Of a stretch of DNA of 64,000 nucleotides, positions 1 to 64,000 are shown in pieces (positions within the stretch are counted from its first letter, which is position 1; the number at the start of each line of letters is the position of its first letter). Both the position numbers and the translations under genes were made by a program. The notes beneath the pieces are model-generated. The model searched no databases and had not been told where the DNA came from. It worked only from the letters and a program-made list of their open reading frames with translations. Location: contig CAILCG010000024.1 in assembly GCA_903832665.1 (NCBI GenBank), positions 62,001-126,000 of the forward strand, in the 5' to 3' direction. This stretch comes from an uncultured Methanomicrobiales archaeon. Lineage in GTDB: Archaea > Halobacteriota > Methanomicrobia > Methanomicrobiales > Methanospirillaceae.

Positions 1-191
1 CAGCCCGTTTTAAAAAAGGTTGGCCAACAGAACGCTGCTGTTAGTTACCCCCCCAATTCCCGTCGGAGAATGCCCCTTAATTCCGGCTTAATTCCGCGTT
101 TTTCACGTTAGTTGCCTCCCGTATTGGGAAAAAGGGGTAATCGGAGCCCTGTGGAGGCCCGGATTGGTTCACCCCCCGGGCGGGACCGCTC

Positions 192-456
192 TCCGACGGA
201 GACCTCCTTCCTGGGAGACCTGGAGGCCCCCGGGAGAATTCTGGTACAACGGAGCCCACAACGGTACCGGTTGTACCTCTTTTCCCGAAAGCATCAGATT
301 CAGAGGTCATAATTCGCAAAAACGCGGAAACGGGCCCGGAATTTACCACGGTTTGTCGACGGGAATAATTGTGGTCATATTTAGCCGCATTTGGATGGCA
401 AAAGTCACAGCGGATGATGTTTATGAGGTTTGGGGTTCTGGCAGGAGGCCGGATTC
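192..456. repeat. 264-bp dispersed element, copy 1
   Basis: This stretch matches 6231-6494 and 16899-17162 over its whole length with almost no length change. It opens with a TCCGACGGAGA-like motif. It contains the inverted pair GGTACAAC/GTTGTACC, enclosing about 19 bases, and the near-invariant blocks TCATAATTCGCAAAAACGCG and GGTCATATTTAGCC. No protein is supported, because differences between copies mostly change amino acids in the open minus-strand frame and stops break that frame at the element's end. It lies upstream of the coupled pair at 689 and 760. It could be a non-coding RNA gene, a MITE-like element or a regulatory region. Confidence 0.85.
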
Positions 457-688
457 GTGATCCCAGAACCAGGTTCCGGAAGAGGGGCTCGCAAGAAAAC
501 ACATATCCGATTCTCGTTTTTTGCACACGCAAATCTCAAAGCATCACGCTCCGTTAGCTCCCAATCGCTCCCAAAATCCTCCGTTTTCACGGTTTCAGAT
601 TTATTCATACAAGCGCTTATATACCCACAGCTAATCCTCTTCTGTCAAGGGGCCCCGCGACACCACAACACACAGGAGGAAAAACCAA

Positions 689-763
689 ATGAGAGAATCC
701 AAAACCCGGCCGGTACAGGATCCGGCAACCAAACCAGAGACTATCCGGAGGCGCCACCTATGA
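689..763 (+). CDS. 24-residue leader peptide, translationally coupled
   Basis: An ATG at 689 follows a strong AGGAGG-type ribosome site at 674-680. It opens a 24-codon frame rich in charged residues. Its TGA overlaps the ATG of the next gene as ATGA. The strong ribosome site and the overlap suggest real translation and coupling, perhaps as a leader. No family is recognised and the frame is short, so it could be fortuitous. Confidence 0.4.
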   Translation: MRESKTRPVQDPATKPETIRRRHL

Positions 764-1131
764 CCCGCGGTCCGCGTCCCCACCGGGCGCTTACCGAAGC
801 GATCCCGATCGCACAGCTCCGCGGCGTCGTCCAGCTCGCGGGTATCAGCCCCGAGCGGATCTACGATATCTCGATCATCTCCCGGCTCCCCATCGCGTTC
901 ATCCGGGTGATGTTCGCGGCCCGGATCTTCGGGGCTGTGAGCGAGATCACCGATGACTTCAAGGATGAGATCGGACAGCTCCGGATCATTGCCCCGGATA
1001 AGGCCGTCTCGACCGAGCTCTGGCTCCGGTCAAAGCACGGGACCTGGAGGTTCTTCCTTGTCATGGCCTCCGGGCTCATCGAGATCGACAGGAACGGCAA
1101 ACCACTCGCGGCCGGTTTGACGGTGGCGTGA
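760..1131 (+). CDS. Conserved hypothetical protein related to the 28848-27721 protein
   Basis: This 123-residue protein begins at the ATG overlapping the leader stop, with GGAGG eight bases upstream. A longer frame open from 430 lacks coding character before this point. Its C-terminal half contains ELWLRSKHGT followed by a segment ending LIEIDRNGKPL. The minus-strand protein starting at 28848 has ELWLYSRYGT and LVEIDRYGMPL at matching positions, so the two share a domain of about 90 residues. It has no signal peptide or clear membrane segment. Function is unknown. It could be a regulatory or sensor-associated domain, but nothing in the sequence settles this. Confidence 0.7.
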   Translation: MTRGPRPHRALTEAIPIAQLRGVVQLAGISPERIYDISIISRLPIAFIRVMFAARIFGAVSEITDDFKDEIGQLRIIAPDKAVSTELWLRSKHGTWRFFLVMASGLIEIDRNGKPLAAGLTVA

Positions 1132-1170
1132 GGGCCGGGAATATTTCCCGGTAATTTTTTTAACACACCT

Positions 1171-1270
1171 TTTTTTATCATGGGCATCTTTGCTGGGGCT
1201 GTTCCGTGCCCCCAGTTACGGAAATTGACGACGCGTCCGGTACCGTTCCGGGCCCGGATCCGTCAATCAA
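1171..1270. repeat. GC-rich short dispersed element (SDR) a
   Basis: It begins with a T-run and a TCATGGGCATCTTT motif, then has GTGCCCCCAGTTACGG, TTGACGACG and GTCCGGTACC, and ends in GTCAATCA. The 5' part matches 17163-17242. It sits just upstream of the RelE/ParE-type module. Confidence 0.65.
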
Positions 1271-1351
1271 ACTGTGGATGGGTCCGCACCATCACGTATG
1301 TAGAAAAAGCCCGGCAAAAATATTCATACTTACAATGCTTACAATCTGATC

Positions 1352-1552
1352 ATGTCTGCGGTAAAACGGATACCCGTAACAGAACCGGTGTGGAAGGATC
1401 TCGCGGAGATGCGCTCGGCCGGGCAGACCTATACGGATCTTCTTGCAGAGATGATCGAGGACCGGAAGAAACGTCGACTCGAGGAAGATGTCAAAACGTG
1501 GAGCGCTCGTAAGAAAAAAGGGTACGTTTCACTTTCGGAGATTAAGGATTGA
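1352..1552 (+). CDS. Antitoxin of a RelE/ParE-type toxin-antitoxin pair
   Basis: This small acidic protein of 66 residues has the pattern of archaeal antitoxins: a short N-terminal segment likely to bind DNA (residues 1-30) followed by a charged helix rich in Glu, Lys and Arg. It begins with ATG at 1352. Its last codon and TGA overlap the TTG start of the next gene as TTGA, which implies coupled translation. By context it should neutralise the downstream toxin and repress the pair. The exact antitoxin family is not certain from sequence alone. Confidence 0.8.
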   Translation: MSAVKRIPVTEPVWKDLAEMRSAGQTYTDLLAEMIEDRKKRRLEEDVKTWSARKKKGYVSLSEIKD

Positions 1553-1839
1553 CATTTTCTCTTGTGCTCTGGCACGAGTTATCTGATGAGATCAATCGTC
1601 TGCCGGAGAAGTCACGAAGGATAATCAAAACTGCCCTGAAACGACTCGAAGAGGATCCCTTCCCGGGAAGCCAGGGGGATAAAGAAAAACTGGTTTTACG
1701 AGGCGGGATTGTAATTTACCGGCTTCACATTTCCCGTAGTTATACTGCATTTTACGATATTGATAAAGAGGAAAAACTCGTGATTGTCCAAGAGATCCTG
1801 CCTATCGAACAGGCTCATAAAAAATACGGGTACTATTGA
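1549..1839 (+). CDS. RelE/ParE-family toxin
   Basis: This 96-residue basic protein fits the RelE/ParE fold. It has an N-terminal helical pair (residues 10-35, with RLPEKSRR and RLEEDPFPG), then beta strands with a GGIVIYRLHISRSYTAFYDI segment and a C-terminal EILPIEQAHKKY. RelE proteins cleave mRNA on the ribosome and ParE proteins poison gyrase; which applies here is not visible. Translation probably starts at TTG 1549, overlapping the antitoxin stop. The gene appears intact. Confidence 0.8.
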   Translation: MTFSLVLWHELSDEINRLPEKSRRIIKTALKRLEEDPFPGSQGDKEKLVLRGGIVIYRLHISRSYTAFYDIDKEEKLVIVQEILPIEQAHKKYGYY

Positions 1840-1857
1840 TTCTTTTTCTCACCGTTT

Positions 1858-1968
1858 TTATCTGGGATCTCATTTAATCATGGAGAACGTGAACCAATTG
1901 TTATCACGGCATACGAACCTGATCCTGCTGCATGGTCAGAAAATTTCTCAATGAGGAGAAAATCATGA
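1858..1968 (+). pseudogene. 3' remnant of a DUF4258-type toxin gene
   Basis: This frame encodes a tail containing HGEREPIVITAYEPDP, then AAWSEN and MRRKS, which is the typical C-terminus of DUF4258 proteins that pair with YgiT-like antitoxins. There is no start codon, and a stop lies at the tail of the preceding gene, so only about 30 residues remain. Its TGA overlaps the next ATG as ATGA, preserving the ancestral operon join. The body was probably deleted, perhaps during arrival of the preceding toxin-antitoxin pair. Confidence 0.65.
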
Positions 1969-2207
1969 AATGCGTAATCTGTAAACACGGGCAAACGAAA
2001 GAAGCCCTGACGACCGTCACCTTCGATCGCGACAGACTTACCCTTGTTGTCAAGGAAGTACCTGCCCAGGTCTGCACAAACTGCGGTGAGGACTATGTTG
2101 ATGAGCACGTTGCTCACGAAATTCTCGGAATAGCAAAACGCATGGCAAAGAGCGGTGCGGTCGTGGATGTCCGGAAATACGTTGCCGGATCTGCCGGCAG
2201 CTGCTGA
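1965..2207 (+). CDS. YgiT-type zinc-finger antitoxin-like protein
   Basis: This 80-residue protein starts at ATG 1965 behind GAGGAGA; a start at 1932 is possible but lacks such a site. It carries two CxxC pairs, CVIC near residue 3 and CTNC near residue 37, typical of the MqsA/YgiT zinc-binding domain. The C-terminal part is helical and lacks a complete helix-turn-helix. In this family the protein is the antitoxin or regulator for a DUF4258 or MqsR-like toxin. Here the toxin survives only as the overlapping fragment upstream, so this is an orphan. Confidence 0.8.
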   Translation: MKCVICKHGQTKEALTTVTFDRDRLTLVVKEVPAQVCTNCGEDYVDEHVAHEILGIAKRMAKSGAVVDVRKYVAGSAGSC

Positions 2208-2261
2208 TATTTTTTAGATCGGTTTGTTGTAGTAACGATTAATCCAGCACCAGCCGAGTTT

Positions 2262-2350
2262 CAGTGCCCTCAGTGCCAGCAATTGACGACGGGTCCGGTA
2301 CCGATCCGGCCCCGGGTCCGCTCATTCAGTACCAGCCCGGCCCCGCCTCA
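2262..2350. repeat. SDR b
   Basis: This is one of the best-preserved copies. It has CAGTGCCCTC, AATTGACGACGGGTCCGG, TACCGATCCGG, CGGGTCCGCTCATTCAGTAC and CAGCCCGGCCCCGC. It lies between the convergent ends of the YgiT-like gene and the nucleotidyltransferase pseudogene. Confidence 0.75.
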
Positions 2351-2396
2351 CAAGTGAGAATGAAAAGCGGGTCCCGGGAAATTCATCCCGGTTATC

Positions 2397-2770
2397 TCAA
2401 GCGGATGAGACCGTAGGCACAACAATTCCTTTTCTGAGTGTGCCTGCAATAAGGGACATCGGATCCCGGTATTCTTCCGGAGTCAAGGTAAGTACATCGA
2501 GGGCCACTTTGAATTTCCTGACGGTCTTTATTTCCGCATCTTTCGTCATGAGGGCACGCTCAAAAATATCGCGGCCGGAAAATCTTGGGAAATAATCGCG
2601 ATGTCGATGTCACTTTCAGCAGTTGCGGTTCCCGTACGAAAAGAGCCGAACAAAGATACGGTCATTACTATAAACGCCGTTTTCCCTCACCAGAGCGCTG
2701 AAAAAATGTACCGCTTCGAGGACTTGTGCGTCAACCCTGTAAGAATCTCCTTTTGTCTCGCGTGTGAACC
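2397..2770 (-). pseudogene. Frameshifted MNT-type nucleotidyltransferase
   Basis: Joining three frames restores a nucleotidyltransferase: VHFFSALVRENGVYSNDRI, then FGSFRTGTATAESDIDIAI, then a C-terminal part with SGRDIFERALM and TPEEYRDPMSLIAG. The middle part holds the GSX10DXD catalytic pattern of the Pol-beta-like fold. Frame changes are needed near 2648 and near 2586. No start codon was identified. It follows the HepT gene on the same strand and probably belonged to another MNT/HepT pair. The catalytic residues remain readable, so the lesions are recent or are sequencing errors. Confidence 0.75.
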
Positions 2771-2783
2771 GGCAGGTACCCTG

Positions 2784-3132
2784 TTACCGGGAATATTCCC
2801 GGAGTATCCCGGCAATCTTCCCTTTGGTTTCCGGGATATTTTTCGTAACAATCTGCCAGATAACTTCGTGATCTACAGCAAAATAGTGATGAATGACTCT
2901 GTTTATCAGTCCCACGATTGTTTTCCAGGGCACTTCGGGATGCCGGTTCCTGACTTCATCGGGAATTGCTGCCGCAGCTTCACCAATCTTCTCTATGTTT
3001 ACGTTCAACTGCATCGACTGTCTGTTCACGAAGGATGAACTCTTCATAGGATAGTCCCGCGATGTAACGCTCGATCTTTTCCATCGAGGCGAAAATTTCT
3101 GAAAGGTACAACGCAGGGGACCGGGCGGTCAT
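2784..3132 (-). pseudogene. HepT-type HEPN toxin, frameshifted
   Basis: Translation from ATG at 3132 gives a normal HepT start (MTARSPALYLSEIFASMEKI), which hits a stop after about 50 residues. The rest of the family continues in another frame as IEKIGEAAAAIPDEVR and HPEVPWKTIVGL through to 2784. Removing one A near 3000 joins them cleanly. HepT proteins are RNases using an RX4-6H motif. Here the expected Arg reads as Ile in GLINRVIHHYF, so the product would lack the catalytic pair even if repaired. The start overlaps the MNT stop. Confidence 0.85.
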
Positions 3133-3419
3133 GCGTACTGTACCTCAGCGAGAATAGTGTCCCGGATGAGCGGGTGGAGAGATCTTCGTATGACAAGATC
3201 CACCTTGTGGTGAAGGCAGGACTCAAGGTAATCAGCTAGATCAACCAGTTCCCAACCGTTCGGGCGATCAAATTCAACAATAATATCGATATCGCTGGCA
3301 GGAGATGCTTCTCCAAGTGCATAGGATCCGAAAATACCAATGGACGTAACTCCGTATTTTTCCCGGATCTCCGGCAGGCATTTCCGCAGGACTTCCCTGA
3401 TCTCCCCAGCTGATCTCAT
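3129..3419 (-). CDS. MNT-type nucleotidyltransferase antitoxin
   Basis: This is a minimal nucleotidyltransferase of 96 residues. The start is set at ATG 3419, where the usual family N-terminus begins (MRSAGEIREVLRKCLPEIRE); an upstream extension to 3488 is open but unlike the family. GIFGSYALGEASPASDID supplies the GSX10DXD motif, and a further Asp follows in the VDLV segment. MNT antitoxins AMPylate or otherwise silence HepT RNases. Its stop overlaps the HepT start by four bases, so the two genes form a coupled module whose toxin half is broken. Confidence 0.85.
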   Translation of the reverse strand: MRSAGEIREVLRKCLPEIREKYGVTSIGIFGSYALGEASPASDIDIIVEFDRPNGWELVDLADYLESCLHHKVDLVIRRSLHPLIRDTILAEVQYA

Positions 3420-3510
3420 GGCTCTGATAAAAGATGATGGTCTTTCACGGTAAAAAAATGCATGGTCTTCTCCGGCTTTTCGCTCCAACCCGTTCAGTAC
3501 CTACTCTTCT

Positions 3511-3608
3511 CAGTGCCTTCGGTTCCGGGACCTGACGAATGCCCTTCCAACCCAGCTTCGGATCCGCTCATTCAGTACCTGCCCGGTCCCGCCCCACACG
3601 CATGTGTC
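3511..3608. repeat. SDR c
   Basis: It reads CAGTGCCTTCGGTTCCGG, GGATCCGCTCATTCAGTACC and TGCCCGGTCCCGCCCCACAC. The 3' part is close to the copy at 7327-7430. It is upstream of the MNT gene. Confidence 0.7.
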
Positions 3609-3636
3609 ACGATCCGTCTGTACCGCTCACGTTCCT

Positions 3637-3697
3637 TAGCGCCCCCGGATCCGGAGATCGATGACAGGCCCGGTACCATTCCCTTGCCCGTCAATCG
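3637..3697. repeat. SDR c2, partial
   Basis: A second, shorter unit follows directly after SDR c. It has GCCCCCGGATCCGG, GATGACAGGCCCGGTACC and ends in CGTCAATCGA, so two units are arranged head to tail in this gap. An A-rich tract follows to 3790. Confidence 0.55.
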
Positions 3698-3796
3698 AAT
3701 GAGTGGACAGCTCCGTACCCCCACCAGAATGAATGGGGATAGAAAAAAACAAAAAAAAAATTAATCAGAAAAAATTAAAAAAACAAAAGCGCCGTT

Positions 3797-3997
3797 TCAT
3801 CCCTGCATCTGCATCTGCTGGATCTCTTCACAGACCTCGTCAAGATCATTGCTGAGCCATTGCTTACGGTCTTTCGTGTAATCGCCGTGTCCGTGGTCGA
3901 ACATCTGGATAAACCGGATCAGATCGACAGGTCCGAGTGTCTTTAAGAGGGCATTCATTCCTTCATCATGGATTTCATGCAGAGTCTTCACTTTCAT
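3797..3997 (-). CDS. Small antitoxin-like partner of the PIN toxin
   Basis: This 66-residue protein starts at ATG 3997 inside the end of the PIN-domain gene, with an overlap of about 23 bases. It is helical, with GPVDLIRFIQMFDHG in the middle and an acidic, glutamine-rich C-terminus (EVCEEIQQMQMQG). By position and size it should be the antitoxin of the PIN toxin. Toxin first, antitoxin second is the reverse of most VapBC loci. It does not show an obvious AbrB or ribbon-helix-helix domain. Confidence 0.7.
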   Translation of the reverse strand: MKVKTLHEIHDEGMNALLKTLGPVDLIRFIQMFDHGHGDYTKDRKQWLSNDLDEVCEEIQQMQMQG

Positions 3998-4436
3998 TTC
4001 CCGTCACCCCCTCGTACCACGCAGCTGGATTTACCACTCGTATGGAAATTGTATCGCTGTGGAGGCACATAATATTTTTCAACGTATCATCAGTTGTGAG
4101 GAAGACCGTCGCTCCTGCATTTTCGGCGCAGGCAACATGCAGGGCATCGACTGCCTTTACTCCCCATCCCATGAAAAATGCAGCCCGTTCTTTGATGCTC
4201 CTGTCGACAAGGATATTTGTTGTTGTTTTTGCCGCTGTGGAAGTAAGGTGGTTTTTCTTCTGGTGATCGATTATTTTTGAGACTTCATACGTTATCACGG
4301 AGCTCCAGACAAGTTCCCAATCCCGGGAGCACCGGTTCAGAATTGCAATTACCGCTTCGCTTTCGTATCGGATTCGTGGAACAAGCTGATCGTCAAATGG
4401 CCTGCACAGGCAGCAGACATCCAGGTAGATCTTCAT
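3975..4436 (-). CDS. PIN-domain ribonuclease toxin (VapC-like)
   Basis: This protein of 153 residues has the PIN-fold order of acidic residues: Asp6 in MKIYLDVCCLCRPFDD, a Glu in SSVITYEVSK, and an Asp in GVKAVDALHVACAENAG followed by FLTTDD near residue 117. PIN toxins are Mg-dependent RNases acting on tRNA or rRNA. The gene ends overlapping the small gene downstream, suggesting a bicistronic toxin-antitoxin unit transcribed toward lower coordinates. All expected acidic residues are visible, so it should be active. Confidence 0.85.
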   Translation of the reverse strand: MKIYLDVCCLCRPFDDQLVPRIRYESEAVIAILNRCSRDWELVWSSVITYEVSKIIDHQKKNHLTSTAAKTTTNILVDRSIKERAAFFMGWGVKAVDALHVACAENAGATVFLTTDDTLKNIMCLHSDTISIRVVNPAAWYEGVTGNESEDSA

Positions 4437-4550
4437 TTTCTCTCCAGACGGGATTTATGTTCAAGGTGTTGATCGAATCGTATGGAAATTACATCAGAGT
4501 TGTGGAATATAATACCAGCATAAATCAAACCGGAATCGTTTAAAGGTCAT

Positions 4551-4624
4551 CAGTGCCCTCACGACCAGCGTTTGACCACGGGTCCGCTACCGCACCGGCC
4601 CGCCCCGCCCCACACGCACGCGGC
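4551..4624. repeat. SDR d
   Basis: It has CAGTGCCCTC, TTTGACCACGGGTCCGCTAC and CGCCCCGCCCCACACGCACG. It lies about 120 bases before the racemase-like lipoprotein start. Confidence 0.65.
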
Positions 4625-4744
4625 TTAGGACGGGCCCCGGTGCCGGAACATATTTTGCGGTACGGCCGGGTCTGCCTGGATCAGATCCGTTACCGGAAAT
4701 CAAACCGGACACTTTTTTATGATTCCTCGCCCTTCCGGAGATCT

Positions 4745-5608
4745 ATGAAATTATCTCATGTCCCTGTGTACCTGATCATCATCCTTTTTACAGCCCTGCT
4801 CCTGTGCGGTTGCACGGCCCCGGACCACCCGGCGCCGGCTGCGGTGACACCTGCTCCCGTTCCCACGACAACATTTCTCCCGCCGGCACCGGGAGAGATG
4901 AAGACCATCGGCATCATTGGGGGAGTCGGCTGGTCCTCATCCCTGAAATATTACCGTATCATGAACGAGAAGACCCAGAACGATCTTGGCGGGGACCATT
5001 CTGCCAAGATCCTGATGTATTCGATCGAATTCGGGGAGTCCTCCAAGCAGGAACGGCTTGCCGATGCGGGGAACTGGGATCCCCTGAATGCCACGATGCT
5101 CGATGCCGCCAGGCGGCTGAAGGCCGGCGGGGCTGATTTTATTGTCATTGCCTCAAATACCCTCAACTCCCGGGCCGATGACATCGAGGCGAAGGTCGGG
5201 ATCCCGGTTTTGCGCATCTATGATGTGACTGGCGCAAAGGTAAACACAAGCGGATTAAAAAAAGTGGCACTTCTCGGGACAAAGTTCACGATGGAGCAGT
5301 CATTCTACCGTGATGCACTGAAAAATAGGTATGGCGTCGATGTCGTGGCACCCAATGCGACCGAACGGGACTATATCAACACCGTCATCTTCGATCAACT
5401 CGTCAGGAATGACATCAGGAACGAGTCGCGGAGAGAGTATGTCCGGATCATCAACCAGCTCGCGGACGAGGAGGGCGCACAGGGAGTGATCCTGGGATGC
5501 ACCGAGATTCCGTTGCTCGTCCACCAGAGCGACGTGAAGATCCCGGTCTTCGACACGACACGAATCCATGCCGAAGCTGCGGTGGGTTACGCGCTGAACC
5601 GGACATAA
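4745..5608 (+). CDS. Aspartate/glutamate racemase-like lipoprotein
   Basis: This 287-residue protein starts at ATG 4745 behind GGAG; the open frame upstream runs through a repeat. Residues 1-20 form a signal peptide ending in a lipobox (LLLCGC), so it should be anchored outside the membrane. Residues 50-287 are an Asp/Glu racemase domain with GIIGGVGWSSSLKYY at the start. The second catalytic cysteine is present in GCTEIP (Cys252). The first is replaced by Ser137 in ASNTLNS, where the family usually has CNT. The Enterobacterial L-specific racemase also lacks one of the two Cys. Exported members are unusual. Its substrate is unknown. Confidence 0.85.
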   Translation: MKLSHVPVYLIIILFTALLLCGCTAPDHPAPAAVTPAPVPTTTFLPPAPGEMKTIGIIGGVGWSSSLKYYRIMNEKTQNDLGGDHSAKILMYSIEFGESSKQERLADAGNWDPLNATMLDAARRLKAGGADFIVIASNTLNSRADDIEAKVGIPVLRIYDVTGAKVNTSGLKKVALLGTKFTMEQSFYRDALKNRYGVDVVAPNATERDYINTVIFDQLVRNDIRNESRREYVRIINQLADEEGAQGVILGCTEIPLLVHQSDVKIPVFDTTRIHAEAAVGYALNRT

Positions 5609-5806
5609 CTTTTTTTACCGGCTTTTTCATACGGCATTCGCCCTCCTGCCTGCATCAGGTGCGGAATTTTTTTCGATCTTTGATACATCCAAAGGCCCCA
5701 TCTTCTCTCCTGCAGGGAAAAAAATGATGACAAAAAATTCCCGGCATGAAGCCGGAAATTTCTGGCCCGGTAAAAATCCGGCCCGCCCGGACCGGCGCTT
5801 CTTTCA

Positions 5807-5899
5807 TGCCCGCGGTTCCGGCAATCTACGACGGGTCCTGTACTTGATCCGGTTCCGGATCCGCTCATTCAGTACCAGCCCGGCCCCGCTCCACACGCT
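5807..5899. repeat. SDR e
   Basis: It contains GCGGTTCCGGCAATCTACGA, CGGGTCCTGTAC, CCGGTTCCGGATCCGCTCAT and CAGTACCAGCCCGGCCCCGC. It is in the long gap after the racemase-like gene, about 330 bases before the second 264-bp element. Confidence 0.7.
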
Positions 5900-6230
5900 C
5901 CGGTAAATGGGGGTCACCCCTGCTCAATGACAGGTGGGGTAGGGGAGGTTCATCTCCCTGAATGAGCGGCACGGCCTGGTCCACAACCCGGGTCCCAAAC
6001 GAGAATCGCACCGGAATTTTTCCGGAAGCTGTGGACGAGCCGTAACTATTTGTCAGCTCCAAAAAGTTACCGGTAAAAAGTCACCGGCAAAAGATTTCCC
6101 GGGTCGCTGAGATCCGGTCGCGCCGGATTTTTTCCTACTGGATCGTGTGCGGACAAAAAAAATATTTTCCGGATTGATCCGGCGTGGGTGTAAAACATCC
6201 TGGATCCAGAGCAGGGATCCCAGGGATGCC

Positions 6231-6494
6231 TCCGTCGGAGAACCCCTTTCCATGATACCTGGATGCCTCCGCGAGAATTCTGGTACAACGGAGCCCGCAA
6301 CGTTGCCCGTTGTACCTCTTTTCCCAAAAGTATCAGAATGGGAGGTCATAATTCGCAAAAACGCGGAAACGGGCCCGGAATTTACCACGGTTTGTCGACG
6401 GGAATAATTGCGGTCATATTTAGCCATGTTACGATGGCAAAAGTCAGGGCAGGATGATGTTTATGGGGTTGGGGGTTCCGGCTGGGGGTCGGAT
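6231..6494. repeat. 264-bp dispersed element, copy 2
   Basis: This copy has the longest hairpin of the three: GGTACAACGG and CCGTTGTACC pair over 10 bases around a 15-base loop. Differences from copy 1 are scattered substitutions. Downstream, 6495-6542 continues to match sequence after copy 3 (a TCATGGCATCTTTACCGGCG motif) and runs straight into SDR f, so element and SDR may be parts of one larger unit. Confidence 0.85.
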
Positions 6495-6542
6495 CTGAGT
6501 TTTTGGCACACTCATCTGTCATGGCATCTTTACCGGCGTTGC

Positions 6543-6620
6543 TCAGTGCCCTCGGTTCCGGAGATAAGACGACGGGTCCTCCGGTACTAAACCGGTTCCG
6601 GCCCCGCCCCCCACGTATGC
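6543..6620. repeat. SDR f
   Basis: It reads CTCAGTGCCCTCGGTTCCGG, AAGACGACGGGTCCTCCGG and ACCGGTTCCGGCCCCGCCCC. It ends about 10 bases past the 3' end of the convergent DJ-1-like gene. Confidence 0.65.
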
Positions 6621-6630
6621 TCAGGAATCC

Positions 6631-7260
6631 CTACCGTTGCGTCAGGGATCCCATCAGGGCATAGAAATATTCGGGCTGCCGGGTGGCATAAAGCCCGTGC
6701 CAGGCTTCGAGCGTTGCAGGTGACATGATATCCAGGCTCCGGAATACCTGGTACGCGAACTCTACTGGTGCAAGTCCGCTTGCGGTGATGAGGTTGCCGT
6801 CAGTTACTGCGGGTTCGTTCACATAATGATTATCGCCCCGGTAATTCGGGCAGAACATTTTCAGTGCGGCAGCATCGTTGCTGGTATGCGGGCGTTTGTC
6901 CAGCAGGCCGGCGTTTGCGAGGCCAAGTGTAGCACCGCAGATAGCGGCGACAAGTATTCCTTCATCAAGCAACCGGCCTGCCACCTTCAGTGCGGGCGCC
7001 TGCGCCGGATCAAGCCAGGTATCTGCTCCCGGCAGCACGAGCACATCGCCGGGGACGGGGCGGATATCCTTAATGAGAACTTCCGGCGTCAGATGCAGTC
7101 CGCCCATCGTGGTGACGGGATCTAAGGTACTGCCGCAGAGTACAACGGAATACCGGAGTGCCGGATCTTTCAGGAACCGCCCGGAACGGAGCTCGGCCAG
7201 GACATGGCCCGGCTCCCAGTCGGCAAAAGTATCGAGGACATAGAGATAGAGAGTGCGCAT
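6631..7260 (-). CDS. DJ-1/PfpI family protein
   Basis: This is a 209-residue class I glutamine amidotransferase-like protein. The nucleophile elbow is AAICGATLGLA with Cys108, preceded by the strand PGDVLVLPGADTW. DJ-1/PfpI members include chaperones, glyoxalases and peptidases, so the reaction cannot be assigned. The length and start at ATG 7260 fit the family. It is a single gene on the minus strand, facing the hicBA pair across an SDR. Confidence 0.85.
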   Translation of the reverse strand: MRTLYLYVLDTFADWEPGHVLAELRSGRFLKDPALRYSVVLCGSTLDPVTTMGGLHLTPEVLIKDIRPVPGDVLVLPGADTWLDPAQAPALKVAGRLLDEGILVAAICGATLGLANAGLLDKRPHTSNDAAALKMFCPNYRGDNHYVNEPAVTDGNLITASGLAPVEFAYQVFRSLDIMSPATLEAWHGLYATRQPEYFYALMGSLTQR

Positions 7261-7326
7261 GATTTACCGTTACAGATAATTGGACGGGGTTGAAATACCT
7301 TACTCTTTTTGTTTCATTCTCCATGC

Positions 7327-7430
7327 GCTTCCCCGGTTCCACCGGGTCCTGCAATTGACGACAGCCCCCTCCAACCCCGCTTCGGATCCGCTCATTCAGT
7401 ACCTGCCCGGTCCCGCTCCAACGCATGCGG
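7327..7430. repeat. SDR g
   Basis: It has CCCGGTTCCACCGGGTCC, TGCAATTGACGACAG, GGATCCGCTCATTCAGTACC and TGCCCGGTCCCGCTCC, then a GCATGCGG end. It occupies most of the divergent gap between the DJ-1-like gene and hicB, so promoters of both genes must lie around it. Confidence 0.7.
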
Positions 7431-7508
7431 CCGAAACGGAAGATGGTCGGATCGAACCATTGATCCCAGAGGAAAAATTGTATACTCTTTCGTGAATAAT
7501 GAGTACCT

Positions 7509-7733
7509 ATGCAATATACGGTGGTTCTCGAACCCCAGGAAGAAGGCGGTTTCACGGTCCAGTGCGTGGAGATCCCCGGGGCGGTCAGCCAGGGTGAGAC
7601 CCGGGAAGAAGCGCTCGCCAATATCAAAGAAGCAATAGAACTTGTTCTCGAAGTCCAGCGCGAAGAACTTCACAGGAAGACTCCTGCACACCACCGCGAA
7701 ATCTCCAAGGTCGAAGTGGCGGATGTCGCATAA
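7509..7733 (+). CDS. hicB: HicB antitoxin
   Basis: This 74-residue protein has the HicB fold: MQYTVVLEPQEEGGFTVQCV, then EIPGAVSQGETREEALANIK and a helix EAIELVLEVQREEL. HicB binds HicA and masks its RNase site; longer HicB proteins also bind DNA, but no such domain is seen here. The start is ATG 7509. It overlaps hicA by 11 bases. The antitoxin-first order is the reverse of many hicAB loci but common in archaea. Confidence 0.9.
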   Translation: MQYTVVLEPQEEGGFTVQCVEIPGAVSQGETREEALANIKEAIELVLEVQREELHRKTPAHHREISKVEVADVA

Positions 7734-7944
7734 GCTCCCGGTCATTGCCGGTGAAGATCTGGTCAAGTATCTTGCGAAACATGGATTCGAGATCAAGCGG
7801 CAGTCCGCGAGTCACGTTGTCGTGCAGAAAGAATGGCGGGTCTTCTCGGTCCCCCTCCACCGGGAACTCAAGAAGGGGACCTTGATTGGGATCCTCAAAC
7901 AGGCCGGGATTGAGGTCGAGGATTTCAAACAGGGATTCCGGTAA
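7723..7944 (+). CDS. hicA: HicA toxin
   Basis: This 73-residue protein starts at ATG 7723 inside the end of hicB. It has the double-stranded RNA-binding-like HicA fold, with GEDLVKYLAKHGFEIKRQ, the catalytic His segment ASHVVVQ, and the conserved ELKKGTLIGILKQAGI near the C-terminus. HicA cleaves mRNA. A longer frame open from 7642 overlaps hicB and is not family-like. All signature residues are present, so the pair should be functional. Confidence 0.9.
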   Translation: MSHKLPVIAGEDLVKYLAKHGFEIKRQSASHVVVQKEWRVFSVPLHRELKKGTLIGILKQAGIEVEDFKQGFR

Positions 7945-8026
7945 GAAAGGAATTCCGGTCAATCTTATTTTTCAGGGACGGATCAATCATACCCATGCGT
8001 CCCGACCCTTCCGTATCAGCTAACAC

Positions 8027-8128
8027 TCAGTGCCCTTTGTTCGGGCAATTGACAATGACCCCCTCCCCTCCCCTTTCGGGTCCGCTCATTAAGAACCAGA
8101 TCGGCCCCGTCGCACCCATGCATGCGTT
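8027..8128. repeat. SDR h
   Basis: It contains CTCAGTGCCCTTTGTTCGGG, CAATTGACAATGACCCC, CGGGTCCGCTCATTAAGAAC and CAGATCGGCCCCGTCGCAC. This is a diverged copy after hicA. Confidence 0.6.
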
Positions 8129-8154
8129 CCGCCCCGTCTGCAATAGCCAATATT

Positions 8155-8225
8155 CCCAGTGCCCCCGGTTCCCGCAATTGACGACGGCCCCCCCAGAAAT
8201 CCGGTTCCGGGTCCGTCCAATCATA
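8155..8225. repeat. SDR h2
   Basis: A second unit begins 26 bases after SDR h. It has CCCAGTGCCCCCGGTTCCCG, CAATTGACGACGGCCC and CCGGTTCCGGGTCCGTCC. As at 3511-3697, a full and a short unit lie in tandem. Confidence 0.65.
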
Positions 8226-8300
8226 AAAGATGACGGATTGTTTCTCTGGCTGTATGTTTAAAAAAAATCAGTACGGGGAGGACCGTAACTCATACGTGGC

Positions 8301-9032
8301 ATGAGCACCTATTTTCGTGCATGGCAGGCCCTTTGGATGATACCGGCAATGAGATCCCCCCGGCCCCTCGCGGACCCCGCACCCCGGCAGGTGGCCGGCT
8401 GGTGTTTGGCCCCCCTTACGGAATCCGAAGCGGATGAGACAGCCCGGATCTACCGGGATGTCTTTCTTGCCGACGAACCCACGTCACAAGTCCGGGCTCC
8501 GGATCCAGCCCGGTTCCTCACCTATGCCGGACACTACACCCGGTTCCTTGCCGGAAAGCATCTGAGTTTTGTGGCCCGGGACCGGGAATCCCACGAAATT
8601 GCCGGTTTTATTTTTTGCAGCGATATAACCGAGACCCCCGGGAGTGCCGGGGACCGGGGGATGCCGCACCTTGAGGATTTCCGGGAGGTGATGTGCATGA
8701 TCCAAGAGCTGGAAGACCGGTACATCAACCCTTCAGAGACTCTGCGGGGAACGGTGCTGCATATCTTCCAGATCGGTGTCGGACGAAAGTATCGTGGCCG
8801 CGGGATCGCACGGGACCTGATCCGCCGGGCCCTTGCCAATGCCCGTGATCAGGGATTCCGGCAGGCCCTTGCGGACTGTACCGGCCTGGCTTCCCGCAGG
8901 ACCTTCGAACAGTCCGGGTTTCATGAAGCCGGGTTCTTCTCCTACGAACAGTTCAGCCTGGATAGCGACCGGTTTTTTGCAGGACTCGATGGTGGAATTT
9001 TCCTGATGGTCCGGGATCTTGAAGAAGCCTGA
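8301..9032 (+). CDS. GNAT-family acetyltransferase
   Basis: This protein of 243 residues carries the acetyl-CoA-binding motif IGVGRKYRGRGIARDLIRRA near residues 155-175, followed by the expected FEQSGFHEAG near the C-terminus. The N-terminal 100 residues form the variable acceptor-binding part. ATG 8301 is used; ATG at 8337 is possible. It stands alone after hicA. The substrate is unknown. Confidence 0.85.
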   Translation: MSTYFRAWQALWMIPAMRSPRPLADPAPRQVAGWCLAPLTESEADETARIYRDVFLADEPTSQVRAPDPARFLTYAGHYTRFLAGKHLSFVARDRESHEIAGFIFCSDITETPGSAGDRGMPHLEDFREVMCMIQELEDRYINPSETLRGTVLHIFQIGVGRKYRGRGIARDLIRRALANARDQGFRQALADCTGLASRRTFEQSGFHEAGFFSYEQFSLDSDRFFAGLDGGIFLMVRDLEEA

Positions 9033-9135
9033 TATCAAAACGAGCGGCCACCTCCCGGCTCAGGTTCCGTCAACCAAAAAAGAGGCCGGCCTCGCCCACC
9101 GCACACAGCCGGCATATCCGTACCTGCCCTCTCCA

Positions 9136-9993
9136 TCACGCGCCGGTAAATCTCACAATCTCCGCCCACACGGCCGTGGGATTCTCTTCCGGAGTAAAGT
9201 GCCCGCTACCGGGGATTCGTGCGCTCGTGACGGAACTGATACCAGCCTTATGGAAACCGGTAACGTACTCATCCATCTCACCACCCTCAAATTCGCCACG
9301 CAGGTACGGCAGGGGCACATCAATTGTTGTCGTATCCTTACGATTGGTGTCCGCGTCGTTGGCAAACGCACGGTACAACTCAAAGCCGGCCTGCAATGAT
9401 TCGGGCGATCCGTACGCAGAAACATAATGATCGCGTGCCCGATCATCAATGGATGACGGGTCTTTGGTGAGGAGATCAAAAAAGTGATCAAAGTAAACCC
9501 GCTGATTCCCCATGACCAGGGCTTCGGGCAACCGGGGGGTGTTATGGAAAGCAAAGTGCCAGATATATGGGTTGGAGATAACTTTTGTCCAGGGTTCAAC
9601 CCCCGGAATAACGGAACTCATCAGGACGGTTGCCTTAATTTCAGAAGAGAATGTTCTCAGATACGCGTATGTCACCATGGCACCGGCATCATGACCGACG
9701 AGAGTTGGGTTCTTGAGGTCCATTACGCGGACCGCATGGTGAATAATCTCCGCGATTGCTGATTTTTCCCCTCCCGGCACCGCTCCATGGGATTTGCCGA
9801 TGCCCGGCAAATCAAATGCAATAACATGATGCGTCCCGGCAGCCAGTTCCATGATCCGCCGCCACTCGGTCCAGTCCTCCGGCCAGCCATGGAGGAAGAT
9901 TACCGTGTCGGTGTGATCGAGCCCCGCTTCAGCAACGTGGAGGGAGCGATCCCCAAGAGTAATAATCTGATGGGTAAATTCAGAGTCTTCCAT
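9136..9993 (-). CDS. Alpha/beta hydrolase, epoxide hydrolase/dehalogenase-like
   Basis: This protein of 285 residues has the oxyanion-loop HGWPEDWTEW near residue 35, the nucleophile elbow VGHDAGAMVTY with Asp (near residue 100), and the catalytic His in GSGHFTPEENP close to the end. An Asp nucleophile with HGWP is characteristic of epoxide hydrolases and haloalkane dehalogenases rather than esterases. A cap region lies between residues 130 and 210. It starts at ATG 9993 behind AAAGGAG, within the 3' part of the upstream reductase frame, so the two genes are probably cotranscribed. Confidence 0.85.
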   Translation of the reverse strand: MEDSEFTHQIITLGDRSLHVAEAGLDHTDTVIFLHGWPEDWTEWRRIMELAAGTHHVIAFDLPGIGKSHGAVPGGEKSAIAEIIHHAVRVMDLKNPTLVGHDAGAMVTYAYLRTFSSEIKATVLMSSVIPGVEPWTKVISNPYIWHFAFHNTPRLPEALVMGNQRVYFDHFFDLLTKDPSSIDDRARDHYVSAYGSPESLQAGFELYRAFANDADTNRKDTTTIDVPLPYLRGEFEGGEMDEYVTGFHKAGISSVTSARIPGSGHFTPEENPTAVWAEIVRFTGA

Positions 9994-10610
9994 CTCCTTT
10001 CTCCGTCAATTAGTATCCTTCCCCGTTTAACATAGCCGGGTTTGACCGTGACAGAATAAACATAGGCATTGCGAATTAGTCTCGCGAAAAAATAAACCGG
10101 TATCGTTCCTTCCCCGAATAATCTTTTGCCGGTACCAAGGGTGACGGGGAAGATCTTCAGCCAGAACTCATCGATCAGGCCGGCCTTCAGCAGCGTCTGG
10201 ATAAGCGTACTGCTGCCGGAGACCTGTAAATCCGGGCCATCCGTCTTTTTGAGTCTCGTTATTTCCGCAACAACATCACCGTTGATCACCACGGTATTTT
10301 CCCATGAGGGATTCTGAAGTGTTGTTGAGACAACATATTTCCTGGCACGGTTGAGTATCCTGGCAAGCGGTTCGTCCTCAGGAAGGGCATGGGGCCAGTA
10401 CGATGCAAAAATATCGTAGGTCTTTCTCCCGAGGAGTGCATCAAACGGCCTGCTCATCTGGGTCATCATCTCCCGCCCGAGAAACTCGTCAAAATACGGG
10501 AACGTCCACCCTCCATACCTGAATCCGCCGGAAGGATCTTCCTCCGGCCCACCGGGTGCCTGCATGATTCCATCGAGGGAAACAAACGTAAGAACAATAA
10601 TTTTTCTCAT
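9900..10610 (-). CDS. DHFR/RibD C-terminal-like reductase
   Basis: The protein starts at ATG 10610 behind GAGGT, with the family N-terminus MRKIIVLTFVSLDGIMQAPG. It keeps DALLGRKTYDIFASYWP and the QVSGSSTLIQTLL and LGTGKRLFGEG segments of the NADPH-binding RibD_C/DHFR fold. These proteins are NADPH-dependent reductases, often of unknown substrate. The frame continues for about 50 residues beyond the usual end and overlaps the hydrolase gene by 94 bases. That tail (PGYVKRGRILIDGER onward) does not look like the family, so the natural stop may have been lost by a frameshift. Confidence 0.8.
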   Translation of the reverse strand: MRKIIVLTFVSLDGIMQAPGGPEEDPSGGFRYGGWTFPYFDEFLGREMMTQMSRPFDALLGRKTYDIFASYWPHALPEDEPLARILNRARKYVVSTTLQNPSWENTVVINGDVVAEITRLKKTDGPDLQVSGSSTLIQTLLKAGLIDEFWLKIFPVTLGTGKRLFGEGTIPVYFFARLIRNAYVYSVTVKPGYVKRGRILIDGERRWKTLNLPIRLLLLGIAPSTLLKRGSITPTR

Positions 10611-10821
10611 TACGGACCTCATGCCCGTTATCCCACCGTTGATTAAATACATTATTACCGTGACATTTTCGTATGACCCGGCCCTGGAGGACCATGACGG
10701 CCCCGGTGCGCACCAGATTCCAGGCTCCTTAAGTGTACGAGAGCCCGGGTCCACACCGTTACGCGTACGGCAGACATGGGATTAGGGAAACCCTGCACAA
10801 ACCCGGAGGCTTCCTTCACTC

Positions 10822-11301
10822 TCAATTCATCCTATTATCAGACTTCTGCTCAAGAATGGTCATCCGTGGATAAAACCCGAACTTTTCATAAAATTTCCAG
10901 GCCTCTTCATTCCCATCCCCGACGGAAACCCGTTTCCGTGAGGCACCGCACTCATCCATCCACGCCAGTGCCCGCAGCACCAGGGCACTCCCGATTCCCT
11001 GACCCCGATACGCGTGCTCCAGAAAAACTGACTCGATCTCCCCGTTTTTGTCTTCGGACAGGGAACTTACACAATAGCCCACGAACCGGCCGGCTTTCGG
11101 ATCCCATGCGAGATCCAGCCGCAGGGACCCTTTTCCGGCAACACCCTCAAAGTATTTTTTCCGGTCATCAAAGCTCATCTGTTCGTAATGGCTGCGGAAG
11201 ATCCCGGCCTTCGCGTGATGATGCTCGTTGAGCTGGAGCCAGAGTGGCCGGATCAGTTCGATATCCCGGATATCTGTTGTGCGATATTCTATCTGAGCCA
11301 T
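10822..11301 (-). CDS. GNAT-family acetyltransferase
   Basis: This 159-residue GNAT protein has ESVFLEHAYRGQGIGSALVL as the acetyl-CoA-binding motif near residue 95, then RVSVGDGNEEAWKFYEKFGF. It resembles N-acetyltransferases acting on small amines or peptides, with no way to name the acceptor. It starts at ATG 11301 and stands alone on the minus strand. Confidence 0.85.
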   Translation of the reverse strand: MAQIEYRTTDIRDIELIRPLWLQLNEHHHAKAGIFRSHYEQMSFDDRKKYFEGVAGKGSLRLDLAWDPKAGRFVGYCVSSLSEDKNGEIESVFLEHAYRGQGIGSALVLRALAWMDECGASRKRVSVGDGNEEAWKFYEKFGFYPRMTILEQKSDNRMN

Positions 11302-11516
11302 CAGTAGTATCGTTTGAGCACGGATCCCAAAAAAATGGATTGGTTATTCCGGACCCGGAAAATAAGGATTTTTACCCCTCATTCCCCCCCTCACATTCCT
11401 GTCCCCGTAATAATCCCGGCAATCTGCGGAATCGTTACGGGGGAACCTCCACCGGAACAGAGTACTGCGGAGACAAATCTTTATCGTCTACCGGTTAGCA
11501 ACCGGCACGAAGATCG

Positions 11517-12089
11517 TCAGTTTTGGGCAACCTCATGAGAGGGCAATGACCGGATCCATTCTGCCGTTGTCAGGACCTGCGAGAACCGCGCCTGTTGAAT
11601 AACGAGGACCGCCCGATGCAGATCCTCATCGCGGATCGATCCGGCCTTGTTGGTGATGGTAAGGGTTCCTGTGGCATCTGAAAGGAATTTGACGCCGTAA
11701 CCCCTGTGGAATGCCTGTCGTGCGGTTGTGTCGCAACACATCTGGGTCATGTAGCCGGAAATCGTTAACGAGGTGATGGCATGTTCCCGAAGCCAGGTAT
11801 CGAGGCTGGTGTTGTGGAAACTTCCCGGCAGGGTCTTTTCGATCAGCACATCATGGGGTCGTTTCTTCACCTCGGGATGAATTTCCCAACCGGGGGAACC
11901 ATGCCTGAACGCTTTCGCATCGTGAGCATGGTTCGAGTGCTGGATCACAATAACAGGGATTTGTGATGCGTGTGCGGCATCCATTGCCTGCAGAATGTTA
12001 ACAAAACTTCCGGAGGGGTATGTTACCGTCATTGCCCCGGAGAAATAATCGTTCTGAACATCGATAACGAGTAAGGCTTCTTTTGTCAT
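11517..12089 (-). CDS. Isochorismatase-family cysteine hydrolase
   Basis: The start is set at ATG 12089 (AGGATGA upstream), giving 190 residues beginning MTKEALLVIDVQNDYFSG. The catalytic triad of this family is visible: Asp in VIDVQ, Lys in IEKTLPGSF and Cys in the GYMTQMCCDTTAR segment. Members hydrolyse isochorismate, nicotinamide or other amides; the substrate here is open. The gene begins just downstream of the stop of the GNAT gene, so both may be one transcript. Confidence 0.85.
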   Translation of the reverse strand: MTKEALLVIDVQNDYFSGAMTVTYPSGSFVNILQAMDAAHASQIPVIVIQHSNHAHDAKAFRHGSPGWEIHPEVKKRPHDVLIEKTLPGSFHNTSLDTWLREHAITSLTISGYMTQMCCDTTARQAFHRGYGVKFLSDATGTLTITNKAGSIRDEDLHRAVLVIQQARFSQVLTTAEWIRSLPSHEVAQN

Positions 12090-12093
12090 GTAT

Positions 12094-12570
12094 TCATCCT
12101 GAAAAAAAGGTATTCCTGTCAATCTCCATCCGGTAGAACTCTACCGGTTTTCCCTGGATTTCTTCTGTGCATTCACCAGTATTACGGAAATGCAAACTTT
12201 CATACAGTTTTCTGGCACGCGGATTATTCTTCCTTACAATGAGCCGGATTGTGGCGATAGCCGGATATGAAAATCCCTGCTTCAGGGTAAGGCGCGAGAT
12301 TGTTTTTCCCCTCCCCTGCCCGAGTTTTTCCGGGTGAAGTGCGATCCGGAACTCTGCAATATTGCTGGATTCTCTCGTTATAACCGAAAAGCCGTTGATC
12401 TCACCATCCTCTTCAGCTATCAGGATATCTGCGCCGGTTTTCCGGGAGTATTCGTCGAGCCAGCCACCGTCCCGGAGAGCATAGTCGAGATCGCGAAACT
12501 CGGAAGGATAGGGGGGCCAACTTTTTATGAGTGCGATATCATCGTGGGCAACAGGGCGGAGGACGATCAT
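12094..12570 (-). CDS. GNAT-family acetyltransferase
   Basis: This protein of about 158 residues has EFRIALHPEKLGQGRGKTIS as its CoA-binding segment and NNPRARKLYESLHFRNTGEC near the C-terminus, as in RimJ/RimL-like and related GNATs. The start is taken at ATG 12570 (MIVLRPVAHDD); an in-frame start at 12597 adds nine residues and cannot be excluded, since neither has a clear ribosome site. It precedes the cysteine hydrolase by a few bases. Confidence 0.8.
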   Translation of the reverse strand: MIVLRPVAHDDIALIKSWPPYPSEFRDLDYALRDGGWLDEYSRKTGADILIAEEDGEINGFSVITRESSNIAEFRIALHPEKLGQGRGKTISRLTLKQGFSYPAIATIRLIVRKNNPRARKLYESLHFRNTGECTEEIQGKPVEFYRMEIDRNTFFSG

Positions 12571-12751
12571 AATTGATACCAGGCAGTCAGAGACCATAAT
12601 TTTCTGATTTTGCAGGGTAATTAAGATTCTTGTGCGTTTTTCGCATGAAAATGAGGAATTCTACAGGGCCGGTAGTATTGATCCTGTTTTCCCCCGGTCT
12701 TTCAGTTATTCCTTTTTTTTATGGATTTACCCCCGTCACACCGGTCACTTA

Positions 12752-12820
12752 TCAGTGCCTCTGGTTCCGGCAAAAGACGATGGGTCCGGTGCTGGATCCG
12801 GTTCCGGGTCCGCTCAACCC
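12752..12820. repeat. SDR i
   Basis: It reads TCAGTGCCTCTGGTTCCGGC, AAAAGACGATGGGTCCGG and GGATCCGGTTCCGGGTCCGC. It lies in the 400-base gap between the GNAT gene and the NlpC/P60-like lipoprotein; the rest of that gap shows no gene. Confidence 0.65.
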
Positions 12821-12994
12821 CCACAAGCCCTGCTCCTCCACCGTGATAGCCGTTGTTGTGCAGAAACCCGCAGTCTGGTGCAGGAAATTTTCAGCAGGGA
12901 GGACGATTACCGTGACGGTACACCCCCGGGGTATTCTCGAACCTGCCTGTTATCCCTGCTCTGAAAAAAGTGGCTGATTCAAAGCGCCTCTTCA

Positions 12995-13990
12995 TCAGAG
13001 AGCCCGTCCCATCACGACCGATACCGCCTGGGGTGACGGATCTGCCGAGCCCCGGAAGTATTGCAGGGTACCATTGGAATACAGGCCGAGTTTTGCTATG
13101 CCCATGCCGAGGCCGGGACCTCCTCCCGCCAGGCTGCGGGTATCTGACGTGTGAGGTAATTTGGTCACATCAATCACCACGACATTACGGGACGCCTCCG
13201 TCTCTCCCAGGGAAACCGCTGCAACCAGCATCACGTGCCCCTTGTACTGGCTGTCAATGGTGTACGTGTATACGATGAGATCGCCGGGCCGGAGTTCCGC
13301 AAGCGCAACACGGGCGAATGCCCCGCTATCGGTGGTGATGAGATGGTAATAACTGAGGGGGTTGGGTGTGCTGCAGGCACCCTCCGGATCAGCGCATCCC
13401 GCTTCCGGGATGGGTGCCGGGGTCTTCCAGCCGGTGAATTGCGTGGTATGTCCGGTATTTGCATACGTGAAGAGGGAGGTGACAAAGCCGCTGCAGTCGG
13501 TCCGGACCGTGACCGGCCCGGGGTTTTTCGGGGAGCTGACCGGCCCGGCAGAGAAGGTTATCCCACTCCATCCTTTGGGATTGTCTGCGGGAATACTTGT
13601 CCAGACAAGCTGGCCCTGGCTGGTGGCAGGCCAGACTACCGTCGTGTTCTCCCATGCATGCAGCAGGTAGCTGGTCCGGTTGAGGTCTTCGCCGGAATAC
13701 GATGTCGGCAGATAATCCGGCTCGTCCGGAGTATAGGAATACAGGTTCTTCATGAGTATCTTTGCCCCGGCAAGGAGTGCCCCCCCGGAGGAATTTGCCG
13801 GGGCTTCGGATATCCAGGCGTCGGGGGTGGTACAGCAGGTTCCCCCGCTGCCCGGACTTTCTGTAGTTATGGTGTACGTATCTGGCGGCCGGATCGGCGG
13901 GGATGCAGGGGAAGGGTAAGTACAGCCGGCAATGCACGAGCCGGTGACAAGCAGGAGAATAAAAAAAAGAAGCGGGCGCAATGAATGCAT
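12995..13990 (-). CDS. NlpC/P60-like lipoprotein
   Basis: This 331-residue protein has a signal peptide and lipobox (residues 1-22, ending IAGC), then a Pro/Thr-rich linker. The catalytic part contains RTDCSGFVTSLFTYAN (probable nucleophile Cys) and, further on, ELRPGDLIVYT and KGHVMLVAAV (probable His), the arrangement seen in NlpC/P60 peptidases and amidases. In bacteria these cut peptidoglycan peptides. A Methanomicrobiales cell has no such wall, so the target may be an S-layer protein, a sheath protein or a neighbour's wall. Starts at ATG 13990. Confidence 0.75.
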   Translation of the reverse strand: MHSLRPLLFFILLLVTGSCIAGCTYPSPASPPIRPPDTYTITTESPGSGGTCCTTPDAWISEAPANSSGGALLAGAKILMKNLYSYTPDEPDYLPTSYSGEDLNRTSYLLHAWENTTVVWPATSQGQLVWTSIPADNPKGWSGITFSAGPVSSPKNPGPVTVRTDCSGFVTSLFTYANTGHTTQFTGWKTPAPIPEAGCADPEGACSTPNPLSYYHLITTDSGAFARVALAELRPGDLIVYTYTIDSQYKGHVMLVAAVSLGETEASRNVVVIDVTKLPHTSDTRSLAGGGPGLGMGIAKLGLYSNGTLQYFRGSADPSPQAVSVVMGRAL

Positions 13991-14077
13991 TCTGTGGGGA
14001 TTGGCAGGATGGATATAAAAAATGTACGGATCTGATCGAAAACCCGGTCCCGGCCCCGATCAGCACAGCGGGGATTA

Positions 14078-14317
14078 CTAACAGATCAGATTGCATTCGG
14101 TCATGCAATTGTAATAGTCAGGTTTATCTTTGCAGTTCGACTCGCAGATGTCGTATTTTTTAAATGGCTTAAGACCATTGTCGGGCGGTGGTGCCTGTTT
14201 CTGCTGCGGCAGGTCTACTGCATAGTAATACGCCCCGGCCACGGTGCTCCCGAATACTGCAAGACAGACCATGAACAGGACAAGCAGGGCAAGAGGGGAT
14301 TGTGGTGACGATGACAT
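14078..14317 (-). CDS. Small membrane-anchored cysteine-rich protein
   Basis: This protein of 79 residues has one hydrophobic segment (about residues 8-31) followed by a short outer domain ending in a cysteine cluster: CESNC, then CMTEC and a final Cys. The five closely placed cysteines suggest disulfides or metal binding outside the cell. A TATA-like TATATATA at 14371-14378 on the minus strand is well placed as its promoter. No family is recognised. It follows the NlpC/P60-like gene's upstream end in tandem orientation. Confidence 0.65.
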   Translation of the reverse strand: MSSSPQSPLALLVLFMVCLAVFGSTVAGAYYYAVDLPQQKQAPPPDNGLKPFKKYDICESNCKDKPDYYNCMTECNLIC

Positions 14318-14370
14318 TTTAAAAAAACCATCCTTACGAAATGTCGTTATTTTCTGATTGTGTTGATGGG

Positions 14371-14378
14371 TATATATA
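14371..14378 (-). promoter_or_regulatory. TATA box for the small cysteine-rich protein
   Basis: On the minus strand this reads GCGTATATATACCC. It is about 54 bases before the start codon at 14317, allowing a short leader of around 30 bases. Confidence 0.55.
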
Positions 14379-14534
14379 CGCTTTAGTGTCGGGAATGCGG
14401 AGGGTCAGAGACCGGGGCATGAGGAGGACTCGTCAGCACTCTTCGCTGTGCTGAGTAATCGTCAGTATCCATGGTGGTTTGTCACTATGGTGCGGAACAC
14501 CGCCACGAAGGGCAGCTCCGCATTCTGTCATTCA

Positions 14535-14945
14535 TTATTTCAGCAGGGCCTTACCGGTTCCCGGTGTTCTCTTCATCGGAAGATTCTCGTTATGGCAGCC
14601 GCCCTGGCACCGGTGCGTATCAACCGTATCGCGCTTCTCTGCCCACCGGATCAGCGGAAGCACAGCCTCACAGAGATCTTTCCCGTCTTTTGTCAGGGAG
14701 TACTCGACCCGGGGCGGGATCTCCGAAAAAGATTCACGGTGAATCAGGTTTTCCTTCTGGAGATCTTTGAGCACATCGGCCAGGGTCTTGGGACTGATCC
14801 CGTTGAGCCTCTGCGCGATATCGGTGAACCGGATCTTCTCATGGTGACCTATGATGCTGATGATCAGGATCGCCCATTTTTTCGCAATAAGATTGATGAT
14901 ACCTTCGAGTGGGCACAGGCAAATATGATTACTATTCTTTTCCAT
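14535..14945 (-). CDS. HxlR-family transcriptional regulator
   Basis: This 136-residue protein is a winged-helix HxlR regulator, with the CLCPLEGIINLIAKKWAILI start, helix-turn-helix GISPKTLADVLKDLQKENLI and wing RVEYSLTKDGKDL. The Cys residues in the N-terminus could sense redox, as in some family members. ATG 14945 is used; GTG 14951 is possible. It is divergent from the ABC transporter operon at 15022, which it probably controls. Confidence 0.9.
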   Translation of the reverse strand: MEKNSNHICLCPLEGIINLIAKKWAILIISIIGHHEKIRFTDIAQRLNGISPKTLADVLKDLQKENLIHRESFSEIPPRVEYSLTKDGKDLCEAVLPLIRWAEKRDTVDTHRCQGGCHNENLPMKRTPGTGKALLK

Positions 14946-14962
14946 AGTCACTTAAAAACTAT
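14944..14962. promoter_or_regulatory. Possible HxlR operator
   Basis: ATAGT and ACTAT form a perfect inverted pair separated by nine bases, overlapping the regulator start; a further ATAGT lies at 14993. The site is in the divergent region between the HxlR gene and the exporter operon. The arms are short, so this is only a candidate. Confidence 0.35.
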
Positions 14963-15021
14963 AAACTGGACACCATTAATACTTCCGAATTGATAGTAAT
15001 TAAAAAACGGAGCAAAGCCGG

Positions 15022-15213
15022 ATGTGCCACGTTTCAGCAGAAAAAACGGTGTCGAAAACGAACCCCCGGTGCGGCTGCGGACGCAGTTGCCCGGTCATAA
15101 TCCCGGTTGAGGAAGAGTGCCGGTGCCAGGAAGACCACAAAAAAATCCTTCAGGATCAGCTTGAAGTGATCGATAAGAAAATTACTGTAGCGAAATCCGT
15201 GAACCCCTCATGA
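15022..15213 (+). CDS. Small cysteine-rich protein coupled to the ABC transporter
   Basis: This 63-residue protein has CGCGRSC and CRCQ clusters in its first half and a lysine-rich helix in the second (HKKILQDQLEVIDKKI). Its TGA overlaps the ATPase ATG as ATGA. The cluster could bind a metal or act as a redox switch. It may be a small accessory or regulator of the exporter. No family is recognised. Confidence 0.6.
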   Translation: MCHVSAEKTVSKTNPRCGCGRSCPVIIPVEEECRCQEDHKKILQDQLEVIDKKITVAKSVNPS

Positions 15214-16127
15214 ACGCTATAGAAGCCAGTCACCTGATCAAACGGTTCGGGTCCGTCACTGCCGTAAACGATGTCAGTCTCACCGTTTGCGAGGGAGAGA
15301 TCTTCGGGTTTCTCGGCCCGAACGGAACCGGGAAAACAACCACGATGCGCCAGCTCACCGGTGTTCTCACCCCGGACTCCGGAGCCGTCCGGATCAATGG
15401 CATCGATATCCATCGCCATCCGCTTGAAGCCAAGATGCAGATGGGCGTCATCCCGGAGAACAGCACGGTCTACGGTGATCTGTCCGCAGAGCAGAACCTC
15501 AGCCTGAGCGGGCAGATGTATGGCATGCCCCGGGCAGACCGGGACAAGAGAATTGACGAGTTTTTCTCAAGAATGGGCCTTTCTGAAAAGAGAAAACTCC
15601 CGGTCCGGGGTTTCTCGAAAGGCATGAAGCAGCGGGTGAGTATTGCGTGTGCCATCATTCACCGCCCCCCTCTCCTGCTCCTTGACGAGCCTACGAGCGG
15701 TCTTGATGTGCAGAGCCGCAGGCTCGTGATCGATACCATCCGCGACATGAACGAACAGGGCAGCACAATCTTCCTCACCACGCACAACATCGAGGAGGCC
15801 AACACTCTCTGCCAGACGGTCTGCATCCTCAACAAGGGGAAGATCGTTGCGCAGGACAGCCCCGAACGATTAAAGAAGATGTTCAATACCACGCAATCGG
15901 TCGAGGTCTCGTTCGACCGGCCCGTAACCCGGGACCTGTTTGCCGCGGAGGGAATTCTGCGGGCGGAGTCCTGCGGCGACAAGTGGAAGATCTTCACGGA
16001 CAATCCCGACCAGGTACTGAAATATCTTGTCGGGCGTGCCGAACGAGAGTCCATCACCATTACCTCGCTCACGACCTCCGGCCCGAGTCTTGAAGAAGCG
16101 TTCGTCCGGATCACGGAGTGTGCCTGA
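15210..16127 (+). CDS. ABC-2 type exporter, ATP-binding protein
   Basis: This 305-residue ATPase has Walker A GPNGTGKTTT near residue 37, the signature segment RGFSKGMKQRVSIA near 135, Walker B LLLLDEPTSGLD near 155 and the H-loop TTHN. A C-terminal region of about 90 residues follows, as in NatA/drug-exporter ATPases. The first glycine of the usual LSGGQ motif differs (FSKGM), which is common in this subfamily. Its stop shares one base with the permease start, making an operon with the small Cys-rich protein. Confidence 0.95.
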   Translation: MNAIEASHLIKRFGSVTAVNDVSLTVCEGEIFGFLGPNGTGKTTTMRQLTGVLTPDSGAVRINGIDIHRHPLEAKMQMGVIPENSTVYGDLSAEQNLSLSGQMYGMPRADRDKRIDEFFSRMGLSEKRKLPVRGFSKGMKQRVSIACAIIHRPPLLLLDEPTSGLDVQSRRLVIDTIRDMNEQGSTIFLTTHNIEEANTLCQTVCILNKGKIVAQDSPERLKKMFNTTQSVEVSFDRPVTRDLFAAEGILRAESCGDKWKIFTDNPDQVLKYLVGRAERESITITSLTTSGPSLEEAFVRITECA

Positions 16128-16873
16128 TGGAGATCCCGCTGGCCCTCAGGGGTATCATCGTGATCACGCGCAAGAACATGAGGCTGTATTACACAAAACC
16201 GCCGGTCCTGATGTTCGGGTTGCTGTTCCCGCTCTTCATGTTCTTTGCATTCTTCGTCGGACGCAAGCTCGACCTCGTCACGTTCTTCCCGGCATTTCTC
16301 GCAATGATGCTCTTTTTTACCGCATCGTCTGTCGGACCGCTGATTACCCCGTGGGAGAAACGGGAGAAGACCTACGAACGACTCCTGTCGTACCCGGTGA
16401 CCCAGGACAGCATCATTCTCGGCGACGTCGTGGCGGGAGCAGTTTTCGGCATTGGCATTTCCCTGCTGGTATGGATAGCAAGCCTGTTTTTCATCCCGGT
16501 TGCGATCACCAGCATCGGGCTGTTCGCTCTCGCCTTCATCCTCGGGACCCTCTCCTGTGCAGCGCTCGGTGCCCTGCTCGCCTCCCCGGCATCCGACAGT
16601 CCGCCCAATGTCATAATCTTCTCGAACCTGATCCGGTTCCCCCTCATCTTCATCTCCGGAATCTTCGTGCCGCTGACACAGATGCAGGGGCCGGGGCTTG
16701 CTCTCGCCTTCTGTTCGCCGCTCACGTATCTCGTGGACCTCTTCAATGCGGCAATGTCCGGGACATCGGTGTTTTCTCCGGCAGTCGACTGCTGCATGCT
16801 TGCCGGGATTTCGGTAGTGTTTATTCTCGCGGCCCGGCTCATCCAGACCAGAAATCTGGTGAAGGGGTTGTAA
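16127..16873 (+). CDS. ABC-2 type exporter, permease
   Basis: This 248-residue membrane protein has about six hydrophobic segments and the ABC-2 pattern, including FTASSVGPLITPWEKREKTY near residue 65 and FPLIFISGIFVPL near 170. ATG 16127 shares an A with the ATPase TGA. It should form the transmembrane half of an exporter. The substrate is unknown; neighbours and the HxlR regulator suggest a xenobiotic or lipid. A 31-base piece of this gene (16308-16338) recurs inverted at 30742-30772. Confidence 0.9.
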   Translation: MEIPLALRGIIVITRKNMRLYYTKPPVLMFGLLFPLFMFFAFFVGRKLDLVTFFPAFLAMMLFFTASSVGPLITPWEKREKTYERLLSYPVTQDSIILGDVVAGAVFGIGISLLVWIASLFFIPVAITSIGLFALAFILGTLSCAALGALLASPASDSPPNVIIFSNLIRFPLIFISGIFVPLTQMQGPGLALAFCSPLTYLVDLFNAAMSGTSVFSPAVDCCMLAGISVVFILAARLIQTRNLVKGL

Positions 16874-16898
16874 CGGCTTTTACGCGTATCAGGAAATC

Positions 16899-17162
16899 TC
16901 CGTTGGAGACGCCCCTCTTGGGAGACCAGAGGCCCTGTTAGGAAACGAGGTACAACGGAGCCCGTAACGGCGCCGGTTGTACCTCTTTTCCCAAACATGC
17001 CAATATCCGAGGTCATAATTCGCAAAAACGCGGAATGGGACCCGGAACGGGCAGAGGTTTGTCGACGGGAATGGCTGAGGTCATATTTAGCCACGTTACT
17101 ATGGCAAAAGTCAGGGCAGGATGATGTTTATGAGGTCGGGGGTTCTGGCGGGAGGCCGGATT
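16899..17162. repeat. 264-bp dispersed element, copy 3
   Basis: This copy starts 26 bases after the exporter permease stop. It keeps the GGTACAAC/GTTGTACC inverted pair and the CGCAAAAACGCGG and GGTCATATTTAGCC blocks, but differs from the other two in about the middle 40 bases. Its right end continues into a truncated SDR. Confidence 0.85.
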
Positions 17163-17242
17163 TGATTTTTTGTCACACTCTTTTTCATGGCATCTTTTAC
17201 CGGCGCTGCTCCGTGCCCCCGGTTCCGGGTCCGTCAGAAAAA
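17163..17242. repeat. SDR j, joined to the 264-bp element
   Basis: It shares the T-run, TCATGGCATCTTTTACCGGC and GTGCCCCCGGTTCCGG segments with sequence after copy 2 (6495-6560) and with SDR a. The 3' half of the usual SDR is missing. Confidence 0.6.
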
Positions 17243-17294
17243 ATATGATCGGTACCGGACAATGACTTAAGCCGCACCAGAAAAGCGTGGGGTG

Positions 17295-17732
17295 TCAAAT
17301 CCACCTCCTGACGCTTTTTTTATATTCCCGGTACCATTCCCCGAATATTTTTTCCAGCTTCCGCTCTTCGCCCGGAATTATAAAAAATTCGATCAATGCA
17401 ACAAAAATGACGGGAAATAGCAGCGTGACCAGTGTCCCCATCACTACTGCCGCACCGAAAAGGATTGCTGCCATCCTCAGGTATATAGGGTTCCGGCTCA
17501 ACCGAAACGGGCCCAACGTCACGAGTGATGTGGGTTCTTCAGATGGCTGCAGGGTGGTTGCATTTTTCAGGAATAATGAACGGCTCCAGGTGGCCAGGAC
17601 AAGATCAAAGCCGATGATGAGTAATCCACAATACGTGAAGGGCGAGGAAAGGTACACCGGAACAGGGAAGATGAAATGCAGCAGCACCGACATGATCAGC
17701 AGGATGATAAAATAATCTTGTCCGTCTGTCAT
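17295..17732 (-). CDS. ICMT/PEMT-like membrane methyltransferase
   Basis: About 145 residues from ATG 17732 (MTDGQDYFIILL) form four hydrophobic segments. The C-terminal SRNPIYLRMAAILFG and GEWYREYKKSVRRWI segments are the SAM-binding hallmark of isoprenylcysteine carboxyl methyltransferases and related phospholipid methyltransferases. An in-frame extension to 17804 looks non-coding. The substrate in archaea is not established; lipids are likely. Confidence 0.8.
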   Translation of the reverse strand: MTDGQDYFIILLIMSVLLHFIFPVPVYLSSPFTYCGLLIIGFDLVLATWSRSLFLKNATTLQPSEEPTSLVTLGPFRLSRNPIYLRMAAILFGAAVVMGTLVTLLFPVIFVALIEFFIIPGEERKLEKIFGEWYREYKKSVRRWI

Positions 17733-17820
17733 GGTTCCCGCCGGTAATAATCGTGGTTGCAGTATAGTTCGGTTAACCCCATGAAGGTGATCTTTTTGTT
17801 TCACGTTCGGCTGTCGGTCT

Positions 17821-17883
17821 TGCAGTAAGTACCGAGGAAGGACGATGGCCCCTGGAACCGATCCAATTCAGGGTCGGTCAATA
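17821..17883. repeat. SDR k, degenerate
   Basis: GCAGTAAGTACCGAGG, GACGATGGCCCC and CCGATCC are recognisable in the SDR order. It is diverged and was called only because position and order match better copies. Confidence 0.4.
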
Positions 17884-17969
17884 ATAGTTCCTGTGCATCA
17901 ACTATCGGCACTCAAAAAAAGAGGGATCGAGCCCGCCTTTTCATCCGGCAGGCCCTGAATTTTTTTGCC

Positions 17970-18440
17970 TCACATGAGGCCAAGTTGTTTCATGAAACCG
18001 ATGACGTCATAGAACAGGCGTTCTTCAACAATCTCGCCATCTTTCCAGGTGGAGACGGTACAGAATTCAAGCTTCGCTGTTTTTTCCGTTGGCGGAATCA
18101 TCTTGCCGTCTGGCCCCTTCATGGGTCCCTTCATCGTTACGGTCCAGTCGGCAACGGTGCAGGTATGATCTCCGTCCCCGATCATAATCTTGTAGGGATT
18201 ATTGACCAGCCTGTTATCAAATGTCTTGAAGAATTCCGTTGCTTCAACGTCATGGTTGTGTCGCCCGACGGTTGGCAGAGGCTGGGCCGGCCAATACACT
18301 TTTACATCTTCTTTGTGGCGTTTCCTAAAGGTCTCCCAGAGCGGACTTTGAGGACCGGCATTCCATGCATCGTCGAGTGTTTTCATTAACTGCAGGTTTT
18401 CCTTAACTCCCAGAATAATCACCATCTTACGGCGGTGCAT
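17970..18440 (-). CDS. SnoaL-like ester cyclase-family protein
   Basis: This 156-residue protein fits the SnoaL/NTF2-like fold: an N-terminal helix (NLQLMKTLDDAWNAG), a VYWPAQPLPTVGRHNH segment and the beta-sheet DGDHTCTVADWTVTMKG, ending EERLFYDVIGFMKQLGLM. Members act on polyketides or small hydrophobic molecules, or are binding proteins. ATG 18440 is used; MVIILGV at 18425 is an alternative. A TATTTATAG motif upstream could be its promoter. Confidence 0.75.
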   Translation of the reverse strand: MHRRKMVIILGVKENLQLMKTLDDAWNAGPQSPLWETFRKRHKEDVKVYWPAQPLPTVGRHNHDVEATEFFKTFDNRLVNNPYKIMIGDGDHTCTVADWTVTMKGPMKGPDGKMIPPTEKTAKLEFCTVSTWKDGEIVEERLFYDVIGFMKQLGLM

Positions 18441-18546
18441 TCCATCATAAATCTATAAATACCCTTGTCTTACTTTCGAAAACTGAGAACGAAAAAAACC
18501 CCTTTCAGGCCCGCAAAGAAAAAAACGCAAGAGAATTTCGCGTGAT

Positions 18547-18602
18547 CCCGGTTCCTGAGACCAGCGACGGCCGGTACCACTCTGGTTACGGGGCCGTCAA
18601 TT
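18547..18602. repeat. SDR l, degenerate
   Basis: CCCGGTTCCTGAGACCAG, GACGGCCGGTACC and GGGGCCGTCAATTA follow the element's order, much shortened. It lies upstream of the SnoaL-like gene on its 5' side. Confidence 0.4.
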
Positions 18603-18742
18603 AAGGACAGAACATGACTTCACATTTCCGTGACCGGTTGATGCATAAAATTGTTGGATTTTTCACGGTTTTGATCACACCATGCCCAAAAATCTTGGCG
18701 GAACTATTTTGTCCGTTTACAACAGGGTTCCTTCATTGGAGC

Positions 18743-19141
18743 TCAGAAGTCCTGGAGCTGGGTGATCTGTATCAGGTTCCCGCAGGTGTCATCCAGTACT
18801 GCTATGGTCGCAGGGGTACCCGGCAGCTTTGTTGGCTCCATGGTAAACTTCACGCCCAGCTTTTTCAATCGTTCATACTCTTTCCGGATATCATCCACAA
18901 AAAATGATGCAGCGTAAATTCCCTGCCGTAAAAGAGCTTCCTGGTATGCCTTTGCAGCGGGATTTTCATTTGGCTCAAGAACCAGCTGGGTCCCATCCGG
19001 GTCTTCCGGTGAGACAACCGTCAGCCACCGGTATGTTCCGGCTGATATGTCTGCCTTTTTTACAAATCCAAGAATATCAGTATAGAATGTGAGTGCCTTC
19101 GCCTGATCATTAACAAGGACACTGGCCAGTTTGATTCTCAT
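18743..19141 (-). CDS. VOC-superfamily (glyoxalase-like) protein
   Basis: The protein has 132 residues in two beta-alpha-beta-beta-beta halves: LASVLVNDQAKALTFYTDIL at the start and YAASFFVDDIRKEYERLKKL in the middle. DDTCGNLIQITQL closes the domain with the metal-ligand position of VOC proteins. Members bind or convert small molecules, from methylglyoxal to antibiotics. It starts at ATG 19141. Confidence 0.85.
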   Translation of the reverse strand: MRIKLASVLVNDQAKALTFYTDILGFVKKADISAGTYRWLTVVSPEDPDGTQLVLEPNENPAAKAYQEALLRQGIYAASFFVDDIRKEYERLKKLGVKFTMEPTKLPGTPATIAVLDDTCGNLIQITQLQDF

Positions 19142-19206
19142 ATACTCCTGATGGTTGAGTGAACTTATAAAAAAATTGTGACGTTGCCGGTGATGGCAAT
19201 ACTTAT

Positions 19207-19322
19207 CAGAGTTTCAGGTTCCGTTAAAAAAACTGCGGGTCCTGCACCGGATCCGGTTACCGGTACTACCACTCCGGCTACCGGGTCTGTCAATGAATGA
19301 ATGGCCAGGGTCCGCTCCACCC
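19207..19322. repeat. SDR m
   Basis: It has TTTCAGGTTCCG, TGCGGGTCCTGCACCGG, ATCCGGTTACCGGTAC and a second GGGTCTGTCAATGAAT end followed by GGTCCGCTCCAC. It seems to hold two overlapping 3' ends. Confidence 0.5.
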
Positions 19323-19498
19323 GGTGGCTGAAAATGGATCGTGAACCTCCATTGCCTTCCGGTTTTTTGCAAAACCCGGATATTCTTTAGTCTTCCACCG
19401 GCTTTCCGTTTCTGACCGGCGATCTCGAATGGCCGGGTCTCCATGGTGCAGTAATTTTATATCCAAATATCTTCAATCCACAATCATTCAGGATTATA

Positions 19499-20000
19499 AT
19501 GAAAACAGTCTGCTCGTATTTGTCCATCCGTCATCAGTCCCGGGACATACCCGGACGAGCCGGTCAGCCACGGTGTCTGTAAATCCTGTTACGATGATAT
19601 TCTTGCGCGGCATGGGTTCAATGCCCGGAAATTTCTTGATATGCTTGAATCTCCCGTTTTTCTGGTAGATGACGATGTCAGGATCCTTGCAGCAAATACG
19701 TTTGCCCTTGCAATCGTGAATAACCCCCTGGAACAGATCCAGGGAAAACTCGGGGGAAAGATCCTGGACTGTCTCAATGCCTTTCTCCCGGAAGGCTGTG
19801 GGAAAACGCCGTTCTGTCCGGATTGTCCCATCCGGATGTCGGTGAACGAAACCTATGCAACCGGCCAGGCAGTTACGCGACGCCCGGCCAATCTCTGCCG
19901 CAAGATCCGGGATGGTAAAGAAAATTTACACCTGCTGATCTCTACCCGGAAAGCCGGCGATGTTGTGCTGCTCCAGCTTGAACCTGCGGAAACAGCCTGA
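19499..20000 (+). pseudogene. Zinc-binding PAS-domain protein, frameshifted near the start
   Basis: ATG 19499 opens MKTVCSY, then runs out of frame. Removing one T at 19519-19521 joins it to CPSVISPGTYPDEPVSHG and VCKSCYDDILARHGF and the rest, giving about 166 residues. The N-terminal CxxC pairs resemble the zinc-binding segment beside sensor domains in methanogens. Residues 50-165 are a PAS-like domain (SPVFLVDDDVRILAAN) carrying CGKTPFCPDC. It is a probable small redox or ligand sensor. If the shift is real, translation could begin internally at ATG 19641 and yield only the PAS part. Confidence 0.75.
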
Positions 20001-20193
20001 TATTTTTTTGAGATTCCCTGGACGGGAATTTTTGTTTTCAATCCATGTTTGATCCCCGCGGTAGTGCTGCCGGTTAGTGGGGTTGACAGTGGCATGAATC
20101 CAATACGGCCGGGTCCCCCGGTCAATGCGAGCCCGGCCTGCGTCATGTTCTGCATATATGTTCCCGGAAAGCGCCCCTGATTGTCAATAACTG

Positions 20194-20224
20194 TAACTAA
20201 TGGTTACAAACTAACCGATAGTTA
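20194..20224. promoter_or_regulatory. Probable TetR operator upstream of the PPOX-flavoprotein-TetR operon
   Basis: TAACTAATGGTTA and TAACCGATAGTTA form a 13-base inverted repeat with two mismatches and a five-base spacer. The right arm abuts the TATA-like TTATATTTTA at 20222-20231, so a bound repressor would block TBP. The operon downstream ends with a TetR regulator, suggesting autoregulation. Confidence 0.7.
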
Positions 20225-20231
20225 TATTTTA
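20222..20231 (+). promoter_or_regulatory. TATA box of the PPOX-flavoprotein-TetR operon
   Basis: TTATATTTTA fits an archaeal TATA box. It implies a transcription start near 20255, leaving a leader of about 60 bases before ATG 20314. Confidence 0.6.
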
Positions 20232-20313
20232 ACCAAGAGCTTTTATTATGTACTGAGACCGTCCCCGGGCAGGTTCCCGGTCGTCTGTCTCAAAAAAAGG
20301 AGAAGATTATTCC

Positions 20314-20708
20314 ATGGTTACCCTGACTGAGGAGATCAAAGAATCGCTACGGGGATCGAAGATCGCGTTCCTTGCAACATCGTCAAAAAACGGCATCCCC
20401 AATGTTGTCCCGATCGCGGCGTTCGAGCTCCTGGATGACGGGAGGATGCCTCGGATCAGTTCTTCAACAAGACATTGCAGAACCTGGAGGAGAACCCGGC
20501 AATCGCCCTGTCATGGTGGGGGGACAAGGGCGGTTTCCAGATCAAGGGGGCCGTCACTATCCACACGAATGACGAGATCTTCCGGCAGGATGTTGCCTGG
20601 ATGAAGGAGAGCTGGCCGAAATTTGTGCCCAAGTCCGCAGTGCTCGTGAAGATCACGGGCGTGTACGTGGTTAAACCGGGTCCCGAGCCCGGGAAGAAGA
20701 TCCTGTAA
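20314..20708 (+). pseudogene. Pyridoxamine 5'-phosphate oxidase-family flavoprotein, frameshifted
   Basis: The first 48 residues (LTEEIKESLRGSKIAFLATS, then KNGIPNVVPIAAFELLDDGR) and the tail beginning DQFFNKTLQNLEENPAIALS lie in different frames. They join if one missing base is supplied near 20455. Together they make a protein of about 131 residues with the split-barrel FMN-binding fold. Family members bind FMN or F420 and reduce small molecules. It is the first gene of a unit with the flavodoxin-ferredoxin and TetR genes. The join could be an assembly error. Confidence 0.8.
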
Positions 20709-20790
20709 TACGAGTGGGTACATAGCCAGCCTTCAACACAGAAAAAAAAAGATCCGGAAAAATCCGGGTGGCTCAAAGGGAGGAGATCCC

Positions 20791-21591
20791 ATGAAACCAT
20801 CATCACTAAAACTTGTTTATTTTTCACCAACGGGAACAACAAAGGCCGTTGTCCAGGCAATAGCCCGCGGAATACGTCACGGAAATGAGGAATATATCGA
20901 TATCACCCGGCCCGAAGCGAGAAAGCAGCCATTGAAGACTTCGGAAAATGATCTGCTCGTAGTTGCCGTGCCGGTGTACATGGGTAGAGTGCCGGCCGTG
21001 TTAATGGAATGGCTGCCGACAATACAGGCGCAGAATACCCCCGCTGTCTGCGTTGTCGTGTATGGCAATCGCGTGTATGAGGACGCACTTCTCGAGCTGA
21101 GCGATATCCTGACGAAATGCGGGTGCAGGCCGATCGCCGGAGGGGCCTGGGTTGGGGAGCATTCCTTCTCCCGTCCCGGAACTCCGACCGCAGAGGGTCG
21201 TCCCGATGCACGTGACCTGAACCATGCGGAATTGTTCGGGCAAAAAATCCGGGAAACGATCAACGCGATTTCATCAACCGGCAAGCCCCCTGAGGTAACC
21301 CTGCCCGGCTGCCGTCCGTATCGTGGCGATTCGAAGTTATGGACGGTTGATTTTATCGCGGTCAGTGACGAGTGTGTCCAGTGCGGGATCTGTGCAGAGG
21401 GGTGTCCAGTCGGTGCCATCGATCCGCACAACAGCCGGGCGATCGATACGAACACCTGCATCACGTGCTGCGCCTGCATCAGGAACTGTCCTCACCACAC
21501 AAGGACCATGAAACCCGGCCTGGTCATGGATGCCTCGGTGCGTCTGAGTACCCTGTACAGCGAGCGAAAGGAGCCGGAATTTTTTCTATGA
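20791..21591 (+). CDS. EFR1-type flavodoxin-ferredoxin fusion
   Basis: This protein of 266 residues joins a flavodoxin-like domain (residues 1-165, FMN loop FSPTGTTKAVVQ at 11-22) to a C-terminal ferredoxin domain with two 4Fe-4S motifs, CVQCGICAEGCP and CITCCACIRNCP. Such proteins shuttle electrons between flavins and Fe-S partners. Next to a PPOX-like protein and a TetR repressor it probably feeds a stress- or xenobiotic-induced reductase. It starts at ATG 20791 with a GGGAGGAG ribosome site. Confidence 0.95.
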   Translation: MKPSSLKLVYFSPTGTTKAVVQAIARGIRHGNEEYIDITRPEARKQPLKTSENDLLVVAVPVYMGRVPAVLMEWLPTIQAQNTPAVCVVVYGNRVYEDALLELSDILTKCGCRPIAGGAWVGEHSFSRPGTPTAEGRPDARDLNHAELFGQKIRETINAISSTGKPPEVTLPGCRPYRGDSKLWTVDFIAVSDECVQCGICAEGCPVGAIDPHNSRAIDTNTCITCCACIRNCPHHTRTMKPGLVMDASVRLSTLYSERKEPEFFL

Positions 21592-21718
21592 CTTTTCCTA
21601 TGACTCATGACCCGCGTAACAAAAATATACCGGGAGTAACCTGGGAAGAAAAAAAGATTAAACACTTCTCGTACCAGGTTGCATGACTGAACAGGAGTAT
21701 TCGTAAGGAATTACTGCC

Positions 21719-22387
21719 ATGGGTATCACCGAACGAAAACAACGGGAGAAGGAACAGCGAAAGAAAGAGATCCTTGATGCAGCCGAACGGCTCTTCTTCT
21801 CCCGGGGGTACGAGGATGTGTCCATGGATCAGATCGCCCGCGAGGTCGAGCTGAACAAGGCCACCCTCTATCTCTATTGCAAAAACAAAGAGACGCTCTT
21901 TGCGGAAATCGTGCTCCGGGGCATCGCGATCCTGCAGAAAAAATTCATGGAATGCATGGAGCAGCAGGTCCCGGGCATTGTCAAGGTCACCCTGATGGGC
22001 GAGGCCTATTACCGGTTTTCGCAGGAACACCCGGATTACCTGCGACTGATCCACTTTTACGGTACGGAACGCTTTTCCCGGGAGAATCCCTGTACCGCGG
22101 AGTTCGGAAACGGGTATGGCACGTGCCGGATGATCCTGAAAGACGCGGTCCAGGAGGGGATCGATGACGGTACGATACGGGCCGATCTCGATCCGTTCCT
22201 GATCTCGATGTACCTGATGATCTCGTTCATGGGCATCTTGTCCATGGAAGACAAATGGAAACGGGTGATCGAGGCAGGGGGGTTCAGTTACGAGCAGTAC
22301 TCCCGGGAATTCTTCCGGTTCATCACCCCTGCGATCGCTTCCGGTGAGAAATCACTCCCCCTGGATAGCAAGAATTTTACAGCATGA
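21719..22387 (+). CDS. TetR/AcrR-family repressor
   Basis: This 222-residue protein has a TetR N-terminus: ILDAAERLFFSRGYEDVSMD followed by QIAREVELNKATLYLYCKNK. The C-terminal ligand domain spans residues 70-215. It is the third gene after the PPOX-like and flavoprotein genes, and the inverted repeat at 20194-20224 is the likely target. A leader of about 130 bases precedes it, so it may also have its own start site. Confidence 0.9.
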   Translation: MGITERKQREKEQRKKEILDAAERLFFSRGYEDVSMDQIAREVELNKATLYLYCKNKETLFAEIVLRGIAILQKKFMECMEQQVPGIVKVTLMGEAYYRFSQEHPDYLRLIHFYGTERFSRENPCTAEFGNGYGTCRMILKDAVQEGIDDGTIRADLDPFLISMYLMISFMGILSMEDKWKRVIEAGGFSYEQYSREFFRFITPAIASGEKSLPLDSKNFTA

Positions 22388-22730
22388 TGCGGAACCGGGC
22401 CGGGCCAAACGGCCGGGCGCCGAGGGGAATAATGATAGCCTTTTTTGCCGCATATGCGAAACAGATGCCGGACTCCCTGCTTGAAACGAGTAAACGTTTT
22501 GGCATACGGCCGTTGTGGGGAGAATATCGATTGTCGTTCTGAAAACAGAATGAAATTCGTTTTCCGGTCCAGGGAGTAATTTTTCGTAGTTTCCGATTAC
22601 CATATCCAGGGTTCCTCCCAGGTAGCGTAACCGCGAACAAGATCGATACAATTATACCGTCGCCCCCCCCCCTTACGTATATAAACCTTTAACTAATTTC
22701 CCATTACTTCAATGGAGATGAATCTTTGCG
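22388..22730. other. Non-coding gap after the TetR gene
   Basis: A GGCCGGGC/GCCCGG-rich stretch near 22397-22425 could form a terminator hairpin. A minus-strand open frame at 22352-22651 has no recognisable domain. A run of ten C lies near 22663-22672, a place where the assembly may be uncertain. Nothing else is seen. Confidence 0.4.
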
Positions 22731-22734
22731 AAAT

Positions 22735-22901
22735 CTACCGGCACATCCCAACCTGCCCGTGCGGGAAAATTCGCGTCCAGGACAATCCCCTCCAGGATCA
22801 AAGGCCTCGATGAGATCACCGGAGGTTCCGGGTGCGGGAAGACTCTTTTTGCATTCGAGTTCATCCTCCGGGGGACCACAGGGTATATCGCGAAGAGATG
22901 A
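22735..22901 (+). pseudogene. KaiC/RecA-like ATPase remnant
   Basis: The frame carries RIKGLDEITGG directly joined to SGCGKTLFAFEFILRGT and stops soon after. In KaiC-like proteins GLDEITGGG and the Walker A GxxGxGKT are separated by about a dozen residues, so an internal deletion has removed those. The rest of the ATPase, several hundred residues, is absent. No start codon in frame is evident. It lies directly before a PAS histidine kinase, a pairing often seen in this archaeal group. Confidence 0.75.
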
Positions 22902-22991
22902 GTGGGAACAATCCCGAAGATCTGCCCCTCTCATCCGGCTCGATGATCAACGGACCCTTTCACGGAACGGGGCTGCAGGTGCCCGGTTCCC

Positions 22992-24082
22992 ATGATGCAT
23001 CCTCCGGGACGTACCCCAGAAGAAGACCGTATCATCGCACTCCGGCTCGAAAATGCGATGGCCATTGGCAATATCGCGTGGTGGGAGATGGACCTGCCGG
23101 ATGGCAGTATCCGGTTCCACGAGCGGAAGGCAAGGGTGCTGGGGTTCAGTCCTGAACAGTTCCGGCACTATAGCGATTTTAAAAACTTCTCCATCCCGAT
23201 GACCTGGAGCGTGTCATGCAGGCGATGTATGACCATATCGAAGGAAGGGCAGCCGTGTACGAAACCGCGTACCGGATCCGGACGTCCTCTGGTGATTATC
23301 TCTGGTTTCGGGATGTCGGTCGTATCACCCGCAGGACCGAGATCGTACCCGGGGAAATGTCCCTGACCGTTACCGGCATGGTTGTCGATATTACCCGGCA
23401 GATGCATACGGAAGATACACTGCGGGAGAGAGAGGAGCACCTGAAGGAGGCGCTTGCCGAGAAGGAGATCCTTCTCTCTGAGATCCACCACCGGGTAAAG
23501 AATAACCTGACCGCGTTGATCTCGCTGCTCAGCCTCGAAGGCTCGTACGAAGAGACGCCTGCGGGAAAGGCGATCAAAAAGGATCTCCAGGACCGGGCCC
23601 GGAGCATGGCCCTCATCCACGAGACCCTGTATCAGACCCACCAGTACGGTGAGGTCGACACGGGGGTTTACCTGACAAACCTCACCCGTCAGCTGGTAAA
23701 TTCATTCACCACGACAAAAACTGTGAAGATCGCCGTCGATGCCCATGGGGTCATGCTCGGCATATCCCGTGCAACCCCTGTCGGGCTCATCATCAACGAG
23801 CTCGTCACGAACTCGTTCAAATACGCATTTCCGGAATCGTTCGATGCCCTGACCGTCCGGCAGGCTCCCCCCACCATCAGTATCTCTCTCACAAAAAACG
23901 ACGAGGAGTACGTTATGGCAGTGAAGGATAATGGTGTCGGACTTCCCCCGGGATTTGATCTCGCCACAACGCGGACTCTCGGCCTGAAGCTGGTAAACTT
24001 TTTGGCAAAGCACCAGATGCAGGCGGATGTAGAGGTCAACTCAACGGATGGAACTGAATATATTTTCCGGTTCCTGGAATAG
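22992..24082 (+). pseudogene. PAS histidine kinase (HisKA_2/HWE-type), frameshifted
   Basis: ATG 22992 opens a PAS domain (RLENAMAIGNIAWWEMDLPD, then LGFSPEQFRHYSDF) that leaves frame near 23190. The rest of the PAS continues in another frame as HPDDLERVMQAMYDHIEG. One missing base would join them. The second part has the phosphoacceptor segment SEIHHRVKNNLTALISLLSL near 23480 and an ATPase with NELVTNSFKYAFPE and DNGVGLPPGF. It is a cytoplasmic sensor kinase without membrane segments. ATG 23216 could still express the kinase half alone (288 residues). Confidence 0.85.
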
Positions 24083-24149
24083 AATATAATTCCGGCCATC
24101 ACGAATCGGGAACGGGTTTTCGGGTACCGTTCATATTCATGGCCGGATT

Positions 24150-24181
24150 CCCTGCATTCCGGTTCCGGGTCCTCTAATCAA
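24150..24181. repeat. SDR n, fragment
   Basis: CCTGCATTCCGGTTCCGGGT and CCTCTAATCAACG match the middle and end of SDR copies. It is the last member seen going right; none was found from here to 64,000. Confidence 0.4.
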
Positions 24182-24452
24182 CGAAGGCTGTAGCTGCCGC
24201 TGTCTCTCATTCATAATTCCCGTTCAGGCCGGCAACCCCCACCTCTCCCCGGTTCAAGTCTGCCACAGTCTCTCCCGGTAATTCATCTGCCATTCCGATC
24301 TGGTATCCGGGCCCGGGAATCCTCCCCCGCTATTTAGGAGAAAAGCGGGGCCTTGCAGTACACAAGCAGTTTTCCCTCCTCTTCCCGCGTGGCAGGTCCC
24401 GGCATCTTTTCGATATCATTATGCCGAAGAACAGGTTGACCACTTAGTACCC

Positions 24453-26414
24453 ATGAGATCCCCGGTTTTCATATTACTGCTGGTGGCAGTATGCTGCCTT
24501 TGCACTATTGTGCCTGCATCTGCTGCTCAGGAGCTGCGGAACAATGCCACCGACTTCACGGTTGCCGCCAACCTGAACGCGAACAATACTCCCGCATGGA
24601 ACAACAACGAGGACGTTGACTTTGCAGGCCGGGGACTTATCGCAACCTACGACCCCCTGATCATCCCGGCCGAGATCCCGAATATTACCGCATGGAACGC
24701 GGAGGCATTCCGGCGTTTCGAGAACGGTTCGAGTTCGGCTACCATCAACCCGCTCCTGTACCGGCAGGCGCAGCTGAACAATGTCCACGGCCTTTTCCTG
24801 GTCAGTCCGGGGATCTACCAGGTCAGGGGCTTCGATATCTCGTCAATGACGCTGGTCAGGGGCGACACCGGCTGGATCGTCATCGATCCCCTCTCCTCGG
24901 TTGAGCCCGCCCGGGCTGCCATGGCACTGGTCAACCGTAGCCTTGGCTCTTATCCGGTAAAAGCCGTTATTTACTCTCACCCCCATGCCGATCATTACCA
25001 GGGTGTGAAGGGAGTGACCACGAGCGATGCGGTTAACGCCGGCAGGGTAACGATCATTGCTCCCGAACACTTCATGGAGTATGCCATCAGCGAGAACGTG
25101 TATGCGGGCAACGCAATGCAGCGGCGGGCCATGTACCAGTTCGGCCTCTTGCTCCCACGGGATGAGAAGGGACTGGTCGACAACGGGATCGGCAAGACCA
25201 TCTCAACCGGTACGGCCTCCCTGATCCCTCCCACCCTGGAGATTACCCGTACCGGGCAGGAAGTTACGATCGACGGTGTCCGCATGGAGTTCCAGGTAGC
25301 GGAGGATACCGAGGCCCCGGTTGAGATGAATATCTGGTTCCCGCAGCACAATGCCCTGTTCGTTGCGGAGAACTGTGCAGGAACACTCCACAACATTCTG
25401 ACGCCAAGGGGAGCCCAGGTACGGGATCCGCTCGCCTGGTCGGCAAGCCTGGACGAGACCCGCCGGCTGTACGGGGAGAAGGCGGAGGTCATGTTCTCCT
25501 CCCACAACTGGCCCCGGTTCGGGAATGACCGGGTCATTGAGATCCTTGAGAATGAGCGGGACATGTACAAGTACATCAATGACCAGACCCTGAACCTTGC
25601 CAACAAGGGCTATACCATGGACGAGATCGCTGACATGATCGAACTTCCCCCGTCGCTGAAGCAGCACTGGTACACCCATGGCTTCTATGGCCAGGTCTCC
25701 ATGGGAGTAAAAGCAACGTACCAGCGGTATCTCGGATTCTATGACGGGAATCCGGTCAACTTAAAGCGGCTTACTCCCGTGGCCTATGCAAAGAGCATGA
25801 CCGAATACATGGGGGGAAAAGATGCCGTGATGCAGCGTCTCTCTCAGGACTATGCTGCCGGGAATTACGAACTCGTTGCCTCGATTGCGAATTATCTGGT
25901 GTTTGCCGATCCCACGGACAGAGAAGCAAGGAAGATAGAAGCCGATGCCCTCGAGCAGCTCGGGTACCAGGAAGAGTCGGACCCTGCGAGGAACGCGTAC
26001 CTGACCGCAGCATCAGAACTCCGGGGTACCCTGCCGGTCAGGGGCCGGAACACGATATCCGGCGACATCATGTCCGCGATGACGACCGGCCAGATTCTCG
26101 ACTACCTGTCCGTGAGGGTCAATGCAACGAAAGCTGATGGCGACAATTACCGCATCAATCTTAGGATTACCGATACCGGAGACACAGCGCTCGTCCAGGT
26201 GAAGAACAGCGTGATCCTATACCGGATGAATGAATCTTCACCGGCAGCTGACGCATCGGTTGAGATGCCAAGGAAAACGCTCCAAACGCTGGCCCTCAAC
26301 CCTGCAGTCAACCCGTCAGGGGTGATTGTGACCTCAGGAGATCCTGCTGTATTTAAGAAATTTGCCGGGATGTTCGATACGTTCGATCCCGACTTTCATA
26401 TAACAATCCCGTAG
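24453..26414 (+). CDS. Secreted SdsA1-like alkylsulfatase
   Basis: This 653-residue protein has a signal peptide (residues 1-24, ending ASAA). A metallo-beta-lactamase domain follows with the zinc-binding SHPHADHYQG (His176, His178, Asp180, His181) and EAPVEMNIWFPQHNALFVAE. A helical dimerisation region and a C-terminal SCP2-like domain (about residues 540-653) complete the class III linear alkylsulfatase arrangement. Such enzymes cut alkyl sulfates such as SDS to alcohol and sulfate. The family is mainly bacterial, so lateral acquisition is likely. A sulfonate-type importer lies elsewhere in the window, but no direct link is seen. Confidence 0.92.
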   Translation: MRSPVFILLLVAVCCLCTIVPASAAQELRNNATDFTVAANLNANNTPAWNNNEDVDFAGRGLIATYDPLIIPAEIPNITAWNAEAFRRFENGSSSATINPLLYRQAQLNNVHGLFLVSPGIYQVRGFDISSMTLVRGDTGWIVIDPLSSVEPARAAMALVNRSLGSYPVKAVIYSHPHADHYQGVKGVTTSDAVNAGRVTIIAPEHFMEYAISENVYAGNAMQRRAMYQFGLLLPRDEKGLVDNGIGKTISTGTASLIPPTLEITRTGQEVTIDGVRMEFQVAEDTEAPVEMNIWFPQHNALFVAENCAGTLHNILTPRGAQVRDPLAWSASLDETRRLYGEKAEVMFSSHNWPRFGNDRVIEILENERDMYKYINDQTLNLANKGYTMDEIADMIELPPSLKQHWYTHGFYGQVSMGVKATYQRYLGFYDGNPVNLKRLTPVAYAKSMTEYMGGKDAVMQRLSQDYAAGNYELVASIANYLVFADPTDREARKIEADALEQLGYQEESDPARNAYLTAASELRGTLPVRGRNTISGDIMSAMTTGQILDYLSVRVNATKADGDNYRINLRITDTGDTALVQVKNSVILYRMNESSPAADASVEMPRKTLQTLALNPAVNPSGVIVTSGDPAVFKKFAGMFDTFDPDFHITIP

Positions 26415-26434
26415 CCGGAATATATCCCGGCAAA

Positions 26435-26468
26435 CCAGCGATGCTGGAGCCCCCGCTTTTTTTGTTTT
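26435..26468 (+). terminator. Terminator of the alkylsulfatase gene
   Basis: CCAGC and GCTGG pair around a GAT loop at 26435-26447. A T-rich run (CTTTTTTTGTTTT) follows at 26456-26468, about 40 bases past the stop codon. Confidence 0.55.
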
Positions 26469-26718
26469 GATGCAGGCACGGACGACTGCGTGCACGATCT
26501 GATGCTGTTCCGGCTGCTATCCGGACTCATTTGTCGGCTCACCCGTTGATCCAACTTCAGACTTCAATTACGATAATTGAACTCCGGAACTGGTATGATT
26601 AAAAAGCTGGACCTGGCACTTCTCTCAATTTTCCTCCATGAATCCCTGATTACCTTGCCAACCTTCGATCAACAGGGAGATCGAAGAACCGGAATAACCG
26701 TAACAACTTTGGCAGGAT

Positions 26719-27675
26719 CTACACCTCCTCCTCCATCACCATTCCAGCCAGCCTTCTCGCTTCGGCAGCCCTCTCCCCGACAACCGGATCATGCTCCGCA
26801 AACACCGGATTGATCTGGTCCCGAATACTATACTGTGGAGAACCGTCGTCACGCATCGAACACCACACGGACAGCCGGTACAGGCACAACTCCCTTGCCC
26901 GGGTCTTCCGGATCAATAACGAGAGGCGCCGGGTCACAAGCTTATCCGTTACCATGACCGTATCTTCGCAAACCTTTGATAGGAGCCGGATATTCTCCTT
27001 CATCCATTCGGATGTAAGCGCCTTCTGGCTCATTGCGGCAATGTAATCGAACGTGAGATACTCCGTTCCCCGGTATCTTTCGGGAGATCCGACAACCTGG
27101 ATCTCGAGGAGCATGAACTCTTCGCCTTGCAGCAGCCCCTGGCGGGCCTCCTCCTCCGTCTGATCTTTGATTGCCGGCGGGTAGTTCGTCTTTTCCAGGA
27201 TCTCGAACATCTCCTCCGACACCCGTCTCTCTTCTTTCCTGCCTCCCGACAGTGCCTGTTCGATCTGCTGCCGGCATGCCAGCGCCCGTGCGGCAACCCC
27301 GGCATCAAGTTCTGCAAACGCCGGATCGATCCGGTCGGTAACCCGGGTTTCGTGCGAACCATCGGCCGTGACTCGCACGGTAACAATGAGCCGGTACAGC
27401 ACCCGGTCGTTCCCGCCATCCTTCTCAACGAGCGTGAGCAGCCGGAGCCGGGCAGGGTCGTCCATGTTCATCACGGTTTCCCGGCAGAGCCCGGCCAGTC
27501 TTGCGTTGGTGTCTTTGGTTCCTTCCGGAGCCCCGTCTGCACCAGAAGGCGGGGTGAACTCCAGCGCAATGCCGGGATCCCCGCGAAGTCTCGCGAACTT
27601 CACGTGGACCTCGACTCCGCCGAGTACAATCTCATGGCTGTCCGGATTTTCTCTTGCATCGTCACGTTCCGTCAT
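26719..27675 (-). CDS. Two-domain internally duplicated protein of unknown function
   Basis: The protein of 318 residues is a tandem duplication. Copy one (about residues 20-145) has CRETVMNMDDPARLRLLTLV, then YRLIVTVR, DRIDPAFAELDAGVA and ACRQQIEQAL. Copy two (about 190-318) has CEDTVMVTDKLVTRRLSLLI, then YRLSVWCS, DQINPVFAEHDPVVG and EARRLAGMVM. No membrane segment or known motif is seen. It lies 45 bases downstream of the CGGCPHGTDC protein on the same strand, so the two are probably cotranscribed. The function is unknown. Confidence 0.75.
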   Translation of the reverse strand: MTERDDARENPDSHEIVLGGVEVHVKFARLRGDPGIALEFTPPSGADGAPEGTKDTNARLAGLCRETVMNMDDPARLRLLTLVEKDGGNDRVLYRLIVTVRVTADGSHETRVTDRIDPAFAELDAGVAARALACRQQIEQALSGGRKEERRVSEEMFEILEKTNYPPAIKDQTEEEARQGLLQGEEFMLLEIQVVGSPERYRGTEYLTFDYIAAMSQKALTSEWMKENIRLLSKVCEDTVMVTDKLVTRRLSLLIRKTRARELCLYRLSVWCSMRDDGSPQYSIRDQINPVFAEHDPVVGERAAEARRLAGMVMEEEV

Positions 27676-27720
27676 ACTGGATCTGCCTCCTTACCCTGTA
27701 CTTTCCTGCTGCGTTCATAC

Positions 27721-28848
27721 TCACCGGTTCCGACAGAATCGGCCACCTCGTATCTCCGGCCGGGATTGTTCGGATCGCCCCCTGGGAACACCATTCCGGC
27801 TACCCCCCGGAACAGCCTCCAGCCCATCTTTTCGGATGTCTGCCACCGGATTGTTGCTAAACAGGGTCATTTCAAGGCACAGAAATGATGCAAAATCGTG
27901 AATCAGGGTTTGAAATGACCGTTTTGTAAAATCAGTGTGTGGTTTTTCATCGTAAGATTGCCGGTCAGCCCCAATGAGGGAGTAATTGGGGGCTGAAATG
28001 GTCTCTGTTGACCTCATATCAGGCAACCCCCCATCTTGTTCTCCCCGGACCGGCCTCTCCGGCTCCGCTCTTTCTTCCAGTGCAGCTCCCCCTGTTTTCC
28101 TGGTCACCGCTTTTTTCCCGGCATTCTTGTTCGCACCTGCGACCGGCTTTTCTGTTCCGGTACTATTTTCCGGATCGACCGGGCCGGCCGGTACCTGATT
28201 TTTAATCACCGGTTTTTTACCGGGAGCATGTTTTGATTTTGTTTTCGGTATGCCGGCATCCAGGATCTTTTTGAGTTCATTGCTTCCCATCGCATCCGTT
28301 CCTGTGCCCGCCTTCTTTGCAGCATTCTTTTTCGCGAGCCAGCGGAGGATCGGGTCGCGGGGTGCAGCGGTACCGGGAGATGCCGGACTGGTCGCATTCG
28401 TTTCGTACGGCATCACGGTGCTGTCCCCACGGGGTGGTGGGCCGGTCACTACCGGTTTCATCAGGTTCAGCGGCATCCCGTAACGATCGATCTCCACGAG
28501 CCCGTCATCCCCGATACGGAAATGGCGCAGGGTACCGTACCGGGAGTACAGCCAGAGTTCGCAGGAGACCGGGCCATTGCGGGGAACAAGGCGGAGACCG
28601 GCGATAACTTCGGCAAACTCCCTTTCGATGGAGGCAATCCCGGCGGAGAGCTTCCGGGCAAGCCGGACCCGGACGATGACGAACAGGCCATTGCCGCTCA
28701 GGAGGAACTCGCCCAGGTTCAGGAGCGACGGGATGAAGACCATCACATGACCCCTCCAGAGTGCAAACGGGATCGCAAGAGCGATTCCCCGGGCCACGTT
28801 CGGTCCCGGCTTCATGCAATCCGTCCCGTGCGGGCACCCTCCGCACAT
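27721..28848 (-). CDS. CGGCPHGTDC-motif protein with disordered linker
   Basis: The 375-residue protein begins MCGGCPHGTDC, a tight three-Cys cluster. Residues 20-125 match the 760-1131 protein, with ELWLYSRYGT and LVEIDRYGMPL. A low-complexity region rich in Lys, Ala, Pro and Gly (about 150-290) follows. The tail (KRSFQTLIHDFASFLCLEMT onward) may be a short folded domain; the last 40 residues look non-native. It could be a membrane-associated or nucleic-acid-binding protein, since residues 25-60 are hydrophobic. The function is unknown. Confidence 0.65.
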   Translation of the reverse strand: MCGGCPHGTDCMKPGPNVARGIALAIPFALWRGHVMVFIPSLLNLGEFLLSGNGLFVIVRVRLARKLSAGIASIEREFAEVIAGLRLVPRNGPVSCELWLYSRYGTLRHFRIGDDGLVEIDRYGMPLNLMKPVVTGPPPRGDSTVMPYETNATSPASPGTAAPRDPILRWLAKKNAAKKAGTGTDAMGSNELKKILDAGIPKTKSKHAPGKKPVIKNQVPAGPVDPENSTGTEKPVAGANKNAGKKAVTRKTGGAALEERAEPERPVRGEQDGGLPDMRSTETISAPNYSLIGADRQSYDEKPHTDFTKRSFQTLIHDFASFLCLEMTLFSNNPVADIRKDGLEAVPGGSRNGVPRGRSEQSRPEIRGGRFCRNR

Positions 28849-29639
28849 CTCAGGTATTCTGAGGGCCAGGAATTTTCGTTGCCTGCAGTATGTCTGCTTT
28901 TCTTCAGGTGTGACATGGTTTTGTTCCCAATTTTCTGTTCCATAATCCCCTTGTTATCCGGTGGGAATTCCCGGCCCGTTCACCGGGGCCAGCCCGGGCA
29001 GACGGTCCCCTATCAGGGATACCTGCCTGAACGATCCCGCAGAGCTCATAAAAGAGCTTCCGGACCGGCGTTCATAGACGCGAGACCGCGATAATTCAGG
29101 GGGCCGGCACTCTCTTCTGGAGTTTGCCCGCCCGCAGTCGCGGCCTACGATAACCATTCCCACGATGACGGGGCGGTACTGCATGTACCGGATCACTGCT
29201 GCACCGAAACGCCACCTCATGGAACCGGGGCCGTGCAGTCTGACCCGTTTACCCGGGAGTGCACGGGGCCCGTCGTCCAGGCCGGCGCAGGTGTGCAGCG
29301 TTCCTGCGGCATTGTGATTATCCTCTGTTTTTTATAATTGATTAATAGGTTATTGGTTGCTGCGGATTTTTTCGCAGTTATTCTGGCCGGTATGCGGGAA
29401 TCGGGGGCTGGATTGGTGGTGGATGGGTATAACCCGGAGGTTGTATGAATGGAGCGCCGCTGTGGGAATTGGTGAAGAGTGCATTAATGGATTGGATTTT
29501 AGAAGAGGTTAGCTGCGTTCGATAGAATCCGGTTATTAATTCCAGCAATACCTGGAGAAATCCACGTTTGTGTTCTCGATTTATCCCGTACTAAAAAAAG
29601 CATTTCCCTCATGGAAATGAGTTATGAATGCCCTCCCGG
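28849..29639. other. Gap without a supported gene
   Basis: An open minus-strand frame at 28954-29220 is Arg-rich and resembles antisense of GC-rich DNA. From about 29320 the sequence turns AT-rich (TTTTTTATAATTGATTAATA at 29329). No repeat from the first 24 kb is present. Nothing else is supported. Confidence 0.4.
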
Positions 29640-29987
29640 TTATTCGATCGTTTCCATCCGGACTGCGGGTTCAAGGATCGTGATGAGCCGGGGGATGTCC
29701 AGGCTCACAGTATCCCAGACCTCGTCAAGGTCAACTTTTCCATAGGAATGAATGAGCATGTCCCGCATACGTGCCATTGCAGACCATTCGATCGATGTGA
29801 ACCGGTCGAGAGTCTCCGGGGAGAGCCGTTTTGAGACCTCACCGATCACTTCAAGGCAGCGGATGACCGCATACTGGCACTGGCGATCGGCTGCGAAAGA
29901 TTCCCGGGAATGATCCCGGGTAAATTCCCGTGCGTCCTTTGCCATGAGGAGAATATCAAGCAGGTACGCATCATCGTCACGCACCAT
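29640..29987 (-). CDS. HepT-type HEPN RNase toxin
   Basis: This intact HepT has 115 residues, with YAVIRCLEVIGEVSKRLSPE and WSAMARMRDMLIHSYGKVD. The RX4H catalytic motif is RDMLIH, with the following Tyr (SY) that is the AMPylation target in this family. It overlaps the upstream nucleotidyltransferase by 11 bases. Unlike the copy at 2784-3132, all expected residues are present. Confidence 0.92.
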   Translation of the reverse strand: MVRDDDAYLLDILLMAKDAREFTRDHSRESFAADRQCQYAVIRCLEVIGEVSKRLSPETLDRFTSIEWSAMARMRDMLIHSYGKVDLDEVWDTVSLDIPRLITILEPAVRMETIE

Positions 29988-30288
29988 ACACTTTCTCCAT
30001 GGATGAGAGGATACTTCTTTTGCGGATATAGTTCCGGCTCTGTTCCACAGCCTGCCGTGTCATGAGATCAATGCGACGGCCGAATAGCTCTTCGAGCTCC
30101 GCTTCCATCTTTGCGAGCTGGATGAGGGTGTGACGTGAACCGGCCGGGAAATCCACGATGATATCGATGTCGCTGTCGGGCCGGAATCTTCTGGTGGTGA
30201 CTGAACCAAATACCTGGAGTTCACTGATATTCCATGCCTTGCAGAACTCCCCGATCTGTTTTTGCCGGCTCCGGATAAGTGCGTTCAT
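29977..30288 (-). CDS. MNT-type nucleotidyltransferase antitoxin
   Basis: This 103-residue protein has VFGSVTTRRFRPDSDIDIIV, the GSX10DXD catalytic motif, and a third acidic position in FGRRIDLMTRQAV. It should AMPylate HepT. It is the first gene of the pair, starting at ATG 30288. The module sits at the left edge of the AT-rich island. Confidence 0.92.
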   Translation of the reverse strand: MNALIRSRQKQIGEFCKAWNISELQVFGSVTTRRFRPDSDIDIIVDFPAGSRHTLIQLAKMEAELEELFGRRIDLMTRQAVEQSRNYIRKRSILSSMEKVYGA

Positions 30289-30490
30289 AGTACCTGTTCT
30301 TCTTAATTATTGTACAGTGATTACCCTTCTTAACCATTTTCCTGTCGGCTTCCGGTAGAGGTTTTCTTCTATGTGAAAAAAACTTTAGATAAAAATGACG
30401 TTAATCTGATGAGGGGTATGTTTCCCAAATATTACGTCTCATTCAGATTGCTATATTTTCCGTTTGCGTTGATGCCGGATATTCAGGATG

Positions 30491-30550
30491 CCGAATGAGT
30501 GGATTGACGATGTTCTTTAATTCATTCCTGAAGTTGATCCACTCATTCGG
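30491..30550. repeat. 14-bp perfect inverted repeat with GU extension
   Basis: CCGAATGAGTGGAT at 30491-30504 and ATCCACTCATTCGG at 30537-30550 are perfect inverted copies around 32 bases. Inner pairs extend with G-U pairing to about 18. It is the only strong palindrome at the left of the helicase/methylase genes. It could be a terminator-like hairpin, an RNA element or an attachment remnant. Confidence 0.6.
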
Positions 30551-30741
30551 ATCATTCAGATCGCGTGAGAGGCTGACTGCATAAAAAGAGAACGAATTTC
30601 TTCATCTGTCGTTTGTCTTTCATTCGATTTGATCGATGGATTATCCATTGAGGCACGGATCACCGCTGGGTAAATCACAGGATCTCGAACCAGCGCTCCG
30701 GTGCCACGCCGTACGATGCCAGCACAACAACCAGTCCTGCT

Positions 30742-30772
30742 GGTCCGACAGACGATGCGGTAAAAAAGAGCA
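30742..30772 (-). pseudogene. 31-bp inverted fragment of the ABC-2 permease
   Basis: On the minus strand this equals 16308-16338 exactly, coding for MLFFTASSVGP in both. Homology to the helicase begins just after, at about 30771. The identity ends sharply on both sides. Confidence 0.6.
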
Positions 30773-31766
30773 TAGAGTAGATCGTATCGGGAATACTAAT
30801 AGAATTACGGTTTATAATTTCTTCCCCGATGAGGATAGTGAGAGTCTCCTCAAACTCCTTGAGAAATTGCAGAATAAAATAAAGGATATTGCCACGATTG
30901 TCGGAAAGGAAAATGGCATTCTCAGCGGGGATGAAGAAGTAGATGCCAAAACCATTGGTGAGCGAATCAAGGAAATCCGGAGATTTGATGATACTATTAA
31001 ACTCGAAGACGAGGCAAAAAATCCGATTTTCAATATCACCGGTGAAGACAAAGAGGCAGTTATCCGGTTTAAATTAAGAAACCAGATCCGTGACTGGAAA
31101 CTTACGAAAAATGACTTCAGGGAATATTCGAACGTTCCTTACTCTGTTGTCAGAAATGGTAAGACCGGTATTTTCTCTCTCTATCGAATTTTTGATAAAA
31201 AAGATGGGCATAAATTCCAAGATGTCCTGCTTCGGTTTGATCCAATGAATAACTCGGTTTCTGAGATGAATCCGTTGGATCTCTCTATTCAACCGGCGGA
31301 TCCCGGTATAGCAAAAGCTGGTGTTGATCGTTCTGTTGATCTTGAAACCGGTCTGGAACAGATTCAATCGTCTTTTGAGGACAAATTCGCAACACTCAAA
31401 GGAGGATACTCCGATCTTGAGATGTATCCGAATTTCAAGATGTATAAAATCCAGGAAAAAATTGTACACCGGTTATCTACTCTCCAGAAACAAAAGTCGC
31501 TGAATGATGAACTGACTAAATATAAACGAGCGATTTCTGAATTAAAAGGATTATATGCAAATATTTTCTTGAGTCAGACGGATGCTGTTGAATTGGGTAA
31601 ACGCTTTGATGATAAGCCGGTCATGGCTATTGAAGTCGAGGAACTCATCAGGATTTTGCGGGAATTCAGGAAAGACGTGATCCAGAAAAATCCTGATTAT
31701 CAGCAATTCCTCAGGACGGAAAGGAATATTGATTATAAACAGATTTGCTGGGGGGCATTTGTATGA
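30773..31766 (+). pseudogene. C-terminal part of an SNF2-family helicase
   Basis: About 330 residues remain. They open at HRVDRIGN, which is the motif VI region of SNF2 helicases, and continue VYNFFPDEDSESLLKLLEKL and a C-terminal region of about 280 residues rich in Lys and Asp. All helicase motifs upstream are gone; the sequence before 30772 is unrelated. An ATG at 30636 would open a chimeric frame of 376 residues with a non-homologous start. The stop overlaps the methylase start as ATGA, keeping operon coupling. It may encode a C-terminal adaptor or simply be a remnant. Confidence 0.75.
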
Positions 31767-34700
31767 TGTCAATAAAACGAGACGATATCGCTTCGATTCG
31801 TAGTCTTGATAATATTGTAGCGATATTCTCGGAGAAAGGATTTACCGAATACAAAAAAGAGAGTGATACCGAAATCCGGATTAAAATTTCAGATGAGCCG
31901 ACATTTCTCTCGGTTTTTCAGATTAATGGGGTGGCTGATGTACCTCGACATCAAAAATATTTGGATGTCAAGACTGAATATCTGATATTGGTTACTCATG
32001 ACTTCGAAAATCTTATTTTTGTGAAAAAAGAATTCACCAAACTGGATACTGAGAGATTCCGGAAATTACGGATAAATAAATCAAAAATCACCAATACGAG
32101 TCTGAACAAGATCAATGGCCTTAATTTCAATGATGTTACCTTGTTCGACAATTTGTTTGATCGCAAGGAAGTTGTCAAGCAGTTCTATGATGAATTCATC
32201 AAATACCGTAAACTGCTTATTGACAATATCTCAGGTTTGGATACAGAAATTGAAAAAGAGCGGTATGCACAAATTCTCGTTGACCGCCTTATTTTCTTAT
32301 ATTTTATCCAGAAAAAGAATTTACTTGATGAAAATGAGAATTATCTCTCTCAAAAACTTAAAGAGAACAGAGGGGATTTTTTTAATAATTTCCTTTGTCT
32401 GCTATTTTTCAAGGGATTGTCTATTAAAGGATTCAAGGATCGCAAATTAGGTGATATTCCCTATCTGAACGGAGGTTTATTCCGGCAGAAAAAATGCGAA
32501 CAGGTAAAAATATCCATCCCGGATGAAGTCTTTGAAACAATACTTATCTTTTTTGACTCGTGGAACTGGTATGTGGATGAGCGGGCGGATTTTGGCGAAG
32601 AGAAAAGTATCAGCCCGGAGATACTTGGTCATATCTTTGAAAAGACTGTCAACCAGAAGGAAAGTGGAGCATATTATACTCCCGAACTTATCACGTCCTA
32701 TATCTCTGAAACCACTATTTATCCCGTATGCCTCAATAAAATGAACAGCCGGTTCAAACAAAACTATTCAACAATTAAAGAGCTCTTTGAAAAGGACTCC
32801 CCGGAAGAGATAGCATACCTTTACAACGAAGTCCTGAAAAAATTATCTGTTCTCGATAACGCCTGTGGTTCAGGAGCATTTTTGATCGCTGCTCAGGATG
32901 TCCTGATCGATATCTATTTCCAGACTATTTTCAGGTTGAAAAGTGATCCTGTCTTCATTGAAGAAATCAAGGAACATAACCGGAACCATGAACTTAAACT
33001 CGATCTGAACCTGGCATCAGCACAGGAATTCCACGACAATTCTCGGTGGAGTTATTACATCAAGAGGATGATTATCACCAATAATCTCTACGGTGTGGAC
33101 ATCGAAGAAGGAGCCGGGGAGATCGGGAAGTTACGATTATGGCTATCGATGATAGCTCATGTCCCGGAAAATATTTCTTTAGTCGAGCCTTTACCCAACA
33201 TCGAATATAACATCAGATGCGGTAACAGCCTTATCGGATATACTTCTGCAACCCAGATCGTGGATGAGAAAGATTTACCAAAAAAGCCAAAAAAGAAAAT
33301 CGTCTGGAACAAATTATCCGGCAACCAGATCAGCTTGGATACCTATCAGCCCGATTCGATCTTCCATCTCTATTACGATCGAAACCAGCTCATCCGGCAA
33401 TACAAAGATGCAGATGATTCAAAGAAAGCTGCCGATCTCAAGGATACGATTGATCAAAAAACCTACGAATACAATCAGGTCCTGAATAAGAAATTATTTG
33501 ATGAGATTGTTTTTGAAAAAGGGTTGGAGATTACTGAAGATTCCTTTGTTGATCTTAAACCGTTCCATTGGATTATGGAATTTTCAGATATTTTTGAGTG
33601 GGGGGGATTTGATATTATTGTCGGAAATCCTCCTTATTTACGGATCCAGACACTGAATAAATGTGCCGAAGAAGAAGTTGAATATTATAAAGATCAATAC
33701 CAAGTTGCGAAGAAGGGAAATTATGATATTTACGTAGTGTTTGTTGAAAGAAGCATTGATTTACTAAATAAAAATGGAATTTTAGGCTATATCCTCCCAC
33801 ATAAATTTTTCATTGCGAAGTACGGCGAACCACTTCGAAAATTTATTGCAGGGGGAAAACTCCTAAAAAAGATAGTTCACTTCGGACATCAGCAAGTTTT
33901 CGTTGGTGCAACAACGTATACCTGCCTTTTATTTTTAGGGAAATCTGTAACAGATGAATTTTGTTTTACAAAAATTGATAGTATCAAAATATGGAGTATA
34001 ACGAAGACCGCTGAATCTGCGATTCTAGGGTCTGAAGACATTTCAGAAAAAGAATGGTATTTCGTAATTAGGCCTGATGCAATAGTCTTTAAAAAATTAA
34101 TAGCAATGCCGAACAAACTCGGGAATATCATCAAACTGTTTGTGGGATTACAAACTAGCGCGGATCCAATTTATATTTTAAAGCCCCTGGCGGTAAATCC
34201 CCAATATTCAATAGTGAAATCTAAATTATTTGAAAATGAAGACATTCAAATCGAAACTTCAATTTTGCACCCACTTCTTAAAGGTGCAGAAATCATCAGA
34301 TACGAAAAACCAGGCTACGAAAATGTCTTGATTTTTCCTTATTACATTCAATCAAGTCAAGCCGTTCCTATCAATATTCATGAAATGCAATCGAAATATC
34401 CGTTTGCCGTTACTTATTTAGAAAAAAATAAGGATGCATTGATTGAACGACCAAAAACAAGTGAGAAGAATTGGTGGTTGTTTCCCTATCCTAAGAATTT
34501 GACACTTTTTGAAAGACCTAAAATTTTGTGTCAAGTATTGAGTACCCGGGGAAACTTTACTTTAGATGCAAAGGGTGAATTTTATTTTGTAGGTGGCGGT
34601 ACTGCGGGTGGCTATGCAATATATGATGAGAAAGAGGACGTAGACTATTTAAAATTTTTATTAGGAATATTAAATTCATCTCTGACGACCTTTTTTGTTT

Positions 34701-35020
34701 CAAAGGTTGGATCTGGATTTCAATCTGACTTTTACGCTTTCGGAAAAAGTTCTCTTGAAATTTTCCCCCTGCCAAAAATTAACTTGAAAAATATTGACGA
34801 TAAAAAACGATATTTTGAGATGATTTCTAGTGTTACATCGACGCTCAATTACCATAAACAATTGCAGGAAATTCAATCTGAAAATGAAAAGATCGAATTG
34901 ACCAAAAAAATTATTGAAATTGATAAATCCATAGACAAACTGGTATACGACCTTTATGGGTTGACGGTTGAGGAAATTGCAATCATAGAGGATGGACTCA
35001 GCCGAAAAGGAAAATGTTGA
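31763..35020 (+). CDS. Eco57I-type DNA adenine methylase / restriction-modification protein
   Basis: This 1085-residue protein starts at ATG 31763, overlapping the helicase stop. The N-terminal 280 residues are a helical/target-binding part. Motif I is DNACGSGAF (residues 365-373) and motif IV is NPPY (622-625), which identifies an N6-adenine methylase of the Eco57I/BREX PglX-like type. The C-terminal part (about 780-1085) resembles a target-recognition domain, with STRGNFTLDAKGEFYFVGGG. No PD-(D/E)XK nuclease motif is obvious. A host methylase without its own nuclease fits a defence system in which partners cut or degrade. Base composition is AT-rich. Confidence 0.92.
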   Translation: MMSIKRDDIASIRSLDNIVAIFSEKGFTEYKKESDTEIRIKISDEPTFLSVFQINGVADVPRHQKYLDVKTEYLILVTHDFENLIFVKKEFTKLDTERFRKLRINKSKITNTSLNKINGLNFNDVTLFDNLFDRKEVVKQFYDEFIKYRKLLIDNISGLDTEIEKERYAQILVDRLIFLYFIQKKNLLDENENYLSQKLKENRGDFFNNFLCLLFFKGLSIKGFKDRKLGDIPYLNGGLFRQKKCEQVKISIPDEVFETILIFFDSWNWYVDERADFGEEKSISPEILGHIFEKTVNQKESGAYYTPELITSYISETTIYPVCLNKMNSRFKQNYSTIKELFEKDSPEEIAYLYNEVLKKLSVLDNACGSGAFLIAAQDVLIDIYFQTIFRLKSDPVFIEEIKEHNRNHELKLDLNLASAQEFHDNSRWSYYIKRMIITNNLYGVDIEEGAGEIGKLRLWLSMIAHVPENISLVEPLPNIEYNIRCGNSLIGYTSATQIVDEKDLPKKPKKKIVWNKLSGNQISLDTYQPDSIFHLYYDRNQLIRQYKDADDSKKAADLKDTIDQKTYEYNQVLNKKLFDEIVFEKGLEITEDSFVDLKPFHWIMEFSDIFEWGGFDIIVGNPPYLRIQTLNKCAEEEVEYYKDQYQVAKKGNYDIYVVFVERSIDLLNKNGILGYILPHKFFIAKYGEPLRKFIAGGKLLKKIVHFGHQQVFVGATTYTCLLFLGKSVTDEFCFTKIDSIKIWSITKTAESAILGSEDISEKEWYFVIRPDAIVFKKLIAMPNKLGNIIKLFVGLQTSADPIYILKPLAVNPQYSIVKSKLFENEDIQIETSILHPLLKGAEIIRYEKPGYENVLIFPYYIQSSQAVPINIHEMQSKYPFAVTYLEKNKDALIERPKTSEKNWWLFPYPKNLTLFERPKILCQVLSTRGNFTLDAKGEFYFVGGGTAGGYAIYDEKEDVDYLKFLLGILNSSLTTFFVSKVGSGFQSDFYAFGKSSLEIFPLPKINLKNIDDKKRYFEMISSVTSTLNYHKQLQEIQSENEKIELTKKIIEIDKSIDKLVYDLYGLTVEEIAIIEDGLSRKGKC

Positions 35021-35033
35021 CGGTGAGTGAAAA

Positions 35034-35279
35034 ATGGCAAAAGGCAAAAAAATTTCAGCAAAGATAAAAGAACCCGAAAAACCCGTCTCTTTTAAAGATA
35101 TGAATTCCATGGCTCGGGAAGAATTTATCCGGTTAATATCAGCAGACGCTCTTCTGACTCCCGCATGGAAAGACGCAATAACTCCTCTGGTTTCGGAAAA
35201 AATCCCTGATGACCTTTCTCCCTTACAAATACTGATCGATGGTGTGCCTCATGTTGAGACTGAAACAACTCAAGGTTAA
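35034..35279 (+). CDS. Small acidic/basic partner protein
   Basis: This 81-residue protein starts at ATG 35034 behind GGTGAG, 13 bases after the methylase stop. It has a Lys-rich N-terminus (MAKGKKISAKIKEPEKP) and an acidic, helical remainder (EEFIRLISADALLTPAWKDA). Its last codons overlap the ATPase start by about 30 bases, so it is part of the operon. No domain is recognised. It could be a scaffold or antitoxin-like partner of the ATPase-HEPN protein. Confidence 0.7.
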   Translation: MAKGKKISAKIKEPEKPVSFKDMNSMAREEFIRLISADALLTPAWKDAITPLVSEKIPDDLSPLQILIDGVPHVETETTQG

Positions 35280-37647
35280 AAATTGTCGTGGAATCAGGGA
35301 CGGCCCAGATATCAATTTTGAAGCCGGAGGGCTGCTGTTATGTGGAGACAACGGCACGGGAAAAAGTTCGTATATTGATGCCATCGAGAAAAATCTCACC
35401 GGAAAGTGTTCATCCATCGAAACGGGAATACAGGGAATCTCATGGAATAAACACGGTGCCCATATCAAATGTAAGGATGAACCTGAAATTGAACTTACCC
35501 TCACCGATGGGAATAAAGAATTTATCATAGACAATGAAATGGAGCTGCAGAAATTTCCTAATAATATGATCACTTTTTTGGATTCTGCAAGGGTGCATCC
35601 GTTCATTTTACGGCGGAAAACTTTGCTCGATTTCATTGATGCAAAACCCGTAGATCGATACAAAGCCATTGAGGGCTTTTTGAAATTAGATCAGTTCAAG
35701 GAATTTGAAACGAAATTAAAAGAATTGGGAAACGATTGCCAGGAAAAATATTCTGGTGCCGTGACAAAGAAAGACGAAAACATACGGGCCCTTCGTTTAC
35801 GATTAAATTTATCCCCCCAATCTCCCGTCGATGTTGAAACCTGCATAAAACAGGCAAATCAGTTATTAAAACAGGTTGGCATATCCCCCCTAAAAACCCT
35901 TGAGGATATCCCCGAACGGTTGAAAAAAATTGAAGATAGTATTGCTCCCTTGAACCGGGATGAAAGTCTCCAGAAATGGACGAATCTCCTAACAACTCTT
36001 CAGGAAATTCAGAAGAATGATGTAGTTACCGAAGCAGGTCAGAATTATTCTGATAGCCGTCAGGAACTTTTAAAGAAACAAGATGTAATCAAAGGGCATT
36101 TCTACGCGGAGATTCTTGAAAAGGGCCTTGCATGGATACAGGAGGATGCATTAGATCGTTGTCCGCTCTGTAATAATACCATTAATGCTGATGAGGTATC
36201 TCGTTATGTTCAACAAAAAATTTCAGAAAACAACGAAATTACTGCTCTGACTAAAGATCAGAATCAACGATGGAAAACATTTTTGTCCATCCTTACAAAA
36301 AATCGGGATGTTCTCATAAAAATCAAAACACAGTCATTTGAGGGGCTGGAGTCGGAACTACTTGAAAAACTGGATCTCCTCATCAATTCCTACAACAATA
36401 TTTCCCAAAATCATCAGGAACTAACCGAACCAGCACTTATTATCAGCGATATAGCGGCGCTCAATCAAATCAAAACAGATGAAATTCTGCAGGAATTCAA
36501 TGAGAAAATCACAATAATCTGCAGCCAGTTTTCAGATAATGAACGGTATCGTCATCTTTTCAATACAAAAACTGCTTTGGATGCACTCGCGTTACATATG
36601 AAAAATATCGAGAGATGTGATGTGGAAATACAGCATTTTGAAAATTCATTCGGGCAGATGCAGGTCCTTGTAAAATATGCTGAACAAGCACGAAAAACTG
36701 CGGTTCAAAGTCTAATGGTTACCATCACCGACATCGCTGACTCATATTTCCAAAAAATACATCCCGCTGAGACTATAGGAAAACCTCAGTTGACTATTAC
36801 AGACCGCGGGGCCGGGAGTGTCATATTAACGAGCACCTTTTATGGTAAAGTGGAGGATCCCCGTGGCCATTACAGCGAAGGTCACATCGATACCCTCGGC
36901 CTCTGTCTGTTCCTTGCCATCTGCCGGGCACATCATCAGCAGGTTCCGGAATTTTCACTGTTAATTCTCGATGATGTGTTACACAGTGTTGATGGTAATC
37001 ACCGGAGAAGAACGGCAGAACTGATTTTTCAGGAATTCGGAGATCACCAGATAATAATCACTACCCATGATCGGTTGTGGTTTGAGATTTTGAAGACGGT
37101 CTCACGTTCTAACGGAGGCAATAAAAAATTCAGAGAATACCAGATTGCTGATTGGACCCTCGAAGAAGGCCCGATTTTTGGTGATCATTTATCCGAATAT
37201 GATTGGTTAATCTCTGCCGAAGGATTGAAGTCCCAGCCAGCTGATCGTGTCATTAAATCCGGGCGATTACTCGAAGAAATACTCCAGAATTTATGCGATT
37301 CTTTAACGATCAGTGTGCCCTTTAAGATTCGAGGGGATTATACTATCGATCCTCTCTGGTCTTCTTTTTACCAGAAAGCAAAAAAGCAAAATGAGTTTTA
37401 TGTAAAGGGAAAAAAATGTCTTGATTCTATCGACAGCTTACGTCAGATACGAAACTGGGTGGGGGCTCATTATAATGAATGGGCTAAAACACTGACAGCG
37501 AATGAATCAAAAGAATTTGCTAAATCTGTGATTGATCTTAGAAATTTTGTGTATTGTGAAAAGTGTAATCAATTCATCGTTCGGATCCCTCAACTTGACG
37601 GAATATGGTCGTGTAAGGGAGAACATTTACACTATAAAAAAGATTAG
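35251..37647 (+). CDS. SMC/Rad50-like ATPase with C-terminal HEPN RNase domain
   Basis: The 798-residue protein starts at ATG 35251 (MLRLKQLKVKNCRGI); ATG 35239 is also possible. Walker A GDNGTGKSS (residues 32-40), a coiled coil with a Rad50-like zinc-hook CPLC (304-307), the signature EGHIDTLGL near 547, Walker B LLILDD (570-575) and an H-loop TTHD follow. Residues about 640-765 look like a HEPN domain: RLLEEILQNLCDSL, then RNWVGAH (Arg734 to His740), matching RN-x4-H. A zinc pair CEKC (769-772) follows near the C-terminus. The likely role is sensing DNA and firing an RNase; this is an inference. Confidence 0.85.
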   Translation: MLRLKQLKVKNCRGIRDGPDINFEAGGLLLCGDNGTGKSSYIDAIEKNLTGKCSSIETGIQGISWNKHGAHIKCKDEPEIELTLTDGNKEFIIDNEMELQKFPNNMITFLDSARVHPFILRRKTLLDFIDAKPVDRYKAIEGFLKLDQFKEFETKLKELGNDCQEKYSGAVTKKDENIRALRLRLNLSPQSPVDVETCIKQANQLLKQVGISPLKTLEDIPERLKKIEDSIAPLNRDESLQKWTNLLTTLQEIQKNDVVTEAGQNYSDSRQELLKKQDVIKGHFYAEILEKGLAWIQEDALDRCPLCNNTINADEVSRYVQQKISENNEITALTKDQNQRWKTFLSILTKNRDVLIKIKTQSFEGLESELLEKLDLLINSYNNISQNHQELTEPALIISDIAALNQIKTDEILQEFNEKITIICSQFSDNERYRHLFNTKTALDALALHMKNIERCDVEIQHFENSFGQMQVLVKYAEQARKTAVQSLMVTITDIADSYFQKIHPAETIGKPQLTITDRGAGSVILTSTFYGKVEDPRGHYSEGHIDTLGLCLFLAICRAHHQQVPEFSLLILDDVLHSVDGNHRRRTAELIFQEFGDHQIIITTHDRLWFEILKTVSRSNGGNKKFREYQIADWTLEEGPIFGDHLSEYDWLISAEGLKSQPADRVIKSGRLLEEILQNLCDSLTISVPFKIRGDYTIDPLWSSFYQKAKKQNEFYVKGKKCLDSIDSLRQIRNWVGAHYNEWAKTLTANESKEFAKSVIDLRNFVYCEKCNQFIVRIPQLDGIWSCKGEHLHYKKD

Positions 37648-37654
37648 TATTCAC

Positions 37655-38701
37655 TCAATTTATTTGAATATCAGGTGCATTCAAACAAGAATCAATTTCT
37701 TTTTGTATTTTTGCTTTATCTGGGATATTTGCGTTCATGATTAATCTTCGTCCATCAATTCTGATTTCAAATAAATTCGGATTTAAGCCTTTATTATCGA
37801 TTTTATTTGGGCGTTGCCATTCCTGCAAGGAATCCGATAATTTTAGTAAAAATGCAAGCGGTGCTTTTTTCCGATCGATTCGTTTACCGTATGGTAAATA
37901 TTTCGGGCTTATATCATGAATATAGATCGCCGCACATGCAGGTATGATATCTTCTTCGAAATATTTCTGATTACAGTCAATATTCGTATATGGTTCGAGT
38001 ATTTTTTCAAATTTTCGTTCTGGATTATACTTCTGGTAAAAAAGATCAATACTGTTTAAACCGGTTAATGCGCTCATTGCTCTGTGACGTATTGATCCAG
38101 TTTCAATCATTTCTTCGTATTCGGATTGTATGGGGATATCAAGATCCCATCCATCCAAGCATTTCTGAATAAGTGGAAGCGATTTTTTGCTATTGCAAAG
38201 ATTTTCAATACCGGTCGGACGAATCTGGAAATGAAAGACAGGGGAGATATTTTTTATGTGCTTATCACGAATGCAGTTGTTCCTGTCTGAATATTTTTTT
38301 AACATTTCCTGGGCGATTTTCACTGGATAACCAATATCATGGAATAAACATGCAATCTTCCAAGTGAATGGCCTTATTTCAACTCCTTGTGGTAAAAGGA
38401 AAGATTCGCTAAGATATACCCCTAAAATATATGTCTGTAATGTATGCAATACGTGATCTCTGGATTCGATATCGATATTTCCGAGAACCGGTTCAAGCTT
38501 AGACAAATCATACAGATGATCTGCAATTTGGCTCTTCCCATGTTCAGCAAGGATATTTTTAATTATGTGAAGACCATCGTTCAGTCTGTACTCATAATTA
38601 TTATTGTAATCCAAGAATTTTTTGATTCGGGTTTCCTCATCCAGTCCATAATCCTGCAAATTGTCATGAATTTCCTGTAGAATAAACGAATTTATATCCA
38701 T
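37655..38701 (-). CDS. HD-domain phosphohydrolase
   Basis: This 348-residue protein has SRDHVLHTLQTYILGVY (first His), FTWKIACLFHDIGYPV (HD pair), AAIYIHDISPKY and AFLLKLSDSLQEWQRP (last Asp), the HD metal-binding order. A RBS GAGGAG lies before ATG 38701. HD proteins hydrolyse nucleotides or cyclic nucleotides. It faces the methylase/ATPase operon tail-to-tail with an 8-base gap. Its base composition matches the island. A defence role such as nucleotide depletion is a guess. Confidence 0.85.
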   Translation of the reverse strand: MDINSFILQEIHDNLQDYGLDEETRIKKFLDYNNNYEYRLNDGLHIIKNILAEHGKSQIADHLYDLSKLEPVLGNIDIESRDHVLHTLQTYILGVYLSESFLLPQGVEIRPFTWKIACLFHDIGYPVKIAQEMLKKYSDRNNCIRDKHIKNISPVFHFQIRPTGIENLCNSKKSLPLIQKCLDGWDLDIPIQSEYEEMIETGSIRHRAMSALTGLNSIDLFYQKYNPERKFEKILEPYTNIDCNQKYFEEDIIPACAAIYIHDISPKYLPYGKRIDRKKAPLAFLLKLSDSLQEWQRPNKIDNKGLNPNLFEIRIDGRRLIMNANIPDKAKIQKEIDSCLNAPDIQIN

Positions 38702-38760
38702 GATATCTCCTCATCGCAAGCAACACTTTTCTCTCTCATAACTCTCAATGCTATTGAGCC

Positions 38761-38973
38761 TTATAATGCTCGAGTAACCTTTGGTTTTTCCTGCATCGCA
38801 AAAGTCAAGTCATCAAGGAGATCTGTGACTTCATCATATCCCCATACATATTGTCGCTGATAATCAGGGACACGGAACCCCAACTTTGTGAAAATATCTT
38901 TGACAACAATATTCTCACTTTTTATTTCTCCATGGGATATAATTGTAATATTCGTAAATTGATTTGGTGAGGT
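38761..38973 (-). pseudogene. N-terminal remnant of a DUF262/GmrSD-type protein
   Basis: The frame reads IVVKDIFTKLGFRVPDYQRQ, then YVWGYDEVTDLLDDLTFAMQ, and ends in a TAA at 38761. RVPDYQRxYVW with a following LLDDL is the DUF262 (GmrS) N-terminal signature, as in modification-dependent type IV restriction enzymes. There is no start codon and the remaining several hundred residues are missing. Confidence 0.75.
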
Positions 38974-38998
38974 TTAGACCTATCGTTTCAAAAATTAG

Positions 38999-39256
38999 AA
39001 ACAATTATGCCCGAACCCTCCCCCCATTCAATATCGTGTAGTCTATCGCGGCCTCCCCGAACAAACCGCACAACAACTCCTCAAAGACAACGTGTTTTCC
39101 AACAAGGGATTCACCGACACGACCGTCAATCCCTGGAATGCCTGCCAGCCTCTGGATGAGGAACGGCATGACACGTATCACAACCTCATGGCAATCAGTC
39201 TCCCGAAGGAGCAAGAGCTAGCGGAAGAATTGTTCATGTGGATTACCGGGAATTAA
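38999..39256 (+). pseudogene. ADP-ribosyltransferase domain remnant
   Basis: This 85-codon frame without a start reads IQYRVVYRGLPEQTAQQLLK, then NVFSNKGFTDTTVNPWNACQ. VYRG (the R-site), the segment around F-x-x-KGF-T-D-T (related to the STS motif) and downstream Glu residues fit a C-terminal ART domain of the exoenzyme type. It ends at TAA 39256. It may have been carried by a mobile element or toxin gene. Confidence 0.55.
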
Positions 39257-39550
39257 AAAAGATATAGGTAGGTTCGGGATAATCAGAATTCATCACTTTG
39301 AATTGTTCTATTCCAAAATAATTGCATGAGATTTATATTACAGAGCACAACGAAATCATCCGCTCTGTTTCGCCATTATCTGGTTTGGCGTTGCGTTTGA
39401 ACGATCGTTACCGGTCGGATAGTGCGAGCGAAGGTGAGCATAGGGACAATAGGAAAACGAAGCCCTGTGCCAGGAACCTCTGAACAAAAACGCACGATCC
39501 CAAAAAACCGGAATTGCACAAAAAAATTGCTGAAAAAAAATAAAAAAATA
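39257..39550. other. Gap between the island and rpl10e
   Basis: Sequence turns from AT-rich to GC-richer near 39360. No gene or SDR is seen. The right boundary of the island therefore lies here, next to the rpl10e terminator. Confidence 0.5.
39516..39550 (-). terminator. T-rich terminator of rpl10e
   Basis: On the minus strand several T-runs, up to eight T, lie immediately after the stop codon. This is the usual archaeal intrinsic terminator form. Confidence 0.6.
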
Positions 39551-40288
39551 TTACTTCTTGCCGCCCTTTGCAGGGGCTGCCTTGGCGTCCTTGCCGCCTT
39601 TTGCCGGTGCTGTTCCCTTTGCGGGCTCAGCTGCTTTGGCGTCCTTGCCGCCTTTTGCGTGGATTGCGCCGCTACCCTTGACTGCTTCCTTTGCGGGCTC
39701 AGCTGCTGCTTCTTCAGCAACTACCGGTGCTGCAACAACTTTCTCACCAACAAGCTTCGGTGCTGCAATGATCTTGCCGCTGACCTTGAGTTCGCTGACC
39801 TTCAGGTGGATGGGAGTCGGGAGCTTGTATCCCGCGTGGTGGAGTGCATCCTTGATCTTCTCAAGATAATTGGGAGTAGAGTAGACCGTCAGGACTTTCT
39901 GGCCTGCGCTGACGCGGGCTGCAGTCCCGACTGCTTTTCCAAAGGCAAGACGCATGCCTTCAGAGACACGGTCCGCACCGGCACCGGTAGCCTGCTTGTT
40001 TTCGCGAAGCACGTGGTGGGGAAAGACCCTGACCTTGAAGTGGAAGTTTGACCTGCCGACTTCCTTCATCAGGCGCCGGTTGGTCGTGATACGGGCTGCC
40101 TCGAGTGCGCTGTGCCGGATCTGGCATGACTCGTCAACAATGAGGTCAACTTCGGTTGGGAATTCCTGCGAGAGGTTTCCCATCTCGAACTGAACAATCT
40201 TGCTACCCGGAACACCGCCCATATATTTACGCCGTGTATAGGCCTTCTTGGAAATGTTCCTGTACATCTTTGCCGGTTTTCTAACCAT
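39551..40288 (-). CDS. rpl10e: Ribosomal protein L16/L10e with long C-terminal tail
   Basis: This 245-residue protein starts [20 protein letters not shown] and keeps the L10e pattern to about residue 172 (VSELKVSG); family members are about 165-175 residues. A 70-residue tail follows, rich in Ala, Lys and Gly, with two [13 protein letters not shown]-type repeats and a KKGGK end. The core binds 23S rRNA near the A site and peptidyl-transferase centre. The tail is unusual and probably disordered; a role in solvent or rRNA contacts is only a guess. It has its own leader after the ABC operon, with AGGAGT before the start. Confidence 0.95.
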
Positions 40289-40410
40289 CGCGTCCTACTC
40301 CTGTAAATTATTGCAAAAAGCGTGCATCATCATCCGTAATTAAGTCGGATGAAAATACCTGTGCGCTTCACAAACTGCTTGTATAAAATGGAGATGTGGC
40401 GTAATAAACC

Positions 40411-41172
40411 TTACTGGATTGAACATTTCTGGTTTATAAGATCCAGTACGTGCCGCCTGACCTGGGCAAATTCCGTGCTGGTCCGGTCCCGGGGGCGGGG
40501 AAGATTGATCGGCACTATGTGGCACAGGCATCCCGGCCGGGGCGTCAGCACAATAATCCGGTCCGAAAGGAAGACCGCCTCATCCACGCTGTGCGTGATG
40601 AAGATGATCGTCTTTTTTGTCTTCTCCCAGATCTCGAGCAGCTCGATCTGGAGCATGTTGCGGGTCTGGGCATCCAGCGCACCGAACGGCTCGTCCATCA
40701 GCAGGAGCACCGGATCCAGCGCCAGTGCCCGGGCCACCGCCACCCGCTGGCGCATCCCGCCGGATAATTCCGCGGGGTAATTTGCACGGAACTGGGTGAG
40801 ATTCACCAGTTCCAGGTAGCGCTCTGCAATGCGGTACCGCTCATCCTTTCCTATACCCTTCATCTCGAGACCGAAGACGACATTATCGATCACCGAGCGC
40901 CAGGGAAAGAGCGAGTACTCCTGGAAGACAAATCCCACCTTGGAACTCGGGCCCTTCATCTCTTCGCCATCAAGGAGAATGGTCCCGGACCGGGCGGTGT
41001 CGAGCCCCGCGATCAGGCGCAGCAGGGTGGTCTTGCCACAGCCGGAGGAGCCGAGAATACAGACAAATTCCTTGTCCTGCACTTCAATGTTCAGGTGATC
41101 GAGCACCGTCAGCTCCGAGCCATCGTCCCGCGTGAACGATTGCGACAGGTCATGAATCTGGAGTTTTCCCAT
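40411..41172 (-). CDS. ABC importer ATPase (NrtD/SsuB/TauB-type)
   Basis: This 253-residue ATPase has GSSGCGKTTLLRLIAG (Walker A), LSGGMRQRVAVARAL (signature) and LLLMDEPFGALD (Walker B). The MRQRVAVARALALDP and ITHSVDEAVFLSDRI segments place it with nitrate/sulfonate/taurine importer ATPases. It is the third gene after the binding protein and permease. Exact substrate is not resolved by sequence alone. Confidence 0.95.
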   Translation of the reverse strand: MGKLQIHDLSQSFTRDDGSELTVLDHLNIEVQDKEFVCILGSSGCGKTTLLRLIAGLDTARSGTILLDGEEMKGPSSKVGFVFQEYSLFPWRSVIDNVVFGLEMKGIGKDERYRIAERYLELVNLTQFRANYPAELSGGMRQRVAVARALALDPVLLLMDEPFGALDAQTRNMLQIELLEIWEKTKKTIIFITHSVDEAVFLSDRIIVLTPRPGCLCHIVPINLPRPRDRTSTEFAQVRRHVLDLINQKCSIQ

Positions 41173-41958
41173 TTATGCCACCTCCCCGGTCTGCCACTTC
41201 AGGAAGTACCGGTCAATAATGTACCGGAAGACCATATCGATCACGAGCCCGATGAGCCCCAGGAGGATCATGTACACGACAACGCAATCCATCCGGTGCA
41301 GGTTGTAGTAGAACCAGAGATTCTTGCCAAGCCCAGAATTCGAGACACCGAAAAGTTCCGCTGCAACCAGGCACATCCAGGCAACTCCGGTCGCGACCCG
41401 GATCCCCGACACCACGGACGGGAGAGCCGAGGGAAACGCGATGTACCGGATCAGGTCGCGGTTCTTCGTGCAGCCGAGCATCTTGCCCGCTTCGACAAAG
41501 ACCCGCGGCACGCTCCGGAAGCCGGTGTACGTATTTATGAGGATGGGAAAGACTGCCCCCACAAAGATGACGAACCCGGCCGAGATGGTGGTGAGCCCGA
41601 ACCAGATGATAGCAAACGGGATCCAGGCAAGCGGGGGGATCGGCCGCAGGAGTTCGATGAGGGGATCGAGGAAGGCATTGATCTTCCGGTTCCAACCGAT
41701 CGCGATCCCGACCGGAATGCCGACAACCAGCGCCAGCCCGAGGCCGATGGCAAAATGGATCATGCTCACCTGGAAATCCTGCAGGAGAATTCCCTTCTGG
41801 AGCAGTTCCAGAAACGCGGAGGTGACATCGAGCGGTGCGGGGAGCAGGAAACTGTTCTTCACGACCAGCGCCGCATAGCATTCCCAGAGCGCGAGTGCCA
41901 GCACGATCGCAAGAGCGCCGAACCACCTGTCCTTATGCTTCCGTAGTGGGTTTGCCAT
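41173..41958 (-). CDS. ABC importer permease (NrtB/SsuC/TauC-type)
   Basis: This 261-residue protein has six membrane segments and the BPD_transp_1 loop (residues about 160-190), with GVAWMCLVAAELFGVSNSGL typical of sulfonate/nitrate permeases. It abuts the ATPase start. Confidence 0.95.
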   Translation of the reverse strand: MANPLRKHKDRWFGALAIVLALALWECYAALVVKNSFLLPAPLDVTSAFLELLQKGILLQDFQVSMIHFAIGLGLALVVGIPVGIAIGWNRKINAFLDPLIELLRPIPPLAWIPFAIIWFGLTTISAGFVIFVGAVFPILINTYTGFRSVPRVFVEAGKMLGCTKNRDLIRYIAFPSALPSVVSGIRVATGVAWMCLVAAELFGVSNSGLGKNLWFYYNLHRMDCVVVYMILLGLIGLVIDMVFRYIIDRYFLKWQTGEVA

Positions 41959-42090
41959 CGCGTGTTCACTGTTCCTTTTTGTCAGGTACTGCCCGGTACA
42001 ACCGGGTCTCGTTCTGCCGTGAGCAATCCGTACCGGGAATTATACACTATACAATAACGGGAAAACAAAAAAAGAGTTGGTTTTGACGAT

Positions 42091-43113
42091 TCAGTTCTTC
42101 TGGTAGAAGCTCAAGTCGAAGAGATCCGCCTGGGTCAGGGATTTCTTGATGTAGCCGAGGTTGTACTGGATCTTGGCATAGTCAAGGACCGGAGCGACAA
42201 TAATATTGGGATCCGATGCCCAGTTGCCGTCCCATTCCTTGAGCGAGGCCTTCACGTCTTCGAGTTTTGCACCGGTCTTGTCGGCAAAGATTGCTGCTGC
42301 TTCATCCGTATTCGCCAGGTTGAATGCAACTGCCTTGTCATTGGTCTTGATGATCTGCCGGACAATCTCCGGGTGCTCCCGGATCAGCTTGCCGCTGACA
42401 ACAAGGACACAGCAGGTGTGGTTGGGGTACATCTCACCGGAGCGGACCACGATCTTGCCCTTGCCCTGGTTGACGACAACACTGGGAGAGGGGGTCGGCA
42501 GGAAGACACCGTCGACTTTGCCGGCAATGATGGCCGTGACTGCGTCACCGGGATTCATGCCCTTGAGGATGACATCCTTGTCAGGAGTGAGGTTGTTCTG
42601 CTGGAGCCAGTTGCGCAGGACCGTATCCTGGATGGTGCCGGCGGGGAAGGTAGCGATCGTGAGACCCTTGAGATTCTGGGGGCTCGTGTAATTGAGATCG
42701 TTTCGGATCACGAGATCGGAACCCTGGGTGTTGACACCGGCTACAATCTTGGCGTCGAGCCCGGTAGCAACTGCACTCAGGACCGGGGCTGCACCAACGT
42801 ACGCGACATCGATATCGCCGGAAAGCATGGCCGCCATTTCAGGAGCGCCGGTCGGGAAGACCTTGTCGCTGACGTTCTGGACGCCAAGGGGTGCGAGATC
42901 CTGCGCCCACCAGCCTTTGTTCATTGCAGTGATCTCTGCCATCTGGTGCGTGCTGGGCTGGTACCCGATCCGGAGTTCCTTGATCGGGGCGGCTGATGCC
43001 GCAGGGGCACCGGTCGTGGTCGGGGTTGTTGCGGCCGGCTGGGTGCAACCGGCGGTGATCAGTAAGAGGGCAATCGCGATGAGAGCAAAAACCGTAATCT
43101 TCTGCAGTTTCAT
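42091..43113 (-). CDS. ABC importer substrate-binding lipoprotein (SsuA/NrtA/TauA-type)
   Basis: This 340-residue protein has a signal peptide with lipobox ITAGC (about residues 1-22) and a Thr/Pro/Ala linker. The NMT1/SsuA-like domain has IGYQPSTHQMAEITAMNKGW, FPTGAPEMAAMLSGDIDVAY and DAVTAIIAGKVDGVFLP. ATG 43113 is used; ATG 43119 adds two residues. It is first in the operon, with a gap of about 130 bases before the permease. The binding-site residues do not allow a clear choice between sulfonate, taurine, nitrate or a thiamine precursor. Confidence 0.93.
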   Translation of the reverse strand: MKLQKITVFALIAIALLLITAGCTQPAATTPTTTGAPAASAAPIKELRIGYQPSTHQMAEITAMNKGWWAQDLAPLGVQNVSDKVFPTGAPEMAAMLSGDIDVAYVGAAPVLSAVATGLDAKIVAGVNTQGSDLVIRNDLNYTSPQNLKGLTIATFPAGTIQDTVLRNWLQQNNLTPDKDVILKGMNPGDAVTAIIAGKVDGVFLPTPSPSVVVNQGKGKIVVRSGEMYPNHTCCVLVVSGKLIREHPEIVRQIIKTNDKAVAFNLANTDEAAAIFADKTGAKLEDVKASLKEWDGNWASDPNIIVAPVLDYAKIQYNLGYIKKSLTQADLFDLSFYQKN

Positions 43114-43157
43114 GATCACGTGTTACTCTGCCGGTAATAAAAAGTGTCACCATGCGG

Positions 43158-43169
43158 CTATATTTATCC
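43158..43169 (-). promoter_or_regulatory. TATA box of the importer operon
   Basis: On the minus strand GGATAAATATAG lies about 45-55 bases before the binding-protein start, at a usual distance for an archaeal TATA box. Confidence 0.6.
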
Positions 43170-43227
43170 GCCTTTTGTAGAATTTTCCAGGAAATAATTT
43201 TACTTTGAGGATATATTATTGCTAAAA

Positions 43228-43247
43228 TTGTCCACAACTGGGGACAA
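43228..43247. promoter_or_regulatory. Inverted-repeat operator in the divergent region
   Basis: TTGTCC and GGACAA (positions 43228-43233 and 43242-43247) form a perfect inverted pair with eight bases between, flanked by A/T-rich matches. It is midway between the importer operon and the HTH gene, so it could be that regulator's binding site. Confidence 0.5.
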
Positions 43248-43313
43248 AATTTCCCGGAATTTTATACAATTGAGGAAGAATTAATCAATAATTACCCTTA
43301 TTGTATCTGTTAT

Positions 43314-43844
43314 ATGGTTCAGGTGGATCCCATTGACCGTCTCATGCGCGCAGCGCTGAGCTCCGATGACGAGTTCGTAACAACCCTCAACGATCTCCTC
43401 CGGCACGACCTGCGTATCAGCATGCGGGAACTTTCGGAAAAGAGCGGGATCGCCCAGAGTTCTCTGTACAAGATCCTGCATGGAAGATCTCCCAACCTCT
43501 CCACGCTCAGGGCGATCATTCGTGCTCTCCGCCAGTTGTATCACGTGGGGGACGAGGCCTTCATCGGTCTGATCCTCGCCCGCCCTGTCCTGGAAAGTGT
43601 TGAGGAACGGGTCACCGAGATTGACGGTCACCGGATGCGGGTGCGGGAATATCCCGTGCATACCATGGTGGATGCGATCGTTGCGGCGGTCCGGGCGGAG
43701 CGGGAGGGCGCGATTGCGATTGTCTGCGCTCCTATTGTATCGAGCGTGATCGAACAGATTGTCCGGGTGCCGGTTGCGACGATCATCCCGCGGGAATCGG
43801 TGCAGGCCGCGATCGAGCTTGCGGCCAAAAAGGCGTGGATTTAA
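43314..43844 (+). CDS. HTH transcriptional regulator
   Basis: This protein of 176 residues has an N-terminal helix-turn-helix (residues 30-75; ISMRELSEKSGIAQSSLYKI, then LSTLRAIIRALRQL). Residues 95-176 form a small alpha/beta domain (VREYPVHTMVDAIVAAVRAE, then IAIVCAPIVSSVIEQIV) that might bind a ligand. It faces the importer operon and overlaps the raw argH frame by a few bases. It probably controls the importer and maybe itself. Confidence 0.85.
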   Translation: MVQVDPIDRLMRAALSSDDEFVTTLNDLLRHDLRISMRELSEKSGIAQSSLYKILHGRSPNLSTLRAIIRALRQLYHVGDEAFIGLILARPVLESVEERVTEIDGHRMRVREYPVHTMVDAIVAAVRAEREGAIAIVCAPIVSSVIEQIVRVPVATIIPRESVQAAIELAAKKAWI

Positions 43845-43888
43845 TCAGTCCGCCACCAAAAAGAAGAGTACTATTGGTGGGTAAACGG

Positions 43889-45370
43889 ATGCGAACCGAC
43901 GTTGTGAGACTGGGGCGCCTTTCAGGAGAGAGGACCGGAGAGATGATGCAGTTTCTCTCCTCTATGCATGCCGACCGCTGCATTGCCGATGCAGATGTGC
44001 TCGTGGATATCGCTCATGTGCTGATGCTGGACAGGCAGAAGGTCATTGAGCACGAGATCACCCGGCAGCTCCTCCCGGCATTGCTGGTGTTGCACGATGA
44101 GGGAATTCCCGAAGAGGTCTTCGATGACCGGTTCGAGGATGTGCATGCCGGGATCGAAGCGATGCTGATCGAGTCCGTTGGCGTTGATGTCGGTGGGCGG
44201 ATGCACATGGGACGGTCCCGCAACGATGAGGTTGCCACCTGCATCCGGATCAAGCTGCGCGACGACCTGCTCAAGCAGATGGCAGCGCTTGTAAAAGTGC
44301 GCGAGGTGCTCGTTGCCCTTGCGGAGAAGCACAGGGATACGGTCATGCCCGGGTTCACCCACCTCCAGCATGCCCAGCCCACCACGCTCGCCCACCACCT
44401 GCTCGCGTACGAGCAGATGTACTCGCGTGACTTTGACCGGCTCCGGGATGCGTACACACGGGTGAACCTCTCCCCGCTCGGTGCAGCAGCCTTTGCCTCG
44501 ACCGGGTATCCCATCAACCGGGAACTCACCGCCCGCCTGCTCGGGTTCGACGGACTCGTGACAAACACGATGGACGCAGTGGCTAGCCGGGACTTTGCGC
44601 TCGAAGTGCTCGCGGACCTCTCGATCCTGATGGCCAACACGAGCCGGCTCTGCGAGGAACTGATCATCTGGAGCACTTCCTTTGTAAAGTTCGTCTCGCT
44701 GGACGATGCCTTCTGCTCCACCTCCTCCATCATGCCCCAGAAGAAGAACCCCGACACTGCCGAGATCATGCGGGCCAAGAGCGGCTCGGTCTTCGGCGCG
44801 TACTCGGCTGCCATGATGACGGTCAAGGGACTTCCCATGAGCTACAACCGCGACCTCCAGGAGTTCACCCCCAATATCTGGCGGGGCATGCACGATACCA
44901 AGGCCTGCCTGCGCCTGCTCATCGATATGCTCGCGAGCGCGACATTCGATACGGAGCGGATGAAGCAAGAGGCGGCCAAAGGATTTTCCACCGCAACCGA
45001 ACTCGCCGACACGCTGGTCAGGAACTATGGCCTACCGTTCCGCACTGCCCACAATATTGTCGGCCGGGCGGTCCAGAAAGGCGACCTCTCGCTCGCGACT
45101 CTCGATGCCGCAGCGCAGGAGCTCGGCGCCGGTCTTTCCCTCACGGCAAAGGGACTCACGCAGGAGAAGATCGATGAGGCCCTCGATGCGGTCCACTCGG
45201 TCGCGTTACGCAGGGCACCCGGGGGCCCGGCTCCCTTTGCCACAAAGATTGCCCTTGAGGAATGCCGGAAACTGCTTGACCGGGATTCTGCCCTGGTTGA
45301 CGAGCGGCTGGCGAAACTGTCAACCGCAAAGGATGAACTCATCGCGGACGCCCGGAGGCTGGTAGCATAA
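43889..45370 (+). CDS. argH: Argininosuccinate lyase
   Basis: This 493-residue enzyme converts argininosuccinate to arginine and fumarate, the last step of arginine synthesis. It keeps GGRMHMGRSRNDEVAT, HLQHAQPTTLAHHLLAYEQM and the fumarase-superfamily signature SSIMPQKKNPDTAE. ATG 43889 gives the family N-terminus (MRTDVVRLGRLSGERTGEMM); the frame open from 43835 overlaps the regulator. It is cytosolic. It heads a run of tightly spaced genes on the plus strand. Confidence 0.97.
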   Translation: MRTDVVRLGRLSGERTGEMMQFLSSMHADRCIADADVLVDIAHVLMLDRQKVIEHEITRQLLPALLVLHDEGIPEEVFDDRFEDVHAGIEAMLIESVGVDVGGRMHMGRSRNDEVATCIRIKLRDDLLKQMAALVKVREVLVALAEKHRDTVMPGFTHLQHAQPTTLAHHLLAYEQMYSRDFDRLRDAYTRVNLSPLGAAAFASTGYPINRELTARLLGFDGLVTNTMDAVASRDFALEVLADLSILMANTSRLCEELIIWSTSFVKFVSLDDAFCSTSSIMPQKKNPDTAEIMRAKSGSVFGAYSAAMMTVKGLPMSYNRDLQEFTPNIWRGMHDTKACLRLLIDMLASATFDTERMKQEAAKGFSTATELADTLVRNYGLPFRTAHNIVGRAVQKGDLSLATLDAAAQELGAGLSLTAKGLTQEKIDEALDAVHSVALRRAPGGPAPFATKIALEECRKLLDRDSALVDERLAKLSTAKDELIADARRLVA

Positions 45371-45378
45371 CTGCCGCC

Positions 45379-46605
45379 ATGAATTCCGGTGACCTTGTCT
45401 CGTGCGAGTACGGGGGCAAGACCCACAAGGGAATTTTCATCACGAGCCGGGACGGCATGGCCGTAGTCAAGCTCAGTTCAGGGTACAATATCGGGGTCCC
45501 CCCGGTATCCTGCACCTGCATTGAATCACCGGTCCCTACTCCTCCGCGGACACGCGAGGTGAACAAGACCGCGGGGCTGCCGGACCTCTCCATCATTTCA
45601 ACCGGCGGAACCATCGCGAGCCGGATCGATTACCGGACCGGCTCGGTCTCCAGCCAGTTCGACGCGAGCGATATCCTGACGGCGATTCCCGAACTTGCGC
45701 AGATCGCCAATTACCGCACCCTTCCGCTTGCCGCGATCCTCTCCGAGAATATGACGCCGGTGATCTGGCAGGAACTGGCCCGGGCGATATATGCGGAGAT
45801 TAAGAACGGGGCAAAAGGGATCATCGTCACGCACGGCACCGACACGATGGCCTACAGTGCCGCTGCGATCAGTTTCATGATCGACACGCCCATCCCGATC
45901 ATCTTTGTCGGCTCGCAGCGTTCCGCGGACCGGCCGTCCAGCGACAATGCGATGAATGCCGTCTGTGCCGCAGCGGCAGCAACGAGCGATCTCGGTGAAG
46001 TTGCGGTTGTCATGCATGCGACTACCAACGATGACACCTGCGCCATCCACCGGGGCACCCGGGTGCGCAAGATGCACACCTCGCGCCGCGATGCCTTCCA
46101 GAGCATGGGCCTGCCGGCCATAGGCTCGGTTGCGTTCCCCTCGCAGGCAGTCACCCTGGCACCGGGGGCAGTCCGGCGCGGCACTGATGCCCTCGCCATT
46201 CATGATACCCTGGAACCACACTGCGCTCTCCTGCAGTTCTACCCGGGCATGTCGCCGGATATCTTACGGGCTTATGAATGCTACAAGGGGCTCGTCCTCT
46301 CGGGCACCGGGCTCGGGCACGTGAGTACCCTGCTCATCCCGGCCATACGGGAACTGGTAGCGGCGGGCACGCTGGTCGTGATGACCTCGCAGTGCATGCA
46401 CGGGCGGGTCTGCGACCGGGTGTACGATACCGGGCGCGATCTCCTGAATGCCGGAGTCATAGAGGGCGGCGATATGCTCCCCGAAGTGGCGCTCGTGAAA
46501 CTGATGTGGGTGCTGGGCAATGAAAAGGATCCGGCAAAAGCGGCTGCGATGATGGCAACCGATCTCAAGGGCGAGTTAAACCGGAGGTCTGCTCATGGAT
46601 TATAA
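45379..46605 (+). CDS. gatD: Glu-tRNA(Gln) amidotransferase subunit D
   Basis: GatD releases ammonia from asparagine or glutamine for the archaeal GatDE amidotransferase, which makes Gln-tRNA(Gln). The 408-residue protein has an N-terminal barrel (residues 1-60) and an L-asparaginase domain with the first active-site ISTGGTIAS near residue 74 and the second VTHGTDTMAYSA near 154. It begins eight bases after argH and overlaps gatE by 11 bases, so both are coupled. Confidence 0.97.
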   Translation: MNSGDLVSCEYGGKTHKGIFITSRDGMAVVKLSSGYNIGVPPVSCTCIESPVPTPPRTREVNKTAGLPDLSIISTGGTIASRIDYRTGSVSSQFDASDILTAIPELAQIANYRTLPLAAILSENMTPVIWQELARAIYAEIKNGAKGIIVTHGTDTMAYSAAAISFMIDTPIPIIFVGSQRSADRPSSDNAMNAVCAAAAATSDLGEVAVVMHATTNDDTCAIHRGTRVRKMHTSRRDAFQSMGLPAIGSVAFPSQAVTLAPGAVRRGTDALAIHDTLEPHCALLQFYPGMSPDILRAYECYKGLVLSGTGLGHVSTLLIPAIRELVAAGTLVVMTSQCMHGRVCDRVYDTGRDLLNAGVIEGGDMLPEVALVKLMWVLGNEKDPAKAAAMMATDLKGELNRRSAHGL

Positions 46606-48445
46606 GGCGCTGGGACTGGTTGCGGGGATCGAGATCCACCAGCAGCTCGATACCAAAGAGAAACTCTTCTGCCATTGCCCGACCTGCCTCCGCGAAGTAG
46701 AGGAGCACAGCGGGGAGTTCTTCCGCTACCTCCGGGCCACCGAGAGCGAGATGGGCGAGATCGACCGGGCCGCAAAGGAAGAGATGAAGCGCGACCGGAA
46801 GTTCCTGTACTATACGTACGACACCACCTGCCTGGTCGAGAACGATGAGGAGCCCCCGGCACCGCTCAATGATGAAGCACTCGCGGTCTGCCTGACGATC
46901 GGCAAGATGTTTGGCATGACTGCCATCCCGCAGGTCCACGTGATGCGCAAGCTTGTCATCGACGGTTCGAACACGAGCGGGTTCCAGCGCACGGCACTCG
47001 TCGCGGTCAAGGGCGCCCTGCCGAACGGCGGAGAGATCGAAACGATCTGCCTTGAAGAGGAGGCGGCCCAGCGGGTGAAAGACGATCACTTCTCGCTCGA
47101 CCGGCTCGGTATCCCCCTGATCGAGATCACCACCTCGCCCTGCATGCACACTCCCGAAGAGGTGCAGAAGGTGGCTGAGTACATCGGCATGGTGCTGCGC
47201 TCGACCGGGAAGGTGAAGCGCGGGATCGGCACGATCCGTCAGGACGTGAACATCTCGATTGCCAGTGGGGCACGGGTCGAGATCAAGGGCGTGCAGGAAC
47301 TCGATCTCATCGCAGATGTTGTAAAGCGCGAGGTCCGGCGGCAGCAGACCCTGCTTGCCATCCGCGACGAACTGCGGACGCGGAATGCATCGGTTGCCCA
47401 TGCAACATCACAGGATGTGACCGGTATCTTCAAAGAGACCAAATCAACGGTCCTGAAGAAAGCAAAGCGGATCTCGGCCATCACGCTCAAAGGATTTGCC
47501 GGTCTGGTAGGCCGCGAACTCCAGCCGGGCCGCCGGCTTGGCAGCGAGATGTCGGATTATGCCAAGAAATGCGGGGTGGGCGGGATCTTCCACACCGATG
47601 AACTGCCGGCCTATGGCGTGACGGCAGAAGAAGTCGCTGTGCTGCGCAGCCACATGTGCGCGGAAGAGCAGGACTGCGTCATCCTTGTTTCCAGTGCAAA
47701 CGAGAAACAGGCCGCATGTGCGCTCAACCAGGTGATCATCCGGGCAGGCATGGCACTATCGGATACTCCCGTTCCGGAAGAGACGCGGAAGATGCTCGAG
47801 GAAGGCAGTACCGCATACATGCGCCCGCTGCCCGGGGCCGCGAGGATGTACCCGGAGACGGATGTCCTGCCGGTCGTTATCGGCAAAGATCGCTGGGACG
47901 CCGTTGTCGTGCCGGAACTGCTGAAGCACAAGGCCGGACGGTACGCAAAGGACTATGGAATTGACTTGAATTATGCCCTCCAGCTGGCGGCATCCGACAA
48001 GCTGCCGCTCTTCGAGCGAGCGGTCCGGGAAAAGATCAAGCCCAAGCTGGCCGCCTTCACCCTCCTCTCCGCCGTAACCGAACTCCGGCGAGAAGGCGTT
48101 GAGATGCGGGCGGTAACAGACGAGAGTTATCTCGCGGTCTGGCACGCGGTGGAGGATGGCCGGGCAGCAAAGGAAGCAATTCCGGCACTCCTCCGCGGCA
48201 TTGCCGGGGGCAGTACTGTAGAGGCTGCGCTTGCCGAACTCGCTCCCGCAGTCTCGCGCGCAGAACTCGAGACCGTCGTAAGAAAGATCATTGCAGCCCG
48301 TTCAGACTTTGTAAAAGAAAAAGGCAAAGCAGCACTCGGACCCCTCATGGGCCTCGTGATGGAAGAAGTGCGTGGCTCGGTTGACGGCAAGCTGGTCAGC
48401 GAGGTCCTGCGAAAAGAGATCGACGCGGCTGTTGCCGGGAAGTGA
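46595..48445 (+). CDS. gatE: Glu-tRNA(Gln) amidotransferase subunit E
   Basis: This 616-residue GatB-related subunit phosphorylates Glu-tRNA and uses ammonia from GatD. It has LVAGIEIHQQLDTKEKLFCH and the GatB/E signature region around LDRLGIPLIEITTSP. The middle holds an AspRS-like insertion, and the C-terminal 150 residues are the YqeY-like tRNA-binding tail. Length matches archaeal GatE. Confidence 0.97.
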   Translation: MDYKALGLVAGIEIHQQLDTKEKLFCHCPTCLREVEEHSGEFFRYLRATESEMGEIDRAAKEEMKRDRKFLYYTYDTTCLVENDEEPPAPLNDEALAVCLTIGKMFGMTAIPQVHVMRKLVIDGSNTSGFQRTALVAVKGALPNGGEIETICLEEEAAQRVKDDHFSLDRLGIPLIEITTSPCMHTPEEVQKVAEYIGMVLRSTGKVKRGIGTIRQDVNISIASGARVEIKGVQELDLIADVVKREVRRQQTLLAIRDELRTRNASVAHATSQDVTGIFKETKSTVLKKAKRISAITLKGFAGLVGRELQPGRRLGSEMSDYAKKCGVGGIFHTDELPAYGVTAEEVAVLRSHMCAEEQDCVILVSSANEKQAACALNQVIIRAGMALSDTPVPEETRKMLEEGSTAYMRPLPGAARMYPETDVLPVVIGKDRWDAVVVPELLKHKAGRYAKDYGIDLNYALQLAASDKLPLFERAVREKIKPKLAAFTLLSAVTELRREGVEMRAVTDESYLAVWHAVEDGRAAKEAIPALLRGIAGGSTVEAALAELAPAVSRAELETVVRKIIAARSDFVKEKGKAALGPLMGLVMEEVRGSVDGKLVSEVLRKEIDAAVAGK

Positions 48446-48531
48446 CAAATCCACCCTTTTATTCGCGGGGATCTCTTTTCAGGCGCGAACATTTATGAGT
48501 GGTGGGGCAGAATTAGATAAGGAGTTTGATT

Positions 48532-48867
48532 ATGGGCAAGACAGGCACAACAATATGGGCACAGGTTAAGGGAGTAAAAGGTAAGATCAGGCTCGTTCCG
48601 AAGAAGGAAGGTCTGGCAAAGACTCCCGGCCCGAACCAGCGGTTCAAGGCAGGCGCAAACGTCAAGCAGATCGATGCGGCTGCTGAAGCATTACAGGGTC
48701 GCGGCGGAAAACGCGGCGGAAGCAAGGGCGGCAGGCGCGGAGGCAGCAGGGGCGACAGGTCCGGCGGCTCCGGTATGAACGAGTCCACGGCAAACCCGAT
48801 GATCCGCAGACGCATGGCCAGACCCAAGGTCTCCGCCCTCGGTGCAAAGGCCAAGTCTGCACGGTAA
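48532..48867 (+). CDS. DUF5350-type basic protein
   Basis: This protein of 111 residues starts at ATG 48532 (MGKTGTTIWAQVKGVKGKIR); an ATG at 48526 adds two residues. A basic N-terminal region of about 55 residues is followed by a Gly/Arg/Ser-rich stretch (residues 62-85) and an Arg-rich tail. Composition suggests RNA or ribosome binding. It matches what I know as DUF5350, found in methanogens, but the assignment rests on memory. Confidence 0.75.
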   Translation: MGKTGTTIWAQVKGVKGKIRLVPKKEGLAKTPGPNQRFKAGANVKQIDAAAEALQGRGGKRGGSKGGRRGGSRGDRSGGSGMNESTANPMIRRRMARPKVSALGAKAKSAR

Positions 48868-48996
48868 TATGAGTTAAAAATACTACGATACGCCCGTGAC
48901 GGGTGGACACACGGATCCACCCAATCAGGTTTTTTTGAACTGTTTTTTGAGATTTTGTCTGGCGTCAAGGATAACAATCTTTTATCCGCAACAACT

Positions 48997-49362
48997 ATGG
49001 TGAGTATGGATCTCAAGACTGCAGTCAGAAGCTACCAGTTCGGAGAGAAGGCAAAATCCGAACTGATCATGGTATCCCAGTTCTGCGTTGCATTGACCGG
49101 GTTTTCAGAAACCGAGCGTGCTGGCGGACGCCGGATGCTCCTCATGCAGATGGAGGCAACCCGCAATGAACTCCAGTTTGCATTCAAGAGCACCGGGCTG
49201 AGCGAGTTTTCAAAAGCTATCAATGCTCTCTCAGAAGCGATCTCACTTATCGAGAGCAACCAGTTTGATGAGGCATCGCAGAAAGTTGCGGTTGCAATCA
49301 GCGCATCCACGACGCCGGCACAGGAAGCATGGCAGGTTTTATCAGAACATGGACTCCTCTGA
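48997..49362 (+). CDS. Conserved helical protein
   Basis: About 121 residues from ATG 48997 (ATG 49006 is an alternative). It is mostly alpha-helical, with MVSQFCVALTGFSETER and ELQFAFKSTGLSEFSKAINA. No domain is recognised. It overlaps the nitroreductase start by 14 bases, implying cotranslation. Confidence 0.75.
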   Translation: MVSMDLKTAVRSYQFGEKAKSELIMVSQFCVALTGFSETERAGGRRMLLMQMEATRNELQFAFKSTGLSEFSKAINALSEAISLIESNQFDEASQKVAVAISASTTPAQEAWQVLSEHGLL

Positions 49363-49876
49363 ATTTTTAGGATTTCTCACTGGCCGCTCTTCGGTGCGCG
49401 AGTACGATGAGACCCCCCTGACCCAGGACGAGATCGATTATCTCGTCACTTGTGCAGGAACCGCGCCAAGTGCCGGCAATCTGGAATCCTGGGATGTCGT
49501 GGTGGTGACGGATGAAAACATCCGGGCTGCGCTCGCGGAGGCTGCGCTCGACCAGGCGCATATCGAAAAGGCGCCTGCGATCTTTGTCGTATGCGCAAAC
49601 TATGTCCGCGCCATGTCGCGGTACGGGGATCGCGGGATCCTGTACGGGCTGGAAGATGCCTCGATCGCATGCACCTATATGATGCTCGCAGCGCATGCCC
49701 GCCGCCTCCAGTCCTGCTGGACCGGGGCTTTTGATGATGAGGCAGTGCGCGAAGTCCTCGCTCTCCCCCCGCACATTCGTCCGGTCTCCCTGCTTGCCGT
49801 GGGCAGAGGTCATCCCCCGCCCCAGCTTACCGGGCGCATGGCCGAGGGAGAACACGTGCACCTGAATACATGGTAA
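49349..49876 (+). CDS. Nitroreductase-family protein
   Basis: The protein has 175 residues from ATG 49349, inside the preceding gene. It has the FMN-binding N-terminus RRS-like [10 protein letters not shown] and the conserved [18 protein letters not shown], then a C-terminal core with [11 protein letters not shown]. Members reduce nitro groups, quinones or flavins using NAD(P)H. Confidence 0.9.
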
Positions 49877-49886
49877 TGGAGTAATT

Positions 49887-50225
49887 ATGCCAGATTATGT
49901 TGTAACCATCGAATCCGCATGGCTTGTCCGCGACGTCAAAACACTCGACGACGCGATCGGGATTGCCATCAGCGAAGCGGGGAAGCGCCTGAATCCCCAG
50001 GCAAAGTTTGTAGAAGTCGAGGCGGGATTTTTAGCCTGCCCCTACTGTGAAGAGACCCTGTCAAGTGCCATCGTGGTGGCAGATACCGCCCTTGTGGGGC
50101 TCGTGCTGGAGATGAAAGTCTTCCGGGCCGAGACTGCGGAGCATGCAGGCCGGATCGCCAAGCAGACGATTGGTAAAGCCCTGCGGGACATCCCCCTGAA
50201 GTTACTGGATGTGCAGGAACAATGA
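49887..50225 (+). CDS. UPF0212 (DUF555) protein
   Basis: This 112-residue archaeal protein has an ACPYC zinc-binding-like pair near residue 51 and conserved ends ([20 protein letters not shown], then LLDVQEQ). The function is unknown. It overlaps the kinase start as ATGA. Confidence 0.9.
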
Positions 50226-51121
50226 TCCATATTGTCGGGCACACGGCCATCGACCACATCTCCCGGGTGGCCCATCTCCCGGCGAAGAACTGCTCGACCC
50301 ATATCGCCGACCGGCAGATCTATTTCGGCGGCGGTGCGGCAAATATTGCGGCAGGAATCGCGATGCTGGGCGAGCAGGTCACGCTGGTCTCCTGCATTGG
50401 CGATGATTTCACCGGAAGCGATTATGAACGCTGGATGAAAAAACTCGGTGTTGAGCCGCAGTTTTTCATGGTGCCGGGCACCCATACCCCGACCGCGTTC
50501 ATGTTCACCGATGACGAGGGGGACCAGATGACGTTCTTCGAATGGGGGGCTTCGAAAGCATTCTCCTATTCGGCAGCGCCTTCCCTCCCGTTTGTCCACA
50601 TGGCAACCGCGGATCCGAATTTCAACTGCCGGATTGCCGAGCGAAGCGAGTTTGCCTCGTTCGATCCGGGCCAGGATGTCTTCTACTATTCTAAAGAGCA
50701 GCTCGAAACGATCATCGCGAATATCAATGTCCTCTTTGCCAACCAGCATGAGGTAAAGCAGATGTGCGATACGCTGGGCATCACCCGGCAGACGCTGATC
50801 GGCCGGGTGGACACGGCAATCTTCACCATGAGCGGTGACGGGAGCACGCTCTACACGAAAGGAAAGGAGCACTTCGTCCCGGTCGTCCCGGTCAAACTCG
50901 CGGATCCCACGGGAGCCGGCGATGCCTATCGCGCCGGGTTCCTCTCGGCATATGTACGCGGTTTCACCCCCGTCACCTGCTGCAAGATCGGCACGGTTAC
51001 GGCCTCGTTCGTGGTCGAACACGTGGGCTGCCAGACGCACCTGCCGGACTGGACTGCGACGAAGGAGCGGTACCAGCAGCATTTCGGCACCCTTGATATG
51101 CCAAAAACAACAGGAGTATAA
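50222..51121 (+). CDS. PfkB-family carbohydrate kinase
   Basis: This 299-residue kinase has the N-terminal [17 protein letters not shown] and the C-terminal catalytic [18 protein letters not shown] with Asp as base. It may act on a sugar, nucleoside or sugar phosphate; the lid differs too much to name it. It is translationally coupled to the UPF0212 gene. Confidence 0.92.
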
Positions 51122-51123
51122 AC

Positions 51124-51780
51124 ATGAGCTGGGCGGCACTAACCTCCGGGGGAAAGGACTCGATCCTGTCGATCCAGAAGGCGATTGACAGCGGAAAGGA
51201 GGTGCGGTACATGGTGACGGCCCGTCCGAAGAACCGCGACTCCTACATGTTCCATTCGGCCAATCTCGATGCGGTCCCGGTCATTGCCCGGGCCGCCGGG
51301 ATGGAGTACGTGGAGATCGAGACCCACGGGCGCAAGGAAGAAGAGCTTGCGGATCTCGAAGCCGGGCTTGCCGCTCTCGATATCGAGGGGGTCATTGCCG
51401 GTGCCGTTGCATCGGAATACCAGGCAGTCCGGGTCAAGACGATCACCGACAAACTCGGCGCTGAACTTTTCACACCGCTCTGGCACATGGATACGGAACT
51501 GTTGTTGCGGGAAGTGGCAGCCCGGATGGATGCGATGCTCATTGTCACTGCGGCAGAAGGGCTCGACGAGAGTTTCCTTGGGGCACATTTCAATGAAGAG
51601 CTTATCAGCCGGCTTAAACGAGTCGCGGCTGCAAGAAGGATCAATCTTGCCGGGGAGGGCGGGGAATATGAGAGTCTCACGCTCAATGCACCGTTCTTCT
51701 CCCGGCCCATCACGTACACAACCCGGGAGATCCGGTCCTTACCCGACCGGCATGAACTGGTTCTCGGAGGATTTGCTTAA
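51124..51780 (+). CDS. Diphthine-ammonia ligase family protein (Dph6/DUF71)
   Basis: The 218-residue protein opens with the PP-loop SGGKDSILSI (residues 8-17) and has the archaeal/eukaryal DUF71 EGGEYESLTLNAP segment near residue 180. The family finishes diphthamide on elongation factor 2 with ATP and ammonia. It begins two bases after the kinase stop and ends one base before DUF2070. Confidence 0.92.
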   Translation: MSWAALTSGGKDSILSIQKAIDSGKEVRYMVTARPKNRDSYMFHSANLDAVPVIARAAGMEYVEIETHGRKEEELADLEAGLAALDIEGVIAGAVASEYQAVRVKTITDKLGAELFTPLWHMDTELLLREVAARMDAMLIVTAAEGLDESFLGAHFNEELISRLKRVAAARRINLAGEGGEYESLTLNAPFFSRPITYTTREIRSLPDRHELVLGGFA

Positions 51781-53592
51781 ATGGCGCAGGACAGTGATGT
51801 AAAACTCGGGCAACTCACCAAGTATATCTTCACTGCTCCTTCTGCACTCAGGTCCTTTGTTCTCATCGTCATCCTGGGTCTTCTCATTGACGGTGCCTCT
51901 GCACGTGCCTGGTTGCACCTCCCCTTCACCAGCAACATCGGGTTTACCCTCCCGGCTGTCCTGAGCAGCAACATCTTTTTCCTGCCGGAAAAATTCCTCT
52001 TCTCCGGCACCCTCGCGTTCAGCATACCGGCAATCGCAGCCCTGCTGCTGACCAAGCCGATGATCGAGCACAGCGGCAAGACCATGACCTGGAACCGGTC
52101 CGGCCTGCTCGCGCTTACATGCACAGTCTTTGGCGTGATCATCACGCTGGTTTCGCTGGCCTGGTCGGTCACGCTGCTTCCTCTTTTCTACGCCATCTCG
52201 CTGGGTTTTATCTTCGGCCTTCGCCTCCTGGTCCTGGTTGCGATCGCGGATTACCGCGTGACCCGGATGATCCTGCCGGCCCTGACGCAGAGTGGCGTGG
52301 GGGTGCTGGTGGGGATGCTCCTCTTCTCCCCTTCGTTTGCGATCTTCGCACTGGTGCTCCATCTTGTCTTCGGGCTCGGCTTTGTGATCCTGATCTGGCT
52401 CATCGAGCGCCCGCTTCATCGTGCGTTTGGCATACGGGGACTCGCGTTCATCAATGCGTTCATCGCCCACATGACAGACGGGTCCAAGAACATGGAAAAT
52501 TTCTTCCGCGAGATAGGAGAAGAGATCTTTGTCCCGCAGGTCAACTTCTTCTTCCGGCGCGATAAGGGAGAGCCGATCCTCTTTACGGTACCGAATCTCC
52601 ACCCGGGCCCGATGGGGGAAATTGGCGGGGGGAACCTGCCCAAGGTGCTGCACGATAATTTTGCCGAAGAGACGCTGGTTGCGCACGGCTGCGCCACGCA
52701 CGACTTCAACCTGGTCTCGGAATCCGAGATCGACAAGGTGATCGATGCCATACGAAAATCCCGCAGCAACCTGTCATACGCCGGTACCGCCGGGCGCTCG
52801 GGTCGCCTGGCCGTGGGATCGGTCCGGGTGCTCTACCAGCGGTTCAATGACTCGGTGCTCATCGTGACCACGCGCTCTCCCCAGAAGACGGAGGACCTGG
52901 ATTTCTCCATCGGGTCCACCATCATGGCAGAGGGGCACCGCTTATTTCCCCATGTAGCGCTGGTCGATGCCCACAACTGCATGACCGATCTCTCCTCCCC
53001 GGTGCTCCTGGCTACCCTGACTGCTACGGAATACCAGCAGGCGGCGATGGATGCGATCGAAGCATGCGCATCATCGCCCCAGCACCCGCTGCGGATCGGT
53101 GTCAACCACCAGACCGTGCCGTACCTGCGCGAACAAGGATTCGGGGACCTGGGCATCCAGGTGCTGGTCACCGAAGTCGACGTGCAGCGCACGGCTTACG
53201 TGCTCATTGATGGGAACAATATGGCAAAGGGGGTACGTGAGGTGCTGCTGGAGCAGATCCTTACACTGGTCGATCATGCGGAAGTGATGACCACGGATTC
53301 CCACGTGGTCAACACGATCACCGGGAAGAACCCAGTCGGTATGCACATCCCCGCTGATGAGTTCCTCCCCCATGTGATGAAGTGCGTTGGGGATGCGGTC
53401 AGCGATCTCTCCCCCGCTGAAGTAGCGGCAAGCACGGCGCACTGCGAACATGTGGTGGTCTTTGGGTCCAACCGGATCTCCCAGTTGGCGAGCACGGTCA
53501 ATGCCATGCTCATATTTGTTGCGCCACTCTCGCTGGCGATGCTGCTCCTCGCATTCCTGCTCTCCCTCATTGCGTACGCGGTGATGGCGTAG
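51781..53592 (+). CDS. DUF2070-family membrane protein
   Basis: This 603-residue protein has about six hydrophobic segments in its N-terminal 220 residues, a large soluble middle (FTVPNLHPGPMGEIGGGNLP; a metal-dependent-hydrolase-like fold is sometimes suggested) and two segments at the end. The family is found mainly in archaea. Function is unknown. It closes the tightly packed run that starts at argH. Confidence 0.92.
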   Translation: MAQDSDVKLGQLTKYIFTAPSALRSFVLIVILGLLIDGASARAWLHLPFTSNIGFTLPAVLSSNIFFLPEKFLFSGTLAFSIPAIAALLLTKPMIEHSGKTMTWNRSGLLALTCTVFGVIITLVSLAWSVTLLPLFYAISLGFIFGLRLLVLVAIADYRVTRMILPALTQSGVGVLVGMLLFSPSFAIFALVLHLVFGLGFVILIWLIERPLHRAFGIRGLAFINAFIAHMTDGSKNMENFFREIGEEIFVPQVNFFFRRDKGEPILFTVPNLHPGPMGEIGGGNLPKVLHDNFAEETLVAHGCATHDFNLVSESEIDKVIDAIRKSRSNLSYAGTAGRSGRLAVGSVRVLYQRFNDSVLIVTTRSPQKTEDLDFSIGSTIMAEGHRLFPHVALVDAHNCMTDLSSPVLLATLTATEYQQAAMDAIEACASSPQHPLRIGVNHQTVPYLREQGFGDLGIQVLVTEVDVQRTAYVLIDGNNMAKGVREVLLEQILTLVDHAEVMTTDSHVVNTITGKNPVGMHIPADEFLPHVMKCVGDAVSDLSPAEVAASTAHCEHVVVFGSNRISQLASTVNAMLIFVAPLSLAMLLLAFLLSLIAYAVMA

Positions 53593-53885
53593 ATGGGTGG
53601 GGACAGCGCATTTTTTTTGGAAGATTCAGCTATGAAGAAATCCTCTTTTTTCTCTTGGCGGCTTTTCTCTTTCGGTTATTATGTGTATGACCACCTCTCT
53701 CACATGGAGGGAGTAGCAGCAATGGGGATCATTCCCTTAATCCCGGTTTTTCACCAACCTTATGAGGATTATTGCAATCGGGGGTATGCGCGAGCGGCGG
53801 GAGGACTGCACAAATGCTCAAGCACCCTGGAAGGACTGCGTGATTCTCTGTAACGGTTTCTCATGAAAATCACATCTTTTCTGGT
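53593..53885. other. Gap after DUF2070
   Basis: An 86-codon plus frame (53593-53853) directly follows the DUF2070 stop but has no recognisable domain. T-runs at 53610-53620 and 53645-53660 may serve as the operon's terminator. Confidence 0.45.
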
Positions 53886-53891
53886 ATGATT

Positions 53892-53911
53892 ATGGGGGTT
53901 GAGACCCCCAT
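53892..53911. other. Perfect 8-bp hairpin
   Basis: ATGGGGGT and ACCCCCAT pair around TGAG. This is the first of three strong hairpins in 140 bases. Confidence 0.6.
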
Positions 53912-53930
53912 ACCCCCAATAACGATGAAC

Positions 53931-53962
53931 CCGCCGCCCCCGAAGGGGCGCCCCCGCGGCGG
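53931..53962. other. GC hairpin with CGAA tetraloop
   Basis: CGCCCC (53935-53940) and GGGGCG (53945-53950) pair around a CGAA loop. CCGCCG at 53931 and CGGCGG near 53957 can pair as an outer stem. Tetraloop and GC content suggest a stable RNA structure or terminator. Confidence 0.55.
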
Positions 53963-54000
53963 ATCGATGACTTAAATAAAAAATGTGGGAAATCTTCTTG

Positions 54001-54034
54001 CCCCGCCGTGCCTCGGAGAGGCCCTGAGGCGGGG
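54001..54034. other. Third GC-rich hairpin
   Basis: CCCCGCC at 54001-54007 pairs with GGCGGGG at 54028-54034. Inside, CCTC and GAGG allow an alternative fold. It lies about 380 bases before the ThrE-type gene. Confidence 0.5.
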
Positions 54035-54417
54035 GATCATCATTACATCAGATCATGGTACCGGTTTTCATGCTTGTGGGGTGGACACTTTGTTCATGTA
54101 CGTTTCTCCAGAGCGATGTTTCCTTATTTTTTTTGAATGCTTCCTCGTTTTTCAAGTATTGTGTTTCGCCGGCAAATTGAACTGGTGGGGTCAAGGGAGG
54201 ATGGGTTTTTTGGTGATCAGATAGCAGGCACATCGTGCCTTTTTCAGGTTAGGCAGTAGTATTTTTTCCAGCCAGGGTCCGGTCTATTCCTATAAGGCCG
54301 GAATTTTCCTGCGGTACTTCATTGACTACATGCCCAAAAAATCCGGTCTCCCCGTTCGTTAAGACATCAATATAAACCCTCAAAAGAGAATTTCCGGTAA
54401 AGAATTATGGAAGAGTC

Positions 54418-55740
54418 ATGACACCAGCACAGGATCCCCCACTCCCGGAAACTGAGATCTGCCGAAGTACTTCTGTATCCGGGATGGAACCGGATCCTGA
54501 AGGACACCGGGTCGATCTCTATCTCGAGCTCGGGCGGACACTCTTTGAATTCGGCGCTTCGGTCCAGCGGGTCAGCGACTCCGTGCGGTTCTGTGCCCTG
54601 ACCTTTGGTGATCAGGATGTGCATGTCTTTGTGGGCTATGAGTCCATTGAAGTGAGCCGCCGTGACGGGGATCGCACGCATATCCGGATGCATGCCTTTC
54701 GCGAACCCGTCCGGGTCAACGTAACTGTTCTCCAGGGTGTCAGCCGGCTGCTTTCCTCGCTCAGGGCCGGATGTGACGGCCCTGATGTTGTCAGCAGCCG
54801 GCTGCAGGCATTGCGGAACCTGCCGCCGGTCTTTCCGGCATGGGTCACGGTCATCGCGGTCGGTGCAGCCTGTGCTGCGTTTGCCTGGCTAAACAATGCC
54901 GATATCCTCTCCCTCTGGGTAGTCCTGGTTGCAGCCTCGGCAGGTTTTGCGGCAAAATTCTATGCCTTACCCCGAGTCGGCAACCTGTACCTTACCGTAT
55001 TGATATCTGCCCTGGTTGCTTCGGTCATTGCCCTGCTGCTGCTCCCGTTCTCCGGCACGGCTACTGCAGAGATCGCCCTCATCTCCTCGCTCCTGTTCCT
55101 GGTCCCGGGAATCATCCTCATCAACGGCGGACTCGATATCGTCAGGGACCACACCGGCTGCGGGATTGCCCGGCTCACTTCGGTCCTGGCGCAGCTGCTG
55201 GTGATAACGGGAGTGTTCCTTATTCCCCTCTCGATGATCGCTCCTGAAACCGGGGGTCCACTTATTATCACCCCTACCCCTACCGGCATCCTGATCAGTG
55301 TTGTCGCAGCGGGTGTAGCGGCCCTGGGTTTTTCGCTCATGATGAATATGCCCCGTCCCGCCCTGGCGGGATGTGTCATCTGCGGGGGAGCAGCCCGGGT
55401 CATCCGGGAGATCGCGATCCTTGCCTGCCTCGATCCCATTTTGAGTATCTTTATCGCCATGACGACTGCCACCCTGCTTGCATTCGGTATTGGCCGGATC
55501 ACCCATGTCACGGAAGTGGTGATCGCTGTAGCAGCCGGTCTGCCGATGATCCCGGGGCTTGCGGCGATCATGGGGCTCAATGGCCTCTTCCAGCTGACCC
55601 ACCCGTCGGCCATTATCCAGTCTCTTCTCATCCAGACGACTCTGCAGAGTTCCCTCTATGCAGCAGGGGTATCCCTGGCACTGATCGCGGGAATCATATT
55701 CCCCCTCCACATCATCACGCGGGGAAAGCCGAGGATATAA
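54418..55740 (+). CDS. Threonine/serine exporter (ThrE family)
   Basis: This protein of 440 residues has an N-terminal soluble region (residues 25-115, LELGRTLFEFGASVQRVSDS) and about 10 membrane segments in two ThrE halves, with PGIILINGGLDIVRDHTGCG and AGLPMIPGLAAIMGLNGLF. The family exports threonine or serine. The ribosome site GGAAGAG lies before ATG 54418. Confidence 0.92.
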   Translation: MTPAQDPPLPETEICRSTSVSGMEPDPEGHRVDLYLELGRTLFEFGASVQRVSDSVRFCALTFGDQDVHVFVGYESIEVSRRDGDRTHIRMHAFREPVRVNVTVLQGVSRLLSSLRAGCDGPDVVSSRLQALRNLPPVFPAWVTVIAVGAACAAFAWLNNADILSLWVVLVAASAGFAAKFYALPRVGNLYLTVLISALVASVIALLLLPFSGTATAEIALISSLLFLVPGIILINGGLDIVRDHTGCGIARLTSVLAQLLVITGVFLIPLSMIAPETGGPLIITPTPTGILISVVAAGVAALGFSLMMNMPRPALAGCVICGGAARVIREIAILACLDPILSIFIAMTTATLLAFGIGRITHVTEVVIAVAAGLPMIPGLAAIMGLNGLFQLTHPSAIIQSLLIQTTLQSSLYAAGVSLALIAGIIFPLHIITRGKPRI

Positions 55741-55834
55741 AACCAGACCGGGACCCCCGGCCCCGGGTCACCATTTTTTGGTTCGGTGTGCCTACCCCGC
55801 GAACCTTTATTACTACCGGATCAATGAAGTTATT

Positions 55835-56161
55835 ATGCTCCCGAAGAAGGAATTTTCCGATGTCATCTACAATGTCCTCACGCCTTCTGATCTCCACGAG
55901 AAGATTGCCGAGCTCATTGCACTGGAAAAAAATCCTGATGTAGTTATTACGTACGGGCAGGGCCATCTGTTTATCGGGCATAAAAAATTTGCCAACGGGT
56001 TATCCATCTCAACGGACGGTCTTGGTATGTGGGAGATACGGGGGCTGGCGACCGGACCGGATGACGCATACCAGTACACGAGCGAGGTCTTAAAGACAGA
56101 ACGGACCGAGACCGTTGCCCGGGCCATCGCAGCTCTGATGATCAACTGGAACGAGAGTTAG
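55835..56161 (+). CDS. Conserved hypothetical protein
   Basis: The protein has 108 residues from ATG 55835. It has a helical N-terminus (MLPKKEFSDVIYNVLTPSDL), a GQGHLFIGHKKFANGLSIST strand-turn and the end AALMINWNES. No family is recognised. It stands alone between ThrE and the convergent exonuclease. Confidence 0.7.
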   Translation: MLPKKEFSDVIYNVLTPSDLHEKIAELIALEKNPDVVITYGQGHLFIGHKKFANGLSISTDGLGMWEIRGLATGPDDAYQYTSEVLKTERTETVARAIAALMINWNES

Positions 56162-56265
56162 AAAAAAGAGAAATTCCGGCCTTGTGTGGGGAGAGATCCT
56201 TTGGATATTTCATAAGGGGTTCTGAAACACCGGGTTTTTTTGAAACTACCTGTGATATCCCTGTT

Positions 56266-57744
56266 TTATTGTCCTGCCCTTCCCGTGCAGGCAAAGTCAA
56301 CAAATCCATTGAGCGGGTCAGTTTTGAGCAGCGTTACCCTGACTTTTTCGCCCACATGGAGACCCTGCTGGCCCTGCATGACCCGGCCTTCCGCAGGTGG
56401 ACTGATGAGCCGGACATAGGTTCCTTTCTCTGAGGCACCGGTCACCAGGGCCTCGAACGATGCGCCGATCCGGTCCTGGAGCAGGACTGCTGCGGCAGCT
56501 TTTCGCATGTATCGTTCGACCTTTTTTGATCCCTTCTCTTTCTCGGTCAGCCAAGCGGACTGGTCTACGAGTTCTTCGGTAGTATAGGGACTCTCTACAT
56601 TGTCGATGACCGTCTTGACCAGCCGCTGGATGATGAGGTCAACATAGCGGCGGTTCGGGGCGGTGCCATGGGTGTAGTCGGTCACCGCGAGAGCGAAGTG
56701 ACCCAGGGGTTGTTCACCGGGATCGAGCGGCACGTACTCCCCGGCTCCCATCAGTTTTACAATGGTGAGGGACAGGTCAGGGAAGCGGATCGGGTCGGCC
56801 TCTTTCTGCCGGCTCAGAAACTCTGTGAGCGCTTTGGCATCTGGCTGATTAGGAAGGGTCTCTCTGTACATGGCGGCAGCCAGCACAATCCCATCCCAGT
56901 GTTTCGGGATCCGGACAATGCGCTGGATCATGGGAATCCCTGCATTTCCGAGAAACGCCACGGTAGTCCCGTTGGCTGCAACCATGAACTCCTCGATCAG
57001 GTTCCGGGCCATATTCTTCTTCTGGACAACCAGGTCTTTTACCGCACCATTCTCGACCAGGGGCTCGGCTTCTATCGTCTCGAGTTCGAGCGCACCCTGC
57101 GCGGTACGGAACTTTTTCAGCCGGAGGGCGGCCTCGTGTTGCAACCGCACCTGCGCTTCGAGCCCCTCCACATCATGGATGAACTGGGGCATCGGAGCGG
57201 CGCCTTCCAGCCAGTCCCCGACTTGTTCATAGATGAGCTTGGCCTTGTTGGCAACGATCGCCCGGGAGAGGCTCCCGTGCCGGACACTGCCATCGGGCAG
57301 TACCGTGTACTCAATGATCACGGCCCGGCAATCCTGCCCCGGCAGGAGCGAGGAGATACCTTTTGAGAGCCGGTCCGGCAGCATGGGATACGTGACGATG
57401 CCGGTATAGACAGAAGTACCGTTATATGCCGCATACTGGTCAGCCTGGGAGTGCTTGGGCACATAGTGATCCACGTCAGCAATTGCAATTCTGACGTGAA
57501 TTTCACCCTCAGGTCCCCGTTCGCAATACTCCATCTGGTCGAGATCCTGGGAGTCGAAGTTGTCGATCGAAGACCACAGGAGAGCCCGGAGATCCTGACC
57601 TTTCTTTCCGATGGCTTTGGCAATGTCCGGTTGGATCGCATCCACTTCACGGAGAACAGCCCGGGGAAATTCAGGTTTGAACCCGTACTTCTGCATGGCA
57701 AAAAACGAGATGGCTTTCAGGTCAACGGAGCGGCGGTTTTTCAT
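56266..57744 (-). CDS. RNB-domain exoribonuclease (RNase II/R type)
   Basis: This 492-residue protein holds an RNB catalytic domain with DNFDSQDLDQMEYCERG (the Asp cluster that binds Mg) and a later RRYVDLIIQRLVKTV. The C-terminal 75 residues look like an S1-type RNA-binding domain (GTYVRLISPPAEGRVMQGQQ). N-terminal cold-shock domains seen in bacterial RNase R are missing. It is a 3'-5' exonuclease. Start at ATG 57744. Confidence 0.93.
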   Translation of the reverse strand: MKNRRSVDLKAISFFAMQKYGFKPEFPRAVLREVDAIQPDIAKAIGKKGQDLRALLWSSIDNFDSQDLDQMEYCERGPEGEIHVRIAIADVDHYVPKHSQADQYAAYNGTSVYTGIVTYPMLPDRLSKGISSLLPGQDCRAVIIEYTVLPDGSVRHGSLSRAIVANKAKLIYEQVGDWLEGAAPMPQFIHDVEGLEAQVRLQHEAALRLKKFRTAQGALELETIEAEPLVENGAVKDLVVQKKNMARNLIEEFMVAANGTTVAFLGNAGIPMIQRIVRIPKHWDGIVLAAAMYRETLPNQPDAKALTEFLSRQKEADPIRFPDLSLTIVKLMGAGEYVPLDPGEQPLGHFALAVTDYTHGTAPNRRYVDLIIQRLVKTVIDNVESPYTTEELVDQSAWLTEKEKGSKKVERYMRKAAAAVLLQDRIGASFEALVTGASEKGTYVRLISPPAEGRVMQGQQGLHVGEKVRVTLLKTDPLNGFVDFACTGRAGQ

Positions 57745-57883
57745 AAGCAGTTGATTGGGATTTGGTGGCAGGGTTGATAAAATGGTTGCGTACCTTGCGT
57801 CAACAGATCATAAACGACATTCTTATCTTTTTTAAGTTCCCGATCATTACACGAAAGAACCCCCAGTGCTATCCCTTCTCATC

Positions 57884-58557
57884 ATGACGACGAAGAATCC
57901 AGAACAGGGCATTTTGTATTTCCTCATCGTCACGGGTACCCTGTTCGTGGGTATTGTTCTCGTTCTGTTCCAGTCCTCAGTCACCCATCCCGCCATCGTG
58001 CAGCACAATGCCAGTGCACTGCTGGCGTATTACTCCTATCACGTGACGTTTGTCACTCCCTATATGTCCTCGGTGTTCCTTCGTCTCTTCCTCTCCAATG
58101 CCGGCGTTGCGCTGGTTGTCCTGCTCGTACCCTTGTATTGGGTCTGGATCTGGTACCTGGACCGGACCTTTCTCACTCCCGTAATCCGGACCATGCAGAG
58201 TACGGTCCTGCTCCTGGTCCTTGCGCTGGGCCATAACTCATTCAGCTATGCCTGGCGCACGTTCAGTACCTACCCGCTCCCGGTCTTCCTTGCCATGTAT
58301 TTTCCTCATGGCGGGCTAGAGATGCTTGCGTTTATCCTTGCCGGAACTTACTCGCTGGTTGGTATTGATGCTGTGAACAGGCACCTGGGTGACCCGGCCG
58401 GTCCGGCCCGCATCCCGGGGATCTCGCCCTCTTTATCTTCAGCAGGGTATGGCGGGCATTTCTCCTGATCGTATGCCTCCTTGCGGTGGCCGCTGCCGTT
58501 GAGTGCTGGGTTACGCCCCCTATGGTTACTTCAGTACTGGAACAGGTCCTGTCATAG
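57884..58557 (+). pseudogene. SpoIIM-like membrane protein, frameshifted
   Basis: ATG 57884 opens a SpoIIM-family protein with hydrophobic segments and the typical PHGGLEMLAFILAGTYSLV. It leaves frame near 58405. The last part continues in another frame as LALFIFSRVWRAF, LLIVCLLAVAAAVE and CWVTPPMVTSVLEQVLS, ending at 58557. SpoIIM proteins are integral membrane proteins of unknown action in archaea. One indel near 58380-58410 would repair it; the same region is GC-rich and repetitive, so an assembly error is plausible. Confidence 0.8.
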
Positions 58558-58637
58558 CCGGTTCTTTGGCAAAGTCCTACCACGGGATCCCGGTTATTCC
58601 GATTTCCCCAATCCCGGGAAATGGTCAGTTCGGCTCT

Positions 58638-58646
58638 TTTTTATAC
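58638..58646 (+). promoter_or_regulatory. TATA box of the His/Pro-rich protein
   Basis: TTTTTATAC lies about 22-30 bases before ATG 58668, so the mRNA would be nearly leaderless. Confidence 0.5.
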
Positions 58647-58667
58647 ACCCTGCGCAGCTCACTCACT

Positions 58668-58949
58668 ATGTCACCACGACAATCCACGCCAAAAGGCAGG
58701 AGCGATGTGAACATCCCGGTCAAGACAGGACCCGGCCAGGATCGGGACCGCCAGCTGGAAGATGCCCGGCACCACCCGGTCTCCCAACCACTGCCTCATC
58801 CGGAACATAAGCCCATTAAAAAGCCCGTTCTTCCGCCAAAGCACACGCCCCATTCCCATCCTCACGGTGATGAGCTGCCCGCCCACACGAATCCTCCCGG
58901 ACCCATCAAGCCGGAGAAGAAGATTACCCTGACCGGGGCAAAGAAATAA
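58668..58949 (+). CDS. Small His/Pro/Lys-rich protein
   Basis: This 93-residue low-complexity protein is rich in His, Pro and Lys (HPEHKPIKKPVLPPKHTPHS), with no hydrophobic segment or conserved domain. It is preceded by a TATA box and followed by a T-run. Metal binding through His is possible. No family is recognised. Confidence 0.55.
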   Translation: MSPRQSTPKGRSDVNIPVKTGPGQDRDRQLEDARHHPVSQPLPHPEHKPIKKPVLPPKHTPHSHPHGDELPAHTNPPGPIKPEKKITLTGAKK

Positions 58950-59154
58950 TTTTTTTTAAAGATTCCTTTTCCTTTATTTTCTTTTTTTGCTTACTCGCGC
59001 CCTTTTGTTGTCCGCTTTCTACGGTACTGGCAGGAACTGTTCAGGAGTTCGTGCAGGATTGTGCATTATTTAACGGGACAATGATCTCCAGGCCATTTCA
59101 TACGATCGTTTATCCCCTCAGCGTGACAATCGATACGAACAGCGAGCCCTCTCT

Positions 59155-60597
59155 ATGTCAGCCACCCAGTTTTTTCCCCTTCCTCCAAAACTTTTAGCTC
59201 TTGCCTGTGAAACGGTGAACCGTCGTGTCGACCGGTTGCCGTTCACGCAGGAAGGGTGCACGGTCACCCAGGAGCTCATCGGTGTGACCATGGAATGTCT
59301 CAATGCGGAATTTTCCAAAACGCTTGCCCTCCATGCGAAACAGACTTCCGAAAAACAGGCTCCGGAGGGACTTGACCTGTGCCTGGCGGAGCGCCTGGCA
59401 CTTAACGGGGACGTCCCCTGTGCCGCGGTGATCTCCGATGTCCTCTGCCGTGCCGGGATAGCGGAGAAATCCGAGGTCGTTGACAGCAAATCCCATGCGC
59501 GGAGCAGGGGTGTCCGGTTGTTGCCCGCGTGGACATGGCACAGTTCATCAGCCCCGGTCTCGTCACCCTCCCCAACTGGCGCAGACACCCGCGGCAGTCC
59601 CGCGCCAACTCCCTGGATGAGTCTCTGCCCGATCTGCCGGACCGGTATCCTGAACCAGGTATTTGGAAAGCAGTTGTATGGCATCCCCCACACTGACTAT
59701 TATGTTGAATGTACCCACTGCGGGTCCAAGTTCATCCCGGAAAAAGATCTCTTCTGCCTGGTCTCGATCGCCACGATCCGCGATCCCAGCTGGAAACGTT
59801 TCCTGAACCGGGCCTATTCGCCGGAATCCTGGATGGAGATCGCGCGCGCAAGCGGTACGGGCACAACAAAACGCGTCACCATGCCGGCAACCCGCCGCCC
59901 CTCATCTCCCGCTCCGTCCGGTTCCCCGGTAAGTTCTCCCTATAGTCCCCCCGTGTGTCATCCTTCGGCATCCGTTGTGCTGAAGACTGGTCCTCTTACC
60001 CCCATGCGGGACGGTTCTCTGGGGGTTCCCATACAGGACAAGATCCTGTATTTCAAGCCGGTAAGGCTGATCTTTTCCGGGGGACTCAAAGAGGATGTCT
60101 TTGAAAAAGAGCAAAGGATTCTCGAAGATGTCCTCAACACCCCTGCATATTCCGCCCTCAAGGCAAAAACCGAAGAGAAGTATGCGAACTATCTTCCGCT
60201 CCGGCTCGGTCTCTTTTGCTGGGAGAGGAAGGAGAAGCACGATCCTTTTTACCGGGAGTTCCTCAATCCCTGGGGCGATGAAAAATTCGGTACGTTCATG
60301 GTGGAGGACAGCGATCTCTCCGGCCGGAACGGGGTATACCTCGTTGTAGCTGATGGTAAAGCCTGTCATGCAGGTTACAGCAGGGAATCCTTTAAAAATA
60401 CCCTGACTGCGGAGTTCAGCCGAATCACCGCGGGAGATTGTTATCTTGACCGGGATGGCACCCGCTGCCGGATCAATGCGCTGCTCTGCCTGCAGAAAAA
60501 AACAGCCACGGTGTACCTGCATGCGGTCGATAACGAGGAAGAACGGGTAAGAATTACCGGGGCCCTGATGAGCGGTGCTACGGTTCACCTGCAATAA
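59155..60597 (+). CDS. Zinc-ribbon protein, possible internal frame disturbance
   Basis: The 480-residue frame has a helical N-terminal domain (residues 1-115), a treble-like CPIC/CTHC zinc pair (about 157-190) and a C-terminal domain (300-480) with YLVVADGKACHAGYSRESFK. Between about 59510 and 59620 the frame reads as a Ser/Pro-rich stretch. The +1 frame there instead gives VVARVDMAQFISPGLVTLPN with higher third-position GC. A pair of compensating indels is therefore possible. Function unknown. Confidence 0.65.
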   Translation: MSATQFFPLPPKLLALACETVNRRVDRLPFTQEGCTVTQELIGVTMECLNAEFSKTLALHAKQTSEKQAPEGLDLCLAERLALNGDVPCAAVISDVLCRAGIAEKSEVVDSKSHARSRGVRLLPAWTWHSSSAPVSSPSPTGADTRGSPAPTPWMSLCPICRTGILNQVFGKQLYGIPHTDYYVECTHCGSKFIPEKDLFCLVSIATIRDPSWKRFLNRAYSPESWMEIARASGTGTTKRVTMPATRRPSSPAPSGSPVSSPYSPPVCHPSASVVLKTGPLTPMRDGSLGVPIQDKILYFKPVRLIFSGGLKEDVFEKEQRILEDVLNTPAYSALKAKTEEKYANYLPLRLGLFCWERKEKHDPFYREFLNPWGDEKFGTFMVEDSDLSGRNGVYLVVADGKACHAGYSRESFKNTLTAEFSRITAGDCYLDRDGTRCRINALLCLQKKTATVYLHAVDNEEERVRITGALMSGATVHLQ

Positions 60598-60707
60598 AGC
60601 GATCATACAAGAGAGAGCGAAATTTCGCGATACCGATCAGAGAATTTTTCATATGTCATGCAAACATTATAGATAACTACTCTGGATACCGATCAAGGAG
60701 ATCATAA

Positions 60708-62129
60708 ATGAAGTGCCCTCACTGTGGGATGAATATACGCGACAATATAGTGGAGTGCGGCTATTGCGGCGGCCAGATATCACACAGCTCCGGGAAACGT
60801 TCCGCAGCATCCGGCCGGACCGTGCCCAAAGAGAGTCCGGCGAAAAAGTCGACAAAGCCCGTAAAACCGCAGGAAGAGGAGGAAGACGATGAAGAAGGAG
60901 GTGGACTGTCCCCCTACCTTCAGCCGGGCGAACAGGTCCAGATCGGATCTCTTAATGTATCGGTTAAAAAATTCTTTTTCCACGCATACCTGACCGATAA
61001 ACGTATTTTTTTGATCGATACCCAGGAAAAGAAGCTCAAGGTTACGGCAAAGGATGTGGCACGGGACACGATAGCGGACTCAACCACAGAATTCTCCGAG
61101 AACTCCGATCCCGTCCTTGTCCTCTCGATACGATCTCCCGATGAGGAGATCAAGACGATGAAGATCGTCTTTGTCCAGAATGGTATGGACCGGTCAACCG
61201 AGATCGAGGAGTGGATCTCCCTCCTGCAGAGTGAGCGTTCTCATAAGAAATCTGCAAAGAAACGAGCAGAAGAACCGGTTCATCATAAAGAAGAACCCGC
61301 TCGTCACGAAAAAGAGCCCGCTTATCATGAGGAAGAGCAGGCCTTTGTTGCACCGGTCGAAAAACCTGTGATACGGGAGGGACTGCATCCCACCCGGAAA
61401 CCCGCCAAGGATCATGAGAAGCAGCCCCCGGTAAAACGGCTTCTCTCCATCTACAAGGTGCCAGAAGAAGTAAAAGAGCCGGAGCCTGAGGAAGAAGAGC
61501 CCCCACAGCGTGCCCCTGTTCGTCACCAGGAGCCGGCGAAAAAATCTATCTCGATCCGGAGCTACGAACACGAGATCCCCCCAACGCAGACCGAGGAGCC
61601 CAGGCCCCCGAGAAAGCCTGAAGTGCAGTCGGCAATGAAAGTTGCCATGAAGAGCGCAATGCAGCCACTCCGGCAGCCTTCCGCCTCCCATCCGGTGCGG
61701 AGAGTTACCGCAGAACCGATGTACCGTCAGCCCGTTCCGGAACCGGAACACGCTGCCTTTGTCGAGATCCTTCCCGATGAACCGCCGGAAGTTGAGGAAA
61801 AACCCGTACGGGAAGAAGCAGGCAGCCCCCAGTTCTGTCACAACTGTGGAAAGAAGCTCCCGCATAATGCAAATTTCTGCCCCGGGTGCGGAACGAAATT
61901 ATCTGCCCATAAATCCGGTCATGCAGCAGCTCCTGCTTTCCCGGCAGCCCTGGTATCATCCCATTCCCATGCAACTTCTTCGAGAAAAGTGCCAAAAATT
62001 ATGGTATCATCTTCTGAAGAGGATGACGAAGAGGACAATGAACCGGCACCCGCTCCGGTCAAACCCCCGATTAAAAAAGCTCCTCCGAATAGTGAGATGA
62101 CCATTCTCCATAAATTCCTGCGACGATAA
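60708..62129 (+). CDS. Double zinc-ribbon protein with PH-like domain
   Basis: This 473-residue protein has a zinc ribbon at the start (CPHCGMNIRDNIVECGYCGG) and another near residue 385 (CHNCGKKLPHNANFCPGCGT). Residues 60-180 resemble a bacterial/archaeal PH-like domain (VKKFFFHAYLTDKRIFLIDT). The long linker holds Glu/Lys/His repeats (HHKEEPARHEKEPAYHEEEQ) and Pro-rich segments. It may be a membrane- or protein-binding scaffold. No membrane segment is seen. Confidence 0.75.
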   Translation: MKCPHCGMNIRDNIVECGYCGGQISHSSGKRSAASGRTVPKESPAKKSTKPVKPQEEEEDDEEGGGLSPYLQPGEQVQIGSLNVSVKKFFFHAYLTDKRIFLIDTQEKKLKVTAKDVARDTIADSTTEFSENSDPVLVLSIRSPDEEIKTMKIVFVQNGMDRSTEIEEWISLLQSERSHKKSAKKRAEEPVHHKEEPARHEKEPAYHEEEQAFVAPVEKPVIREGLHPTRKPAKDHEKQPPVKRLLSIYKVPEEVKEPEPEEEEPPQRAPVRHQEPAKKSISIRSYEHEIPPTQTEEPRPPRKPEVQSAMKVAMKSAMQPLRQPSASHPVRRVTAEPMYRQPVPEPEHAAFVEILPDEPPEVEEKPVREEAGSPQFCHNCGKKLPHNANFCPGCGTKLSAHKSGHAAAPAFPAALVSSHSHATSSRKVPKIMVSSSEEDDEEDNEPAPAPVKPPIKKAPPNSEMTILHKFLRR

Positions 62130-62408
62130 CGTTCATTGAATCATTCATAAGACTATTTTTTTTAAATCAGTCAGGCTTTTTCGTTTTTTTCTGACGGACC
62201 TTGTCAGATATAACCTGAAGAGATATTTTCATCGAATCCGTTTCGGAATCGATCCCGTACAATGTCGTAATTCATGGTGTTTTACCCGATGGGAAACAAA
62301 TCTGTCCCTGAGGGGAAAGGAAAAAATTTCCTGAATTTTTTGGTTTTCCGGTAGAAAAACTACCGTTTCCATTACTCCGGGTCATTTTTGGGCATCAGAA
62401 GAAAACGG

Positions 62409-62416
62409 TTATATCA
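62409..62416 (+). promoter_or_regulatory. TATA box of the methionine adenosyltransferase gene
   Basis: TTATATCA lies about 45 bases before ATG 62460, leaving a leader of roughly 20 bases. The preceding 280-base gap has T-runs but no gene. Confidence 0.5.
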
Positions 62417-62459
62417 CTCCCAGTCCCTTTTATTATTACGAACTCTCACGAGGAACGGC

Positions 62460-63662
62460 ATGAAGAGAAATATCCAGATTGAAGCACTAGACCAGATCCC
62501 CCTAGAGAAACAGCGGATTGAACTTGTTGAACGCAAATGCCTTGGGCACCCGGACAGCCTTGCTGACGGGATTGCAGAATCGATCAGTCAGGCACTTTGC
62601 AGGACATATCTCGAAGTGTTCGGGGTAGTGCTTCACCACAATACCGACCAGGGAGAAGTTGTAGCCGGAGAATCCCGCCCGAAGTTTGGCGGTGGCCGGA
62701 TGATTCGCCCGATCTATGTCCTGCTTGACGGGCGTGCAACCAAGCAGTTCAACGGGGTCACGATTCCCGCAGATTCCGTTGCGGTCGAAGCTGCCCACAC
62801 GTATCTTCACAAGATCCTTCCCGAACTCAATCTCAACCGCGATCTGATGGTCGATTGCCGCCTCGGGACCGGATCAACCGATCTCCGGGATGTCTTCAAG
62901 CCCTCACAGGGAAAATCCCCGCGCTCCAACGACACATCGTTTGGTGTCGGGCATGCCCCCTTCTCCGAAGTTGAGAATATCATCAAAAATTCAGCAGAAT
63001 ACATCGATCTCAAACTCCGGAAAAAATATCCTGCAATCGGACAGGATATCAAGATCATGGGCCTGCGCGATGGCAACACCATCACCCTCACGGTTGCCTG
63101 TGCGATCGTTGACAAGTACTGCGCAGACATCAAGGAGTACCAGGAATACATGGCCATTCTCAATGAAGAGATTGTCAAGGTGGCCAAGAAGTCAACCAAG
63201 CGCAAGATCGTTGTCCACGTCAACACCGCAGATGACATCAAGAAAGAGAGCGTCTTTTTGACGGTGACCGGTACCTCCGCTGAGATGGGCGACGATGGTT
63301 CTGTTGGTCGCGGCAACCGCTGCAACGGCCTGATCACGCCCAACCGCCCGATGAGCATGGAAGCCACCAGCGGGAAGAACCCGATCAACCACATTGGCAA
63401 GATCTACAACCTCCTCTCGACCCAGATTGCAACGGAGTGTGTCAAGAAGGTTGACGGAATTGACGAGATGTACGTCCGTCTCCTCTCGCAGATCGGAAAA
63501 CCGATCGACCAGCCGCTCGTTGCGAGCGTGCAGGTGCTCCCGCAGTGCGGCATCAAACTCAAGGACATCAACGGTGAGATTCTCTCAATTGTGGATGAAA
63601 AACTTGCAATGGTCACCCAAGTCACCGAGAAAGTTATCCGCGGGGAACTCAAGACGTTCTGA
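62460..63662 (+). CDS. mat: Archaeal methionine adenosyltransferase
   Basis: This 400-residue enzyme makes S-adenosylmethionine from methionine and ATP. It starts at ATG 62460 behind GAGGAA (upstream open frame to 62388 is not used). Archaeal hallmarks GHPDSLADGIAESISQALCR and LDGRATKQFNGVTIP near the N-terminus and GRGNRCNGLITPNRPMSMEA near residue 285 are present. The length matches the archaeal class, which differs strongly from bacterial MetK. Confidence 0.97.
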   Translation: MKRNIQIEALDQIPLEKQRIELVERKCLGHPDSLADGIAESISQALCRTYLEVFGVVLHHNTDQGEVVAGESRPKFGGGRMIRPIYVLLDGRATKQFNGVTIPADSVAVEAAHTYLHKILPELNLNRDLMVDCRLGTGSTDLRDVFKPSQGKSPRSNDTSFGVGHAPFSEVENIIKNSAEYIDLKLRKKYPAIGQDIKIMGLRDGNTITLTVACAIVDKYCADIKEYQEYMAILNEEIVKVAKKSTKRKIVVHVNTADDIKKESVFLTVTGTSAEMGDDGSVGRGNRCNGLITPNRPMSMEATSGKNPINHIGKIYNLLSTQIATECVKKVDGIDEMYVRLLSQIGKPIDQPLVASVQVLPQCGIKLKDINGEILSIVDEKLAMVTQVTEKVIRGELKTF

Positions 63663-63680
63663 TCGATAACGGGAACGATC

Positions 63681-64000
63681 GTGAAAGCAATAAAAGCAGA
63701 AAAAATAAAGAAAGTTTCCAAAAAACCTGGAAATCCCACTCCTTTTTCCGACATTGTGCGTCTTGCAATCCCCAACAAGGGCAGGATCGCAGCGCCCATC
63801 ATGGAGCTGGTGGAAAAGAGCGGGTTGCACCTCGCAGAGACCAGGGAACGGCGGCTTATTACCCGTACCCTTGATCCCCATGTAGAGATCCTGTTTGCCC
63901 GTCCGGTCGATATTCCCGAGTACGTGGCAACCGGCGCTGCGGATCTTGGTATCACCGGTCACGACATGGTGGTTGAACGGGAATCCGATGTGGAGGAGTT
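63681..64000 (+). CDS. hisG: ATP phosphoribosyltransferase, 5' part only
   Basis: The window ends inside this gene. After a Lys-rich start (GTG 63681; an internal GTG at 63756 is the alternative) it reads IVRLAIPNKGRIAAPIMELV, then RERRLITRTLDPHVEILFAR and GAADLGITGHDMVVERESD. These are the ATP/PRPP-binding segments of HisG, the first enzyme of histidine synthesis. The long or short form cannot be told from this part. Confidence 0.93.
   Translation, partial: MKAIKAEKIKKVSKKPGNPTPFSDIVRLAIPNKGRIAAPIMELVEKSGLHLAETRERRLITRTLDPHVEILFARPVDIPEYVATGAADLGITGHDMVVERESDVEE

Follow-up and report, generated by a model that had tools for sequence, protein, structure and literature searches.

How did a helicase gene in this archaeal genome come to start abruptly, in the middle of a conserved motif, next to an inverted fragment of an unrelated permease gene? 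We address this question in a window of 64,000 nucleotides (the whole stretch of DNA analysed here), whose first base corresponds to position 62001 of contig C24. The preliminary description had reported a 31-bp permease match (16308-16338) and explained the short helicase by a recombination scar between the two genes. The inverted exact match is real, since 30742-30773 on the plus strand is the reverse complement of 16307-16338, but it is 32 bp long and is bounded by mismatches on both sides. A simple count (64000² / 4^32) puts the chance expectation for a match of this length at about 1e-10. Similarly, the helicase homology does start sharply, but not with the H of the proposed HRVDRIGN: this residue is encoded by a CAT that belongs to the permease copy, and the homology begins at codon 30774 (AGA GTA GAT CGT ATC GGG, RVDRIG). 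Ahead of the permease piece, another 165 bases are likewise copied exactly from C24, from places outside the window. A scar of the recombination type is retained, whereas a plain permease-helicase junction is only partly right: the permease piece is only the last of four pieces in a filler of 197 bp.

The filler and its donors

The filler (30577-30773) consists wholly of four exact copies of 85, 31, 54 and 32 bp, and all 197 of its 197 bases could be rebuilt by joining the donors with 0, 3 and 2 bp of overlap (Table 1). As the window starts at C24:62001, the donors of pieces 1-3 lie outside of it. All four donor ORFs are intact and belong to C24 as well, at distances of 14-70 kb leftwards of the filler; the TPP-binding enzyme that donated piece 3 is presumably the beta chain of pyruvate:ferredoxin oxidoreductase. 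The intact permease ORF implies that its sequence was copied and not moved. The sense of the donor genes in the filler is mixed, with pieces 1 and 4 on the minus and pieces 2 and 3 on the plus strand. Along the filler, the five joins correspond to jumps of about 57, 6.2, 6.0, 55 and 14 kb. The second is direct and the other four are inverted, and two of the five span less than 10 kb. Two random sites would share 0 bp in 57% of cases, at least 2 bp in 16% and at least 3 bp in 5%; the overlaps at the switches thus exceed chance only mildly.

Table 1. Features of the locus and of the host genome (window positions unless a contig is named)
Feature	Position	Strand	Remarks
13-kb island	26480..39485		approximate extent, between the alkylsulfatase gene and L10e
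HepT-like and nucleotidyltransferase (MntA-like) pair	29640..30288	-	left of the filler
Left flank of the filler	30343..30576		no match elsewhere in the genome; contains the hairpin
Filler piece 1	30577..30661	-	85-bp exact copy of C24:35034-35118, inverted; in a HUMPS/RraA-like fusion gene
Filler piece 2	30662..30692	-	31-bp exact copy of C24:28843-28873, inverted; in cobS; 0-bp overlap with piece 1
Filler piece 3	30690..30743	+	54-bp exact copy of C24:22772-22825, direct; in a TPP-enzyme gene; 3-bp overlap with piece 2
Filler piece 4	30742..30773	-	32-bp exact copy of C24:78307-78338, inverted; 2-bp overlap with piece 3
Donor of piece 4	16307..16338	+	inside the 251-aa ABC-2 permease ORF 16118-16873 (C24:78118-78873)
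Chimeric 376-aa ORF	30636..31766	+	predicted; the filler provides ATG and 46 codons in frame with the helicase remnant
HKD-SNF2 helicase C-terminal remnant, 330 aa	30774..31766	+	starts within motif VI, between QRVG and RVDRIG
Type IIG-like / DrmMI-like DNA methyltransferase ORF	31745..35020	+	intact; found with the helicase in other genomes
SMC/RecF-like ATPase ORF	35239..37647	+	intact, same island
ORF with weak HD-domain match (below the Pfam cut-off)	37655..38701	-	right part of the island
Archaeal NHEJ operon: Prim-Pol, Ku, ligase-phosphoesterase	C7:29758-33041 (L111 5759-9042)	-	genes side by side

When the filler region was compared with the whole assembly (2.88 Mb, 28 contigs, 98.8% complete), four exact matches were obtained besides the region itself, all of them on C24. 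To look for further filler to the left of 30577, we compared 30290-30600 with the same assembly; apart from itself and piece 1, no hit had an E value below 0.78. The probability that four random donors all fall in a given 140-kb stretch is about 6e-6; this figure treats the donors as independent, and the stretch was chosen post hoc.

A CRISPR-spacer-like origin was considered for the two pieces of 31-32 bp and was rejected, as there are no repeats between the pieces. Rfam gave no matches on the window. To the left of the filler there is a hairpin, a 14-bp perfect inverted repeat in which 30490-30503 pairs with 30537-30550 around a 33-base loop. It ends 26 bases before the filler, and its single-stranded fold is better than those of 196 of 200 shuffles. 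The hairpin could be a mark of the break, a fold-back product or a native element.

The helicase remnant and its chromosomal setting

The preliminary description had regarded the helicase as truncated at a sharp edge, and both points are borne out: about 860 N-terminal residues, some two thirds of the protein, are missing, and the edge is exact to the base, with homology from the first base after the filler. PADLOC assigned the fragment to HKD+Snf2 over profile positions 724-840 of 948 only. The PLD (HKD) domain and all helicase motifs before motif VI, as the motifs of SF2 helicases are named, are missing, and the gene is therefore a remnant. With everything before motif VI gone, a working motor would not be expected from the chimeric frame.

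Homologues of the fragment are found in 30 of 392 genomes of the phylum, the own genome included. Of 14 loci examined, eight were informative, and in all eight QRVG, with which motif VI opens, stands before the homologous stretch. Around six matches, full helicase ORFs of 1184-1270 aa were recovered; QRVG followed by the R-D/N-R-I-G stretch is present in 6/6, and a methyltransferase gene adjoins the full helicase in each of them. It had also been considered that the permease segment might stand upstream of intact helicases in relatives. This was not the case in the loci compared, for none of 20 helicase-homologue loci has a 15-mer in common with the filler; six of these comprised the full gene with several kb upstream, and 14 the match with 1.5 kb on each side, six of the 14 coming from the same genomes as the full-gene loci.

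The missing part was also sought with the 840 N-terminal residues of the closest homologue. In the own genome the best E value was 0.199, with none at 0.001, and the same query was positive in six of six control genomes at 4.6e-60 or better. The absence favours a real loss, and a gap in the 98.8%-complete assembly is possible. Among 199 close genomes, the only match to the helicase fragment is the own one, which leaves no ancestral allele for comparison, so that microhomologies at the outer ends of the filler are not measurable. At the protein level, 21 candidate stretches were obtained in genome_contigs, of which none was confirmed, and a search of plasmids returned 20 records, all below 60% identity.

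The remnant is part of an island located between an alkylsulfatase gene (24453-26414) and the L10e gene (39551-40288), which are convergent neighbours in two relatives (G021 and G038). On the left, similarity to G021 ends at 26479; on the right, similarity to G034 and G007 sets in again at 39486. Within the island, 29640-30342 is conserved in G002. Judging from these comparisons, the sequence to either side of the filler lies where it is expected and is syntenic. An alkylsulfatase gene beside L10e was not found in the other stretches fetched around L10e.

Several further observations concern the surroundings of the island. The region 3' of the L10e gene (26480-39485; L061-L068, L070-L072) seems to be a variable site. 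The C-terminal tail of L10e (39551-39750) is a low-complexity Ala/Lys/Gly tract with internal repeats, and the open frame of the L10e homologue varies in length among relatives. A dispersed repeat family has near-identical copies at 303-407, 6342-6465 and 17009-17132, and at C24:149084-149292 outside the window.

Origin of the filler

We consider it likely that the filler is the junction of an in vivo deletion in the defence island, sealed from several templates through end joining at microhomologies or template switching, and the scar is probably a product of DNA-break repair. Two DNA ends would have arisen, presumably by a double-strand break, one upstream of the nucleotidyltransferase gene and the other inside motif VI of the helicase, and the DNA between them would have been lost, including about 2.6 kb of the helicase gene. 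Four ectopic templates at a distance of 14-70 kb may then have served one after another for the extension of one end (by 85, 31, 54 and 32 nt), with template switches at overlaps of 0, 3 and 2 nt, before this end was joined to the helicase end. The enzymes might have been supplied by the cell's own Prim-Pol/Ku/ligase NHEJ operon, or by primase and replicative polymerases in an MMBIR-like manner. We lean moderately towards copying as the source of the pieces, ligation or capture of small fragments being the less probable, though still appreciable, option.

The timing of the event can be judged from the relatives. When 30200-31000 was compared with 100 genomes, 49 of them (the own included) matched at E 0.001 or better; among the matches listed, each one from another genome covers a single piece or the flank 30200-30342. 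Three of the pieces have matches on the same G021 contig, each at a position of its own (2085, 29209 and 35860 of C11). The highest identities over full length in other genomes are 80, 97, 91 and 91% for pieces 1-4, and those to the own donors are 100%, which implies copying that is recent and specific to this lineage, or else took place in the test tube. Junction-spanning 20-22-mers occur in only six loci, all of which derive from this single place on C24. The patch was found in none of the relatives searched, and a 50-base junction pattern gave no match in genome_contigs, from which the own record may have been left out.

We also scanned for abutting short exact copies from non-collinear places with 20-bp seeds, dropping co-linear repeat pairs with an offset below 50 bp (C24 and C14) or below 1000 bp (G036). 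In C24 the scan picked up three things, namely the filler chain, a family of intergenic repeats and the low-complexity stretch that ends the L10e gene. The only yield of C14 was a tandem triplet repeat where the contig starts, and that of G036 was a single tandem-repeat region. The named repeat families and low-complexity regions were set aside by eye, as were, with 16-bp seeds, the chained pairs at C24:115931 and C24:204591. No other such chain stood out in the 255,336 bp of C24 or in the stretches scanned of C14 and the relative G036, the first 260 kb of each. The filler is known from one assembly, with no second case in the genome sample scanned, and a solitary junction of this kind is no more than a lead.

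The copying in the test tube that the identities also allow is the main rival. According to this explanation, repeated template switches during whole-genome amplification or library preparation produced an in vitro chimera that the assembler took for the chromosome, and on the real chromosome 30774 would be preceded by the rest of a full helicase. In addition to the complete identity with the donors, the share of inverted joins would fit, as 85% of 475 chimeras formed by multiple displacement amplification (MDA) were inverted, with at least 2 complementary bases at the switch in 76.8% (PMC1855051); the marker content missing from the assembly (1.2%) would also leave room for a lost helicase contig. 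According to that paper, however, inverted chimeras mostly joined sequences less than 10 kb apart and showed no proximity beyond that distance, whereas three of the five joins here span 14-57 kb and all donors nevertheless lie within 70 kb. A run of five switches within 197 bp would also seem long for such a process; the chimeras described in the 454 study join two sequences. Moreover, synteny holds on either side of the filler, no part of the assembly contains the helicase N-terminus, and overlaps of 0-3 bp would require a chimeric read and would presumably not arise from the assembler alone. The filler may share with MDA chimeras the mainly inverted joins and the short complementary stretches, and we regard an artefact as unlikely. 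If it were one, the locus would caution against inferring scars from a single assembly.

The remaining explanations are less probable. A direct exchange between permease and helicase, by inversion or illegitimate recombination that left a 31-bp permease fragment, was suggested by the exact inverted match of 32 bp and the sharp helicase edge. Such an exchange should have broken both partner genes, but the permease is unbroken and the filler holds three further donors, a third gene being copied immediately beyond the 32 bp and two more after it; we therefore consider it very improbable. In short-patch double illegitimate recombination, which is reportedly known from Acinetobacter and is said to involve intragenomic donors and short microhomologies, the cell's own short single-stranded DNA is captured at replication, here as several fragments in a row. 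The donors and the overlaps of the filler would agree with this process, but it explains neither the loss of about 2.6 kb of the helicase nor why all four fragments come from one 70-kb side, and it seems improbable here, even though it is not separable by sequence alone from a deletion with filler. Finally, the location of all four donors within protein-coding genes would be compatible with capture of transcript cDNA at the break. This RNA-templated origin is hardly credible, as the mixed sense orientation argues against one reverse-transcribed chain.

Host end-joining genes and known systems

In eukaryotes, fillers from several templates are a mark of polymerase-driven end joining with template switching. 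The deletion junction proposed here resembles such templated insertions in its copied ectopic pieces, retained donors and coupling to a deletion, and may do so in its short overlaps, which exceed chance only mildly. It differs in being archaeal, in having no known involvement of polymerase theta, in the one-sided position of its templates within 70 kb and in being known from one assembly. We found no report of a natural four-template filler from an archaeon in the literature searched, although one may still exist.

The host has an NHEJ operon on another contig, with the domains PF02735, PF21686, PF01068/PF04679 and PF13298 together. Ku, which a 2021 review called rare in archaea, is patchily distributed among the relatives and is present in 19 of 100, the own genome included; it is lacking in G034, the closest well-assembled relative by L10e, and in the control genome G036. 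This operon holds the gene set (Prim-Pol, Ku, ligase, phosphoesterase) of the archaeo-prokaryotic NHEJ of Methanocella paludicola, whose NHEJ polymerase carries out strand displacement and has been proposed to promote MMEJ (PMC4797286, in the accessible part of the article). Joining with little or no homology would fit the overlaps observed here; long fillers from several templates are, in contrast, unmentioned in that part, and the link between the operon and the junction is circumstantial. Annealing at microhomologies and MMEJ are likewise promoted by archaeal primase (PMC12019639). The operon thus makes an end-joining origin of the filler plausible, which is not proof. Either the Prim-Pol/Ku operon or the primase could be the source of the enzymes; the sequence does not decide between them, and it does not distinguish copying from fragment capture either.

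We tentatively put forward, as a rather doubtful idea, that archaeal end joining by Ku and Prim-Pol can switch templates serially over tens of kb and seal a break with a patchwork of four pieces, the present filler being a recent natural scar in which a defence gene was cut in one event. If this is true, it would represent an archaeal counterpart, in outcome, of theta-mediated end joining or MMBIR. Four identifiable templates and a whole NHEJ set in an archaeon provide a concrete and testable record of how a break may have been mended, and the junction also records how a defence gene may be lost in a single event.

The defence system itself corresponds to HKD+Snf2 helicase with a type IIG-like methyltransferase (PADLOC C3a139), with which the locus shares the C-terminal 330 aa and the adjoining intact methyltransferase; unlike that system, it is without the PLD domain and the motifs before motif VI. 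A second methyltransferase homologue (L048, C19:89033-90502) has diverged to 34% identity and has a TAA inside the match, and is perhaps a decayed copy of a similar system.

Follow-up and report, generated by a model that had tools for sequence, protein, structure and literature searches.

The four frames that lie head to tail and in the same direction in the window (64,000 nucleotides from the 2.88-Mb genome of an uncultured Methanomicrobiales archaeon, on a contig of 255 kb) fall into two groups: module A (30774-35020), a broken restriction system, and module B (35034-37647), a separate, self-contained and mobile two-gene cassette that encodes an 81-aa protein and an 802-aa ATPase. A decayed RM-like module A combined with a mobile RloC/PrrC-like cassette is the best explanation of the locus, and one that we hold with moderate confidence. 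The analysis replaces the false four-gene system of the original prediction by a cassette that archaea and bacteria share and that recurs in one BREX slot, flanked by pglX and pglZ. As many copies are carried on plasmids of culturable Alphaproteobacteria, the family is directly testable, and if the cassette is a restriction guard, it would represent a new family beside the RNase backups PrrC, RloC and PARIS.

The AT-rich block at 30-39 kb that contains the four frames is an island, with a GC content of 34-45% compared with 50-60% in the flanks, as shown by the GC profile of the window. In a congeneric species (L134), the matches to window positions 28142-29380 and 39538-41787 are only 556 bp apart, and the window therefore carries about 10 kb of extra DNA. 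The island consists of a HepT/MntA-like pair (29640-30288, - strand; Pfam, PADLOC and NCBIfam scans), the SNF2 remnant, the methylase, the 81-aa ORF and the 802-aa ORF, and a convergent gene for a 348-aa HD-domain protein (37655-38701, - strand; Pfam HD 3.5e-4, just under the cut-off), and a Pfam match to ribosomal protein L16/L10e was found at 39551-40288. The HD-domain gene is separated from the stop codon of the ATPase by 7 nt and had no relatives in the plasmid search; it is an island neighbour and at most a candidate member of the cassette. The defence setting originally proposed for the locus is supported, as are the head-to-tail order and the AT-richness of the block; the overlaps that had been claimed between the frames hold only in part, because the methylase and the 81-aa gene are separated by a 13-nt gap. 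The 81-aa ORF (35034-35279) overlaps the start of the 802-aa ORF (35239-37647).

The first frame (30774-31766, + strand) is the C-terminal quarter of an HKD-SNF2 helicase-nuclease, as identified by PADLOC and by alignment to a haloarchaeal protein from Halorussus. The PADLOC matches are C3a139 'HKD+Snf2' (2.9e-15) and BrxHII (2e-5). The Halorussus reference helicase, of 1259 aa, contains PLDc_2 (the HKD nuclease), SNF2 and Helicase_C domains, and the remnant aligns only with its residues 856-1254, convincingly only from about the junction onward; owing to this limited alignment, the label 'SNF2 remnant' was well chosen. The remnant lacks the PLD nuclease, the SNF2 motor and almost the whole of Helicase_C, and to judge from the sequence it cannot act as a helicase or as a nuclease. 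The missing N-terminus was searched for and is absent from the window, and the remnant has no second copy elsewhere in its own genome.

The start proposed for the operon coincides with the breakpoint to the nucleotide, at 30773. A BLAST search of the own genome, together with scans of the 255-kb contig (C24) for exact matches, resolved the DNA at this left breakpoint (30577-30773) into a patchwork filler made of four exact copies of sequences from the same contig, of 85 bp (source C24:35034-35118, - strand), 31 bp (C24:28843-28873, - strand), 54 bp (C24:22772-22825, + strand) and 32 bp (C24:78307-78338, - strand), which are joined with overlaps of 0, 3 and 2 bp. As only 40 exact matches of at least 24 bp are listed in the whole contig, with both copies counted, the four-piece tiling is no accident. 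The upstream ATG of the remnant frame (30636) falls within this foreign DNA. The filler reads as templated DNA that was put in when the helicase was cut, and an assembly or amplification error may also have produced it.

The second frame (31763-35020, + strand) encodes an intact Eco57I-family N6-adenine methylase of about 1085 aa, as predicted, with Pfam matches to Eco57I (5.7e-43) and to the TaqI_C specificity domain (5.7e-7), a PADLOC match to REase_MTase_IIG (3.8e-122) and the catalytic motifs NACGSGAF and NPPY in frame. Its first approximately 410 residues have no Pfam match, and no nuclease domain was detected in the Pfam and PADLOC scans, in agreement with the earlier remark that no nuclease motif is visible in it. 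A relative of the methylase accompanies the HKD-SNF2 helicase on haloarchaeal plasmids: of the 15 records listed for the helicase, 12 recur in the list of 20 for the methylase, and in the four loci viewed the two genes are no more than a few kilobases apart, without the Rad50-like cassette. This co-occurrence identifies the first two frames as an RM-like pair, the helicase-nuclease of which was destroyed. Module A is thus a decayed HKD-SNF2 helicase-nuclease plus Eco57I methylase system, and the methylase of the window is now probably an orphan.

The larger protein of module B (802 aa; 35239-37647, + strand) combines a RecF/Rad50-like ABC ATPase with a zinc hook, a HEPN-like domain and a zinc ribbon, as indicated by Pfam (SMC_N, 1.9e-11; AAA_23, 5.5e-9) and by an alignment with 24 chosen homologues that are 19-61% identical to it over nearly the full length. 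In this alignment the ABC motifs (Walker A, signature SE, Walker B and H-loop) are invariant, and in the Walker A motif GDNGTGKS (aa 36-43; 35344-35367, + strand) this holds in 24/24 for G36, N38, G39, G41, K42 and S43. Equally invariant are C308, P309 and C311 of the zinc hook CPLC (aa 308-311; 36160-36171, + strand), which is flanked by the two halves of the head and which the Rad50_zn_hook model matches weakly in eight members, and the three cysteines of the C-terminal zinc ribbon, C773xxC776 ... C792 (37555-37626, + strand). Pfam found no DNase domain in the window ATPase. No match to Pfam AAA_13 (PF13166), which we take to be the family that holds RloC and PrrC, was obtained for the window ATPase at E<=1, and nine of the 24 homologues match it weakly; the own genome has no AAA_13 protein at E<=1e-20, with a positive E. 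coli control. Among the PADLOC candidate systems, the window ATPase gave a partial match to PDC-S06 (E 3.5e-7), and HEC-01A was matched weakly; no full-length HEC or PDC match was found for the window protein, and no HEC or PDC match at 1e-12 in seven members scanned singly. No model of PADLOC, Pfam or NCBIfam covers the whole ATPase or its pairing with the small protein.

The C-terminal domain of the ATPase was modelled with AlphaFold2 from six sequences (pLDDT 80, pTM 0.81); a full-length model from two sequences reached a pLDDT of 48 and was set aside. The model and the alignment place a HEPN-like helical domain at 37228-37542 (+ strand), with E679 in helix 2 and with R738-N739-x4-H744 where helix 3 ends. 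These helices and residue positions agree with the description of HEPN as a four-helix fold with an acidic residue in helix 2 and an Rx4-6H motif at the end of helix 3 (PMC3710099). The best TM-scores among the PDB matches listed are 0.57 for 1wwp and 0.53 for 2q00, both target-normalised and with non-significant Foldseek E values of 3.6 and 5.0, respectively, and both entries are listed as HEPN structures in PMC3710099. The modelled bundle is likely to be a HEPN domain, and the prediction that the last gene encodes an ATPase-HEPN protein and a probable RNase effector is consistent with this model and with the RecF/SMC-type head. E679 and H744 are conserved in 24/24, N739 in 23/24 and R738 in 9/24, so that the canonical HEPN arginine, which the window protein retains, has given way to other residues in 15 of the 24 members, and because of this replacement some or all members could be non-catalytic. 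A HEPN family that lacks the arginine and keeps the histidine exists, and its structure is 2q00 (PMC3710099). From the residues conserved, catalysis appears probable in the group of the window protein and uncertain in relatives outside it.

The 81-aa partner (35034-35279, + strand) has homologues in the three nearest loci and no significant match in Pfam, PADLOC or NCBIfam. In 21 of 22 loci a small ORF on the same strand lies, within fixed limits, directly 5' of the ATPase gene and frequently runs into the beginning of that gene, and in the 22nd (L011) the upstream ORF is of 114 aa; by comparison, a small upstream ORF is found at 17% of the other large genes in these loci. Profile comparison of the small proteins gave probabilities of 84-97% for some pairs and low values for others, and between the group of the window and other groups a likeness was not detectable in any pair. 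Since profile likeness is clear in some groups and undetectable in others, the pairing with a small ORF is firmer than the homology, which between distant groups would be moderate at best.

Homologues of the ATPase were found in four of the 232 genomes of the class and, by the alignment-based search, in 25 of the 393 genomes of the phylum; this search performed far better than a contig scan with four ATPases, which returned one known close relative and one doubtful P-loop match. A further 36 plasmid records, eight of them conjugative, carry the ATPase and come from Alphaproteobacteria, Bacteroidota and haloarchaea among others; the Rhizobium etli plasmid pRetNXC12e (L140) is an alphaproteobacterial example. 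The cassette is known from methanogens, other archaea, Alphaproteobacteria and Bacteroidota, and one relative from the window's own order is a MAG of Methanocalculus. This relative and the L16/L10e match near the island point to an archaeal origin of the window. The phage genome collection gave no match to the ATPase and the viral contigs searched gave none to the small protein; one contig of the viral collection (L076) carries a full copy of the cassette.

The neighbours of these copies are often restriction and defence genes. In four BREX loci (L011, L058, L060 and L065; L058/L046 is the BREX-5 locus of Halorhabdus) the cassette lies between PglX and PglZ, and the window cassette lies 3' of the methylase as the BREX cassettes lie 3' of PglX. 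Elsewhere it adjoins DUF499/Hma genes (L063 and, from Halobacterium, L135), GmrSD/DUF262 genes (L012 and L137), a type I RM system (L010), a Tiamat-like TmtA with a methylase (L055), a DndH-like gene (L059), a DrmD/HmaA-like helicase (L062), a HEAT-repeat protein with an N6/N4 methylase (L061, with similar frames at L067) and a restriction endonuclease (L139), and the plasmid copies L044, L047 and L050 are without restriction neighbours. The ATPase and the small ORF do recur together, more often than chance would give, but not as a unit with the helicase and the methylase: their homologues occur without these two genes in BREX, DUF499/Hma, GmrSD and type I RM settings and alone on plasmids, which by the reasoning of the prediction itself speaks against a four-gene system.

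By analogy, the cassette is most likely a backup effector of the RloC/PrrC kind, a reading that draws on the domain make-up, the invariant motifs, the small-ORF pairing and the recurrence in or beside restriction systems. The ATPase head, with its coiled coil and hook, would be an ATP-gated sensor on DNA that responds to the state of the DNA or to an assault on the adjoining restriction system. In the resting state the head in complex with the small protein would keep the HEPN domain inactive. A change in the head, on infection or when the neighbouring restriction or BREX system is inactivated, would free the HEPN RNase, which would then cut cellular RNA (tRNA in the case of RloC and PrrC), so that virus multiplication would be halted and the cell sacrificed. 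The small protein may be a silencer or an adaptor to the partner system. We further propose, tentatively, that the pair is a widespread immune module which guards restriction and BREX systems of archaea and bacteria in the manner of PARIS and PrrC: it adjoins the methylase gene and would fire its RNase once the methylase or the restriction complex is disabled.

The layout of the two genes, with a small gene upstream of and overlapping a larger one, is also typical of toxin-antitoxin systems, and together with the 36 plasmid records, eight of them conjugative, it would suit an addiction module in which the small protein is the antitoxin and the ATPase-HEPN protein the toxin, serving plasmid maintenance first and defence second. 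We consider this unlikely, as the usual toxins are simpler than an ATPase of 800 aa whose zinc hook is invariant, the small protein is strongly variable, and the repeated embedding between pglX and pglZ in BREX operons points to a link with restriction. More doubtful still is an SMC- or Lamassu-like machine that acts on DNA against plasmids or phages, with a HEPN-like domain that only binds nucleic acid. Among the PADLOC models, mad3 and LmuB (up to 1.7e-33) come nearest, with LmuB as the top hit for head and coiled coil in each of the seven relatives that were scanned singly, and the frequent loss of the HEPN arginine would agree with such a role; however, E679 and H744 are strictly kept, the ATPase has no DNase domain detectable by Pfam, and no LmuA or LmuC match was found among the window neighbours scanned with PADLOC.

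The original proposal, that all four genes form one undescribed defence system in which the methylase marks self, the RNase kills and the helicase assists, is suggested by the head-to-tail order, the tight spacing and the common AT-richness, but has become improbable. What is left of the helicase has no catalytic domains, the idea of the methylase as a self-marker for the RNase found no support (a HEPN RNase would presumably not need a DNA mark), and no second locus with helicase, methylase and cassette together was found among the loci examined, nor a locus with a full helicase and the cassette in the 232 class genomes. A single conserved four-gene operon was rejected on account of the separate occurrence of the two pairs. 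Least probable is a DNA-repair ATPase of the RecF/Rad50 type without a defence role, for although RecF TIGR00611 matches 24/24 members weakly and several relatives carry the automatic annotation or GO terms 'double-strand break repair', the window protein is far under the cut-offs (55 of 172 bits for RecF and 38 of 700 bits for Rad50), the distribution is patchy (four of 232 class genomes), and the cassette lies inside defence operons and on plasmids.

With respect to known systems, module A is closest to systems of an HKD-SNF2 helicase and an N6-methylase (Type-2 BR, PMC12839542; PADLOC C3a139); Type-2 BR comprises a DUF499 ATPase, DUF3780, an N6-methylase and an HKD-SNF2 protein. Module A matches the C-terminal part of the helicase and the methylase partner, whereas genes for DUF499 and DUF3780 were not found in the region scans at the window. 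The absence of DrmA, DrmB, DrmC, PglZ and BrxC was correctly recognized at the outset: no match to the BREX proteins BrxC and PglZ or to DrmA, DrmB and DrmC of class 1 DISARM was found at the window, PglX and DrmMI appearing only as secondary matches of the methylase. The BREX core of brxC, pglX and pglZ does surround four cassette relatives. For module B, the fusion of the effector domain to the ATPase distinguishes the cassette from Lamassu. PARIS (AriA/AriB) and other OLD-ABC modules share with it the organization as a two-gene ABC-ATPase unit within BREX/BR loci and have been proposed as a backup against anti-restriction (PMC12839542); the cassette ATPase is instead RecF/Rad50-like with a zinc hook, and its HEPN-like effector lies in cis, in contrast to the TOPRIM effector of PARIS, which acts in trans.

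Fusions of HEPN RNases with ABC ATPases, some of them tied to R-M loci, have already been described (PMC3710099). Among them, the APECO1_4465 and ERFG_01251 types, compared here by description only, also join an ABC ATPase to a C-terminal HEPN domain in mobile islands, and the sections of PMC3710099 covered mention for them neither a small partner nor an insertion between pglX and pglZ. RloC, with 804 aa, has about the size of the window ATPase and shows the same order of parts, from the ABC head through a coiled coil with a CxxC zinc hook to a C-terminal HEPN RNase (PMC2610378, PMC3710099), and mutations in its hook lead to higher RNase activity (PMC2610378). In some cases ATPases of the RloC/PrrC type lie in restriction loci (PMC2610378, PMC3710099), and PrrC is silenced by a restriction enzyme and freed by an anti-restriction peptide (PMC3710099). 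The triad R-x3-E...H of RloC (PMC2610378) is not kept in the cassette, where E679 and H744 are invariant and no arginine is; the cassette ATPase, unlike RloC, has a zinc ribbon after the HEPN domain, and it has a constant small partner ORF, none being found for RloC in the portions of PMC2610378 and PMC3710099 covered. In the literature covered, and with an earlier mention elsewhere possible, no named system was seen to have the constant partner, the ribbon or the pglX-pglZ slot. ABC-HEPN fusions are a known kind, and the partner gene, the zinc ribbon and the slot between pglX and pglZ are the features that distinguish the cassette from those described in the sources compared.

By comparison with two congener loci, L134 and L133, the region at around 29.4–39.5 kb of the window is a variable slot. 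The two flanks of the slot are separated by 556 bp in L134, and in L133 the 39.5 kb flank is found near sequence that matches the window at 22 kb. At the breakpoint on the left of the truncated HKD-SNF2 helicase remnant, positions 30577–30773 consist of four exact-copy fragments of 85, 31, 54 and 32 bp, the sources of which were located by BLAST against the own genome and exact-match scans of the contig to the same contig, 14–70 kb distant. The fragments are joined with overlaps of 0–3 bp, and the patchwork resembles a product of templated-insertion repair.

Towards the right end of the slot, the gene for a 348-aa HD-domain protein (37655–38701, − strand; Pfam HD match slightly under the cut-off) ends 7 nt from the stop of the ATPase-HEPN gene; the plasmid search found no plasmid relatives of this protein. 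A full copy of the ATPase is present on the viral-collection contig IMGVR_UViG_2891483275_000003, which is possibly a prophage region. In the BREX locus L011, a dGTPase-like HD protein (4951–6381, − strand) is encoded with the cassette on one side and PglZ on the other. The helicase breakpoint is neighboured by a HepT/MntA-like HEPN–nucleotidyltransferase pair (29640–30288, − strand), the nucleotidyltransferase of which matches PADLOC PDC-S09.

Follow-up and report, generated by a model that had tools for sequence, protein, structure and literature searches.

The window, i.e. the whole stretch of 64,000 nucleotides that was analysed, contains on its forward strand a gene for an ABC ATPase with a C-terminal HEPN-type domain, preceded by a small acidic open reading frame (ORF) and a methyltransferase gene. 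The features of this locus are listed below in window coordinates, with residue numbers referring to the 798 aa ATPase-HEPN protein.

30636-31766, + strand: Snf2-type helicase, C-terminal remnant (C3a139/BrxHII-like), upstream of the methyltransferase gene
31745-35020, + strand: Eco57I-type N6 methyltransferase (type IIG / PglX-like), separated by 13 nt from the small ORF that follows
35034-35279, + strand: small acidic partner ORF, 81 aa, sharing 29 nt with the start of the ATPase gene; conserved in the three order-level relatives
35251-37647, + strand: ABC ATPase (Rad50/SMC-like, CPLC hook) with C-terminal HEPN-type domain and zinc ribbon, 798 aa (ORF and full-length relatives)
35344-35367, + strand: Walker A GDNGTGKS, residues 32-39 (sequence and alignment of relatives)
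36160-36171, + strand: zinc-hook CPLC, residues 304-307; C304, P305 and C307 invariant in 19 members
36871-36900, + strand: ABC signature variant YSEGHIDTLG, residues 541-550 (SEGHID 542-547), replacing LSGGQ/LSEGE
36958-36993, + strand: Walker B LLILDDVLHSVD, residues 570-581, with Asp in the position of the catalytic Glu, as in RloC (DDPxSS)
37060-37071, + strand: H-loop TTHD, residues 604-607 (sequence and relatives)
37192-37551, + strand: HEPN-type domain, about residues 648-767 (AlphaFold model, VIA-align, weak Pfam hits)
37261-37275, + strand: Gly671-x3-Glu675; Arg-x3-Glu in 32 of 44 members and in RloC (alignment)
37450-37470, + strand: RNWVGAH, residues 734-740; H740 invariant, R734 only together with Gly671 (alignment)
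37555-37626, + strand: C-terminal zinc ribbon; C769 and C772 invariant, C788, fourth ligand variable C/H (alignment)

The ATPase-HEPN frame is uninterrupted from the ATG at 35251 to the stop codon at 37647. Starting at an alternative ATG, 35239, would lengthen the protein by four residues; the start at 35251 is favoured by the relatives. All motifs named in the original prediction (Walker A, CPLC hook, Walker B, H-loop and RNWVGAH) are present and, like SEGHID, invariant or nearly so in relatives of 43-61% identity, which are conserved over their whole length including the C-terminal part. Residues without any variation across 19 diverse family members include those of Walker A, CPxC, SE, LDD and TH; E675, H740, C769 and C772 of the C-terminal part are likewise invariant. 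The ATPase head is matched by the Pfam models SMC_N and AAA_23, and the last 160 residues are without any Pfam match above the cut-off. In the full-length AlphaFold model, which is poor (pLDDT 58.7, pTM 0.42) and was used for this feature only, CPLC sits between long predicted helices, which makes a zinc hook likely at this position. The C-terminal ribbon is a putative second zinc-binding element, and no counterpart of it is found in seven aligned RloC proteins.

The nature of the C-terminal domain was assessed by profile, structure and motif comparisons. Even at E 10, Pfam returns only three weak matches for the window domain (E 0.04-0.12), namely DUF4145, HEPN_AbiU2 and HEPN_AbiA_CTD, and DUF4145 is counted as HEPN (PMC3710099). 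An AlphaFold model of residues 626-798 alone, built from three sequences, is of middling confidence (pLDDT 67.5, core 77-86, pTM 0.69). The structure search that had been proposed for this region gave a divided result. With VIA-align, the best matches of the model include HEPN or HepT structures: 3o10 (sacsin HEPN; Z 7.0, rmsd 3.5 over 115), 6m6u (HepT of MntA-HepT; Z 5.9, rmsd 3.4 over 109) and the HEPN toxin entries 7ae8, 7ae6, 7ae9 and 7ae2 (Z 5.3-5.6), so that six such entries are found within the top 14 of 502 chains at Z 5.3-7.0, a range (below 8, or below about 13 for helical bundles) that may reflect a shared arrangement only. Foldseek, on the other hand, found nothing significant for the domain model in the PDB (best E 0.99).

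The HEPN motif range is R-x4-6-H (PMC3710099). RNWVGAH, read as R-N-x4-H or R-x5-H, lies within this range, with the nearly invariant N735 as the polar residue after the arginine. The upstream helix carries the acidic residue E675, kept as Glu in 43 and as Asp in one of the 44 scorable members, i.e. those in which both sites, 671 and 734, are available; most of these are only about 20-25% identical to the window protein. The chance of an R-N-x4-H in a 150-residue stretch is estimated at below 1%; judged from the alignment, the conservation of H740 and E675 is better evidence than this estimate. In a profile alignment that begins at the ABC signature, continues over Walker B and the H-loop and extends to the R-x3-E helix, the family matches RloC at a probability of 98.4% (E 4.9e-15), and YSEGHIDTLG aligns to the LSEGE of RloC. 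The C-terminal profile alone aligns weakly to RloC (probability 9.7%). Model matches, motif, acidic residue and relationship to RloC together make it very probable that the C-terminal domain is a HEPN domain. The predicted fusion of an SMC/Rad50-like ABC ATPase to such a domain in ORF 35251-37647 is thus supported by motifs, model, weak Pfam matches and VIA-align.

Relatives of the protein are rare and scattered. In the class of the window genome it is encoded by 3 of 199 other sampled genomes (four counting the window's own), which provide the relatives of 43-61% identity. Of 392 genomes of the phylum, 22 contain the family according to whole-genome searches; the counts for two classes within it are 7 of 237 and 13 of 341 (the three sets overlap). 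This is a patchy distribution, as is usual for defence genes. A tblastn search of plasmids yields 36 records, mainly from Alphaproteobacteria, Bacteroidota and haloarchaea; in 13 of them a single place accounts for 80% or more of the query, with an identity of about 22-25%. One full-length member is found on viral contigs (L023, the same as L063), and none in GenBank phages. Two further candidates, L006 and L007, are not members, one being a RecF-like protein and one another ATPase. A housekeeping role, in which a Rad50/RecF-type repair ATPase carries an incidental C-terminal extension, would agree with the matches of the head to Rad50 and RecF models. This explanation is very improbable given the rarity of the family, its location on plasmids and often within defence islands, and the lack of any match to the Mre11 model among the nine scanned window proteins.

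In two haloarchaeal members (L098 near 3459, L099 near 3435), the protein stops directly after the ATPase at a '...GP' linker, and no HEPN domain is seen in the sequence downstream. In a third member, L048, an in-frame TAA lies near the HEPN border and the HEPN domain is intact behind it. Such losses at the domain border are suggestive of a costly effector domain.

The combination of an ABC ATPase and a HEPN domain is a known architecture, that of the anticodon nucleases RloC and PrrC (PMC2610378, PMC3710099), both of which have been placed in the HEPN superfamily (PMC3710099). The original prediction is correct in outline and partly supported, yet the architecture that it described was already known. 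For comparison, seven RloC-type proteins from plasmids were used. Two scanned RloC-type proteins match AAA_13 and PDC-S06 over their full length and PrrC in part. AAA_13, in contrast, is absent for the window protein and under the cut-off for family member L045, and PDC-S06 matches the window protein with 26.8 bits over 302-621 only, versus 862-920 for the RloC-type proteins L065 and L069. The family, found in archaea, Alphaproteobacteria and Bacteroidota, is distinct from RloC and PrrC. No full-length model of it is present in Pfam, NCBIfam or PADLOC, and no RNA cleavage or phage data for it were found.

The C-termini of RloC-type proteins mostly read M/L-R-R/N-x2-E ... N-x2-S-H. In RloC of G. 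kaustophilus, both tRNA cleavage and toxicity depend on the triad Arg692-Glu696-His737 (PMC2610378). The same R-x3-E...His triad is found in 31 of the 44 scorable members, and in one more with Asp in place of Glu; the window protein has Gly671, E675 and H740. The two arginine positions exclude each other. All 32 members with Arg671 lack an arginine before the conserved Asn, and the remaining 12 combine R734 with Gly671, the pairing being exact in 12 of 12. One member of the Arg671 group, L094, has an arginine six residues before the His that does not adjoin the conserved Asn. The RN-x4-H motif, proposed originally as the catalytic pattern, hence stands as far as its fit to R-x4-6-H and the invariant H740 are concerned, but only 12 of 44 members have its arginine, which the other 32 lack.

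The 12 members with R734 form three groups. Two of these, the window clade and the Bacteroidota plasmids, have R-x5-H, and the third, an archaeal set, has R-x4-H. When the tree is built from the ATPase part alone and RloC serves as outgroup, the arginine state requires three changes, at least two of them by well supported branches. A single clade of the R734 state, i.e. one origin, is rejected at p-AU 0.0029, a value to be read with caution as the group was named after the data had been seen and some branches are long. Only two independent pairs are available, too few for a sign test, so that the exchange is a strong pattern rather than statistical proof. Since RloC carries the Arg671 state, this state is probably the ancestral one. 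As R-x3-E...H is the catalytic triad of RloC and PrrC, the catalytic arginine apparently moved between helices at least two times, and the simple reading of the alignment is that both arginines would serve one active site.

The absence of R734 in 32 of 44 members could also be taken to mean that the HEPN domain is non-catalytic and serves in RNA or protein binding or in dimerisation, with the Rad50-like part acting together with another nuclease, all the more as a binding function is assumed for HEPN domains that lack the motif (PMC3710099). This is unlikely, because Glu (Asp in one case) and His are kept and the absent R734 is matched by an arginine four residues before the Glu, as in RloC and PrrC, which is more than a mere binding domain would need.

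The ATPase-HEPN gene is accompanied by a small upstream gene and is thus not the self-contained effector that had been suggested. In every scanned member whose 5' end is intact and for which upstream DNA is available, a short ORF ends within the first ATPase codons or directly before them. Exceptions to the count are L049 (truncated), L060 (contig edge) and L048, for which only the interrupted ATPase frame was returned. The upstream ORFs encode 54-114 aa with a median net charge of -7, and 1 of 33 is not acidic; six-frame ORF picking may invent short ORFs, and in the plasmids most of them are annotated genes. Using held-out profiles, recognisable homology among the small ORFs is limited to part of the alpha/halo/f8 group. 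In the three clades with R734, the ORFs in this slot look unrelated, so that these are also the clades whose small partner is without recognisable homology to the others. Going by its position only, the small protein may be a silencer or antitoxin of the ATPase-HEPN protein.

A small partner gene next to an SMC-like head is also expected if the protein is a Lamassu-like sensor resembling LmuB, with the effector encoded elsewhere and the small partner as the LmuC analogue, and LmuB profiles are indeed among the best PADLOC matches over the head. These matches stop before the HEPN part, however, none of the scanned small ORFs matched a PADLOC model, and no recurring LmuA-type effector is seen beside the family, with no match to LmuA or LmuC among the scanned neighbouring ORFs of the window. 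A Lamassu-like arrangement is therefore even less likely than a non-catalytic HEPN domain.

In the window, the methyltransferase gene is probably part of the same operon as the small ORF and the ATPase-HEPN gene. Only the C-terminal part of the Snf2-type helicase is left, which points to a partly decayed restriction or BREX-like system. Close to the break, the remnant contains RVDRIGNTN, which is similar to motif VI. A HepT/MntA-type toxin-antitoxin pair (HEPN RNase and nucleotidyltransferase) is encoded at 29640-30288 on the minus strand, at a distance of about 5 kb to the ABC-HEPN gene; a phmmer search with this HepT found no PDB relatives. Convergent with the ABC-HEPN gene, an HD-domain protein just below the Pfam cut-off and without a PADLOC match is encoded at 37655-38701 (minus strand).

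Among other members, the genomic neighborhood includes type I R-M-like, DUF262 (GmrSD-like), AbiE, DarT, patatin/ThiF, DUF499 and DndH-like genes, and CBASS-type neighbours also occur beside some of them. The family is often but not always located in defence islands; L075 and L076, as read by eye, adjoin nitrogenase-like genes. A recurring arrangement is found in archaea. According to PADLOC models, three loci (L072, L077 and L085) share the order brxC, pglX, small ORF, ABC-HEPN, pglZ, brxL, and the annotation of a Halorhabdus plasmid gives pglX, small ORF, ABC-HEPN, pglZ. These four archaeal loci fall on different branches of the family tree. In L072, a dGTPase-like gene (6476-7903, minus strand) lies between ABC-HEPN and pglZ. 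That HEPN proteins of the RloC family occur in Pgl operons was already described in 2013 (PMC3710099). Term searches of the main text of a 2026 BREX survey (PMC12839542) gave no ABC-HEPN hook protein and no pglX-pglZ slot.

Taken together, the locus probably encodes a DNA-sensing, abortive ABC-HEPN endoribonuclease module that is related to RloC and PrrC and encoded with a small, usually acidic partner. In the proposed mechanism, the C-terminal HEPN domain would be kept inactive in the resting cell by the head together with the hook, and probably by the small partner as well. Mutations in the hook of RloC are known to raise its activity (PMC2610378). The Rad50-like head and the zinc-hook coiled coil would sense the state of DNA, such as ends, damage or a jammed restriction or BREX complex, and this sensing would work by binding or hydrolysing ATP. 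Activation would lead to the pairing of two HEPN domains, and the Glu675/Arg734/His740 site would cut host RNA, most likely tRNA, whereupon translation would stop and the infection would be aborted.

More tentatively, the whole may be seen as a previously undescribed two-gene antiviral system of archaea and bacteria, made up of a small protein and an ABC-hook-HEPN RNase. In this reading the catalytic arginine would have moved at least twice between the RloC/PrrC position, R-x3-E, and the classical HEPN position, RN-x3/4-H, the two types of active site in the superfamily would be interchangeable states of a single site, and part of the family would be a fixed BREX accessory between pglX and pglZ. 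As far as the searched libraries and papers show, the unnamed family, its partner gene, the BREX slot and the arginine exchange are new. A single family with both arginine placements links the RloC/PrrC anticodon nucleases to the classical HEPN RNases and would account for the deviation of the RloC/PrrC triad from the usual HEPN motif. An arginine swap between positions 734 and 671 offers a direct test of interchangeability. The module itself, with its partner gene and recurring BREX slot, is an antiviral candidate that is not named in the searched defence library.

Among the known systems, Lamassu LmuB shares the SMC-like head with hook and the small neighbour, but its matches do not cover the HEPN domain. 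The backup effectors described for BREX (PMC12839542) are likewise nuclease modules inside BREX loci and likely a second line of defence. HEPN toxins such as HepT and the sacsin HEPN domain resemble the window clade in R-N-x(n)-H and in a similar helical arrangement; HepT, however, is a toxin paired with a nucleotidyltransferase, whereas the window HEPN domain is fused to a Rad50-like ATPase. The anticodon nuclease PrrC also combines an ABC ATPase with a HEPN nuclease within restriction loci, but it has no zinc-hook insert, reaches only about half the size and is held silent by an R-M enzyme of type Ic (PMC2610378). RloC (Pfam AAA_13, PADLOC PDC-S06) shares with the family a Rad50-like ABC head, interrupted by a coiled coil that carries a CxxC hook, and a C-terminal HEPN nuclease domain with catalytic Glu and His; with most family members it also has R-x3-E...N-x3-H in common. 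The family differs from RloC in the lack of a full-length AAA_13 or PDC-S06 match, in its SEGHxD signature, zinc ribbon and small partner gene and, in the window clade, in an arginine that is located in R-N-x4-H instead of R-x3-E.
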